This document shows positions 1 through 64,000 of a stretch of 64,000 nucleotides of DNA, in pieces. The position numbers and the translations under genes are program-made. Location: positions 6,112,221-6,176,220 of the forward strand of contig OX387192.1 in NCBI GenBank assembly GCA_947561395.2. The letters run 5' to 3'. Under the pieces are notes generated by a model. It was not told where the DNA came from. It saw only the letters and a list, made by a program, of their open reading frames with translations, and did not search any database. The stretch is from Buxus sempervirens. Its lineage: Eukaryota > Streptophyta > Magnoliopsida > Buxales > Buxaceae. Each line of letters opens with the position of its first letter. Position 1 is the first letter of the stretch.

Positions 1-1794
1 TGCTTCTTTAACATGTTAGCCAAATTCTATTCCTACCTCACATGAAAGCAGTGTATTGGGATTGGGACTGTCATCAAATCCCCATGAGTGATTCCACATC
101 ACTAGTCTTAAATCTTTGCATGCAACAAAGGTCCAGTTAGTCATGATAAAAGCCTAAAAGGCCTCCCCTGCTTTTTAAATGTCCATGCTTTTTCTTTTGA
201 TCTAAATCCAGCATTTTAACTTTATGTAATTTAGCTCGTATGGTGGTACATCACAAATATTGGAATCAAAGGACAAACAAGAGAATTTAAGAAGACAACT
301 GCAATTACACAATACAAAGGGAAATATTTGTTTCCATTTATAAAGGGTAGAAATTAAAGATAAAGTAAGGAATTAAAATATCCAAGAGTGGCTAGGTTGC
401 CCAAATAGGTGGGGGTGATGAGATTGGCACCTTCGTTATATTCCCATATCCACTTGTGCATGGGGTCTGGTTCCTTTGTCCATTTTTAGGATGACCTTTG
501 GTGGGGTAATAATGTTATCTCGTCTGGATTGCCACACATATTTTACTTGGTCAGCTTTCCTAATGCCTCTGTTTCAGATGTGTTGTCTTGGTCTTTAATT
601 GGGTTATCCTGGAATCCCAGACTGGTTGGGCTTGAAGAGTTAGTCCTTTGCCCCCCACATGAAGGATGTGTTTATTGATTCGTCATGTCTCAATAGGATG
701 ATATGGCCCCTTTCCTTATTGCCAGTTTCCACATGTTTGCTTCCTGTATATGGGTGTAGGGGAAAAAAATCCCAAGCATCTTATGACGGCCCTAGGGTGG
801 TGGTAAGAAATCCTAATTGTTCAAGCAACCAACAAAGAAGTAATTCAAATTCTTCAAATCACAAGGACAATAATTCACAGATACAAGAAAACAACAGAGA
901 AGCAAAAATAACAGAAGCATCTTTTGATCCATCGAATGGGGAGAGAAAATCTCATGCACAATTGCACAAAGAAATCCTAGATCGAAATCAGTAAGAAACA
1001 TGTGTAGAGAATAAAAGAGAACTACAAAATACTAATTCGTACCGTGACAAGCAACTCGTTAATTTTCGATTCAAATCAGTCATCGACGAGTAAACAGACA
1101 GCTGTCTTAACTAATGGCGAGCTACGGAAGAATGGCTGAGAGTGAGAACCCTACCTAGAAGCAAGGATAAAGGTGCGGGAGCGTACAGTAACGATGATCC
1201 ACTCTGCAAAATATTGAATCCAATTGTCGATAACGCGAAGCGCTGGAATCTGAAGGAGCTTCGTTTCAAATCCTTTGATGGAGGAAATTCCTTCCGCAAC
1301 GGAACTAGTAGAGGAATATTTTATAGTTGAGTTCCGATCAAGTCCACCGCGCAGTGAACAAATCACGTTAAGGAATTAAATAAAATTACTTGGGATTTGA
1401 ACTCAAAAGGGCTCGGATGAATATTTCTGCAGAGAAGGAGAAACAGTAAAACGTAAGAACGATGCAGCATTAGAGATCGTTGGAGAAACAGTAAAATGAG
1501 ACTTACTGTTTGAGAAGCAATGTCGGAATATGACCGGATGTGTTGTTTCCGGAGAGACGCGAGATTTGTCCAGAAATCTCGTTGAGGAAGAGCGATTTGA
1601 AACTGGCGAGACCGGAGCGATTTGAATTAGGGAAATCGCCGAAGAAACAGTTGTCGTTGGGGAAGAAGAGCTACAGTTGTTGAAGAAGAGAAGAGTTCTT
1701 GCAGCGCTGCGAGCTCGATCGAGATAGCTCGAGATAGAAAAGGAGCTTATCGTAATAGAGGAAGGAGAAGCTCCTCTCAAGAGCTTCTCCTTAC
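1..1794. other. No gene recognised
   Basis: Only short open frames are present, and none resembles a known family. Between about 1140 and 1790 the DNA is less AT-rich and open on both strands. A Ser/Arg-rich minus-strand frame of about 125 codons (1403-1780) could be an organelle-targeting-like first exon or chance. No splice-consistent continuation was found. Confidence 0.3.
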
Positions 1795-1930
1795 GGGTCC
1801 CCTTCTTCTAGTGCTTATGGATAATCACTTACCCATATGACATAACCAAACAGTTTATCAACTTAAACAAGTGCTTTAATAAGCTATAAGCTCTATTAAG
1901 CACTTAAATAAGCAACCCCAAACGCAGCCT
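1795..1930. mobile_element. MITE end fragment
   Basis: The segment is rich in AAGTGCTTTAATAAGC-like short inverted motifs. It ends in AACCCCAAACGCAGCC, which on the other strand reads GGCTGCGTTTGGGG, a start common among plant non-autonomous DNA transposons. The matching left end was not found, so this is a fragment at best. Confidence 0.4.
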
Positions 1931-1990
1931 TAAAAACTCATAAAAAATACGCAAATCCCGAGGCTGGTTGCATTTATAGCATGTTTTAAT

Positions 1991-2132
1991 GTATCCGACA
2001 TATCAGATCGGATACAAAGGATTCCCTTCATATCCGACGAAAAATGCCGGTTACAAAAGGAACTCTTTGTATCCGATATAGCATGCCGGATACAATAAAA
2101 TTGCAGTGTATCCGATCTGATATATCGGATAC
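1991..2132. repeat. 39-bp-period palindrome array, locus A
   Basis: Four 25-bp imperfect palindromes of the form GTATCCGAC(N7)GTCGGATAC start at 1991, 2030, 2069 and 2108, exactly 39 bp apart. The arms are partly degraded here (for example CCGGTTAC in unit 2). An A/G-rich tract follows at 2133-2175. The same array recurs at 8787 and 9496. Confidence 0.85.
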
Positions 2133-2343
2133 AAGAAAAAAAAGGCAAAAAAAAGAGAAAAGGGAGAAAAATCCGAATTTTTACCTGTTTCACTTGTGTA
2201 CAAGTTATAATTGCATAAAAATAAGAAGGAAAAGAGAGCAACACAAGAGGGAATGAATAAAAAAGTCTTTTCATATATATAAGTCTCGTTTGTACAGTGA
2301 TAATGAAAAAATAGAAATCCTAATCTCCTACTACTGTGCAGGA

Positions 2344-5079
2344 TCACCCCCGCGCTCCTCTGCGGCCTCTCCCTCGAGGAGATCGACGCCTAGAATATGC
2401 CAGAAGGCGCTCGGCCATGTAACGCGGTCTCCGGCCCACAATGGACTGAAGCTGGTACTCCAAGCAGTAGTCCGAGAGGTCAGGAGGCAGATTAGGAGAA
2501 GAATCTGGCGAAGAAGCCTCAGGCCCAGCAGGAACAGGCTCGGCAGGCAGGGGAGCCACCTCAGATGCAGCTGAATCCTTGGCTGCGGCAGTCTCAACTC
2601 CTGCAGCTCCAGAAGGCTCGGTAGCAGCAGAAGAAGGACCAGGAACTAAAATAGCTGGGTCAATAGAAAGAGTCAGAAATTGAGATATCAAGATGAACCA
2701 AAGAGGTGAAGCTAAAGAAAACTTACCAAGGGTGTCTGCAGCAGGATCTGGGGGATCTGGCTCAACCAAGTCAGCAGCAGGGATGCCCTCTGGCTCAGGA
2801 ACCATCATTGGAGATGAAGGACCCACAGGATCCGCAGGAGCAGCTACCACCGGGTCAGCAGCTAGGGCATCATCAGGATCAGCAGCCCGAGCTAGAGATG
2901 GATCAGGAACAGGAAAATCAAGCTCAAAGGCAACATCCTGATCTGGGACTGGGCCCTGCAAAAGCCAAAACAGTTCATATCAAAACAACATAAACATGGA
3001 AATGAAAGAGATAAAATTATAAAGAACTGATACCTGGTTAGCCCTAAGCTCAGCAATCTGGGCCTCCAGCTCTCTGATCCGTGCATCTCTCTGGGTCACG
3101 ATCGCATCATGCTCGGCAATCAAATCATCCACAGCGGCCCGCTGGCTCAGGAACCGTTCCCGAAGAGCATTCAGCTCATATACCTGCCAACAAGAAAGGG
3201 ATTACAATCACAAGTGCAAAATTGAGGGAAATGAGATAAAAATGAGGAAAATGAAACTTACAGTGTCATCATGGACCCGGATGTAGATCCCACCAATCTC
3301 TGTCACCCTGGCATGAGTGGGTCGATCCATCAGGCACCCAATGGACACCCTCCTGATCCACTCGTCATAATCCCCAGCTACTGTAAGCCCCTCCGCATCC
3401 TGATAATGATCAAACTGATCAACATCAAAACCAGGCATGCCTGTGTGTTGATATTACAGGCGCTTTCCCAGGTACATCACCCTACCAAGCCTCCCAATGA
3501 AGCACGGGTAAGGCTGACGTCGGAGGTCTCAATCAAAAGCGTCCTGTACTATCAGTTCATGGGCTACCCTGATATCCACATCGTCAAAGCGTGCTGATAG
3601 GAGCTACAAAGAAGGATAAGGGCGTCAAATACAAATAGGGTACAGAAAAGAGATAAAAGAAAAAGGGATCAGGAATTTTACATCAGATTGTCGGGCACGG
3701 TCCAAATGAACCCGAGCAGTACGGAGCTGACTCCTATCTGCATCTCGGACCTGGGCCGACCACCGCAGGGCAACAGGAAAATCCGTTACGCCAGGCATGG
3801 GGGACAGGCGAAAGTAAGTCATGTAGGTGTACATAAACACCTGGCAAAAGATAAATCGGTCAAGGATAAAGAAGATAAAGCATAAGGAATAAGACAAGAC
3901 AGATAAATTTAGTACCTGCAAGATCTGCCAGAAGAACCGGCAGCTGACTCCATCACCTCTCGAAGCGGCCAGGCCTCGAACTACTCGGCACAATCCAGTC
4001 AAGATAGTCCCATATATGAGCCGACCCCATGCTAACTGGCTGGTCTGGTGGAGATCTCTCAAAGCATCCAAAAAGAGAGGACTAACACTGGTCATGTCCT
4101 CCTGAAAGAAGTAGCTCCCGAGCATCAGCAAAAATACATGCCAAAATATAGGTGCAAAGGCTGCATCCTCCACGGTAATGATCGCGTGTCTCCCCTCAAA
4201 ATTTCGGTTAAGGCTCTCCCGCAGCCAGCTAATGGAGATACGACCACTCCGCCCGTCCCAAGCAGCACCAGGCAGGTGCTGGTATCCCAAGAGAAGGCCA
4301 ATGTCCACCGCAGAAGGCCGATCCAACACGATAGTCCGCCCCATCAGAGGAATGCCAGTGATCATGACAAAATCGGAGGGACGGATCCCCAACTCCACAT
4401 CCGGCAGATGGAAGGACTGCGTCTCTGGGAAGTACCGATCCATCATGGCAAAAATAAGAGGGCGGTCAGCTCGGAATGCGGGGATGCTGAGAAAATAATC
4501 CAGGCGGCACAGGCCGAACTCACGCCTGAGTGCCGGAGAAAGCGTCTGCGCCAACTCATTGAATCTCCCCCAACTGCCTTGTAGATGAGAAGGCAGATAC
4601 GGAAGAGGCACATCGGCACGAATGCACATAGAAGGGTGGCTATCCAAACCACTAAGGAGCTCTGTATCATGAACAGACACTCTCAACTCCGCAGAAATCC
4701 CTATGCGGAAAGCTACAGCAGCACCCTCCTGGCCTGAAGCTCCAGCCCGGCCTCGGCCCCTCTCTCTGGCTCAGCCTCGGCCCCTCTCTCCAGCTCTACC
4801 CCCGCCGCTCTCTCGGCCTCTACCGCGACCTTGAGCAGGAGCAACCACAGGCTAAAAGCAGAAATGAATAGGTGAAGTCGGTTTCAAGGGAAGAATGGAA
4901 GAAGAGAAAGAAAGAATTGGGAAGCCTACCTCAGTAGAGCCCTCAGCAGAGCTCTCTCTGGAAACATCTAACGGCTCTGACAGGGTGGCGCTAGAACTCG
5001 CCTCTGTCCGAGCCCGCGAAGTGGAGGGTTGATCAGCAAGGTCAGCCTCCTCTCGAACATGGGAACGGCTCCTAGCCAT
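2344..5079 (-). pseudogene. Plant mobile domain (PMD) gene, decayed
   Basis: Seven exons can be read on the minus strand: 5079-4930, 4851-3916, 3840-3682, 3603-3262, 3183-3034, 2955-2727 and 2645-2344. All introns are GT-AG and the phases agree, giving about 756 codons. The N-terminus is Arg/Ser-rich and then RG-rich. Exon 2 carries the PMD region (aminotransferase-like/MAIL1-type), with FGLCRLDYFLSIPAF, FHLPDVELGIRPSDFVMITG and a hydrophobic FWHVFLLMLGSYFF stretch. Exon 5 is a clean heptad coiled coil, and exons 6-7 are Pro/Ala/Asp-rich. PMD proteins are nuclear; MAIN and MAIL1 act in silencing and transcript control, and other members live in transposons. About three in-frame stops, all explainable as C-to-T changes, make this copy nonfunctional. 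It lies downstream of a Tat-like LTR and primer site on the same strand, so it may be an element-borne PMD gene rather than a host locus. Confidence 0.75.
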
Positions 5080-6170
5080 CTACAAGCCACAAGGAAGTGT
5101 TTTACGAATCTCGGTTCAAATTCATCAGGAATCTTATATGATCTTTTCAAAGTTATCATGAATTGTGTTTTGAGGGAATTTTCTCTTATTTTTGTTCTAT
5201 GTTTCAGTTCAAGGTTTTTGGGAAGTGATTGATATTTCTATCCTGATTCTACAGCTTCTTGTCCTAAAGATATTTACAAGGCTTAATATCTACTAACCTA
5301 TTTCGGGCTCCTACATGAAAGTGGGACAGTGATGCCAAAGCAAAAGGCTAACTATGGAGTCCAATAGCCGATCATAGAAAGGTTCTGACCATTGGAGCAC
5401 CACATTGATCAGAAGTATACTACAATCAAGGCAAATTGAGAAAAAAGGAATAAGTCACATCCTTTGAAGATGAGCATTTGAAATTGTGTTTCCTCAAAAC
5501 ATTAGAAATACATTTCCAGTCAAGAAAAATTGCAGCGTGGTATAAGAATCAAAATTCCAGTCAAGGAAAATTGCAGCATGGTATAAGAATTAGAATTCCA
5601 GTCAAGAAAAATTGCAGCATGATATAAGAATCAGAATTCAATTGCAGCATGGTATGAGAATCAGAATTCAAGAAAAATTGCAGCATGGTATCAGCAGCAT
5701 GTCATCTGAAAAATCATACATTTCGGCGGAAAAGATCACCAACGGGACAAATCTTAAAGGATTGTATCAAATCGGATCACAGTTGGGAGATCAAAGCCAG
5801 TTATAGAAAAAGAAAAGAAAATCTACCAATCCAGGGAACCAAAGCATGAGAAGCATACCAAACATGCAATTAGAAAATCAAATCCCCAAAGTTATGCAAA
5901 TAATTGCCAGCAAAACAATTGCTATTAGCTTTACTTGGATAAAATTTCGAGCAAAGTAGGATCACTTACTTGAAATTATGAGTGAAATAGGGATTGCCGA
6001 ATGCTTACTGCCACTGTTGGATTGGAAACTGAAGAAGGAAAATGGTGGAGCAAGAGCAGGGATCGAAACTCAGATAATGCAGGCACAAGGGAGTCAGATG
6101 GTGGAGTTGCCGTCTGTGCGCATGTCGCCGCACGCGAGGCGCACGTGAGAGTGCGTGCCTCGGGAATTTA
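5080..6170 (-). other. Leader/spacer between primer site and PMD gene
   Basis: No conserved coding sequence was seen. A minisatellite occupies about 5511-5700: roughly five units of about 45 bp containing ATTCCAGTCAAG and TTGCAGCATGGTATAAGAAT. The stretch lies between a tRNA-Arg-type primer site and the PMD start codon. Confidence 0.5.
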
Positions 6171-8514
6171 GGAGTCGCCACTGCCTGATGGGGTGCAGGC
6201 AGACACCTGGGATTCCTAGATTTTCGTATTGGTCTGCGGTTTGAGATTCCGGTTAAGTTCTCGGTTACGGTCCGGAGAAGTTCGAAAACACTCCGGTCCG
6301 CCCCGTCGGTCTGACAGGTCCCTTGGACTTTCCTGGTTCGAGTCAACTCAGTCTCACCCTGTTCCTAATCCAGCATGCTTGTTTGTTTAGTCTGAGTGGG
6401 GATCACTGGAGGTACAGGTCCCCTTTAATTGATTTTATCTTTTTTTAGCCTTTTAGTAAAGTGAGTCAGGTGTGGGCCCCGTTGGAAGGCCCATTGGATG
6501 CCAAGTTGGGCTTAAGGCAAGCCCAATTCCCATTTAGGGTTACGTTGGATAACCCTTTTTGGATTTGGTTATTTGATTGTCTAAAATTCATTTGGTTTGC
6601 AACATAAGAGATTAGAATTCACAAAAAGAATTAAAAAAAAAAAAAGGTTTTTGGAATTTACCGGGTGTAACCGAAATTTAAAGGACCTATGTTTGGTTAA
6701 CCGTCCTGTGTTTTCGGTTAAGGGTAAAAAAAATTGATTTTCTACAGAAAATTGATTTTTCGGTATTTTTGGGTTTGGTGTGGGCCCCTGTGTGGGCCCA
6801 CAGTGGTGAAGAACTTTGAAGGAAGGCTTTATTTGACCACCTGCTTATCAAATCATCATCAAGAAGCATAAAAAAAAACAAAATAAAGAAGGGATTTGGG
6901 GGATTTAATGGGGTACATTAGAACTTAAAGGAGGAGGGGAACAAGCTCCCCTTTTCAATAATTTAGACATGATAAAGGCAGCCCTTCAAGTATGCTTCAA
7001 TTTGCTTTTGTAATTAGGCGGATGACACCTCCTTACCATGAGGTGTTTCTCATATGAAGGGAAGATGAAAGATAATCAAGATCAAGTATTAGTATAAAAA
7101 GACAACATGGAACAGAAATAAGTAATATTCTTGAATCACAACTTTATTCACTTATATATAGTACAACTTACCAGAAAGCTTACCTAGGGAATGCTTGAAG
7201 GTGTGAAATCCCTTGGAGATTTTTCCAGCAGCGTAACGGCTTCTCTCCAAGCTCAAGAGAAAGATTTCAAAAAAACTCCTTTGGGTTTGTGATTGAAAGT
7301 AAGAAGTTGGAGAGAATTTTGGACAGAATCTGGGGGCTTTTGGAAGGATTTAAAATGGGATTTCGGCCAGCGTAACGGCTCTTTCTTGAGCTCAAGAGGG
7401 GGGTATCTAAGCCTACTTTGGGTTTGCAAGAAAATAAGAGGTTTGGGTTTGACAAGAGTTGGTTGTAGCAGGGTTTAAGAGGGGTTGAAGACCTAGAAAG
7501 GAATAGAAGAGGGAGTGATTTGGAAAGGGAGAGAGGATAGAGGGAGGAGAGGGAATGAGAGAGGTGTGAAAGATTAGGTGCCCATGGAAAGGAAGGGTCG
7601 ACTCCCTTTTATAGTGAATGATGACATATGACCAAAAAGTAATTATTTGTTATATTGTAATTAAAACCCAACATTTTATAGTTTTATGTTTTTTTTTAAA
7701 ATAAGGCAATGATGGCCCTTATTCTCATCCAAAGAGAATATATACAGCTCATGGGGACACCTCATCCCCATGTGCAAAATTAATTTTTGATTTTGATTTT
7801 AATTTATTTAATTTGCTTGATATTTATATGTTTATTATTATTTTAATTGGATTTTTTTGTGATTTTGAGCACATGCGTGCATTGATTTTTTTTATTTTCT
7901 TTTTCCTTTATTTTAAACCTCTTAATTAATGTTGTATGAAAATATTATTATTTTAATTGAAGATTCTTTTCTTTTTGCTGTTTTTGCCACATGTGCAGAT
8001 TTTCCGAAACTTTGACTACTCATATCACTTTCATTCGGTGTCTGATTTTAGCAAACTTAGTGGCGTTGGAATCAGTGCGAAATTCTCTATCCACTGAGCT
8101 AGAGTTTTGCAGCAAATTTGGGTTTTTTAGCAGAAGTGCAAAGACGCGTCCCGGAGCCAGTTTTGCTCATATCTCTCTATCCGGGACTCCGATTCCAGCA
8201 AACTCAGTTGCGTTGGAATCGTGTCGATGTGCTCTTTTTGCTGATATCCAATTGAGCAGCTAATTTGGAGTTTTGCAGAAAGCCGATTTCTGCTATTTCC
8301 AGATTTGACCAGCCCATAACTTCTTTATTCGGACTCCGATTTGAGCAAACTCAGTTGCGTTAGAATCGTATTGAAGTCCTCTTTCCAATTGTATGAAGTT
8401 TGGTTGCCAATTTGCACCCGATCAAAAAGTCAACTTTTTGACCCCTTGGATTTTGACTTTTTCAATTATTATTTTATTCTTCATTTTTCGGGGTGCAAAA
8501 AGGAGGTGTTGACA
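6171..8514 (-). mobile_element. Tat-like LTR with primer-binding site (fossil)
   Basis: On the minus strand the LTR runs from TGTCAACACCTCC (8514) to CATCAGGCA (6182), 2333 bp. One base further is TGGCGACTCC (6180-6171), a tRNA-Arg-type primer site as used by the Tat/Ogre branch of Ty3-type elements. A TATAAAAG box lies near 7610 on the same strand. Three diverged direct repeats of about 150 bp occur at 8020-8400 in the U3 part. The far-end LTR of this element was not found in the window. Confidence 0.65.
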
Positions 8515-9392
8515 CCGTCGAAGGATCACCTGGAGCTAATGAAGAGGGCGGTATGAACAATGAACTAGGGCTCAATGAATACGAATCGCCGGAAATACAG
8601 GGAGTTGCCGGAGTTAATAGCAATCGCTGATGTCAATAGGAGTCGCCGGAAGCTGAAGAAGTCGCCGGAGAAAGAAGGAATCAAATGCCACAGTCAAAGA
8701 AGAGGAGGCTGTGTCCGGGGTTTGCAATCGGAGAAGAAGGGAAAGAAATGAAAAGTCGCAATCACGCGCGACTAAATAAGTTTTGTGTACCCGACGAATC
8801 AGGTCGGATACAAGTGAGGTCACTGATATCCGACTAAACATGTCGGATACAAAAGAAAAACAAGGAAAAAAAAAGAAGAAGAAGAAAGAAAAAGAAAAGA
8901 AAAAAGGAGGAAAAAAAGAAAAAAAAAGAGAAAAAGGAAAAGAAAAAAAAAAAGGAAAAGAAAAGAAAAAGAAAAAAAAAGAGGAAAAAATTGTGCTACA
9001 AAGTCTGCTATTTTCACAAAAAACCCAATTCTTGGCTTGAAATCCACGCCATAGCCACGAGAGCTCAGTGGAACTTAGGGCAACTTGGGGAAATGTGTTG
9101 GTCAAAGAGGAAAGTATTCATTCAATTTTTAACTTGGTTTGATGAAAAAAATCAGTTTTCAAAAATCACATTTTGGGCTTAAAATCCACTTCACAGCCAC
9201 GAGAGCTCGGTGAAATTTAAGACATCTTGGAGAGATGCCCCCCTTAAAGTTAAGGCTTTTTGGCAAATCTTCACCCAAAAATTATTTTGCAAAATTGAAT
9301 TGAACCAAGCAAATCATGGTTAAGGGAGTGCAATTTGGGCTTGTCTAATCTTTGCAGCTCATTGCTTTGCAACTCCCGCAAAGAGGGGCAGT
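8515..9392. other. Spacer with purine tract and tandem duplication
   Basis: No gene was seen. An almost pure A/G tract runs from about 8851 to 8992. A diverged direct duplication of about 150 bp follows (units around 9030 and 9180, sharing AGCCACGAGAGCTC). The last bases before 9393 are purine-rich (AAAGAGGGGCAG), as in a polypurine tract, so this stretch may include the interior of the element whose LTR starts at 9393. Confidence 0.5.
8787..8850. repeat. 39-bp-period palindrome array, locus B
   Basis: Two units, at 8787-8811 and 8826-8850, have the same 25-bp palindrome and the same 39-bp spacing as loci A and C. The purine tract follows directly, as it does at locus A. Confidence 0.8.
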
Positions 9393-11696
9393 TGTAGACA
9401 CCCCAAATTGCACAGTAAAAATGATGAATAATTGGCAAAAATTATTATCTCCTTTGAAACCAGCACAAAATTTGAGAAAATAGGCATTTTTCCTTGTATC
9501 CGACAACTTGGGTCGGATACAAGCATACTTCTTCATATCCGACATAAGTTGTTGGATATAAGCAACTCTTAATGTATCCGACATCATATGTCGGATACAT
9601 ATAGGTGCTCTTGTATCCGACCTAATATGTCGGATACAAGCTTTTTGCTCAAAATTAGGGTTTTCCAAGAGTTTTCACTTTTTTCCATCATATCCTTCAT
9701 TAAAGGAGTGGAAATCTCGGAAATAGCCTTAGGGTTAAGGTTGGTGGGCTCTAGACATTATTTTGTGTCTACCATCATGCAAACCCTAACCCTAGCCTTT
9801 GCCTATAAATAGGAGGTTCCTCCTTAAGCAAATGGAAAATAACTTTTGCCAAGAATTTTTGAGGGCCAATAAATTGGAGATTGAAGAGCTCCGAGTGAAG
9901 AAGGGAACTGCTGCCGCATTGCTTCCAGACACCCAGGTAAGCCTAAAACCTTCTTTATTTTTTTGTCTTACATTCTAGGTTTAGTTCTTTTCTTCTACCT
10001 TTCTGTAGAATAACGCCTATTCTGTGTGTATGCAAACCCTTCTTCTACTCAAAGTACCTCAAGACTCCCCCTAGCCATAAAATGTGAAGACGGGATCTAG
10101 GGGAAACGAGACTGAGGATTGATTCTTAGTGCGGAACCTTGTTGAATAGCCCTTTGATTCTATGAAAACCGTTTCATATTCAAAGTACCCCAAGATTATC
10201 TCGAAGAACCGTTAAACGGGGAGAGAGAACTAAGGGAAATGAGAATGGAACGGAACCCTAGGTTGTTGTAGAACCCCATTTGATTGATATGAATGCATGC
10301 TATATGTTGTTATGTTATTGAAGAGTGGATTTTTACACATACACACATAGCACCCGTTTTTGTCGGAATCGGCTTATATTCCGGATTTATTGCATTCATT
10401 GTGATAGATCTGGAATAAATAGCCCCAAACAATTCTGGGATATTTCTTAATGGTTTTCAACATGATTTCAAGCAAGTATTGAAGACCTCTAGGTCTAACC
10501 TCTCGGTTTTGGGCATTTTTGCTCACTTTTGGGGTTTTTGGCATATTCTCTCCAATCGGAGAGGATGGTGAGCCAACATTGTGCCCTATTTCTTCCTAGA
10601 GGTTCTTCAACACTTTTTAAAGTGATTTTGATTTGTATTGCACGGATCGCACACATCCAATCACTGATTTGAATTGGTTTTACTTAAAAGTGGCAAAACG
10701 GGACAGCAGCTGTACCCCAACTTCGGACACTCGTAACTCATCGTCCGGATGAATTTTGGAGTGATTCCAAAGCCATGGGAAAAGTGAGGCTGTCTAGTTT
10801 ATGCCTACAAAATTTCATCAATTTATATGAAGTGGATTTTTGACACCACTCAGTCGAAGTTGATAGGTCAGTTCATCCCAGATTGTGGAACCTGTCACTT
10901 CGACTGAGCGCCATGTGTTCGTTTTAAGTCCGATTCGAGTGATTTTTGTTTCTGTGTTTTCCTTTGGAAGTCTAATTTTAAATCCAGTTGGTTTCATAAT
11001 TGTTTGACTCCATTTGTGTCGTGGGTAATAGATTTACTCAGAACTGCTCAACAGCACTTTTCTAGGTTAATCTGTGATCCTCGGGGCCTCTTCGGGAGGT
11101 CACCCAAGGCACGTCCGGATGAATTTTTGTATGAGGCTAGTTTCATTTGAAATATGGCTCTACATACTTAATTCATGCCAAATTTCACGGATTTATATGG
11201 AGCCAAGTTTTCTAAATGAATTTCCAAAGTTGCCCACTTATCACTTTTAACTATCTCCAGCAGCAGATTTCAAAGGAGAATTAACTCCTAGGATTTGACT
11301 CAACTTGGTTTTGTGCAATTTTTGCTTTGATTTCCATCTATTGGTGATATTCCAGAAGTGATATTGACATAAAAGAGGATCTGGAATTCATTTGGATTTC
11401 TCATGTGAAGGTATCACACATTTGTTTAATCCTTTTTCAAGGTTTTTGATTATTTTAGCTAGCTTTCTCATTTTTTTAGCATAAACAACACTTGGCAACC
11501 ACCTTGTGTAGGTGAATGGGGGTGCCTAACACCTTCCCCCCTTCATAATCTAATCCCCTTACCCATCTTTGGATTTTATTTTCAAGTAAAGTTATTTTTA
11601 CTCTAGATTTGTCTTTTTGCTTATTTTAAATCTTTTGGTGTCCATTCACATCTAAAACTTGAATGGTGGTGACTCTCCCATTTTTCGTAGAGCCCG
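9393..11696 (+). mobile_element. Tat-like LTR, plus strand (fossil)
   Basis: It starts TGTAGACACCCC just after a polypurine-like run, as expected for a 3' LTR. TATAAATA near 9804 marks a promoter. The 3' limit is uncertain; the typical GGTGACTCTCCC-like end sequence lies near 11670. No open reading frame of note is present. The interior is lost or lies to the left. Confidence 0.55.
9496..9637. repeat. 39-bp-period palindrome array, locus C
   Basis: Four units start at 9496, 9535, 9574 and 9613, exactly 39 bp apart. The arms GTATCCGAC and GTCGGATAC are nearly perfect. A T-rich run precedes the array, so its orientation is opposite to loci A and B. It lies about 100 bp inside the LTR that begins at 9393. 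Confidence 0.9.
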
Positions 11697-13202
11697 TGTG
11701 ATGACGGAGGGAATCATCCCGGTGATTTTCCCATATCTCACACTAGTACACGTGGCATGCTAACGAATGGTCCAATGCCCTAAATAAATCATGTATTCTA
11801 GTGCGGGCCAATGCCCTTCATACTATATGCTAATGCTGGGCCGAAGCCCTTCATATCATGTGTGGTTCACTCATAATGAAAGTCAATGATAAAGGATTGG
11901 TCTTCCCAGAAATTTCTACATTTCATGACTCATTTGGGCAACTTATGCCTCAAGTCTTGTGATACTTGTACAACTTGGTTTTGGTTCTTGATTTCCACTT
12001 CTAAAGGTTATTTGGAAGGTGCTCGAAGTGAAGGAATCAAATTATCCTACTTCTATAGAAATTTGGGACGGAAACTCTCTGTAAGACCTTCTTTAGTAAA
12101 ACGTACCCAAAATCCTTGTTATTTGGAATTTTGAGATACTTCAAGTTGGAACACTTCCTAGACACCTAACTCTCACTTATACATAGGTTGGATTTGAATA
12201 AAAACAATTGGTAGTTCAATATGGGCTAAAAATCACTTTTTTGGAAAATCTATTAAGGGCGCTCGATAGGTTGCTCGAGCGGCCATCGAACTACTAGATA
12301 TTAGCTCTCAGGTTCTCTCTGTTCAGGCAAGTTGCTCGAGCGGCCATGCCTCAAGTCACTTCCTAAAACGGCCGCCCGATACCGCGCTCGAGCGGCTATT
12401 CAGGCGGCTGGGTTATCTCAGCAGTTCGCGAAATCTGAACTTTTGGGATTTGGGGATTTTTCTCAAATCTCACTCGTTTTTTGTGTTTATGGGCTCTAAA
12501 TTGCTTCTAGCATGTGGGGAAATCTATTTCCTACAAAACCCCTAAGAAAAATCCCTTCTATTTGCAAAAATAAACGATTTTATGACTCAACCCTAACTTT
12601 CACATGAAGCATACGAATTTGGCCGAAATTTGAAATAAGGGTTGGGGTGGTGTTGCTTACCTTTTGCAATCACTTAAGCAAGTCCTATTACTTCCTTTGA
12701 AACCCACGAACATCACTTCTTGGCTTCGTGGATGCTTTTCCCCAAATCTCCAAGATTCCACATGAAAATGGCAACTTCCTTCTTTCTCTTCTTTACTTGC
12801 TAAGGTTCTTCAAGTGGATTCAAAGTGAATGGGATGTGACGAGAAGGAAAAGATTAAGGAAAAGATGAAGAAGAAATGAAAGTAGGAAGTGAGGAGGAAG
12901 ATGAAGAAGAGAGAGAGAGGGGTCGGGTGTGGGGTTTGGTCGAATGGGATTTCTCTCCCCCTTTTTTTTGTTTCTTCACTTAAACAACTTCCACCAAACA
13001 CCAAGTTCACAAGTTTGCCATTCCATTCAGACACCAAGGTTATTTAACCTTTGCCACTCCACCTATTGCTCACCTTCATCAACTACTGACAGACTTGGCT
13101 TAGCCACTTTGACTGGCTTCAAGCTTGGGCTTCTCCAACTTTACCTGCACAATAGGTTCGCAAATTAGGGTGTGCTAAGGGTCTTGGGACTGGGGTTTCA
13201 CA
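11697..13202 (-). mobile_element. LTR-like block, minus strand (fossil)
   Basis: The minus strand starts TGTGAAACCCCAGTCCC at 13202, a usual beginning for plant Ty3-type LTRs. The other end is less certain, possibly TGTGATGACGG at 11697 (plus strand). No matching 5-bp duplication flanks it. GCTCGAGCGG occurs three times (12273, 12333, 12386), and GGGCCAATGCCC-like repeats lie near 11800. No coding region was recognised. Confidence 0.4.
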
Positions 13203-14790
13203 ATATTGGCGCATGTCTACTCTCTTTCTCTGGTTTACTATTTCATGAGTCCCATGAGGTGAACAACTATGTTTGATCTATTTTCATTAAATTGTTGCTG
13301 ATCTGTATTTATTGTTGTTATCCTGATTAAGCGTTGCATATTTTATTGTAGTCAACTATTTGCATGACTACTTACTAAGATGTTATTTCTCACATTATTG
13401 TTTTATCGGTTTTGTTTTCAGATATTCCTGGAGAGGACGTTGCTGGGGTAGAGATTCTGGGGGATTACTGTGACTACTAGGAAGAGAATTATTTCATTCA
13501 TGTGTAGGTTCAGGAGGACATAGAGATCTGATTTAGCTTTTTGTTGAGGGATTGACATTAGTTTATTTTATTTTGAGGATTTTGATGTTATTAGAAGGAT
13601 TATTGGATATTTTAATTATACAACTTTAGTGGATGGTTCTTATTTTATTTAGTTGACCCTTTCCAGACTTTATGGATGAATTAATAATGAATTATTTTTT
13701 TGTGGTTTAATTCCGCACTTCTTGAAGAAATGTCTTTTAATTCCGCACTCTGATATAATTAATGAAATTGTATAAGTCTGGATTAGTGTTGTCTGGGCCT
13801 TATCCTAACGAACCGGGTTTGGGTTTATGTTTCTATATAAACCTGGATCTAGGGTGTTATAGAGATGGTATCAAAGAAAAATAGGATCCTAACCCTAAGT
13901 AGTTGACCTTTAGGCGGTTTTGGGGATGTGTAATACGTTAGATAGTACCTTAAATAATTTTCTAGGATGAGAGATCCTTTTTGCTTAACTAAATTTTTGT
14001 CATTTTGCAATTGATTTTCACCATGAACACTAGATCGAAAGGCAGAGGTAGAGCAGCATCCGTTCCCAGGGTGATGCTAACTAGGGAGCCAGAGCCATTT
14101 GTGGCCCCTCAGGCAGAGCAGTATGTGGACCCTCCCACTGTGGAGCAGCCTATTCCTCCTCCACCACCTGCTGTTGCCCCCGTTCCATATGAGGATATTT
14201 GGAACGTTATTGGGGCTGTTACCGATTTGATTGACAGATCGGAGAGGAACCGAGGGGATGAGAGGGCCCCAAGGAGAGATCGTGTTGATGACTACGGTGC
14301 ACAGGAGCTAGAGAGGTTCCGTAAGATGGGACCCCCGTCTTTTGGAGGTCAAGCAGACCCATGGAGGCCGAGAGGTGGATGCTTAGGATGGAGTGGATAA
14401 TTGACAGTATGGAGTGCCCCGAGGACCGTCGAGTTAGACTAGCCACTTTCATGTTCGAGGGAGGGGTTGTCCATTGGTGGTGTTCTATGAAGAGGAGGAC
14501 TAAGCTTGATGAGGAGACTTCATGGGGGAGATTCAGGGAGCTTTTCTTTGAGCACTACTTCACTACTGAGTTCCGTCGTCAAAAGGCAAGGGAGTTCATG
14601 TATATCTCTCAGGGAGGACAGATGGTATTACAGTATAAGGCCCGTTTTAACGAACTGGCTCGATTTGCCTCGCAGATGGTTACTTGTGAGACAGATAGGC
14701 GGGAGCACTTTGAGAGGGGACTGAAGTCTGAGATTAACGAACCGGGTTTGGGTTTATGTTTCTATATAAACCTGGATCTGGGGCGTTACA
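13203..14790 (+). mobile_element. Tekay/Del-like gypsy fossil, internally deleted
   Basis: An LTR tail ends near 13862 and is followed by a tRNA-Met-type primer site (TGGTATCAAAG, 13866). Gag-like sequence fills 14023-14730 (start MNTRSKGRGR; capsid-type motifs WRFRELF-like and YKARFNELARFA). At 14735-14790 the last 56 bp of the LTR recur (AACGAACCGGGTTTGGG to GGGGCGTTACA), so most of the interior and of the second LTR is missing. It is broken in several places. Confidence 0.75.
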
Positions 14791-16942
14791 GGATATGCTT
14801 TTCTGCACATAGTAATTTGAATTGTTAAAATTATTTTTGTTAGAGGATGCTGAATTAAAATTTACTGCATTCAGTGTAGATTTAAGTAAACATAATGACA
14901 AAGTACAAGAGGTTCAATACATAAACAATATAAGTAATAAGCATAAATATATGTATATATACAGTATATTCACAAGTTTGGATTTTTGGACTTAGCATGC
15001 AAAGTAAAAAGTCAAATGGAAAAGCATCGTTATTAGCAATAAAATAACAAATACCTATCGCTCAAAGTTTAAATTTTCATCACTTAATTAGGACATCTTA
15101 ATTCCTTTTTTTTTTGGGTTCTTTTCCCTTTTCCAATAGTTTCTGCTATTCATAATAAAAAACAGTCAAAATAAACCTGAGTTCAGAGAAAAGTAAGTTA
15201 TTTGACTGATTTTTGCACTTGCTTATTATCAAAGTTAAAAGTTAACTTTTGGCATTCAAATTGAATTGCCCATCATTTTCTTTTTCTTTCCTTCATGTAG
15301 AACATTAATTATTTTAAAAAACTAAATTCCAAAAGTAAATAGAAATCACATCTACACTATTAGTAAAGGGAAGAGGGGGGAATATTTTCTCTATACTTGA
15401 TCTGGCTTCCTTTTTTTTTTTTCCAACTATTACCCTCCCCAGTTAAAATAATCCGAAAATATAACCACCCCACTACTCTTTTCACATTTGAATTTAAATC
15501 CCTACTTATATGCTACACTTAAGGGTGAGGACTGCACGTGCCACCACTAGTAATTATCAATATGAAACATTGAACAGTACCAAAGGAAAACAGTACCCTC
15601 AAACTAACTTGTGGCACTATGTTCAGAGGCATGATATTGGATACTTCATTACGCATAAGTGAATCATACTATTACAACAGGTTAAAACCCCATGTAATTA
15701 AATCATGGAATTTCAACTAGGAGAATCCCTATTACAACAGTCTTCTTTTTTTCAATAGAATAGTAATACACCATTATTCGTAAGCAAAAACTAGACTGTA
15801 AGCAAATAATATAGTTCAAGCAACTTTAGAAACAGATGACTTGCAGTTGTAGTATTAAAATCTCCATGGGTATACAGATAAAAAGAATATTATTGAAAAA
15901 AAGGGTGAAACAAACCATTAAACAATTGCAGGACAAAAATCTTCAATAAAATGCAAAATGTAGAGATTCATGACCTGGGTTATTCTGGATTTACCAGTAG
16001 GAGTAATGGGTACTTGAGCTGTAGTATTAAAATCTCTATGGGTAGACAAATAAGAGTAATATTATATTATGAAGAAAAAATCGGTGAAACAAACAATGAA
16101 AAAATTGCAGGTCAAAAATCTTCAATAAAAACGCAAAAGGTAGAGATTCATGAGATCAATCATTAACTAACAGAAAAAGAAGAACAACTTACTGTTAATT
16201 CGTGTTAATGCTACCTTTATTTTGATTTCTCCAATGCTAATCGTGGTTGAGTCGAGATGATAGGAGGAGTAGAAGTTTATAAAGATTGCAGAAATTGTTA
16301 ACAGTTGAGAATTATAAATATAGGAATTTGTGGAGTCCCCTTTCTTTTGATCTCTCCAATGCTAATAGTGGGTGAGTAGAGCTGATGGGATGATTTAGAT
16401 GGATTCTGAATAAGAAGAATCAAAAACATTTAAAACCCAAAATTCAATATACTAAACGTTTAATAAACATATATTAAATGTATGGACTCTAATATTAAAC
16501 GTATGGACTACTTATATATTAACTGTGGGTGAGAGGAGCTGAAACAAAAGTTTAACAAACGTATATTAAACGTATGGACTCCAATACGTTTATTAAGAGA
16601 TGGATTCTAATATTATGTGTATGTTCAATTATTAAATGTTTATTAAACATATGTTCAGTTATTATACTATATTATACATTTAATACTCTAATATACATTT
16701 AACAGAGAAAGAGATAAGCTGTTACTTGGATGTTAATGGAAGAAAGGGATTGAGGGTTTATAAAGTGACGGGTGTGCGCGTGTTCCTGATCTGAAATTTC
16801 AAAGCTTTTAGAAATGGCGGGATATGACGTATTCGATCCGCGTGACCAGCATTTATGACCGTTTGATTAGGAATCTACGGTTTGTATTCGATTATGAAGT
16901 GAGGAGTGGATAGCTGACGTAGATTGTTTGCTGCGTTGTGAA
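14791..16942. repeat. AT-rich noncoding stretch with direct duplication
   Basis: No gene was recognised. A direct duplication of about 170 bp has copies at about 15849-15971 and 16021-16152, sharing GTAGTATTAAAATCTC and AAATCTTCAATAAAA. Shorter repeats around CTCCAATGCTAAT occur at 16229 and 16355, and TATTAAACGTATGGACT-like repeats at 16480-16600. Confidence 0.6.
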
Positions 16943-17711
16943 TAGAGGTGTAAGTAGGGAGGTTGGGTCGGGTTATGTAAGTTCATGCTCAACCCAATCT
17001 AAGATTCATTAGCCCAAACTCGACATTGGCCTGCCCTAATCCAAACTCATTAAACCCAAATCCAACCCAAACATTATTATTTGAGTTCGGATTGGATTCG
17101 AGTTAGCTCGAACAAAATGTTAATTTTAATATTTTTTTTGTTTTTTTTATATGAATGCAAATGTTGGAATATCATTAATTGAAATCATCTATTAATGTAC
17201 AACAGACTCTTAATTGGTTCTTGAATTTGGGGAAAAAAAAACTTCATTAATTTATTTCTTAAAAAATTATTTTTAACATAATGAGCCAATCACATGCTCG
17301 TTGCATTTGTGGTTGCACAATCTTTTTTGTCGAGGATGTGCACCCAAATACACATTAATTGTAGTGTATATATATGTGTTTGTGTATAAAATTATTTATT
17401 TGAGAATAAATTCATAAATGTGTTATTACATGTTACATAATTTATGTTTTATAGTTGATTATATAACTACAAAGATAATGTAAAAGAAAAGAAAACAATA
17501 GTGCATATACATAATAAATACTCACTTAAATAAATGTACGAGAGTATGCACATCTCAACTCAACTTCAGGTTTTTTGGATTGTATGACATGAACTCTAAC
17601 TCAACTTCGGACAAGAAATGAAACACAACCCAAACTCAATACTTATTGCAGGCTCTTATTCGAGTTGGGTTGGGCGGGCATTGAGCGGTCCGAGCTAGAT
17701 TTACAGCTTTA
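16943..17711. mobile_element. hAT-like non-autonomous element
   Basis: The ends are TAGAGGTGTAAGTAGGG and, inverted, ATTTACAGCTTTA. Inside each end lie GGGTTGGGCGGG-type and AACCCAAACTCAAC-type runs. The element at 40747-42481 has the same plan and a clear 8-bp target duplication, which supports the hAT assignment. No duplication is visible here, so this copy is older. Confidence 0.55.
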
Positions 17712-19330
17712 GCCGTAAAGTCTGAAAACCTTGCTATGATTGGCTTATTTAATTTTACTTTGAAGAAACCATTTCCTCAAGAAAATTTTGATTTTTCAAA
17801 AATTAAAGCAAAAAAAAAAAAAATCCCAAATGAGAACATAAATGTAAAACCTTTCATTTTGGGATCCTCAAATAGTTGACTTCAAACCAATTAATTTTGT
17901 AACAAAGGAGATTAAATTTAAAATGCAATTTATTAGCCTATAATGATATCATGTTAAATTTAATTTATGTAAAAAAAATATTATTGTTTGCAAGTTAACT
18001 AACAAAAGGAATCTTAACTTGAGAGAATGAATCCATGCAATTAAAATTATTAAATGTAAAGTAGGAAAAAACATGTTCTCTCCAAACATATATCATGACA
18101 CATAGGAAACATACATATGAAACCTTATGTTTGAAAAATATGTTAACGTAGATAGCAAACATGGGAAAAGGGGATACGAAAAAAAAACATGGATTTTAAT
18201 AGAAATCCATAGAAGTTTGGGAACTTGTAGTTGTATCCCAATTAGCAACCTAATAGAAAAAAAAAGAAGAAGAAGAGAGTGATTTCTCTAAAATTTCCTT
18301 CTCCCAAAATTTAACGTTTCACAAGCAAGCTTGTTTGTGGTAGCTATAACGATAACATGGCTAATCAGAATTATCTTTTTCATATACAGCTATCTAGAGT
18401 AGCCACATGTTTTCAGTTTCAGCACTTCCACAAAAAATTTTGCTGCATTTGGCCCTGTGTGTGCTTAGAATTTATGGATATTTTACTGAATCAGAGAATC
18501 TATCAACACAACTAAGTTGTTTCTTATCAAATTAAGTTGCATACACAACATAAATTAACTAAAAATATGACTTTTGATGGTACAAGATGGACAGAAAAAA
18601 TTCATGTTACCAACCATACTTTGAAGGAAATAGGATTATGTTGATGATAATGATGAAGTTGCTTATATATTATCAAAAAGATGTTGGTAGCTGCTGTAGT
18701 TAAGCGTTTTGTTAAGGCAAAATAATAAGAACTGCAAATAAAGATCTCAATTTCATAAGTTTTTTTAATGTACTTGGTTTTAGATGTACAGTGATGTATA
18801 TTTCAATCTTACTATTCCTTTTTTTTTTTCAAATTATTACAGCTTTCCCTCCCTTACCATGTATCTGTAGTATAACATTTAGCTTCAAGGAAGGATTACA
18901 AAATAGAACCTCTCTAACTAAAATTTCAAACCATACAGCAGCCGAAACACCACCATCAGTTCATCTATATCTCTGAGCTTGAAGACCATTGAGATGATTC
19001 TGCAAGCAGATCTTGACAAGAACATTTATAGTCTCATTCAAATCCACAAAACAAATATCAGCATGTTAAAATAAAACTTTGCCAAGCATTAAATAATTAA
19101 TTCAATATCATGAACTATTCTAAGATGAAAATTCATTAGTAACAATTAGACAGGAAACCAATGCTCCTGAAATATGTATGGATCAATTGGATGATTACCC
19201 AAGTCCTAACAGCTGATACTGCCTTCCAATACACAATACCAATTTGGCTCTCATAGGGATCATAAATGAATAAACCAAAACTCATAGGAGATGTTCTATT
19301 CCAAGCCACAATAACACCAATCTGAAAATG
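17712..19330. other. Noncoding; 3' flank of PNO1
   Basis: AT-rich, with no coding similarity seen. The right part (about 19000-19330) is probably the 3' untranslated region of the minus-strand PNO1 gene. Confidence 0.4.
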
Positions 19331-20005
19331 TCACATCCTTTCCGCCAGTCTCGCAGAAACTGCTCTTAATTTAGAATAGACCTTACCAGCCGGGGACCCC
19401 AAAATGAGGCTACAAAGGGAATCTCTTGCCACCTTGATGTTGGCAAAAGAACCTAGTATGTGAATCTTGGTATCAGCTATCACAATCCGAGTTCTTGTAG
19501 AGTTCTCAATTGTAAACTTTGTTTTACCCCCCTTGCCAGACAATCTTCCGATGGCACGAGATAAATGCTCGCCTCGCAGTGTTTTAACATCCTTAATCTC
19601 AAAAGAGTCAACATAGAGCTCATCCATACGCAGGAGGGCAATGGCATCAACAATGTCAAATCCAAGCATGAAAGCATGGACAAAATCGGCACATTTCTGA
19701 AGGTTACTGATGTCAGGTGTGTCTGATCTAGTCTTCAATTCAACCTTTCGGGTCTTGAGATTCATACGGATGTCAACCTTCATTTGCTCATATATTGGAG
19801 TGTAGATGTCCATCCATGCTTTTTTAAGAGGTGTAAAGCGATGTGGAGGAACAGAGACCTTTCGAAATTGAACTCGCCCTTCAGACATTTCATGAGCCTT
19901 CAAAGGCTCAAACTTCAGCTTGGCTGGGAAGAAACCAGAAGTGAACTTGGGTTCAGAAGAGATATTGTCAACCTCCATTGAAGGTATGACTTCTTTAGAT
20001 TGCAT
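19331..20005 (-). CDS. PNO1: PNO1/Dim2, RNA-binding 40S assembly factor
   Basis: Encodes 224 residues from ATG at 20005 (MQSKEVIPSMEVDN) to a stop at 19331. PNO1 is a KH-domain protein that binds pre-18S rRNA near its 3' end, partners the nuclease NOB1, and is needed for late 40S maturation in the nucleolus and cytoplasm. Visible family sequence includes FEPLKAHEMS, RKVSVPPHRFTPLKK, ADFVHAFMLGFD, LRGEHLSRAIGRLSGKGGKT (the KH loop GKGG), RIVIADTKIHILG and a C-terminus YSKLRAVSARLAERM. Length and ends match plant homologues. The coding part has no intron. The bases before 20043 end in a TTTCAG acceptor-like site, so a spliced 5' leader is likely. Open and conserved throughout, it is either the functional gene or a very young retrocopy; no poly(A) trace or flanking duplication was seen. 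Confidence 0.92.
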   Translation of the reverse strand: MQSKEVIPSMEVDNISSEPKFTSGFFPAKLKFEPLKAHEMSEGRVQFRKVSVPPHRFTPLKKAWMDIYTPIYEQMKVDIRMNLKTRKVELKTRSDTPDISNLQKCADFVHAFMLGFDIVDAIALLRMDELYVDSFEIKDVKTLRGEHLSRAIGRLSGKGGKTKFTIENSTRTRIVIADTKIHILGSFANIKVARDSLCSLILGSPAGKVYSKLRAVSARLAERM

Positions 20006-20559
20006 TCTGAAATTCTTCCAGGTAAGAAGTTCCAAAGGTCCCTGAAAGCATCAACCATAACACACTGAAGGTGCAATTTATAAGCCAATAAATTAAGTGA
20101 AGGTAAACCAGCAAAATTTGTTATGAATCCATCACATTCCCTATAAATAAACTGCAAACTAAGTCCATTGCAACCACCAACCACAAAGAGACACGAGAAA
20201 ATGGAAACTTCATGAAGGTGGAAAAAACCTAAAGAATATATGAAATGCGGATTGAACAAAACCTTGCAATAAAAGCACCAAAAGTAACTCCAATGTTATT
20301 ATCTACTTGTTTGAAAATCCACAGTGAAGTTGTCCTTGTAGGCTTTTTTTATTTTTTTATTTTATTTTTATGAATAATGGGTTGTGAATTAAAGGAAAGG
20401 GATACAGGTACAAAAGCATATGGGCCCATGAGAGATGGGAACCCACATATGCACAAAGAAAAGGAAAACAAAAGGTAAACAAAGGTAATACACCCGACAT
20501 CCAATCAACCCCGAAAGCTAACCAAGAAACAAAACTGAGGCCGGGTCTCTAATGATATC

Positions 20560-20930
20560 TCCAACTGAGGTGAATGAAAATTCTTTCCCTCTACAGACCC
20601 ATGATGCTGTCAAACAATAATGTTGTTCAGGATTTTCATTTTCTGGATATTACCTCCGTTTAATATGCATATATTGCGAGCCATCCATACCGCCAAAAGA
20701 GTTGCAAAGAATACTGCGTGGATTAACATCTTGCCTTTCCTTTTGAAAGATAGAATCTTCATTTCTGAACAAGTTGAATGAGAGTCCTCAGCAAAACCCA
20801 GCTAACATCCGGTACATCAAGGAAATAGGACCAGTGAAAACCCACCACCTCACAATACACAAAAATATGATCCACTAACTCTCCATCTTTACGACAAAAT
20901 TGTACACGTTGGGAGAAATAGATAAGGATT
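20560..20930 (-). mobile_element. LINE zf-RVT fragment
   Basis: Minus-strand translation gives broken pieces of the zinc-binding end of plant LINE reverse transcriptases, such as VQFCRKDGELVDHIFVYC and LIHAVFFATLLAVWMARN. It is interrupted by stops. A related fragment lies at 23575-23775 on the other strand. Confidence 0.6.
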
Positions 20931-20933
20931 TCT

Positions 20934-20963
20934 TTTTCTTTTTCTTTTTCTTTTTCTTTTTTC

Positions 20964-20994
<31 letters not shown>
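20934..20994. repeat. (TTTTTC)n and (TG)n microsatellite
   Basis: A pyrimidine run of repeated CTTTTT units is followed by about fourteen TG repeats. Confidence 0.95.
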
Positions 20995-20997
<3 letters not shown>

Positions 20998-21223
20998 GAG
21001 ATTGTTAAGAATGTTTATATCATTATGAAATTCAGGCTATGAGAAGGCCAACACTTCGGTGGCAGCTAGAGCATGCCAAAGGAATGAATGAAAAAACTAA
21101 CAAGGCTTTAGTTGAGAACATAGGATTTAAAGAAAAAAGCAAACGGAGAAAGATCCAAGGGGGGAGGGAGGTAAGGGATCAGTTGCGGGTATCGGACCTA
21201 GAAGGATCTAAAGTAACAAAACT

Positions 21224-21440
21224 AAGGTCATCATCATTAACATCATAAGCCAGATACCGCCAAAGTAAGGTCCTACATGAATCTTGTGTCTCCATAAAAA
21301 ATCTCATCTTCAGTTAATGTAAAAGTCTTATTTTATAGATTCCATCCATGTCTTTTTAGGTATTCCTCTTATTTGCTTAAACTTTTCAATATGCATACTC
21401 TTACACCTTTTGATAGGTGCATCTCTAGATCTTCGGTCAA
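21224..21440 (-). mobile_element. RTE-type LINE 3' tail
   Basis: The minus strand resembles the end of plant RTE LINE polyproteins (KKTWMESIK-like) and closes with a TGATGATGA-type tail (21224-21240). Fragment only. Confidence 0.6.
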
Positions 21441-21827
21441 GTTTTAATATAATATACTGCTTTCTTGGGAAATAACACTAGCAAAGTCTTGGAGGAAGAT
21501 GGTGTGTTATTTATTTATTTTCTTTGGCGATACAAACATGTATATCGACATATATTGTTCTTGTGTGTTTCCTTTAACTGGTTTGTATGACTAGTTCTAT
21601 GTTCCATAGTTTATGCACATTATCATATAATTATTTATAAAAAGAAAAATAATACTGTTATCCATGATTAGTATCAATGCATTGCTTATGAAATACGATT
21701 TCGATACCATCACGAGTGTTTATTTTGGGTTCTAGAAAAATTCCATTGATTCAATTGAATTACCATTTTAATATGCAATTAATTTAATTGATAAACAAGG
21801 AGAACAGGAAGTTGCCTTTGCTAGGCA

Positions 21828-22746
21828 TCATATACATATATACTAAAGCATAGTCTTGAAACACCACTCTCTCTCCTCCACGTGGACATCCCCTTCTTTC
21901 TCCAATGGCTCTTTTGGGCCCCACATTAAAATAATTTATTTGAAATCAATAATTTCTTAAAATATTCATATCTTACCTCCACGTGGACATTGCCTTTCTC
22001 CAATGTTATTTTTAACAAAATTAAAATTATATGATTAATCCTTACTTTTCAAAGTCCTAGAAACCCATATCCAACCATGCTTTTTACTTTGTGGTCCCAA
22101 CTGCAATTGCATGTGATATATCTCTGAATTCTAATAATAGTTATTAAAAATGAAAACAAAAAAGAATAGTTAATTTTTAGATATATCTTAATTTAAATAT
22201 TTATTTTACTATTATTTAACAATAGTAATGAGAGACATTATTTAAAGTGGCCCTTTTGGGCACCACTTTAAATATTTATTTCACTATTATTTTTACGAGA
22301 TACATTTATTTTACAAATATAATATAATTATAATTAAATTTTAATTAGTTAAACAATTATTATTTATTTAAATAATTTAAGTGTGTTATCCCAATGTTTC
22401 TTTAATAGTAATCCTTTAATTAAATAATAGTTAATTAATAAATTTTAGATATTTAAATTCACAATTGTTTAATATTACCCAAGATGACCAACCGCCCAAG
22501 CTCCTCATCCATTGGTTGTGTAGTGTCCTAAAATCATATATAACGAAATTCATCGTTTCTGATATAATAAATATGCTTGTGCCATTAAAATCTTAGACCA
22601 TAAACAAATTACTGGCGTGCTTAAACATGGTAAAAAAAATTCCACTATTATATTTACTCATTGTAGCCGTTATTTTAGGTTATTTAAAAATAAAATATTT
22701 TAAATAATATATATGTTCCTGTGCATAGCACAGGTAAAACAACTAG
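21828..22746 (+). mobile_element. Non-autonomous Helitron
   Basis: The 3' end has the Helitron pattern: stem CCTGTGC-ATA-GCACAGG, then AAAACAACTAG followed by T (22747). The 5' end TCATATACATATATACTAAAG follows an A, consistent with insertion between A and T. CTCCACGTGGACAT occurs twice inside (about 21876 and 21976). It has no coding capacity. Confidence 0.65.
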
Positions 22747-22840
22747 TGACTTTTTGTAGCATGGTTGTCATATGATATTTACTATTTGTGGAATTCTTTT
22801 TATCTTATTTTGGACTATAGACAGATTTATGTAGAGTACG

Positions 22841-23009
22841 AGCCTTGACGCAACAATAAGATTTCTCCATTGCGGCCTAAAGGTCACGGGTTTGAGTCAC
22901 AGGAAACAGCCTCCCCGCTTGCAAGGGTAAGGTTGCATGCATTAGAGTCTCCCTAGACTCCACGCAACGGCGGGAGCCTCGTACATTGGGCAAGCCTTTT
23001 TTTTTTTTG
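22841..23009 (+). mobile_element. Au-like SINE
   Basis: tRNA-related head GAGCCTTGACGCAAC (A box) and GGTTTGAGTC (B box), then AACAGCCTCCCC and GGGTAAGG. The tail CGGGAGCCTCGTACATTGGGC ends in a run of T. This order matches the plant Au SINE family. The copy is diverged. Confidence 0.75.
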
Positions 23010-23039
23010 ATAGATTATTGAATTGGTTGGTCATATAAG

Positions 23040-23310
23040 CTACAAACACTTTAGAGTAGTTTAAGGTGGTTTGGTCATGTAAAGCGAAGACCCAGAGACG
23101 CACTTGTAAGAAGGTATGAGAGTATGTATATTGAAGGGTCTAAGCAAGTAAGAAAAAGACATAAAAAGACAGATAGAATCTATAAAACAAGACTTACAAA
23201 AATGTAGATTAATTGAAGATGTTATTTTTGATAGAGCGGAATTGAGAAACAAGATTCATGTTGCCAACCCCACTTTGGTGAAAATTGGCTTATGATGATG
23301 ATAATGACTC
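23040..23310 (+). mobile_element. RTE-type LINE 3' tail
   Basis: The plus strand encodes the typical RTE ending: WFGHVKRRPRDALVRRYES, then stop-broken sequence, and an (ATG/ATA)-rich tail at 23293-23308. It is 5'-truncated. Confidence 0.7.
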
Positions 23311-23574
23311 GACCTCAGTTCCATTAATTTATATCCTTCTAGGTCTGATAGTAGCAAATGGTCCCTTACCCCCCATGGATCTTTCTCCACTTGCTTTTTC
23401 TTTGACTCTCTATGTTCTCAACCTTTACCCCCTTCATTCCTTTGGTATGCTCTCGCTCCCTCCAAAGTCTTAGCCTTCTCATAGTCTGTGTTCGATAATG
23501 TTATAAACACATTTAACAATCTCAACAAAAAAAAAAATTTCCTTATCTATTTCTCCAAGGTGTGCATTTTTAGG

Positions 23575-23775
23575 CCTCAAAGATGGAGAATTGTGGGTTA
23601 TATTTTTGTGTGTTATGAGGTGGTGGGTTTTTACTGATCTTATTTCCTTTGTGTATTGGGCGTTAGCTGACTCTCGCCTGAGACTCTCATTGAACTTGTT
23701 CCACAATCGAGATTCACATCTCTCAAAAAGAAAGGCTAGATGTTGATCCACGCGGTATTCTTTGCAACTCTTTGT
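23575..23775 (+). mobile_element. LINE zf-RVT fragment
   Basis: Same family as the fragment at 20560-20930, in the opposite direction; it shares the TGAGGTGGTGGGTTTT and GTATTCTTTGCAACTCTTT segments. Confidence 0.55.
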
Positions 23776-23865
23776 GGATTCATATTTTCATATATTTCAC
23801 TTTCACACAAATCTCTAGCCTCTAAGGAAAAAAAATGAAAAAAAAAAACAACTTATAATGAATAA

Positions 23866-26800
23866 AGATCACCATCATCATCATCCAATTCCCACCACAG
23901 TGGGATCAGTGACACAAATCTTATCTTTCCATTCCGCTCTTTTAAAAATCATGTCTTCAATTAATCTACGTTTTTATAAGTCTTGTTTTATATATTCCAT
24001 CCATGTCTTTTTAGGTCTACCTCTTACTCGCTTAGGCCCTTCAATATGCAAATCAATGTCGTCGACAACAACTGTCAACACCATTGTTAGCACCATATAT
24101 GTTGTGTTGACACATGGCGTTAAGGAAATGGGCCTTAACACCCGTTTCCTTTTCCTAGCAAAACAAAGAACAAGCATTTAACAAAAAAATATATAAAAAA
24201 ACAAAAAATGTAAGATTAAAAAAAAAAGATAAAAAACTAATTTAGACAACAAAAATATACTTCGCCAAGTGTATTAAATACTCCACTAAAATATAAATTA
24301 ATTTAATTAAAAAACAAAAGATAAATACTCCACAAAAAAAATATAAATTAAAAAACAAAGATAAATTCTAGATGCAAAAATAAATAAATACAAAAAAAAC
24401 TAACATAGATAAAATAAAAAAAAAGATAAATGCAAAAAAAGCTAAAGTACTTAAATTAAAACTAATTTAAGATAAATACAAAACAAAACAAAGATAAAAA
24501 AAAAAAATAAAACTAAACTACTTAAAAAAAACTAAACTTCTTTGTTTTTTTATGAAAAAAAACTAAACTGCTTAAATTTAAAAAAAAAAAAAGATAGGAA
24601 AATATAAATGCAAAAAAAAAAAAAGATATATACAAAAACAAAACACATAAAAGGAAAAGGTATACAAAAATGTAAAGAAAAAAATTATTTACTTTTAAAA
24701 AAGACAAAAAAAATTATGATATTATCGACCAACTCAAATCGTCATTTTTTTTTTCCTTTTTAAAGATAAATAATATTTTCAATCAAGGGACTTGTAACTC
24801 GCATCATCTAACTTGTAAGTTCCCATCAACAGACTTGTAACTCCTTTTAAGGGACTTGTAACTTTTCATCAAAGGACTTGTAATCCCCATCAATAGACTT
24901 GTAACTCCCATCATCTGACTTGTAAATCCTATCAATAGACTTATACTCCCCCATTAATAGACCTGAACTCCCAACTTGTAACTTCCCATCAACCGACTTG
25001 TAATTCTTATTTCAGATTTGTAACTTCATTATAAGTCACCATCAACTGACTTATAATCCCTATCATCAAACTCGTAACTTCCCATTAACGGGCTTGTAAT
25101 CCTTATCAATCCAAAAATATTTTCATTTAATCGAAAATATCAATCTAATTTTACATTTTTTTATGTTTATATTTTATAAATACAAAAAATATAATCATAA
25201 AAGATCAACCCAAAATAAAAAAAGATATACAGAAAAATGTAAAAGTTAAAGATTATTTACTTTTAAAAAAAAAAAAAGATTGATATTTTCGATTAAATGA
25301 AAATATTTTTGGATTGATAAGGATTACAAGTCTATTCATGGGAAATTACAAATTCGATGATGGGATTACAAGTCTGTTGATAGGAAGTTATAAGTTCGAT
25401 GATGGAGATTACAAGTCTGTAGAGAAGAATTACAAGTCGAATGATGGGAAATTACAAATTAAATGATGGGAGTTCTAGTAAGATTATAAGTCTCTTGATA
25501 AGATTGATTTACAAGTCAGATGATGGGAGTTACAAGTCTATTAATGGAGATTTCAAGTCCTTTGATGAAAAATTACAAGTTCCTTGCTACTAATTACGAG
25601 TTTATTGATGGGAACTTACAAGTCAGATGATGGGAGTTACAAGCCTGTTGATAGGAACTTAGAAGTCAGATTATAAGTCTCTTGATAGGATCTTTGGTTT
25701 TTTTGTATTTATCTTAAATTAGTTTTAATTTAAGTTGTTTAGCTTTTTTTTGGCATTTATCTTTTTCCTTTGTTTTTTTTAATTTATATATATATATATA
25801 TATATTTTAGTGGAGTATTTATCTTTTGGTTTTTTAATTAAATTAATTTATATTTTTTAGTGGAGTATTTGATACACTTGTTGAAGTTTATTTTTTGTTT
25901 TTTTAAACTAGTATTTATATTTATATATATAGATATATTTGTTGTTGTTGTATTTAGAACGGGCATTAACGCCCATTCTTTGTTTTGCTAGGATAAGGAA
26001 ACGGGCGTTAAGGCTCGTTTCCTTAAGGCCATGTGTCAACACCACGTATGTGGTGCTGGCAATGGTGTCGACAAATTATTGTTGACGATACCGGTTCTCA
26101 ATATGCATATTCTCACACCTTCTTACAGGTGCATTTCTTGGTTCCACTTTACATGACCAAACCACCTTAACCTAATTTCCTCCACTTATCCCTAATGCAT
26201 GTTATGCCTAACCACTTTCGAATGTCTTCATTTCTTATTTTGTCTTTCTTAGTTTTGCCACAAGTCCATCTTATCATCATCGGCTTAGTGATTTATATTT
26301 TGAACATGTTGGCTCTTTGTTGCCCAACATTCTGCCCCATATAACATAACCAGTCTAATTGCTGTCTTATAGAACTTACCCTTTTATTTAAGTGGAACAC
26401 GTTTATCACACAAAACCCTAGAAGCACCTCATCCACTTAAGCCAACCAACTCTAATCATATGTACAACATCTTCCTCAATTTCTCCATCTTTTTATACCA
26501 TTGATTCAAGATATTTGACTTATTACTTAAAGGGATATCTTGATTGTCAATTCTAATAGTTTCATTAGTTATATTGTTATTTGTATTAAAATGGCATTCC
26601 ATATATCCAATCTTTGCACAGCTTATTTTAAAACCCTTTGATTCTAGGGTATCTCTTCACAATTCTAACTTAATATTTACTTATTCTCCAGTGTGGCCCA
26701 CTAATACTACATTGTCTACAAATAACATACACCAAGGCACCTGATCTTGAATATGACTTGTTAACTCATTTGTAAGGCAAAAAGATAAAGGTTGATAGCT

Positions 26801-27420
26801 GACCCTTGATGCAAACCTATCTTAACCGAAGAACCTATTGTCTCACCACCAACAGTTTTCGCTTTAGTTATGACTCCCTTATACATATCCTTCATTACGT
26901 CAATATATTTCATTGGTATATCTTTTTTATATAAATTCCACCAAATTAATTCTCTTGGAATCCAATCATAAGCTTTTTCTAAATCAATGAAAACCATATG
27001 CAAATCATTTTTCTTTTCTCTAGACTTTTCAATTAACTATCTTAGTAAACATATAGCTTTCATAGTGGATCTTCCAAGCATAAATCCAAATAGGTTTTCT
27101 GTCATTCTAGTTGTTAGCCTTAATCTATGTTCACTCTTTCCTTCATAGTGAAAATCATAAGTTTAATGCCACGGTAATTTGCACACTCTTGTACGTCCCC
27201 TTTATTCTTGTATATTAGAATTATTGTACTAATCCTTAAAGCGTTTGGCATTTTCCCAGTCTTTAAAATTTCATTAACTATGCCAAAATGTGTAATTGTT
27301 AACCATGCCAAAAACGCAAAAGCTGAACTTTCATAAAAACTATTGTTGATGGAATTCAAGAAATGTGGTCAGATGACTTTCCATCACCACCCTTCTATGA
27401 TAAAAGTTAGAAATGGAGAA
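23866..27420 (-). mobile_element. RTE-type LINE, 5'-truncated, split by a foldback
   Basis: The minus strand carries reverse-transcriptase pieces: IVNEILKTGKMPNALRIST and YKNKGDVQECANYRGIKLM (27120-27359), then VFIDLEKAYDWIPRELIWW and GLHQGSAINLYLFAL (26761-27003). These are RT motifs of the RTE clade. The C-terminal RVRGRPKKTWMEYIKQDL is at 23974-24040, and a CATCAT-type tail lies near 23868. The coding frame has shifts and stops. A 2047-bp foldback element (24051-26097) interrupts it. Confidence 0.8.
24051..26097. mobile_element. Foldback element, 10-bp TSD
   Basis: TSD TCAATATGCA lies at 24041-24050 and 26098-26107. Almost the whole element is one inverted repeat folded around about 25200. 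The outer arms share GTGTTGACACATGGC, CCTTAACNCCCGTTTCCTT and CCTAGCAAAACAAAG. Next come A-rich (left) and T-rich (right) arms. The core is a tandem array of about 17 bp with ACTTGTAACTCCCATCA-like units (24785-25100), inverted at 25310-25680. No protein is encoded. The TSD length suits a Mutator-related element. Confidence 0.85.
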
Positions 27421-27884
27421 ACACTACATAGGCCACCCATCAATCAACATAAAAAGTATTTATGGTATGACATAAGAATTGAATTTAATGATGCTCATAT
27501 TTAATTGGTTGAATAGTTACACTTTATCAGTGCTGTATTTAGCATCCCTGAAGTTGTATGATCTCTTAATACTCATGCAAACTGTATAACCAAGTTCTCA
27601 ATCACGAAACATAACAGCTACCTAAAAGAGAAAAATAGAATTCGTAAGTCAACCAAGTGGATCAACAGACATGGGCATGCAATTGGACTTGAGCAACATG
27701 ACATAAATGCAAAGTCAGATAAGAAGAAATGTTCACTATTAGAAAGTTCTAACTTTTCAGACAGATGGATCTTCGTCATGCCCTGATAATTGGCCCCCTA
27801 AAAATTTTAGAACCGTTGGTCTCTGTTATATATCCTGTTTGAGTCTATCGAATGTCCGTTGGTTCTGTAATTTTGCCTTGTTAG

Positions 27885-28130
27885 GGCTGTAAACAGGTCA
27901 GATTTGAACCGGATATATGAGAATCCAAATTCAAATCCAATTAATATTTAGGATATCCGTATTCGTTTAGCTATTCGACGGAAATTTCATATCTCATATC
28001 AAATCCAATTCCGAATACTGTTATCAAATGCATATTCAAATCTGATTCTATTCGAATCAGATTAAATATTCAAATCCATGAATAAATCTGAAAACCCGAT
28101 TAAATTCCACCTAATTCAAAAGTAAAGTGT
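27885..28130 (+). mobile_element. hAT-like element fragment
   Basis: It starts TTAGGGCTGTAAACAGGTC, then many ATTCAAATCC/GGATATCCG motifs, as in plant hAT MITEs with TAGGGCTGTAAA ends. The other end was not found. Confidence 0.4.
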
Positions 28131-30048
28131 GATGTAAAAATGTACAAGTTAATATTTTAAAGTAAACTCAAAAATTAAAAATTAAAAAAAGAAGCATAGC
28201 ACACACACAAAATAGTACTAACAACCATGATAGCGTCTGGTCAAGCCAGGTTGTTAACAACGATGCTCAGCAGCGAAGTGCTCAAGTAAGGGTTTTTACG
28301 CCTAGAGTGAAAAAAGGAAGGCTCGAGGATCAATCCAAAGTGTTATAGACAGAGATTAGAAAACACATACAGCATAAAAGACAAATCAATATAGTTGCAA
28401 ATAAATCTTACAGTTCTTGTTTGCAATCACGCATACCTGATACGTCAAGGAGATTGTTGGAGGTGAAGCCTTGCGTTACCAGATGGCTATGAAAGATGGG
28501 TTAGAACGAAGACGCAGATTAGAACAGAGCACCAGCCTTACCGTTGGAAACTTCAGAGAGGCTGAGCAGAAGCTTTACCGTTGACAGCCTTACCTTTGAA
28601 AACTTGAAAGAGGGCTATAATCTAGCTCTTTCTCCCAATAGAAAATTAACTAACAATAGCCTGACCATAAAAACAAATCGCGGTTAATTCAAATTAAGTG
28701 AAAAAAAAATAAACAAGGGGACGAAGAAATTGTCACTAGAGGATCCTCACATGGAATTCTACAATTTCCAAGGCATCAACTGGAAGTTTTGGCTACAATC
28801 ATATAGATAAAAGCCTATGGAGAACCTCATAACATGACAATGGCAACAAGAACAACAACAGCAATAACAACCAGAAAAAATGCAATAGTAGACACAGAAA
28901 GACATTGTGGATCACCCAATTGACAATATCCAAAGAGTATATAAATTTTTCACATATATTACACAAAGAGAAGTTGGACCTATCTTTGAGCAGCTCTAAA
29001 GACTCCCTTTGCTTTCTTATGAACCCTCTTTATTCTTTTTACCGGAGGAAATGAAATTAAAATACAAGACCAGAGCAGACCAAAATAGCCATAATGCCAT
29101 CACCAATGTAACCCTAATAACAGTTCATAAATCAACATGGAAGAAATGGCTATATCTCCAATGCAGCTCTGATTTACAGTACTCAGACAATTGATAAATT
29201 CATCATTATGCTAACTTGGGTACATGAAAGAAATGATAGCTCAAACAAGAGAACCTACCAAACTCAATCGAATTTCGACTTATAGATACCCGAAAAATCT
29301 TCTCACTTTGTGATCACCTAGATACCATTGACAAACAGCAAACGCATGGACGCTGTGTGTCAATATCCAAGCAGTACTTGCATAGGTTTCGCACAGCAAG
29401 CAAGCACAATTACAGCCCACGCGCAATTGAACACGCAGAAAAAGACATATACAGACACACACGCAGTGTATCAATGGAGGCCAAACATGGCGTTACATCC
29501 CAGAATCATCAATCAGTAAATCAAATAGGCTAAATTCAAATCACGCAAAGCAACAAATAAATAAATAAATAAAGAAGAACAACGCTGTAACCAAGTGACA
29601 TTCCGAATAACATCGTTTGCTTTTTAAGGAGTTCATGATTATCGTTTCGAGAACCCCCGATATAAAAGAAATAGAAACAGAGAAAACAGTAACTGAAATC
29701 GTATAATTAGAATCAAAGGCGACTACTTTGTAGGGTTTTGTTTGCACCAAACCTAGATGATAGAAGTAAAGATGGAAACAGGGAAAGGTCGCCGGAAAGA
29801 ATAGAGATCTCACCGAAAACAGATGGTCCACCGCCGGCGGTATTTAGTTTCGCCAAAAAGCCTCTTCCTTGAGGAAGCTCTCCCAAGCTTACTGAAATAC
29901 CTAGCTTTGGACGGTTCAGATTATATGTTTAGAATCTTTAGATTATAGCTCGGTTCGGGCTTCTGCAACGGTCAGGTAAATCGTCTCAGGCTCGAACATG
30001 GCTCCGGCATCGTAATAAAGGGAAAATTATTGGCAAGAAAAATCTTTA
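28131..30048. other. No gene recognised
   Basis: A minus-strand frame of 96 codons (29541-29831, MDHLFSVRSLFFP) ends in low-complexity hydrophobic residues. It could be the 5' end of a gene but has no recognisable homologue. The rest is noncoding. Confidence 0.3.
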
Positions 30049-30049
30049 G

Positions 30050-30222
30050 GCTCTGTTTGTTTTACCGGAAAATAGGAAAAATAAAATATTTTCCAGAATT
30101 TTAAAGTTTTCCGGACGTTTGTTTTAAGGGAAAACGAAAACTGAAGGAAAATATTTTCCAATTTGATGGAAAATTGGCGGAAAATAACTTCCGCTAAAAA
30201 TCAGCGGAAGTTATTTTCCGCC
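30050..30222. repeat. Transposon-like end and perfect 20-bp hairpin
   Basis: GGCTCTGTTTGTTTTACCGG at 30050 resembles terminal repeats of PIF/Harbinger-type MITEs. At 30176-30195 and 30203-30222 two perfectly complementary 20-bp arms (GGCGGAAAATAACTTCCGCT) flank a 7-base loop. No matching far end was seen. Confidence 0.5.
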
Positions 30223-32743
30223 AAGGCATTACGAACGGAACTCTTGCCTCGTGCTCGTGTTTCAAAATTTTCTTTCTCCTCGACTTCGACTCCCTTCTTC
30301 ATTCTCTTGGGCATGACGAACGACTTCGACGAAGATAGCTCGAGAGCTTCCTAGGCACGACGAAGGTATCTTGAGATTCTCTTGTTTTCTTCCTTCTCCT
30401 AGGGCATCACGAAATCGGAGACTCGCCTTCCTCCCTCCTTATAGCTTTTCCTGCGGTGGTGAAGAAATCGGACAACTGCAGAGAGACCGTGGGTTTGATC
30501 TAGGATTCGGCGATATTAAGTTTCGTAAAGAGTCAGCATTTGGCGATAGCATCTATAAATAGAGGTTCGAGGGCAATTTCCTCTTCATTGTTCTGTTTTC
30601 TTCCGATCTTTTGAAGCCTCGTTTTTTCATTTCTCCTCCTATCAAGTTGAGGGATCTTGCTCTTACTTGTTCGATTCTCTCTTGATATTATTTCTTCTAC
30701 TTTTCCGTTCTTGTTTGTGTGAAGTTTTGTTTTAGATCATCTGTTTAACTTTATTAAGATATTAGGGTTTCTTTAGGGTTCCTTATATCTTTGTATGACG
30801 TTAAGGTATTTTTTTCTGATTGATTTATTGGGATTGCGGTGGAGATCGTTACGTTTTTATAGGAGTCTCAGATGATTATTATGCTTATCCATATTCTGGT
30901 TGTGAATCTGTAAAAGAAATCAGGGTGCTTTGCAAGCTCAAGGGACTGATACAAGCAAATCTTTAGCATCATGAGAAATGGGTTTGATCTGGGATTTGTT
31001 GACAGAGTATAAGGAGGCAATTTGGTCTATTTGGAGGTCTTTTGGATGTGGTAAAGAGAGGAATTGCAGGTCTGTAGAGTCTCCAAGCAAGCTTAAGGAT
31101 ACATAAAGGATGTAGAAGAAATAGATATGAGCAGAGTTAGTGTGAACAAGAAGGGGATGAGGAAATCTGGTTGATCTTGACAGATGTGATTGGTTACTTC
31201 TTGTTTGTTTATTCATTTTTAAACAAACACTGCTAATTGCCTGCTGATAAATGCATGCCAGAGCCTGCATTCCTTAATCCATTATTCATCAAGAGATAGA
31301 AAAGTAGGATTCGGTCTTACACATCCAATGAGAAAATTGTTGAAGGAAACCAAAATAAACAAGGCATTCTGTGGTTTTCAAGTTGAAGAAACATTTGGAA
31401 CTCTAGTCAAATCCAAGAGGGTATGTTGTTAGCCAACCCCAACTGCATTTGATTGTCACAGTCTGTTTGATTTCTATTGAGTTTGTTGCTTATTGGATAA
31501 GGGTTTGGAATCTTTTTTTATGTCAGATTCATGACAACTCAAACCTAATCAATAAAAAGGAGCCTCCCGATCGATTGGGCCTTGAGTCATCCCATCCAAA
31601 GTTGCAACCCTACCGAGCTCCTTCTACTGACATTTTTTGGTCACTCCATGTAGTTTTTATTTGTGAATAGGGCATTGTTCCACATTACTTGAGGGCAATA
31701 ACAAGTTTCTTCTTACCTTCTGATAAGGGAGGGAAGCCTCCTTTGTGCCAAACTCAACACATCTCAATTACATTTTTCTTCTCTGATAATTGTACTATTT
31801 TCCACTGTCTTTAGGCCTAAAATTGTTGCTACTTTGGTTGGTTCTCTCTTCTTCTCTTGCTTATAAAAACTGCAGGATTGGGCTCACATACATCCATTCG
31901 CTTACCAAAAAAATTTTGAGTGATTAATGGGGTTTACACTGGCTGGGCCTGTTCAAAACTGGTGTTCCCAACTCTATTTTGGGCCAGAGTAGGTCTAGTT
32001 TTTAAAAGTATTAGTTGGACTTGGACTCAATAAATCCAAGCTAGCTGTGGCAGGTTGATGCTAAGGCAAAGCCTATCCAAAATTTATTTTGTCCTTAAAC
32101 TTACTACAATGGGCTTCTTTGTAGACAGGAAATGTTCAGTAGCTTTCAAGCATCATATTATCTAGAAATAGCTTGGAGAGGAGATTTGTAAGTTACAAAT
32201 CTACTCACAGTAAGTTCCTACAAAAGTTACAACCCTAGGCTCTTTCAGAGCAGAAACTTCAATGACCACATCTTCTTTTGAGCTAGTAGTTATTGTATAA
32301 AGAGATAAATTAAAGGGATTTTTCTTCTCTCAGGGTTTCCCAATTAAGTTATGGTCGTCCTTGTGAAAGTACATGTCTTGTAAGGAAATGAGATTCTTAT
32401 TTATTTTTTATTTTGATAATAACATACACCTGCACAGCAAGATATATTATATGTTGGGTTACTGTTTTATGAGATTTCCAATCTTTTTTACTGCTGTGAG
32501 ATATATTTTGGTTTTAAACTTGAAATTGGTTATCAGTGAGGGGTACCACAAGTACAGGGTATCCTTGACCATCCCATACCCTGCAATTGAGAACCAAGAG
32601 GATGGTAATTTGGTAACCTAAAATAGCTTTGTTACATCAACTGTTTTAATAAGATATCTGAGCCCTACGATCACAACTCTACATTTGTTACTTATACACC
32701 TTTAAATTTTGTGGTAATCAAAACTTGATATCTTCATTTACAG
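30223..32743. other. No gene recognised
   Basis: AT-rich, intron-like DNA, possibly what remains of introns of the PHD-finger gene whose last exon follows. No upstream PHD exon with the expected Cys pairs could be found. Confidence 0.35.
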
Positions 32744-32848
32744 TGTCAAGGAGGTGAATGGTTCCATTATTCATGTGTCGGACTTACACTAGATACAAGA
32801 TTCAAAGGAAAGTGGTATTGCCCTACTTGCAGATTGCTACCGCAATGA
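32744..32848 (+). pseudogene. Lone PHD-finger last exon (ING-like)
   Basis: After a TTTACAG acceptor the exon reads [34 protein letters not shown] and stop. The C..WFH..C and WYCPTC spacing is the second half of a PHD zinc finger, which binds histone H3 tails. The FKGKWYCP form recalls ING-type or related plant PHD proteins. The first half of the finger was not found upstream, so this is a gene fragment, unless the rest lies across a very long intron. About 300 bp of 3'-UTR-like sequence follows. Confidence 0.6.
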
Positions 32849-33579
32849 TTGTACATCCAAGACTTGTGATCTTTTATTTATTTTCTTTTTATTTTATTTT
32901 TTCTAAGATGTGCAAGTTGTCTTCCAAACATGAGGTATGTAAACAGGGTACTTAAGAGTAGTTGGGTATTGTATTCAAAGGTTGTTGTTGGTGTTCCCTT
33001 TTTGTGAACACAATTGCGAAGATCTTCGATTCTGTAACATAATTGCCTGCTATTTTCTGTAAATAATGTTATTGAAAAGAACAATATGAATGAGGAAGGG
33101 TTAAGAAGCTTCTTGTGATTGTAGGCATTCATGTATCATCTGTAATGTTCATATCAGGAACTGAAAGTTTTGTATGTACTGGTGGGGGTTGTGTGCATTA
33201 ACTTCTTTTGTGAGCTTTGCTATCTTTTATTTTCTTGTTAGAAGGTCTAGCTCTTATATGCTTTGAGACTGATGTCTTTTGTTTAGAATGGTTGGTTCTT
33301 ATTTTTTGCAGTTTATTAGTGTTTACTCCGATAAAGACTATCTCTTTTGTTGAGAAGAATCCACATGTAATTAGTTGGCAATTGCAAAAGAGAGGGAGCA
33401 GGTCATGTCTTATCCTTTTTTCCTTATTTTAACCCCTACGTCAGCTAGCTCAGCTGTCAGTAACATTGTGTTAAAATCAACTTTTTTGTACATTGTGTCA
33501 GTGAGCCCATAGAAAACGGAGCCGCATCCCCTTTTCCAAAATCTCATATTCCATTTTTACTGCGTTGAGGAGAGGACGC

Positions 33580-36500
33580 GGGCTCGTTTGGCTTTCATTT
33601 TGGGAACTCATTCCAAGCCTTGAAACTCATTTCAAAGCTTGGAATGAATTTAAGAGGTTAAATATGTGTTTGGTAAACCATGTTGGAACTCATTCTAATA
33701 GAATGAGAATGAGAAAAACTGGAGTGGAGAGAAACGGCTCTCAACCCGTTTTCAGAATTTGAGAATGAGTTTTAGATTTTTTGCGGTGGCAAACTTGTAA
33801 ATAACATGAAGTTCTAAAAAGTGGCATAAATTGTAAATATTGCAATCGCACGTCTTCTCTTCTACGCAACTCTTTCTTCAACACAGCCCTCTTCTCTTAA
33901 AAGAATAGTTCTCTTCTCCTTTGCTCCATTGCTCTAAACGATGAAACCTTGGGAAACGACCATTACGAACGATATTGCATCGTGATTAGAGGCGATTGAA
34001 AGATATTTCGTTTGCTATATGTTTGTTTTCGTTTTATTTCTTCTCTTTTCATATTCTATGGTCGAGCGGAATGTCGAGCCCTGAAGCAAAGTTAGGGCTT
34101 CGAGTAGAGGATTTGTGGGGCATTCAAGAGCCTTAGCTTAGCCCGTCGGAGAGGCTTAATTCCTGCTTCGAAAGCATCCCTGTCTCTTCTTTTCCTCCGG
34201 CTCCATCATCTCAAGGTGCGGTCTCATTCATCGCAAATTATTAATCGGTCCCCTTTTTTTCTTTTCCTACTAAATTGCAATTCAATTACGGCGTGTATTG
34301 TGAATTACACGAATAAATAGAATGAAATAAAATGAAAACAGAAATTTGAAATTCGTGATGTAGAACACTTTGATTTCTTTTGTTACTGTCTGGTGAATAT
34401 TTGCATCATTTTGTGTTGAATTAACTGTTATAGCAATTAGATAAAAAATATTTAAAGGGAGTAGAGAAGCATTGATCCATGAGTCGGTATTAAAAGTTTA
34501 TGTAGAAAAATGGTGAAAGAGATAACGATACATCTAGAAGAGGCATCTGAGCAGTAGGCAATGTTGGCGTCTTTTCTTTGTATGAATAAACATATAGATT
34601 AGCAAGCGTAAGAGTTCAAACAGATTACAGTTTCCGGTTTGACATATAGAAATAGCAAGTGGTTTGGCTATTAAATAGGTAAATGTGATCTATTGATTCC
34701 ATTAATGTTGCAGTGGAAAGACACAGTGTTGATGACAGAAATCTCATGACATTACAATACACATTGCTCACAACTGCAACACTTCAAATTGGTGGGAGCC
34801 CCAAAAGTAATATTATGGAAGCAAGATTAATTACTGTTCTTAAAATAAATAAATAAAAAATCAGGTTCTATTTGCACAACTAAACCCAGTTTCCTGGTTT
34901 TCCCCTTGCCTATAAATTGCTGCAAATTCATTGCCACATATTTGGTTTGCAATTTTAGATGTATCTAATGGGAACTTGATTGATCCATTTTAATGATTAG
35001 TGTGAAGTAGTTACTATGATAGTTATTTGCAATGAATGAGTGAAGCCAAGATTTGAGAGTTTTGTTTGAGTTTGATTTTAATGCTTTGAGAGCCATATTA
35101 GGAATCGTTTCCGGCGGGATTGAGGTGAGGAAAGAGTGACAAATTAGAGGCATTGTGGAATTGTCGCTCAAACTATCAAAAGAAAAAAGATCTGTTTTTA
35201 TAGTTCAACAATGGCTGAAATCAAGTGGCTTTTATTTTGTTCTCATGTGAACTTTTTAATCTTTGTTACTATTATGAGTTATGAGTTAGCAAGGACATAT
35301 GTCATCATATTCAGGTATTTCAAATTTATAGGTTTTTTTTTTAAGTTGGTGTTCAACTAATGTTTATTTGAGGTTCATTATGTGTTTGATGTTAGTTTTT
35401 TTTAAGGTTCATTTCAAGAATCATTTGTTATTTCAGATTTTCGTTTTCTTTAATTTTGCTAGATAAATTGTACTAGAATTCAGTAGAAGCGCTAGTTTTA
35501 ATCTCATGCCGTTGCATAAATTATTTGCAGTATATGCTACAATCGAAAATGACAGATCTTTGGCAGAGGCTCATGTTCAAGCAATGCAATTTGATAAGGC
35601 AGCAAATCTTTGCAACAAGTCCCTTGAAATCCACATAGAGCACAGCTCACCAACATACCTTGAAGAAGTAGCTGACCTATGTTTGATGGCCTTCCTCTGT
35701 GAGGCTAAGGAGGATTATGAATTTGTTTTCGAGCACTCAATCCTTTGCTAGAATGACAGTGATTGCCAATGGTCAAGATAAGAAGGTGGCTGCTGTTACA
35801 TTTACTTGTCCCTCTGCCGCTTCAATGAAGCTTCTTTTTCTTACCAAAAGGCCCTCACAGTCTTCAAATCCACCAAAGGGGGGCAACCACTTCAGTTGCT
35901 TCAGTCTTTATTTGCCTTGCCAATGTCTGCTATAAGATAGGCAAGCTTTGAGAGTCCAAATCCTATTGTGAGAGTGCATAACCAATACTGGAAATCATAC
36001 CTAAGGAGATTGCCACTGGCCTGACTAAAATTTCAGCCATCTATGAAGCTGCGAAGATTATCCATGGACTGTGTTGAAAACCAAAAGATCTAGAGAAGCA
36101 TATAATAGAGTATCTATTGAACACAAATCATTAGTTTAACAGCAAATACGTTGGCTAGTTTTGCATTAGACCAATTTTCTTGTTTTTGGAAAACAAATTT
36201 ACCTCCTTAAATTTCTTTTGTTCTCAATGATGACTATTTGGGTAGATCTATACCACGTGTAACTTGGTTTGATTAATAGTAATATTTTTTATCTTATTAC
36301 CAAAAAAGAAAGCCTTATTGGATTGAATTATATTTTTTTTGGATGTTCTTTGAATCAATAATAATTGCAGGCAGGCATTGTTGGAGAGTTTATAGGGTAA
36401 ATGATGATTCCTAGGGGCTTTGGAGGATAAATGAGTTTAGTTAGGTGTTTTATATTTGTATTATTTATTCAGATATATTTATAAGAAGGATTTTTCTTTT

Positions 36501-36757
36501 TTTAAGTTTTATTTTTCAAGTATCAAACAGTTTTCTTATTATTATTCATAAAAAAAAAGACAAAAATAAAGGAAAAGAAAAATTTCACGGAACTCATTTC
36601 ATTGCATCTTAACCAAACAACTGTTTGGGTTAGAACTCATTTGGTTATATGCAAACCAAACGGAATTAGAAAGCCTTAAAAATGAATTCGCAAAATGAGT
36701 TCCAGGAACTCATTTTCAGAATGAATTCCTAATCCAAAATGAAAGCCAAACGAGGCC
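33580..36757. mobile_element. PIF/Harbinger-like element with captured gene piece
   Basis: The ends are GGGCTCGTTTGGC...TTTCATTTTGG and, inverted, CCAAAATGAAAGCC...AAACGAGGCC, about 24 bp. The uninterrupted right arm of the host transposon shows the empty site GAGGACGCCAAGTG, so the insertion duplicated only 2-3 bp (GC or GCC). No transposase is seen. It carries the KLCR fragment. Confidence 0.65.
35531..36055 (+). pseudogene. Kinesin-light-chain-related (KLCR) fragment
   Basis: After a TATTTGCAG acceptor the sequence reads YATIENDRSLAEAHVQAMQF, DKAANLCNKSLEIHIEHSSP and TYLEEVADLCLMAFLCEA, tetratricopeptide repeats of plant KLCR/CMU proteins that link cellulose-synthase tracks to cortical microtubules. 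Downstream, frame-shifted pieces continue (YQKALTVFKS-like, then KISAIYEA-like to about 36055). The fragment lies inside a non-autonomous DNA transposon, so it is a captured and decayed piece of a host gene. Confidence 0.7.
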
Positions 36758-37549
36758 AAGTGTCCTCATGGGCCCCACAATGCCACCGTCGTTAAAGCGA
36801 AACGTCAGTGACGTTCGTTTTCAAATAAATAAAAAATTTCCAGCTCAGTCGTCTTCAAACAAAAGGGTTTGAGTTTTTCTAAAATGAAAAAAAAAAAGTT
36901 CAACTTGTTGTCAATAACTAAAGGGTTTTAAGTCAATCTTCTACTGCAAAAATTGACCAACCGACGGATTGGAACCATAACTAAAAATCAAGCTTGCTCG
37001 GTTCTGACCATATCTATTATTTAAAGCAAAGTTAAAACCAAAAAAAAATGACACGTTGAAGTAAGAGAGATCAGTCGACCCCGGAAGGTGTGAAATTCCA
37101 AGATTGATTATACTCAGTTCAAAGAGCTTCCATGTCTCCAAAAAGAGTGAAGGAATCACATTGTTTCAGTAGTGGGTAATCTAAAATCTTCTTAGTATTA
37201 GTTTCCATATTTTCTTAGGATTTTTTATGTACAAATCAAGAGCCCACCAAAAGCATATGGCAAGCTTTGTACATTGAAATCTAAGGGTTACATATTGTGA
37301 ATTTGAATAAGTTTTAAGGTGTTTTAGATATTCTTAAAAGTTTAGGGTATAAAAGAAATTTCATTCATTTTCCTTCTCTTATTTTCTAAAACTTCCATTT
37401 CAACAACCACCAGTGTTTATGTTTCTTTATATGTCTTCGTCTTACAATTTTTTATGAGTACGGTTTCTTGCAATGCTACGGTGTTAACTTCTGAGAACCT
37501 TTACATCTGAAAATGACCATTTTGCCCTTGTCAACAAATTGGGCCTATT

Positions 37550-38990
37550 GATCGGCCCTATTCAAACTTGACTCAATAACAGGTCCCAACACGCTCAGAA
37601 CCTTTAATTTGCAGAAACCCAAAACATTTTAACAGAATACCACATGAAGTGAGTAAAATAGTCCAACCAAATCTATAAATGGGAACCTGCAACGCAGAGT
37701 GACCCGGGGTGTTCACGAACTTCCCTGGGTCATAACCGGGTCACTTAGCCAGAACCTCTAAAAGCAGACCAACCTATCACATGTGTCTATCTATACCTTT
37801 CATCTTTGAGAAAATTAGATAGTGGCAACTCCAAAACCGGCTAAGTGAACCCCACATCTAAAAAAAAAAAAACATGAACAAAACCAAAACAAGTCAAAAA
37901 AGTGCTACACCCGGAGGGACACACGCACAGCTTGGCGACTCCACTGGGGACTGACCCAACCCGGTCGGATTTGAATTGGACCAAGTTGACTCACTTTAGG
38001 CATTTATGCATGCACACACACATGACACATGTGCACACACACACACATACACATCCACACCCATGCATGCATAGCACACAATCATGGAAACCGGGCCCCC
38101 ATGTGCACACATGAACATGAACATGCACATGCACATGCACATGCATAACACGCATGCGTACACATGCACATAAAACACAGTGGGTGTCGTTTATTTTGTT
38201 GTTTGTGTACATAACATGTGCACACACAAGCACGTAAGCATATGACACCATGGATGCTTTTATTTTTCTATATATATTATTTGCACCATGAATGCCATTT
38301 ATCTTTTGTACATAATATTTGTGTGGGGTGATGCGCACGAGGGAGTGTGCAGATGAGCCTTCTTGAGTGTTGCATTAACATGCATTGCATAGCCATTAGT
38401 TGTTTACTTTAGCAGCCATCCCCACTTGTGGAAACTAAAACAATGTGGATGAGTAACCCCGCTTGCCCTTGGCATTACCTGGGAAGGTGGAGGCGAAAAC
38501 CCGCTCTAGGTTGTACTAGACCAATGCACCTCTGGCTTATGCGAAGGAAAGCAAGGGTGAACCAATCTGGCCCACGCTATACAAGCTACGACCTAGGTGG
38601 ATCCCTCCCTTTTTACCCAAAACAATCATGCATACGTGCATTGATGAAGTAGCATGCTTTCTGTTGAATGCTAGGGTAAAAACTAAACAAAAAATCTGCT
38701 AAAAATAAAGATTCCATGAGGGGGGCAGCAACACCCCACTTTCTTTTGCAATTTTGAGTTACCCCTAGTACGTGGGCCCAGCAAGGCCTAGAAAATAGGA
38801 AGCCTTCCCATTTGGTCAGGAGAACCACCCCAGACCCACATGCATCCGAGTCTCTGAGAGACGGTCGGGTCTATCCCGCTAGGTTGGTTAGGATGCCCAC
38901 GTAAGCAATCAAATCTCATGGCCCCGATCATCCACGATTGAACAGCTCAGATCTTCAGCATCCTTCAAAGCTGAAGGCACCCTTGTACAT
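37550..38990 (+). mobile_element. Tat-like leader fragment (fossil)
   Basis: TGGCGACTCC at 37933-37942, followed by ACTGGGGAC, is the tRNA-Arg-type primer site of Tat/Ogre elements. The following GGCATTACCTGGGAAGGTGG and GCGAAAACCCGCTCTAG resemble a Tat-type leader. CA/TG-rich repeats fill 37998-38160. No polyprotein is visible. Confidence 0.4.
37998..38160. repeat. CA/CATGCA-rich microsatellite
   Basis: Mixed (CA)n and ATGCAC repeats. Histidine/threonine-rich frames over it are low-complexity artefacts. Confidence 0.9.
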
Positions 38991-39104
38991 TTTCAGGCCC
39001 ATGTAGGCCAAGTTGTAATTTTCATCGGCCCATGTATGCCCATGTTGGCACTACACCATATGTTGGGAATGTTCTGTCCTCTTCTTACGTTGTGGTGTGA
39101 ACAT

Positions 39105-39365
39105 GGAACTTGTTGGCACCACACCATAAGAGGCATGAAGCACATGCCCAAGGGTCACTCGCCAACGTAAAACGCATTACCACAATCATATGCAGAGCAT
39201 GAGCAATCCAATATATAACTTCCAAATGTTTCACGGTCATTTTGTTTAGTCCTATGCTTATGTTGTGGGCACCACAAGGTAAGCTGTACACTATAAGTGG
39301 CATGCAACACATGCCAAAAGTTCATTTGCCAATGTTAAACGCGTTGCCACGGTTATACGCGTTGA
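39105..39365. repeat. Diverged tandem duplication
   Basis: Two related units (about 39108-39200 and 39256-39360) share GGCACCAC, GGCATG, ACACATGCC and AACGC landmarks in order. No gene is seen. Confidence 0.5.
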
Positions 39366-39544
39366 AACATGTTTAACATTGGTAAGAGAATGATAAGAAC
39401 ATACTTCGTACTTACATTGTTCTATCTGTGTTATTGGTAGTGGCACTAGGTTGGAATGATCTATAAATCATTTATTCATACGACTGTGTCTACATGTCCA
39501 AAGCATGGAATTGAAGCCCACTAACGTTGCAGTCGTAGATGTGA

Positions 39545-40134
39545 CAGTGTGCCCATGAGGAAAGGGAGTGCTTAAGAGAAGACAATCACAAACCTCCCAT
39601 CATTCAGGACGGTATTTTGTCAGTTGTCTAGTAAATTTCACAAACCTTTGTGTTTTATGGCATATAAATTATTTATTTTCCAACAAGCTTTATGTTCATT
39701 ATGGTGATGGAGATAATGGATGTGGGTTTTTCGTCTGGTGTGATAAGCCCCGCATTTGTGAGTGTGAAAGGGGTCTATGTCAAGTCTTGATCACAAAAAC
39801 AAAAATAAAATAAAATAAAAGGTAGGACCAACAGCCAATAAATTTTATATATTGTAATACAATGTTATTTTAAATGGGTGTTAATACTCTAGCATATGTG
39901 TTCATGTTTATTATAGGAGGAACACAGGTGCAACTTCTTTTCATGGTTTGAGGATAGGAAAATCGGGGGATCGAGAAAATCTTCTATGAGGAATAGCATT
40001 GGATAAAATCGAAGCATCGTATGGGAGCTCGAACGTTGATTGCTAGAAGAAGAGCGTGAACATGCAAGAAGGATGTTAGACATCTATCAGCAACTGCTAC
40101 AGGACCATAACAATGTGAAGCTAAGGGATTAAAA
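39545..40134 (+). pseudogene. GRF zinc-finger gene, decayed (copy 2)
   Basis: Finger 1 is VCP-stop-GKGVLKRRQSQ, TSHHSGRYFVSC (39547-39632). After a likely intron come NGCGFFVWCDKP and the start of finger 2, CECERGLCQVLITKT (39707-39800). A third piece, CNFFSWFEDRK (39926-39960), closes finger 2 and is followed by a charged, stop-broken tail. GRF zinc fingers bind single-stranded nucleic acid in proteins such as TOP3A, NEIL3 and APE2. One TGA replaces a probable CGA in finger 1. It sits in the core of the long-inverted-repeat transposon. Confidence 0.65.
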
Positions 40135-40746
40135 TGAAATTAATGGACGTCAATGTTACAAATATAGGAACATGAAGAAAAAGAATATAATTTGGCAAGC
40201 CTAGACTTCCATTCCAAATCGCACAAATTGTATCAATCAAATCATAGAGGACAAAACTTTTCTAGTGAATCCTTTGTATTAGTGACCATGATGATAAGAC
40301 TCTTTGATTTTTTTGGATTTGTTCCATTTGCTCATCTAGTCATGGCTATAAATAATTTGTACAAACACTTCAATCAGGACACCAACCTTAAGGGTCTCTA
40401 TTTGGTGAAAGAGTGCGAGAACATTCTTACAAGAAAAATGCACAAAATTACAACAATACAATCACAATTTCAAGGGGATACGAACCTTAGTTGTGTTTGT
40501 AGCCAACTAAGAATGTGCTCATATCAAGGGGATACGATAAGAAGATTTTAGATTACTCACTACTGAAACAATGTGATTCCTTCACTCTTTTTGGAGACAT
40601 GGAAGCTCTTTGAACTATGTATAATCAATCTTGGAATTTCGCACCTTCCAGGATCCACTGATCTGTCTTACTTCAACGTCTCATTTTTTTGTCTTTTTTT
40701 TTGTTTTGGTTTTAACTTTGCTTTAAATCATAGATATGGTCAGAAC

Positions 40747-42481
40747 TAGAGCTGTAAGTAGGGCGGGCTGGGCTGGGTTTCAATGAGTTCGGGCTCAACC
40801 CTAACTAAAATTGGTGAACCCAAACTCTCCTCGGCCCGCCCTAACCCAAACTCTTTGAGCCCAAACCCAACCCTAAAATTATTTCTTGAGTTCGGGCTGG
40901 GTTCGGGCCAGCCCAAACTTTTTTTTCTACTTGATACAATGATACATTCACATATATAAAACTACAATATTTCGATATATATAATAAAGTTTATTGGCAT
41001 ACATTGACTTGTTTGTGTATTAACTTGAAAAAATGATCTCTATAATCCACCAAACTTTTGATATGTGTAAAGAGCCTTAGAACAAAATATTCACTAAGAT
41101 ATTTATGAGTTTCACATGTCTTCCAATCTAATGCAACCATCCATCATAACGCATGGAATTAACAGCAATACAACAAATACAGTAGCATAATTAATCCTAA
41201 CAAGGAATCCTCTACTCTCAAAGAAACAATAAATAGAAAATGATGATTTGATTAGCAAGGCATTCCTACATTTCCCACTCAATCACTATTTCACAAAAAT
41301 TGCAATGTTGCATACAGGACCTACCCCATTTGAAATTCCAGAATTAGTTTTATTGCATTTTCACGTTATTTAAGTATTCAAACTTTAATCTAAAAATAAT
41401 ACCTTTTACAAAATCAATCAACTTTTGTAATTTTAAATAGACTTAATATTCATATTTCCTATCTCTTCCAATTACTTTAGAATCTACGTTTTTTTTTTTT
41501 TTTTGGCTGAGTTAGAATCTACGTTTCAAATATTAGAACCACAAAATTATGTAAGAAACACATAACTCATTTGCATATGACCAAACAAGAACAATAAATC
41601 AAGATTTTAGGGGATATATATTGATGTTAAAAATAACATAAAATAAAATACTACTAAAGTAACAAGATTTTCTGTTTTGCTACCTTATTGGAAATCAAAT
41701 TTTAATGAAATTTTGCATCTAGCAGTAAAAGATTGGGGATTGAAACATCTGAACTAACTTTGTAGTCAAAGAGGTAAATAATTTTAGATTATATGATGCA
41801 TAGCCGAGGAAAAGAAACAAACCCTCCCAATCACACATTAATGGATCTTATCCAAATCGAATACTAGAAAAGAGAGGAATTAAACAGTACCTGAAAGCAG
41901 TGAACAAATGGGGAAAGATGAGATGCCCGATTTTACAAAAATAGCAATCGCAAATCCCTTGTGACTTGTGAGCGATGGATCTATATCACAAATCCCTTGT
42001 GAGCAATCGCAAATCCCTTGCTGCTGGAACTGTACCCCACTGTATTGACAGCGACGCCGACGGCAACTATATTGCTAGCTCTTGCCGATTGAGCTCCTTT
42101 GTTGGGGGTTTGTCTAGCTAGGTTGTCTTTGAAATGTGAGGTATTGATAATAGAAGAGAGGGACAGTAAGTCACTGAGAGGGGCGAGCAATTCCAACTTC
42201 CGTAATAAAGATATGGGAGAAGACAAGAAACTTTTAGGTTTGCAGGACACAATCGTATGGAGGTTTGCAGGAGGGGGTTTTAGTGGTATATATACTTCGG
42301 GTTACTCGGGTTTTTTCGGGTTGTACCTTGTGAGCCCGAGCCCAACCCATACTCAACTTCGGGCTCAAGATTGAGCCCGGCCCAAACCCAAACCCAAACC
42401 CAAACTTATTTCTTAAATCGGGCTGTTATTCGGGCTGGGTTGGGCGGGCTTCGGGCGGTCCGGGCCAAACTTACAGCTCTA
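40747..42481. mobile_element. hAT-like non-autonomous element, TSD GTCAGAAC
   Basis: Ends TAGAGCTGTAAG and CTTACAGCTCTA are perfect inverted repeats. The 8-bp TSD GTCAGAAC lies at 40739-40746 and 42482-42489. The opposite arm of the surrounding transposon shows the empty site. Subterminal GGCGGGCTGGGCTGGG-type and AACCCAAAC-type runs repeat near both ends. No transposase is seen. Confidence 0.9.
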
Positions 42482-42927
42482 GTCAGAACTGAGCAAGCTT
42501 GATTTTTAGTTGCGGTTCCAATCCGTCAGTTGGTCAATTTTTGCAGTAGAAGATTGACTTAAAACCCTTTAGTTATTGACAACAAGTTGAACTTTTTTTT
42601 CTTTTTAGAAAAACTCCCTTTTGTTTGAAGACGACTAAGCTGGAAAATTTTTATTTATTTGAAAACGAACGTCAAGAACGTTTCGCTTTAACGACGGAGG
42701 CATTGTGGGGCCCATGAGAACACTTGGCGTCCTCTCCTCAACGTAGTAAAAATGGAGTACGAGATTTTGGAAAAGGGGATGCGGCTCCGTTTTCTATGGG
42801 CTCACTGACACAATGTACAAAAAAATTTGATTTTAACACAATGTTACTGATGGCTGAGCTAGATGATGTGGGGGTTAAAATAGGGATAAAAGTACAGGAC
42901 ATGACCTGCTCCCCCTCTTTTGCAATT

Positions 42928-43849
42928 AGTCTTCAAAAGACACATTTTTTTGCCAATAAGATTTTCTTGGCACGTTTTTGGCAATAGCCAAGAAAAGTTA
43001 CCCTTTTCAATAATTTTCCCCATAATAAATTTGCTCTAATTAAAAAAAAAAATTTCTATCTATACTACTTTTAAAAGCTCAAACTACCTTTAAGTGTTTT
43101 TTATTTTTACTTGAAATGCATTCTTCTAAAATCTTTATTTAATTTTAAATTAATAAACCTTGATTCTATAAATATTTAGGATAAAATTTTAATTAATAAA
43201 ATCCTATTAAATTAGATAAATTGTATAAAAGAATTTAATTATAAATTTTTAAAAGACTTTAATTAAACCTTAATAATAACGATTTCATATATTTATCTAT
43301 TATTCTAGAATATTTAATTTTAAAACTACTTGTACTTTATCAAAAAATATTTTAAATAGAATTATTAATTTCAAAATTGATTTTTTTTATTATCTAGGCG
43401 AATCTAATGAAATCTTACTAACTAGATAAACCTTAGTTATCTAAAAGATTTTCAATTAAATAATACAAACCTAAATTATTGATAATAATAATTTAGTATA
43501 TTTACTTATAGCTGCAAATATAAGGCAGCATTTTATTGCCACCAAAAATGCAAAAAAATGGATATGGTAGCACTTTTATATATAATCATATTCTGCAACA
43601 GGGATCAGTGGCATAGCCAGGATTTTTATTTAGGGTGGGCAGGGCAAATCTTTGAACTAAATGATCATGATTAAAATAAGTGTAGTTTTTCCTCTTGTTG
43701 ATCAAAGTAAATAGTTGATACAACTAAAAAACAGAAAAAAAAACAAAAAACAAAAAACAAAAACTACAGGTGCGCTCGTCAGCAAGTAAGACTCAAGAGC
43801 CAAGGGGAAAAGAAATAGAATAATAGAATGAGCGGAGAACCAACCTGGT
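42928..43849. other. AT-rich noncoding stretch
   Basis: No gene or clear element was recognised between the long-inverted-repeat transposon and the Copia LTR. Confidence 0.5.
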
Positions 43850-44402
43850 TGTTATATGCACTAGAGTATTAAGAGCAAAGCAAAAGGGAGAGATGGCTCT
43901 AAACACAGTATTATTTGTAGCTGAACCCAAAGCTTTTCTCTCCTTTTCTAATCTCTTGTCAATGATTATTGAATAGATGTTAAGAAATTGAGAATGGTTG
44001 GGCTAAGATCGGACGGTAGACAAAACCCCATCAAACTCATATTAGCTTTTCGTTTTATGAGTAGACCACTGATGAAGATAAGAATTGTGCGTGATTCAAT
44101 TTGTTTATCATCATACAATCAGTCTTTATACAATGATAAATATATACAATCCGGCTCAACTAACCGATTACATATTTGTCCTTATCATGATGATCTATGT
44201 AACAACTTTCTGTTCTCGAATGTGCAGGAATATTCAATTTTGTTATGCTGATTTTGGCTTGCTTATTGAGGTGGCATAGTAGTGCTAGGTGGACTGATGC
44301 TGTGTATATTAACATGCTCCTTCAAGCCAAGAGGATTTGAAAGCACTCGAAGGCTCGTATGAAGCTGATGGAACCAAGTAGCAGGCAATGGTTGAGTGAG
44401 TG
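43850..44402 (-). mobile_element. Copia fossil: 3' LTR and polyprotein end
   Basis: Minus strand. The end of a Copia polyprotein (RNase H tail) runs leftward from 44402, then the purine-rich AAGGAGCA and an LTR from TGTTAATATACA (44314) to GCATATAACA (43850), about 465 bp. The rest of the element lies at 60254-62020, beyond a 15.9-kb insertion. The fossil is broken. Confidence 0.65.
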
Positions 44403-45199
44403 TGTAGCATCTCAGATCCGGGTCTGCCCTATCACGGCACCAACCCGTCCCCGAGACCTACTTATGGGCCCAGTAGAACCTAATAAACACAATTTCCTGG
44501 GCAAAGACAATGGAATTATCAGAGTGCATAACTAAAGAAGCATGGAATAAAAATTTTCCATCCAACAAAAGATTTCCTGTATTACAATCTCCAAAACATG
44601 ATATCCGTGTATACAAAATACAACTAAGGCATCTAATTGCTCACAAGTTCCTTCCCAAATATATAGACATATATAAAAGATATCTCCCAACGTATAAGTC
44701 CAAAAGTATTATTTACATTCCATTTACAACTTTCCCAAACCAAAATACATCATCATAAAGAGGATCCTACTATGGATAGTAGTAGTAGTCCTCGGGTCTA
44801 TAGCCTGGGTCTTCCTCAAACTCTCCCCCAATGCGTGGCTCACCAGGAGGATCTGAAAACAAATCCGGTAAAACAAAACACGCGTGAGACTTAAAGTCCC
44901 AGTAAGCAGAAAACATGCATGGATAGAAACAGTTTATGCAGTTTAGTAACATCATGATCATATTCACAATTATAAAATGTAAATCTGAAGTCAAAGCATC
45001 TCAATCGGATAATATATGAAATCAAATCGGCAATTACAATCAAATACTGCAAGTATGTCTTGTTAGGACTCGTGAGTTGGTGTGTCTCTAAATTAGGTTA
45101 ATGTCCACTGTCCATTTGCCACCTACACGACTTACAGAGAGAAGCCTAGCTAGGGACATCTCAGCAAGCGGAGCACCCACGTATGGGTTGGCAAGTGAC

Positions 45200-45660
45200 A
45201 ACCAAAGTAATAATCAAGGCTAGTGGAATGCCCCATCTACTGCCGAACCAAACCATATGAATCACAAGAACTCCCGCCGGTTCCCCGCAACGGGTGGTTG
45301 CCGCAGCACCTCTGTTCCCCGAGAGGGCCTCATTGATTCCCCACAGTGGAAAGCTACATGGATAAGGAAGATTAACACTAACAAGCCAACACTAGCACAC
45401 TACTAGATTCACTGTGGATCCACACTAAGAATAATGTCCAATTAGACGACTCATAAATCAAAACAAACCATTCAATTCCGTGAGTTAAACTAGTGCTTAA
45501 ACCAAAGCCAAGTGGAATTCCCCATCCAATATCAAATCAACTGAGGCTTAGTGGAATACCCCATCCACCGCCAAATCACGACATAAGCCAAGTGGAATTC
45601 CCCATCCACTATCACGTCAATCGAGGCCAAGTGGAATTCCCCATCCACCGCCAGTAAAAC
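45200..45660. repeat. Tandem repeat GTGGAATTCCCCATCCAC
   Basis: Five or more diverged units of about 50-60 bp within the solo LTR, with cores near 45215, 45510, 45550, 45590 and 45630. Confidence 0.75.
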
Positions 45661-46284
45661 AATAAATCAAAAGCCTTGTCAAGTCATATAAGGGTTTTTC
45701 AACATCGTTTTCATAAATCCAAGCCAATCAAAACGAAGGTCATAAAATCCTCAAAACGCATTTTTGATGAGTGGGTTGATCTTAAAAATCCCAAATAAGT
45801 CACCATACCAAAATTCAATGGATTCCAAGACAAAAAGTTTTGGAATTCAAAAATATTCTAAATCTGGTTGAAAATGTTGACTTTTCGGTGTCGAATTTTT
45901 CTAGACAAATCTACAAGGAGTTTGGGGCTCAAATTCTAGTTGTAGTCTATTGGAGGGTATACAAATCATCTAGAATTTTCTGGGCTCCTGAATCACTCAT
46001 TTGGATATCAAACTAAAAAAAAGTGGCCATTTTTGAAAATAGGGAAAACTGGAAATTTAGGCACAAACTGAAAAGTTGACTTTTTATTGGTTGGGAATTG
46101 GGCCTTGGGAGTATTTTTATTGGTTCCAAATGGGGGGTAAAACCTTATTTACATGTAAAGACTTAAGTAAATGGAGCAATAAATACACAGGACATTTATG
46201 TAATAAGGGTGCTGTGTAGGAGGGTTAGCTTGTTTGGAAAAGGGTTGAGGATCAAGAGGGTGAAGAATTCTAAAAAAATAGGGT

Positions 46285-46440
46285 CAACGCGCGGACGTTG
46301 AGGTTGGACGTGCGCGCGTTGAGGTAATACATAGGACAACATTCGCGCGTTGAGGTTTAAGGTTCGAGCGTTGAGGTTAAAACAAAGGCAACGCGCACGC
46401 GCGCCCAGCCAACTTTCGCGCGCTGGAGCTCGCGATTAAC
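46285..46440. repeat. CGCGCG/CGTTGAGG repeat cluster
   Basis: Short repeats of CGCGCGTTGAGGT-like sequence form a CpG-rich island in the otherwise AT-rich solo LTR. No coding region. Confidence 0.6.
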
Positions 46441-47215
46441 CCCACGATTAATCGTGGAGTTAATCCTGACTTAACAGAAACTCATTTTTTGGGGTTTTCA
46501 CTCAGGATTAATCGCCAATCCTCAGGATTAATCGCCAGGTCGGGGTTTGAAATATTTTTGGCTGTTTTCAACGTGAAAACTCTTACAATTCATCCATAAC
46601 CTTTCCAACACTAAATTTGATGATCATACATCATCCCAAATCCACAAGAACACAATTTAACACATGAAACCTCATTCCAAACACAAAACTCATACCAAAA
46701 TCTGGAGTATGATTAATCTAGGTTGCAAACACATAATAATCAATGGAAAACAAACCAAGAGTATTATAAATCAAAACCTACAAGTTTTAGAAGCAAATAC
46801 CAACATGCAAGATCATTTCTTCAAAATCAATCAAACCCTAGAGAGAGAATACGAATTTTGTATTGAAGGGTTTGCTACTTACTTGTTAATGGAGAAGCAA
46901 AACTTCTCTTCAAGCTCCCCTCTTCTTCTCCTTCAAGCTTTTCAAATGAGCTCCCACTCTTCTTCTTATTCTATACGTCCAAGGCAAGAGAAATGGGTTT
47001 TCAAACACTTAATTAGAAATTAGGGCATCCTTTTATATGCCTAAGTTTTGGGTCTTTCAAATCTGCCCCTAAACAAGGCTTTTATTAGACTAAAACCCTT
47101 GGGGGTACCTTAGTGTTAAGTATGGGAGTACCTTATTGATAAGTAGAGGGTACCTTAGTGTTATTTGCAGGGGTACCCAGGTGTTTTAAGGGGTTTTTCC
47201 TTAGCTATTTCAAAA

Positions 47216-47351
47216 CAACTGGGATCCTATACAGCCTTTATCTGCAGACCAATATGCAGCCCAACCGCGATTGCGACAAGTGTCCACTTGCTTTTGAACA
47301 TAACGGCTTCCAGCGACTAACGGAAACGGAGTTTAAACTCATGCGTCAACG
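47216..47351 (+). repeat. MULE left TIR
   Basis: 136 bp, 94% identical to the inverted right end, beginning at CAACTGGGATCC. The TSD ATTTCAAAA is immediately to its left. Confidence 0.92.
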
Positions 47352-48202
47352 TCGCTCTCCCTGTTTTCTCTCTCTTCTAAGTTGAAGAGGGAAAACTTCC
47401 CTCCAAAATACAACCTGAGCAATTTTGGAGAGGAGAGAAATTTTGGGACTCTGCGCGGTTGCAAACCGATTGCTAACATTCCTGAGCTGCGTTCGAAGAT
47501 CTTCAAACGTCGAATTCAGGTTTACAAAGAACACCGGAAGGTTCGTCGCGTTGTATTGGCTGCATCCTCTGTTTAATAGATTGGTTTGAGGATCGGAAAT
47601 TGATGGAGTAAGCAACAGAGCGAGTGATTTCTTTTTCTTAAAGAAATCTCCATTCTCACTGTTGTATCCTTTCTTTTCTTTTCCCCTTTTTTCATATTTT
47701 GTTTTTCTCTGAAATCAATCGGATTGTGGTTTGTATTCTAGGGGGTTGAAATGCTACTAATTGTTTTATCTACTTCGTTATTGGAATTCATGCACTTGGA
47801 TTTCACAATTGGGGGTTTCCCTTGGAACATTGGGTTTGGTCTGCGTGATGGGTCTTGCCATGGATTTTGTTCACTGGGTGAATTCCATCCTCTCTTCAAT
47901 GGATTTGACGTTGGATTTCTGGAGTTTCTTCTGATTTTAATTTCAGAATTTGATGAACACGGTTTATGCTTTATAAATATTTTCCCCCTTTAATCTTCCC
48001 CTTATGGTATTGATACATATTAGCTTGGTGCTGCTGAAAATGTTGCATGTTTTTCACTTCAACTTTAATTTTCCTTTTAATGGCTTATGTTGTGATGATA
48101 TATGATTTTGTGTTATTTACTATACCGACCGTGAAAGAGAATTTATGTCGTAGTTTTCCTTTGTGGTCCATTTCTACTTTCATGTTATGTGAACTCTACT
48201 TA

Positions 48203-48233
<31 letters not shown>

Positions 48234-48802
48234 TTGGTTATTGGCAGTTATCTGCATGCCAATGGTCTTTGGATTCTACCTTTTTTTTTCTTTTCTGTAC
48301 TCATTTTTGTTTAATTTTGTGATCCAGTTTGCACTTGTAATGAGATGCATTACTCGTGGATCAAATGGAATACAGTTTGTGCTAGATTTGATTTTTTTTT
48401 ATTCACCACTGGTTAAGTAACTATTTCCTTAACAAGCATATTCAGTTACTGTTGGAGGGTTTTACTTTTTATCATGATGGAACTTTTATTACCTTTGGGT
48501 TTTTATCATTAGTATTTTTGAGTCCTTTATGTCCTAAATCTTAACCCTCCTCATTTTTTCCCAGTTATTTATTTCTAATCATATAGTTGTAGTTTGTTTT
48601 AGAATTAAATATTAGTGCCAAATGATCAAAGCTACCAATTTGCTCGAAAGTTGACTTGCATAATAATTGCCTGCTTCTTATGGATTTTGGCTTTCTGAAA
48701 TGCTGTAATTAAACTGCATATGTGGTCATCTATTGCTGGTCCTTAAGATATTTCATTTTAGATTGCAATAGTAATTAATTTCCCATATATATTACATTAC
48801 AG
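47352..48802 (+). other. MULE 5' region, probable leader exon and intron
   Basis: Purine/pyrimidine-rich DNA after the TIR, possibly the transcript start and first leader exon, with a donor-like site GA-GTAAGC near 47610. A long AT-rich intron-like stretch follows. (TTA)n at 48201-48234. No conserved coding sequence was recognised. Confidence 0.4.
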
Positions 48803-48929
48803 GTTCTAACAAATGGGATAGAAGTGAAGCTACAGAGAAATGCCCTCAGTGTGATTGAAGCTCCAATTGGTCACGAGGATGACGAAGACTTTGCTTGCTA
48901 TAACACGCAGTGGAATGGCTCCGATATTG
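48803..48929 (+). other. Candidate exon of unknown origin
   Basis: Bounded by TTACAG and GTAAGT. It reads VLTNGIEVKLQRNALSVIEA, PIGHEDDEDFACYNTQWNGS, DIG without a stop. It does not join the transposase frame, so it is either a 5' leader exon or a captured host exon. I do not recognise the protein. Confidence 0.4.
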
Positions 48930-49020
48930 GTAAGTTTAGCTTGATACAGCATATAATCTACTTTATTGTGAGAATGGCTCAGAATTTGATTTCTGTTAGC
49001 TTGAGAACTTAAAGTGCTGA

Positions 49021-49367
49021 TAAAGGTCTGTCTTGTTAAGGTTTAGGTTTATGACTAGTGATTTTTGTAGAAAGGGACTTTTTTAAGAATTTGACCCAAA
49101 CCCTGCCCTGTTTTAGATCATTTGGACAAACTTTCAATGCTACGCTGTTATGCATTTTATTATTGTTTTCAATCTTCATGAATATGGAACCAGATGTCCC
49201 TAGCTAGTGAGATCATACTAGGGAAACAATTCGGGCACTCCCCTGTTTTGCTACCTGAGCACATCAGGCTCCTCCTCCATGTTGCAGAATAGGACTCCAC
49301 ATGCTCCTTCATGCACTGACCATGTAGCAGTCAGTAAGAACCTAAACCTTAACAAGATAGACCTTTA
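49021..49367. repeat. MITE-like inverted repeat
   Basis: 27-bp ends TAAAGGTCTRTCTTGTTAAG plus GTTTAGG are inverted at 49021-49047 and 49341-49367 with one mismatch, 347 bp overall. No clear target duplication. It lies in what is probably an intron of the transposase gene. Confidence 0.55.
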
Positions 49368-49721
49368 GTTTCACTTATATCTTCCTACCATTTCAGTTTC
49401 ACCTGGGGCTTAAGGAAATAATTTTGCAACCAACTTTAAGTCTTGGGAAGTGCTAGCTGCATGAAAGCAATAAATAATAATAATAAGAGTACAATATTTT
49501 ACTTTATTGACTACTATTTTACCATTTCAGATTCTAATATATACATTGGTTCATGCCCTTTATTTAGTTATTAGACACTCTTGAAATATTTTACTTTATT
49601 GACTGCTATTATATTTGTGTATTTATCTATTTTCTTTTTGTGTTTGTTCTCTAATATGCTTTCTAGTGAGAAAGCATATAAGAGGTGCAGTTTGGTTACT
49701 TGGGAAGACTTATCAGTGAAT

Positions 49722-52453
49722 ATGTCGACCCAAAAGGAGAACGGTGAAGAGAATGTTGAGTTGGTTATGTCGACCCAAAATGAGAACGGTGAAGAGAATG
49801 TTGAGTTGGTAGTTATACCTAATGTTGACCTGCAGTATGTTCCTACCATTGGGAAAGAGTTCGTTTCACCTGAGGAGGCATATGATTTTTATAATGCATA
49901 TGGTAGGGTTGCAGGGTTTAGTATACGGAGAAGCTTTTCTAAAAAGGATAGTGGTGGTGTGATAATGAGTAAATCATTTTGTTGTTCAAAAGAAGGATTT
50001 AGGGTTGAGGCATCTTCCATTCGGACTAGGCCGATTGCACACACGAGGTGTGGATGCAAGGCTTTTATGACAGTCCGATTGAATCTTGACGGGAAGTACT
50101 TTATTTCGGCTTTAAATGAGAGCCATAACCATGAAATGCTTCCGTCCAACATGAGTCATTGGTTGAGGTCATAAAGAAGAATTACCCCTGCCCAGGCAGC
50201 TCAAATTGAGACTGCTGAAGGTGCTGGATTGACGCCAAGAGCTGGTATGGAAGTTTTGAGTACACAAGCTGGCGGAATTGAAAATGTTGGATTTGTGCGT
50301 GAAGACTACAGGAACTACTTATGTACAAAGAATAAGATACGGATGTAGAAGGAAGATAGTGGTGCACTTGCTGCTTATTTTCAGAAGAAGCTTTGTGAGG
50401 ATAGGGCATTTTTCCATGCTATTGATATGGATGAAGATGACATGATCACGAATATATTTTGGGCAGACGGTCAAATGGTTACAGATAATCGTTATTTCGG
50501 AGATGTTGAAAGTTTTGATACGACATTCAAGACAAATACTGAAAATCGGCCACTTGCACTTTTCGTAGGATTAAATCATCATAGGCAAACAGTTGTTTTT
50601 GGTGTTGCCCTCCTTTATGAAGAGAGCAGTGATGCATTTTCCTGGTTGTTCAAGACTTTTGTCAACTGCATGCATGGAAAAGAGCCACAAACAATTATAA
50701 CAGATCAAAATTAGGCAATGGCAAAATCCATTAATTCCGTGTTGCCTCGAACAATTCACCGGAATTGCATTTGGCATTTGTATCAAAATGCCGCAAAGCA
50801 TCTCGGTTCTCTATTTCACTCTTGTAAGGGTTTTGCTGAAGCTTTTAAGCACTGTATATACAAGTGTGAAAACGATTCCGAGTTTGAAGAGGCATGGCGT
50901 GACATGATTGATAGGTTTAGCCTTTCTGATAATGCGTTGTTGGAAGCAAAGTATAAGGAAAGGGAGAAGTGGTCACTAGCGTATGGTCGAAATTATTTCT
51001 GTGCTGATATGCTTAGTACTCAGGTATCAGAGAGCATGGATGCCTCAATAAAAAATGCCTTGAACAGACAAAAAAGTATGGTGCAACTTCTAACCCAGAT
51101 TGATGTTGTGGCGAGGCATCGATATAGTGAGTTGGCAAGTGATAGCAACATGCTGTTGAAGAGAAAAGAAGCAGATCTAATACAACCACTCTTTAAACAT
51201 GCATGCAAGGTGTACACTCCTACAATATACGACCGGCTTGAGAAGGAAGCAATAGGCATTTGGTCATTCAAGATTCTAGACTCTTCAAAAAACGGGGATG
51301 TTGAGATATTTAAGATTGTTAATAAGGGTGAAAGCATCCAGGAGGAGCACACAGTGACATATAACAGTGTAGATAGAGATGTGCAATGTAGTTGTAAAAA
51401 GTTTGAGTTTGCGGGTATCTTGTGCAGGCACATCTTCTTGATTTATTTTTTTAAGGATGTTACTAAGATCCTAGATAAGTACATCCTAAAAAGGTGGAGA
51501 AGAGATGCTAAAGATGGATTACAATGCACTATGTCACGTGGGTCACCAAGTGTAAGTAGTGAGACGGGTAAGATATCGAATCGATATTCTTATGTTTGTT
51601 CTACTTTGGTTCAAATAGCCTCTAAGTCAGCTACCTGTCAAAAAGCAACCGATTATGTTATTGATATGGCAACAAAGATGAATCAGGAGGTTGAAAATAT
51701 TGTGAAACAGACTGTTTTTCAAGAGCTTCTGAAGGACAACAACGCTTTGGGCAGCAATGTATCATTTGAAAATGAGCAAAATTCTTATGTGGGTGGAAGA
51801 CTTGTCAGTGAGGACCATATGAATTCTATAGATATTAATGTAGTTGAGGAAGACCTTGGTGGGGAACAACATTGGTGGGGAACAACATCTTGATGCAAGT
51901 ACGGGAACTAATCCGTTAGTTGCCATTTCACAAAAGCGCATTGAAAATGCAAAAGGTGTCAAGGTAAAGGAAAAAGCCAAACGTGGTGGTATGAGTCTTC
52001 ATAGGAAGGTGGATGCATTAACTCAAGCAACGAGGAAAAAAAGGCGCAAAGCACAAAACAATGAGTGTGGTGGTGCTGAGCACGTGGTGCCACCTACCCA
52101 AAGATCAATGATAGTGCTTCCTCCATCAGCTGAATCTTCTAAGTTTTCGTATCCTCATGTTCAAATGGTGTGTCTACTAATCTAGTCAATATCTCCCTTT
52201 TTTAAAATTGAACTTTTTCCTCCTCCACCTTCCCCCCCCCCCCCCCCCCAAATTTCAATACATAATTGCTAACTTCCCTTTTTTTTATACACAGATGCCT
52301 GCACACTTTTTGCATCCTTTCCTATACAGTACAAATTCACCCATGGGATCATATCAGCAATTGAGCGATGGTCGATCTAGCATGATGCAGATGCTACAAG
52401 AAGCAGAGATGTCTAGCCAACCTTCACCCCGTTCTCCCAGGCGAACTTTGTAA
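49722..52453 (+). pseudogene. FAR1/FRS-like MULE transposase, inactivated
   Basis: From ATG 49722 (two tandem 15-residue copies of MSTQ(K/N)ENGEENVELV) the frame holds a FAR1-type zinc-binding domain (residues ~44-140: EEAYDFYNAYGRVAGFSIRR, GCKAFM, SHNHE). A MULE transposase core follows (~245-345, with SFDTTF and IITDQN aspartates and the FEEAW region), then a SWIM zinc finger (~553, CSCKKF...GILCRH). Exon 1 ends at 52167 with a GT donor, and exon 2 is 52295-52453. In-frame stops are TAA 50172, TAG 50346 and TAG 50712, each one C-to-T step from a Gln codon. An exact 16-bp tandem duplication (51856-51887) shifts the frame near the end. Without these the gene would be about 862 codons, usual for FRS/Jittery-type transposases, which cut and join DNA at the TIRs. 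An expressed host FRS gene is unlikely, given the TIRs and TSD. Confidence 0.88.
52232..52249. repeat. Poly(C) run
   Basis: 18 consecutive C in the last intron of the transposase gene; length is prone to assembly error. Confidence 0.95.
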
Positions 52454-55332
52454 TGTCGAGAAGGTTAGTGTCCGTACTTGTTGGTATCATGTATGTTCTT
52501 TTTCTTGAAACAATATATTCTTCGTAGTGTAATTTCACAATTCTGGAATGGCCTGTCAGTATTCTTTTAGCTAGCTTCATTTAGCTTGCATGTCAGTCTT
52601 CTTGTTTCAGTGTTCTCCTTTATGTGATTTCATTATAAGAATTTGGAGGACTATTTTCATATTATGGAATTTAAATTGGACTCTTGTGTTTAGTTATGAA
52701 GATCTTTAACAGTACATACAGAGAGCTGGAAGGACCTTTCCAGATTTTGAATTACCATAATCATTTTTCTCTCTTTGAATTATTGATTGCGTTTGTCATA
52801 AGGGGATAATATATCTATACTAACCATTTCCTTACATAGTAATTCATAAGGGTATGCTTTTGACATAATTTATACACAATCACTTGCCTTTGAGGTCCCT
52901 TGATTGATTTCTGTCCACAAAGAGGGGGTTCCACCCCTCTGGCCACTCACTTAACATAAGGTTTACAATACTGAAACCTAGAAGTAACCATGAATCTTTT
53001 GGGTACTATTGGCTTAGATATGCCATGAAAGGTGCTGGAGGTTATTAAAGAGATGTGAGCTTGTGGCTTGCCTTGTTTATTTTTGATCCACTGGTAAAGG
53101 CTCTGCTTCAAATGTTGTATAGATCTAGGAAAAGGGTTCTGCTTACAAGATAGTTCCTTGGTTCTCTGTCAAGTATGCTGCGTGACAATATTTTCGATCA
53201 AGAGATATTCTTGCTTTTCCAGTTAGGAAATTTTTTTTTTAAATTTTGACTTTAATTTGCTCTATTTGTAGTGATTACAAATAGAGCAAATCGTGTCTGG
53301 TGTTGGCAAATCGTGTCTCCTTCTGAGATTTTCTGTAAGTTTTCAAAAATGTCATTATTTTCTCTTATTTCAATTAGATACATTTTGCACTTTCTGAATT
53401 GGTGGTATATTTGGATAACTTCTAAATCCAGTTGATTTTATATTCACCTCCTTAAGTCAACATATTTTTAAATTACAATGAATATGTTTCCTGATGCAGA
53501 AATGTTAAAAAACTTTTTGCCCATGTGACTGATTTTATATTCACCTCCTGGAAAGGCAGTATTGTTAAGCTTTAGAGATTGATTGTATAGTCTGTTCATT
53601 CAAGTTCTACAAAGGTGGAAGTTTAGAGTTTTGGCTGTTTAGGATCAGGCTAAGAGACCCTTGTGTCCATATTCTTTTATTTTTGTCTTGGGGTGGATGC
53701 CCTTTAGACCATGGATACTAGGACATTTCTCACATTGAGTGATTGCGTTATTTTGTCAATGCAGTTATAAAGTGTTTTCTGTAAATACTGATATTCTTGA
53801 TGTAAGTTGTTGGTTCTAATATCTAGCTGAAATTTTCATCATATTTTGTTATCTTAATCCTTTTGATGGTTTTATTTAGAATAAAGTTAAATCATGTCTT
53901 ATTTAAAACTCAATAATGAGATGCAATATTCAGCAGCCTGAGTATTCCCCTAGTCTGATGCTAGTATTTGACCTTGTGCTTTTAACTATGAAGCTATAAT
54001 CTTCCCATACCTCAGGAAGCTGATTTTTGTTGAGAGTTGAATATTGTAATTTTCCAAAGATAAATAGAATGTGCCAAGATGCAATATTGATTATGAACTA
54101 ATTAAACTGGTATTTATTTTTTATATAAAGTGTCATGCTTCAAATAATATTTCAAGCAGTGAGTGTCTTCCACAGTTCAGGCCTCGTTTTAGATGTGCTT
54201 TTGCTAATGGACCAGGTTGAATCATAATGGGTGGTCATACTGATTCATATTATTTAGTAACTTAATTTCGGGATTTCGTGCATGTCTATTCTACTGATCT
54301 ACGTTGGGATGAATCATACTGATTCATATTATTTGTATCTTTTTCAGGTGTTTAGGAGTCCTGTTGCACCTTTTGTTTTTTTCCTGGTCATGTTCTTCCG
54401 AGTGGCCTCAACAAGATCAATAATGGGTGGTCATGTTCTTCCGAGTGGATTGTTTTATGTTTTGGCTTATTTCGGTTGGCTCCTTTTTAATTAGGTTGCA
54501 ACCCAAGTTGGAAGATATCTGGTTACCATGTTTAGCACTGGAGTAATACTTGGCATTGGATTTCAGATGTCAGGTTTGCGAACTTGAAATTCCGTAGGTG
54601 GAAGCTATTTTGATGATGTTGCTACTTTGTCTTTTTTATTTTATTTCAATCTTTCAATTTGATGAAGGTGGAAGCTATTTTGATGATGTTGCGAACTTGT
54701 AATTTTGCATATTGCTAGATGAAATTTAGAAACCAAAAGAATCCTTATCATCCTTCACTCAAGTTATTGAAACACCTGATCTTGTTCTAAAGATTGGTCC
54801 CAAAGATCGTAAGATTTTTGTAGAGCCAGAGAATCTATAATTCTGTATCAGTCTTAAGTGGGGTTAGAAGTGTTTGGCTCAAGATTACTGGTGGGACAGG
54901 AGGCATAGTGCATTCAGAGCACAATTACCTGCCCAAAATTTTGCCAACAGTTGAACCTGAAAACTTGTGACCTCCAAGGGGATTTGAGTCATTTGACACA
55001 ATGTTGGGTCAGCAGGGGATTTGACACCATGTTGGTTCAGGAGGGCTTCCTACATTCAAGATGATTCAAATCATGTCTCCAATGTGTATGAATCGAGGCA
55101 ACAAGCATTGCTGATTTTTTGGTCTTTCTGATTACATTCAATTTTCCAAGAAAACCACCTTATACGCAGTAAAAAGGGATTTAGTTCAATCTGTTTGCTG
55201 CAATTCCACAATACCAGTATCGTTTCTTCCCCCGGGTAAATCACCTACAGGTGATTTAACAACATTCAAAAGAAACTGATATAAAACAAACAAGATAAAC
55301 AAGTACTATGACCTACAATGATGCTTAATGAG
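52454..55332. other. MULE central noncoding region
   Basis: No gene was recognised. It holds a perfect 16-bp hairpin (53255-53270 and 53276-53291, arm ATTTGCTCTATTTGTA, 5-base loop). Short local duplications (GGTGGAAGCTATTTTGATGA at 54598 and 54668; GGGTGGTCAT at 54229 and 54425) also occur. Confidence 0.5.
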
Positions 55333-55916
55333 TGTAACGCCCCAGACCCATAACCAGCAAGATATTGTCCGCTCTGGGCCCACGGGCCCTCACGGATTTG
55401 TTCTCAAGGATAACACGAGAAAACTTCCCAGGGGTCACCCATCCTAGCAGTGCTCTCACCCGAGCACGCTTAACTTTAGGGTTCCCAGGGGATTTAGTCC
55501 CGTGTTGTTCCTTAAAAGGCCTCTTGCTAATTTGGGGGTCTTAAGACTACTTATAGCATCCCCGAGCGTTGTGGGATCCCAACCATATGCACATCCTCGC
55601 CTGGTAGCTCGCCACTGTGGTAGCTCGCCCAGGTCTCTCACCCCGCCCACATCACAGCCGCCCACTCAGACAGCCAGGATGTCACATAGATGCTATAAGT
55701 AGTCTTAAGACCCCTAAATTAGCAAGAGGCCTTTTAAGGAACAACACGGGACTAAATCCCCTGGGAACCCTAAAGTTAAGCGTGCTCGGGTGAGAGCACT
55801 GCTAGGATGGGTGACCCCTGGGAAGTTTTCTCGTGTTATCCTTGAGAACAAATCCGTGAGGGCCCGTGGGCCCAGAGCGGATAATATCTTGCTGGTTATG
55901 GGTCTGGGGCGTTACA
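55333..55916. mobile_element. Palindromic Cassandra-type LTR pair with 5S sequence
   Basis: TSD ATGAG at 55328-55332 and 55917-55921. On the minus strand one full LTR runs TGTGACATCC (55686) to GGGGCGTTACA (55333), 354 bp. A second, 5'-shortened copy (228 bp, 55689-55916) faces it in plus orientation. The two 228-bp arms (55333-55560, 55689-55916) differ at two positions. Each arm contains a 5S rRNA-like segment with the Pol III internal control motifs GTTAAGCGTGCTCGGG and GGATGGGTGACC, the hallmark of Cassandra TRIM elements. No interior or primer site lies between the copies. The near-identity suggests a young fossil. Confidence 0.8.
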
Positions 55917-55921
55917 ATGAG

Positions 55922-56337
55922 GCAAAAACTGAAAAACAACAAAGGCTCTACATCGTCATACCTAAAGTACTGAGCCACATACCTAAAGTATTAGAATAGT
56001 AAAATCCTGAGTTTGGATCATGGTAATAACCATTAGCGTGATTATAGTAATAACCAGTATCATCGTCATACTCCCATCTTGCTATAACTATCAGTTAGAA
56101 CGGTACCACAACTAACAGCAAAGATTCATATAAATAAGATTTATATGCCCAAAAATAGCAAAGATTCATATAAATAAGATTCCTAAAGCCTATTTAGGAA
56201 ATTGCTACCAAACGACATTAGTTAGTGTTCAACAGAAACAGAAATTGTCTTCTAGGAAAAAAAGTGATAAAAAAAACATGCGAAACTCTATTTACAAGAA
56301 CATTCCTAAACCCTAAAGACAAGAAGAATCACTGTTT
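55922..56337. other. MULE noncoding region downstream of GRF gene
   Basis: 3' flank of the minus-strand GRF gene. AGCAAAGATTCATATAAATA is repeated in direct orientation at about 56118 and 56157. Confidence 0.5.
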
Positions 56338-57014
56338 TCATTTGTCATTTAATGACAACCCATCCAATTTGTCTAAAATCTTTCGACCTAAGTTTACAAC
56401 TCTCTTCGACGCTTCAACTTCCACTTCAAGCATTCTTTTTATAGATTCAACGCGTTGGAGGGTTGACATGTCATGGCATTTTGGATCGGCTGGCTTGGCT
56501 GGATCAAGAGTAGCATCTTCAGGATTCTTTTCCACCCAACTAAAATACCCACAACCGTGATCTTCCAATTGTAATACAAGAAATTAAGTATCAATATATC
56601 ACAATATAATAAATATCAAACCACCAATAAGAGTAACAGTAAATACCTTGGATACAGTACATGCATAGAAGCATTGCCCAATTGAACCACGCTTCTTAGA
56701 GGTTAACACTCTGCATGGCCCTCTATTTCAGGGACACATCTTGTACTTGTCAATCCACAAAAAGAAAAAACAGTCCTTACTGTCTTTCTACATCAATATA
56801 TAAATTGTCTTTAGAATCTATATTCGATTAATGAACGCCTTTTTATGACAGACAAAAAGTGTTTAAGCTAGACACATACCCAATATGGGCATCGAAAAAA
56901 ATCCCTGCCGGGATTTTTCTCCGTCTTTGATGTTTTAATCACACAATGGCCTTTTCCACACGGACATAGGATGTTACTGTTTGCTAGCGTTGACGACGAA
57001 GAAGCTTCAGTCAT
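56338..57014 (-). pseudogene. Two-finger GRF zinc-finger gene of the MULE
   Basis: Three exons on the minus strand: 57014-56880, 56787-56647 and 56568-56338 (45, 47 and 77 codons with stop, phase 0 throughout). Finger 1: ILCPCGKGHCVIKTSKTEKN, PGRDFFRCPYW, then KDSKDCFFFLWID. Finger 2: MCP-stop-NRGPCRVLTSKK, GQCFYAC, then HGCGYFSWVEKN. A charged helical tail (QRVESIKRMLEVEVEASKRV) ends in LSLNDK. GRF fingers bind single-stranded nucleic acid. One TGA sits where related fingers have Arg (CGA), and the last acceptor reads TTACAA instead of TTACAG; both are single C/G-to-T/A steps. The gene is convergent with the transposase, like mudrB in MuDR, and may be a helper. A captured host gene is the alternative. 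Confidence 0.78.
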
Positions 57015-58594
57015 TCTTGCTTTCTGTAAGACCTTAAGGAATTACTATTTGCTAAAATCGTTATTATAGTAATTAAAATATGACTACTATATTTTAAAAC
57101 ACCACTTCCAAGTGGAAGAAAACCTAAACCCAAGTGAAAGAAATGTAATGCCGGGTATCTACATTGGGCCAGACCATACTATGCCTATTACATGGACTAA
57201 AAACCCAAATACCCTAAGATCAATGACTCACACCATGAAGTTATGGAAAAGAGTAATGGGGCAAAATTTAACGAGAACAACTTTGAGCATCAAAAAGATA
57301 TTTTCCAAAGTTATACAAAAATCCTTGTTCCAAAGTTATAAGATATTTCATACTAATGCAATATACTAATCATGCTTATAAATATCAAAAAGTGCAGGCA
57401 TTATTAATAATTATATAGTCAAAACAGCCAATATTTTAGCATCATAATTGCAGTCAAATTTTCCATATTTTTATGCAAAGAAAAATTAATTATCAGAATA
57501 TCAATACTAGCGCTCAACACAAAGATATTTCCTATTTCAGTCAATTTATGCTCATATTGCCATGTATCAGTTAATCCAAGGTCATCCTGCTTGGTTACTC
57601 AAATATGCAAGGATTCAGGGGTTTTCATGTTTAATACATATCATTAAAAGTCTTGTGTACGCAAACAACAAATTTATTTGTAGTTGCAAATTTACATAAT
57701 AATTTACTTATAAAAGAAGCATCAGATGAATCTCTAAGAAAAAAAATTGTTCAAATTCAGATACTCGTGTGAGTCACCAGTATGTATTTTAGGAGGATCG
57801 AACAGAATTAAACAAAATCAATTATCTTCTTGTAAATCCAAATTGTGGCATGAGTAGATCCAATTCTATTTGTATCGTATATTGCAGGTTTCATTGTGAA
57901 TTTCTGCAAGTCCTTAATTCCATCTAAGGAAAGATATGATAAAATATCTATAAATTCAATTAAGTAGCAATTAGTAAAGGAGTCCCATCAAATGCATTGA
58001 TATCATTATTACATATATGAAGGAGAGGTAACCAGGGTAACCAATTGGCATAAGACAAAAATGTTTTAGTTAAATTTAGGTTTACGACAGGGATAAGCAA
58101 AGAGTCATTACTTCTTTACATTGATCTTTCTTTTTCCAATGAATAATAAAGGATTGTGTCAAAATTTCAAGAGGAGTATTTACAAGGGCTGGGAAAAGAG
58201 TATAATGACAGAAAAGTAGGAACTATAATATGTACAGAACAATAACAAATATGGAGATGCTATTCAGCTAACATCTCATCTGATGAGGGTCTCCTAAATA
58301 AGACTAGGTCCAGGCATCCTTGTCCTAATATATCCACCAGCCTGCACATTGCTGAATGAGATGTCCAAACAATTATCAATTTTTTTTTCACTGATCCCAT
58401 TCAGTTGTTTCCATCCGTGTTTTTCGTTACCCGTATGTGTTGCAGTGTCTTGATACATAAGAAAGGGGTGGAGCTACTACCTTCAATGTAGGATATCAAG
58501 AAATACAAATTAAATTATTTCCTAAACAATTATCATCTTCAGAAATGGAAAAAGATGCAAGAATCATACCTTCAAATAGTTTGTCCACAAGTTG
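57015..58594. other. MULE noncoding region upstream of GRF gene
   Basis: AT-rich; presumably the GRF promoter and the right subterminal part of the element. No coding sequence was recognised. Confidence 0.45.
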
Positions 58595-58850
58595 AAAAGA
58601 GGAGGAGAAGAGCAAGAGACCTGCTTTCGTGGAGAAGAGCAAGACCTGGTATATGGTTTCTTGGCTTCCGTGGAGAAGAAGAGCAAGACCTGGTATTTTT
58701 GTGCATAAACTCGTGGAGAAGAAGAGCAAGATCTGGTATGGTTTTGTGGAGAAGAAGAGCAAGATCTGGTATGGTTTCGTGAAGAAGAAGAGCAACACCT
58801 GGTATTTTGGCAAATGGTTTCGTGAAGAAGAAGAGCAGGACCTGATTTTT
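58595..58850. repeat. Subterminal minisatellite of the MULE
   Basis: About six tandem units of roughly 35-45 bp with core GAAGAAGAGCAAGACCTGGT, 85-340 bp inside the right TIR. Open frames across it are repeat artefacts. Confidence 0.8.
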
Positions 58851-58933
58851 ACCTCGACTGCCGACTGCGTCTGCTTTTCACCTCGACTGCTGGGCCATTT
58901 TTGAAAACGAATTTTAAAAATTTCAAAAACTTC

Positions 58934-59069
58934 CGTTGATGCACGAGTTTAAGCTCCATTTCCGTTAGTCGCTGGAAGTCGTTATGTTCAAAAGCTAGTG
59001 GACACTTGTCGCAATCGCGGTCGGGCTGCATATTGGTCTGCAGATAAAGGCTGTATAGGATCCCGGTTG
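58934..59069 (-). repeat. MULE right TIR
   Basis: Inverted copy of the left TIR, 128 of 136 positions identical. TSD ATTTCAAAA follows at 59070-59078. Confidence 0.92.
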
Positions 59070-59078
59070 ATTTCAAAA

Positions 59079-60060
59079 GGCATACTCTAGGGATGCTTGG
59101 GGGTACTTTAGTTATACAAGATGGGATACCCTAGTGTGAAGTGGGAGTACCTTAGTGTTATTGAGAGGGTACCTTAGTGTTTCAAGGGATTTACCTTAGT
59201 CGTTCTAAAGGATAAACTTTAGATAAGCTTAGGGGGTGTACCTTAGTTATATTGAGGAGGGGTACTTAGCTATAGAAGGGGTGTACCTTAGTTATATGAG
59301 GAGGTACATTTAAGTAATACAAGGAGGGTGTACCTTAGGTGATATAAAGGATGTACCTTAGGTATATTGGAGGTACTTTAGTGATATAAAGGGGGTACCT
59401 TAGCTGTATAAGGGGTTATACCTTAGGCAAAATAGTGGGGGGTTACCTTACTTATATAGGTGTTACTTTAGTTAGACAAAAGGGGGTACTTTGGCTATAT
59501 AGGGGGTGTACCCTAGGTAAAACAGTGGGGGTACCTTACTTATATGAGAGGAGTACCTCTAGGAAATACAAGGGTGTACCTTAGGTAATGTAAGGGGATA
59601 CCTTAGGTAAACACAGGGGTACTTTAGGCAATCACAAGGGGATACCTTAAGTAAACACAGGGGTACCTTAGGCAATTAAAGTAGGATACCTTAGGTGAAA
59701 CAGTGGGGTACCTTGGGTAATACTTGGGTGTACTTTGGGCATACAATGGATGTACTTTGGATAATACTTGGGTGAACTTTGGGCATACAATGGAGGTACT
59801 TTGGGTAATACTTGGGAGTACTTTGGGCATACAATGGGGGTACATTGGGTAATACTTGAGTGTACTTTGAGCATACATTGGGGGTACCTTAAGTATAGAA
59901 GTAAGGTATCTTGGGTATACTTAAGAGGTTATTTGGGTATTCTTGGGAGACACTTAAGGTACACTTGAGAGGTACCTTGGGCATTCTTAAGAGTTACTTT
60001 ATGTACTCTTAGGGTATAATTTGGGTACACTTGGACTAATTAAAGGGTACCTTAGCCAAT
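59079..60060. repeat. GGTACC minisatellite of the solo LTR
   Basis: Dozens of 15-22-bp units around GGGGTACCTTAGGTAATA. The array continues on the far side of the MULE at about 47100-47206. The inverted counterpart is at 62270-63430. Confidence 0.9.
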
Positions 60061-60253
60061 TGAAATTGAGAAATAACATTAACTAAGCTTACCTTAATAA
60101 CCTTCAATAGAGATCAATTTGATTTCCCCCAAATCCTTAAGCATGATCCACATCCACCTCACCTTCATAATACAAATACTTAATTAGTCTAATAATCACA
60201 CTTTAAGTAATTAAACTTTATAATTAAGGTATAATCCGGGTCGGGGTTTTACA

Positions 60254-62020
60254 GAGTGCATCAGCAATCTGATCTTTGCTGGAGAGAAATGATACCTTGA
60301 GAGAGCCATTAGAAACACAATCCCGAACGAAGAGATAATCAATATCGACATGCTTTGTGTGAGAATAAATAATTGGATTACATACAAATATGTTGCTCCC
60401 AAATTATCACACCATAGTGTTGGTGAGTGTGGTAAAAAGACTCCCAATTTAGCAAGAAGTTGTTGGATCCAGATTAGTTCACAAAGCAGCATTGGCCAAG
60501 GATTTGTATTCTGCTTTAGTGCTATGGCGGAAAATAGTTGCTTGCTTTTTGGAATACCAAGATATGAGATTAGAACCAAGATAAATACAGTAAGCATTGA
60601 TGGAACGATGATCATCTAAGCACGCCCTGCCTAGTCAGCATTCGAGTATGCAAAGAGCTGAATGGTGGTGGAAGGTTGAATGAAGAGACCAAAGTTTATT
60701 TTATGTTTCAAGTATCTCAGTCGTCTTTTGACTACTTTCCAATGTTCTTCACGTGGGCTGTGCATGTATTGGCTAACCTGACTCACAGTGAAGGCAATAT
60801 CGGGACGGGGAAAAGATAAGTATTGCAAACTTCCAACAATGTTGCGATACAGGGAAGGGTCAGGGAAGGGAGAATTGTCGGTGGTTGAAAGTTTGGTTGA
60901 GGTGGACATGGGAGTAGCCATATTTGACTTGTTAAGTATATCATTGATGTAGGACTTTTGTGAAAGAAAGAGACCAAGGGAGGTACGATGAACCTCAACA
61001 CCAAGGAAGTAAAGTAAGGGCCTAAGGTCTTTTATAGGAAATGAGGTATTTAAGAATGAAATAACATGATGCACAGCTGAATCATTCGAGCCAGTAACCA
61101 AGATGTCATCTACATATATGAGAACATAAATTGATAAACCAAATTTGTCGTAGATGACGGTTGAAGAGTCAGACCTTGAGGGTGAAAAACCAAGATCAGA
61201 AAGCCGTTTTTTGAGCCTTGAATACCAAGCTCATGGGGCCTGCTTCAATCCGTAGATAGCTTTCTTCAGGTGACACACATAGTTGGGGTGTTTGAAACCC
61301 CAGTGGTTGAGCCATATAGACCTCATCAAAGAGAGACCCATGGAGGAAAGCATTTTGGACTTCTAGTTGATGAATCGACCACTGCGCAATCACTGCCAGA
61401 GATAAAATAAGACGAATGGTAGTTGTTTTCACAACTGGACTGAATGTGTCATGAAAGTCAATGCCAGCCTGTTGATGAAACCCCTTGGCGACTAGATGAA
61501 CCTTTCAACATTCAATAATTCTGTCAACAAGGCGCTTGGTTCAACAGATCCACTTGCAACCAATTACCTATGGATAAGAGGAAGCTGGAACGAATTCCTA
61601 GGTGCCATTAGATTAGTAACACCTGGAATTTAGCATTCATGGCAACATGCCATTCAGGATACTTTGTTGCTTCCAAGACACTAGTAGGCTCTTCAGGAAC
61701 ACATGAGAGATTAGTTAAATGTGCATGAGGTTTTGGCCATCGAATTGTGCCATCCGAGTTGAGTTTGGGATGATGAATATTGTGTCTTGATCGAGTGATG
61801 ATAGGTGAGCCGGTTGGGAATGTGGGTGTCGGTAACAGAGGAGGTAGAGCTTATGTGATTGATTGGGGTTGAATGAGAATTTGGAAATTGGGAAGTAGGA
61901 GAAGAAGAAGGCACGTGAGATTTGGAGTGTAGGGGTGTTGTGAGCTCATGTGAAGAGATGGGTTCGATTGATGGAATGGGTGCAAGGGCAGTAATGGAAG
62001 AAGTAGGAGGTGAAGTGAAT
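60254..62020 (-). mobile_element. Copia fossil: polyprotein remains
   Basis: The minus strand shows reverse transcriptase and RNase H of Ty1/Copia type: [19 protein letters not shown] (61196-61432), YFLGVEVHRTSLGLFLSQKS and IVGSLQYLSFPRPDIAFTVS (60631-61101), then [16 protein letters not shown] and [11 protein letters not shown] (60254-60615). Upstream sequence to 62020 is the Ser/Thr-rich linker before RT. Several breaks. It is cut at 60254 by the solo LTR and at 62021 by another LTR copy; its 3' end lies at 43850-44402. Confidence 0.85.
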
Positions 62021-64000
62021 TGTAAAACCCCGACCCGGATTATATCTTAATTATTAAGCTTAATTATCTAAAGTGGAATTATTAGACTAATTAAGTACTT
62101 GTGTTATGAAAATGGGGTAAATGTGGATTATACTTGAGGATTTAGGGAAATCAATTGAACTTTATTGAAGTTATTAAGATAAGCTTAGTTAATGTTATTT
62201 ATTAATTTCAATTGGCTAAGATACCCTCCAATTAGTTTTAGTGAATTGGAAATCAAGTTTGAAAATTTTGAATTAAGTGTACCTAAAGTATCTCCCAAGA
62301 ACACCTAAAGAACCACCCAAGTATACCTAAGGTGCACCCAAGTATAACCCAAGTATACCTAGGGTACACCCATGCATTACCCAAGGTACCACCCAAGTAC
62401 ACCCATGTATTACCAAAGGTACCACCCAAGTACTACCTAAGGTACCCCTTTTGTATACGTAAGGCACCCACTTGTATTGCCTAAGATACCCCACTTATAT
62501 ACCAAAGGTACCCACTTGTATTGCCTACAATACCCCACTTGTATACCTAAGGTACCCATATGTGTTGCCTAAGGTATCCCACATGTATACCTAAAGTACT
62601 CCGTAGTATTACCTAAGGTACCCCTTTGTATTGCCTAAGGTACCTCATTTGTAATGCCTAAAGTACCCCACATGTATACCTAAAGTACCCCCTAGTATTA
62701 CCTAAGGTACCCCCTTGTATTGCCTAAAGTACGCCACTTGAATACCTAAGGTACCCCTTGTTTTACCTAAGGTATACCCCCTTATGTAGCTAAAGTACCC
62801 CTCTTATATAACTAATGTACCCCCTTTGTATAATTAAAGTACCCCCTTATATAGCCAAGGTACTCTCTCTGTATAACTAAAGACCCCTTTTGTATAACTA
62901 AAGTACCCCCTATATAACTAAGGTACCCCCATGTGTTTGCCTAAGGTACCCCTTTATCTTACCTAAGGTACCATTTTATTTTACCTGAAGTACCCCTACT
63001 GTTTCATTTAAGGTACACCCCTTATATAACTAAGGTATTCCCTTTGTATAACTAAAGTACCCCCCTTATATAACGAAAGTACCCCCTTGTATAACTAAGG
63101 TACCTCTCTGTATAACTCAAGTACCCACAATATACGTAAGTTACACCCCTTATATTACGTAGGGTACACCCTCCTTGTATTACCTAAAGGTACCCCCTCA
63201 TATAACTAAGGTACACCCCTTCTATAACCAAGGTACCCCTCTCAATATAACTAAGGCACACCCCCCAAGTATACCTAAAGTGTGCCCCTGAAATAACTAA
63301 GGTAAACTTCCTTGAAACACCATGGTACCCCTCAAATAACACTAAAGTACCCCCCACATAACACTAAGGTACCCTTCCTTATAACACTCGTGTACCCCCT
63401 TGATAGCCCTTAAGTACACCCAAGGGTTTAATGAGAATAAAAGCTTTGTTTAGGGGCAGATTTGAAAGACCAAAAGTTGGGCATATAAAAGGATGCCCTA
63501 ACTAAAATATCTAGTGTTTTGAGAACCCCTTTCTTTGTCTTGGACGTATAGAACAAGAGAAGAAGTTGTGAGAGCTTGCTTGAAAGCTTCAAGAGGAAGG
63601 AGAAGGAAAGGAGAGCTAGGAGAGGAGTTGTGCTTCTCCATTAAACAAGTAAGTAGCAAACCCTTCAAACTAAAATGAATTTATTGGATTTTCGTATCTC
63701 TCTCTTCTAGGGTTTTGATAAACTTGTAAATTGCTTGCATGTTGGGTTTTGCCTCTAAAATTCGTAGGGTTTTGGTTGTATAACTATCTTGTTTAGTTTT
63801 CTATTGATTTGCCATGGATTTTCGTATTTCTCTCTCCTAGGATTTAGATAAACTGGAAAATCACTTGTATGTGGGGTTTTGCTTTCCAAATTCGTAGAGT
63901 TTGGGCTTTATAACAGTATTGTGTATTATTCTATTGATTGCCATGGATTTGCAACCTCTATTGGTTATATTTCAGATTAGGGTTTGAGTTTGGGTATTTT
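62021..64000 (+). mobile_element. Second copy of the GGTACC-repeat LTR, runs off window
   Basis: It starts TGTAAAACCCCGACCC at 62021, the same start as the solo LTR at 60253 but on the opposite strand. A minisatellite at 62270-63430, TATAAAAGG at 63485 and downstream LTR sequence (CAAGTAAGTAGCAAACCCTT at 63650) match the other copy. The far end is outside the window, so solo LTR or full element cannot be decided. It interrupts the Copia fossil. Confidence 0.85.
62270..63430. repeat. GGTACC minisatellite, second LTR copy
   Basis: About 60 units of 15-22 bp around ACCTAAGGTACCCC with TTGTAT or ATATAACTA spacers. The unit sequence is variable, suggesting long evolution by slippage. Confidence 0.92.

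Follow-up and report, generated by a model that had tools for sequence, protein, structure and literature searches.

The locus analysed here raises the question of why a Mutator-like element (MULE) would carry a GRF zinc finger gene next to its transposase gene, that is, whether the second gene belongs to the element or is a passenger taken from the host. The role of accessory MULE proteins such as MURB is an open question, and a confirmed accessory gene whose product has a recognisable single-strand-binding fold would offer a direct and testable guess at mechanism; yeast assays exist for MULEs. The locus lies in a window of 64,000 nucleotides from Buxus sempervirens (contig OX387192.1, positions 6,112,221 to 6,176,220 of the forward strand), and all coordinates below are those of the window. 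We read it as a dead two-gene MULE whose GRF gene would belong, as a regular accessory gene, to a lineage of plant MULEs, a reading for which we consider the chances to be even.

The window contains a decayed Mutator-like element of 11,854 bp (47216-59069), which is surrounded by a repetitive region (Table 1). Self-comparison of the window revealed an inverted repeat (47208-47351 and 58934-59077, 93%), and the edges of the terminal inverted repeats (TIRs) were then set by reading. The two copies of the target site duplication (TSD) are identical at 9/9 positions and lie directly at both TIR edges, where a perfect 9-bp match would be expected by chance with a probability of approximately 4e-6 (4 to the power -9). 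Long TIRs with a TSD of 8-11 bp are a trait of the MULE superfamily and are present here. In addition, the target repeat recurs elsewhere in the window as a diverged copy in inverted orientation that lacks the element. When the joined element flanks were aligned with this empty-site copy (MAFFT), 360 of 493 aligned positions were identical across the junction, with 55 gap columns. The TIRs, the 9-bp TSD and the related site without the element establish that the 11,854 bp are a true insertion and not a chance pair of inverted repeats. A preliminary description of this DNA had proposed TIRs of 136 bp and a TSD of 9 bp, which hold at 128/136 and 9/9 positions; the range it gave, 49722-57014, covers both genes, but the element itself extends over 47216-59069. 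It had also described a FAR1-like MULE transposase on the plus strand and, facing it, a minus-strand GRF gene with three exons and two fingers, and both were recovered, the former by Pfam matches to FAR1, MULE and SWIM and the latter by a match to Zn_ribbon_GRF (1.2e-21). The lesions that kill both genes, the fold-back stretch between them and the second GRF gene of the window (all below) had escaped it.

Table 1. Positions of the element, its genes and other features of the window
Feature	Position	Strand	Remarks
Plant mobile domain	3628-4770		2.4e-14
Retrotransposon gag	14325-14825		9.4e-12
PNO1-like KH domain	19334-20050		1.5e-40
Second long-inverted-repeat structure	33380-42927	.	arms 88-92% identical
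Insertion in left arm of second structure	33580-36757	.	24-bp inverted ends GGGCTCGTTTGG...
GRF-B, second and more decayed GRF gene	39505-40135	+	in-frame stops; inside second structure
hAT-like insertion in right arm of second structure	40747-42481	.	8-bp TSD GTCAGAAC, ends TAGAGCTGTAA
Left TSD, ATTTCAAAA	47207-47215	.	9 bp
Left TIR	47216-47351	+	136 bp, 128/136 identical to right TIR
Broken FAR1-MULE-SWIM transposase gene	49722-52453	+	Pfam domains; exon borders by eye
Fold-back stretch between transposase and GRF-A	55333-55916	.	584 bp; 228-bp arms, 99% complementary
GRF-A exon 3	56338-56565	-	finger 2 end, charged tail, stop; preceded by TG, not AG
GRF-A exon 2	56647-56787	-	finger 1 end, finger 2 start; in-frame TGA 56730-56728; donor GTATTT
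GRF-A exon 1	56880-57014	-	start codon, most of finger 1; donor GTATGT
Sub-terminal repeated stretch in right end of MULE	58601-58850	.	self-matches 74-75%
Right TIR	58934-59069	-	136 bp
Right TSD, ATTTCAAAA	59070-59078	.	9 bp
Reverse transcriptase RVT_2	60634-61230		7.8e-17
Empty-site paralog (diverged inverted copy of target repeat without element)	62901-63560	-	site ~63290

Pieces of one reading frame starting at 49722 matched the Pfam families FAR1 (3.1e-22), MULE (2.1e-18) and SWIM (1.9e-5), and both the N-terminal FAR1 and the C-terminal SWIM matches exceeded the curated cut-offs. The MULE family (PF10551) was matched with 67 bits at 50349-50711, covering profile positions 3-72, and the remainder of the profile (75-99) was found in the next piece, beyond the stop at 50712, with a value of 0.0099 that is below the cut-off. 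The coding exon extends to 52167 and is followed by a GT-AG intron (52168-52294) and the last exon (52295-52453). Three in-frame stops interrupt the gene (TAA at 50172, TAG at 50346 and TAG at 50712), and a 16-bp tandem duplication (51856/51872) introduces a frameshift, after which coding resumes in another frame to 52453. The transposase gene is dead because of these stops and the frameshift, and this copy of the MULE is unable to make its transposase. MULE transposases use a DDE triad. By its transposase domains, the element would be a Jittery/FAR1-group-like MULE. Two further observations concern the start of this gene: a 45-bp tandem duplication (98%) is located at the beginning of the reading frame (49721-49810), and upstream of it an exon-like stretch with AG and GT borders (48803-48929) is perhaps a leader exon.

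The second gene, GRF-A, is convergent to the transposase gene (57014-56338, minus strand) and has three exons, spliced by eye, that encode two Zn_ribbon_GRF stretches. The exons join in phase 0 to give 167 residues, one of which is a stop; with X at the stop position, this query matched PF06839 (Zn_ribbon_GRF) in two stretches with 76.9 bits, above the cut-off of 25.9. Its charged tail is perhaps a coiled coil. Since a start, two fingers, a tail and a stop are all present, GRF-A is a whole gene and not a fragment. GRF-A is dead too, because it contains an in-frame TGA, which falls within finger 2, and because the border of exon 3 is not AG; the next AG after the in-frame start of this exon (56563-56562) would be out of frame. 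The transposase gene has 4 lesions in ~868 codons and GRF-A has 2 in 167, a similar decay, as if both had been coding until the element died. We also considered whether the element is a Pack-MULE, which would have lost its transposase and would carry fragments of host genes. This identity was rejected, as the element still has a transposase gene, although a broken one, and its second gene is full-length.

A fold-back stretch lies between the two genes, and each of its arms shows a weak full-length 5S-rRNA-like match (23.3 bits, below the gathering score of 38). GRF-A might also be a chance neighbor of the transposase gene that was inserted later between the TIRs, either alone or within a nested element. 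The window does contain later insertions, and weak inverted repeats bracket GRF-A, such as the pair 52815-52853 and 57031-57069 (39 nt, 74% complementary). However, this pair is short, of low complementarity and probably due to chance, and none of the high-identity inverted-repeat pairs of 49400-57400 brackets the gene. A later arrival of GRF-A, alone or in a nested element, appears highly improbable.

When the window was searched with the GRF-A exons, weak matches were found on the plus strand at 39547-39952 (best E 0.008). They correspond to GRF-B, which is located inside a second long-inverted-repeat structure. The arms of this structure (33380-33579 plus 36752-37194 versus 42927-42482 plus 40746-40538) are ~650 bp each, and both are split by later insertions; the ends of the hAT-like insertion resemble stretches at 16943-17113 and 17627-17712. 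We scanned the edges (33360-33399 and 42905-42949) for a TSD of 8-11 bp with at most one mismatch. The scan returned 17 near-matches of 8-10 bp, none of which was placed at mirrored arm edges, and thus no in-register repeat was found. A transposase remnant could be detected neither by tblastn in 33380-42927 nor by Pfam, which was applied to 20 of 22 listed internal ORFs with a length of 50 aa or more (the two left out, 37999-38190 and 38085-38267, are on the minus strand). The sole GRF trace in the Pfam search of these ORFs had a value of 0.036, and matches to TSP1 (0.027) and DUF6796 (0.039) were both under the cut-offs. Identification of the second structure as a MULE was set aside because neither an in-register TSD nor a transposase was found, and we file it as a long-inverted-repeat structure only.

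By eye, GRF-B has two fingers, the second of which is shortened by ~12 residues, whereas Pfam recognised one finger (2.4e-4, 21.6 bits), under the PF06839 cut-off of 25.9; the longest open piece scored 14.6 bits. Its exon layout matches that of GRF-A where it is readable. The starts of exon 3 correspond (EDHGCGYFSW in GRF-A and EEHRCNFFSW in GRF-B), and GRF-B has an AG acceptor at this place, its other splice sites being uncertain. The alignment of GRF-A and GRF-B had a score of 164, whereas none of 1000 residue shuffles scored above 31, and GRF-B is therefore taken as a decayed relative of GRF-A. The two share 45 of 142 residues, and codon-shuffled alignments gave a mean of 31/121 and a maximum of 41 identical residues, so that this identity exceeds the controls only modestly and tells less than the score. 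Over the 142 codons, pN was 0.485 and pS was 0.843. However, 25 of 300 codon-shuffled controls were as extreme, and we rejected pN < pS as proof of selection on the GRF gene. In each gene a TGA replaces the residue that follows 'CP' in a finger motif, at 56730-56728 in finger 2 of GRF-A and within 39505-39560 in finger 1 of GRF-B, which is probably a coincidence of decayed genes. Because GRF-B is housed in a long-inverted-repeat structure as well, the two GRF genes look like a recurrent element gene, which is likelier than a one-off cargo.

The accessory reading is favored by the wholeness of GRF-A, its accessory slot, the second GRF gene of the window and the like decay of both MULE genes. 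Against it are the single copy of the family examined, the GRF-A/GRF-B codon comparison that does not stand apart from its shuffled controls, the introns, the frequent capture of genes by MULEs, the one sub-cut-off Pfam finger and the shortened finger 2 of GRF-B, and the second structure without TSD or transposase. Several of these points belong to another explanation, namely that GRF-A is a captured passenger, taken from the host by transduplication as in Pack-MULEs and playing no role in transposition. GRF-A retains introns, which would be expected of a gene captured from the host, and host genes are frequently captured by MULEs; for example, ULP sequences, which may lie in either orientation, are described from MuDR-like as well as Jittery-like families (PMC2528002). 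Moreover, GRF is not listed as a part of MULEs, the term being absent from the main text of a MULE survey (PMC6446971), and genes for GRF zinc fingers are mentioned in plant papers like any ordinary gene (e.g., PMC7729826). On the other hand, a captured gene is harder to reconcile with a complete gene that lies convergent to the transposase in the accessory position and with another GRF gene in a nearby long-inverted-repeat structure. We regard capture as quite possible, although on the less probable side.

If GRF-A is instead a regular accessory gene, it would occupy the slot of mudrB and of Abermu ORFR, read inward from the right end. The closest solved structures to GRF-A are those of the tandem GRF of NEIL3 (7jl5, 2e-8; 7omk, 8e-7), followed by ZCCHC4 (0.017) and APE2 (0.12). 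Many DNA-binding proteins contain GRF fingers (PMC9266487), and in NEIL3 it is the GRF repeat, not the single finger, that is reported to bind short single-stranded DNA with high affinity (PMC9737245). GRF-A resembles NEIL3 in having two tandem fingers, but in NEIL3 these belong to a DNA glycosylase, whereas here they form a small separate protein. By analogy with NEIL3, the GRF-A protein may bind single-stranded nucleic acid. Its tandem fingers would bind single strands of DNA where the ends of the transposon are cut, or at gaps that arise during excision and integration, and the protein would assist strand transfer or gap repair. Such a helper role in transposition is plausible because the nearest solved structure is a tandem GRF that is described as binding single-stranded DNA. 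Alternatively, the protein might act on the silencing of the element rather than on DNA breaks, since one accessory protein of MULEs, vanC of the arabidopsis element Hiun, is known to have an anti-silencing role (PMC6446971). However, GRF fingers suggest a single-stranded nucleic acid as the target, and we consider an anti-silencing or regulatory factor very unlikely.

The accessory reading could be extended to a plant MULE lineage with a dedicated tandem-GRF, single-stranded DNA-binding accessory protein, in which case many 'host' GRF-type genes of plants might be such element genes or their descendants. This extension is tentative and we hold it to be rather doubtful. Plant genomes contain many GRF-type genes annotated as 'At4g04775-like', and the annotation of plant GRF-type genes would change if it were true. 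A comparative study, in its work on Asteraceae, named GRF-type fingers next to transposon domains among the enriched domains (PMC10359422), which fits mobile GRF genes without proving them.

A search for relatives of the element in viral contigs and in bacterial and archaeal genomes found none, which says little, as these collections are not of plants. Our searches of open-access PubMed Central showed no MULE that carries a GRF gene, and this is consistent with the view of the preliminary description that no MULE family with such a layout had been described. Among known systems, the Jittery group of dicots and monocots is listed with one ORF, FAR1, SWIM or CCHC domains and a TSD that is 'not indicated/8 bp' (Table 1 of PMC6446971). 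The Buxus element shares with this group the FAR1-MULE-SWIM transposase and a TIR length (136 bp) inside the listed range of 39-292 bp, but the group is listed with a single ORF and no GRF gene, whereas the Buxus element has a second, convergent gene. CitMule of citrus, counted in the Jittery group, has the same transposase domains and a 9-bp TSD (PMC4334395); unlike the 11.9 kb element described here, it is 6.8-6.9 kb long, and 'GRF' is absent from the main text of that paper. In the ULP-bearing MULEs of grape and melon, too, the transposase is followed by a further gene, which may have either orientation and occurs in Jittery-like families as well, but the cargo is ULP protease-like and not GRF, a term absent from the main text of the report, according to which ULP sequences were apparently taken up several times by MULEs (PMC2528002).

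MULEs are known in which an additional gene, encoded on the opposite strand, lies between the transposase and the 3' TIR (PMC9168764). In the element Abermu (Hvu_Abermu), the TIRs are 138-145 bp long and the TSD is 9 bp, and type II elements have ORFR in just this position; Abermu is nearest to MuDR in its authors' tree, and the main text does not contain 'GRF' (PMC9168764). Maize MuDR, with mudrA and mudrB, likewise has an opposite-strand gene pair inside long TIRs and a 9-bp TSD (PMC9168764), and the function of mudrB is given as unknown, the gene being apparently required for integration (PMC6446971). The Buxus element differs from MuDR in the FAR1 domain of its transposase, and GRF-A is likened to mudrB by layout.
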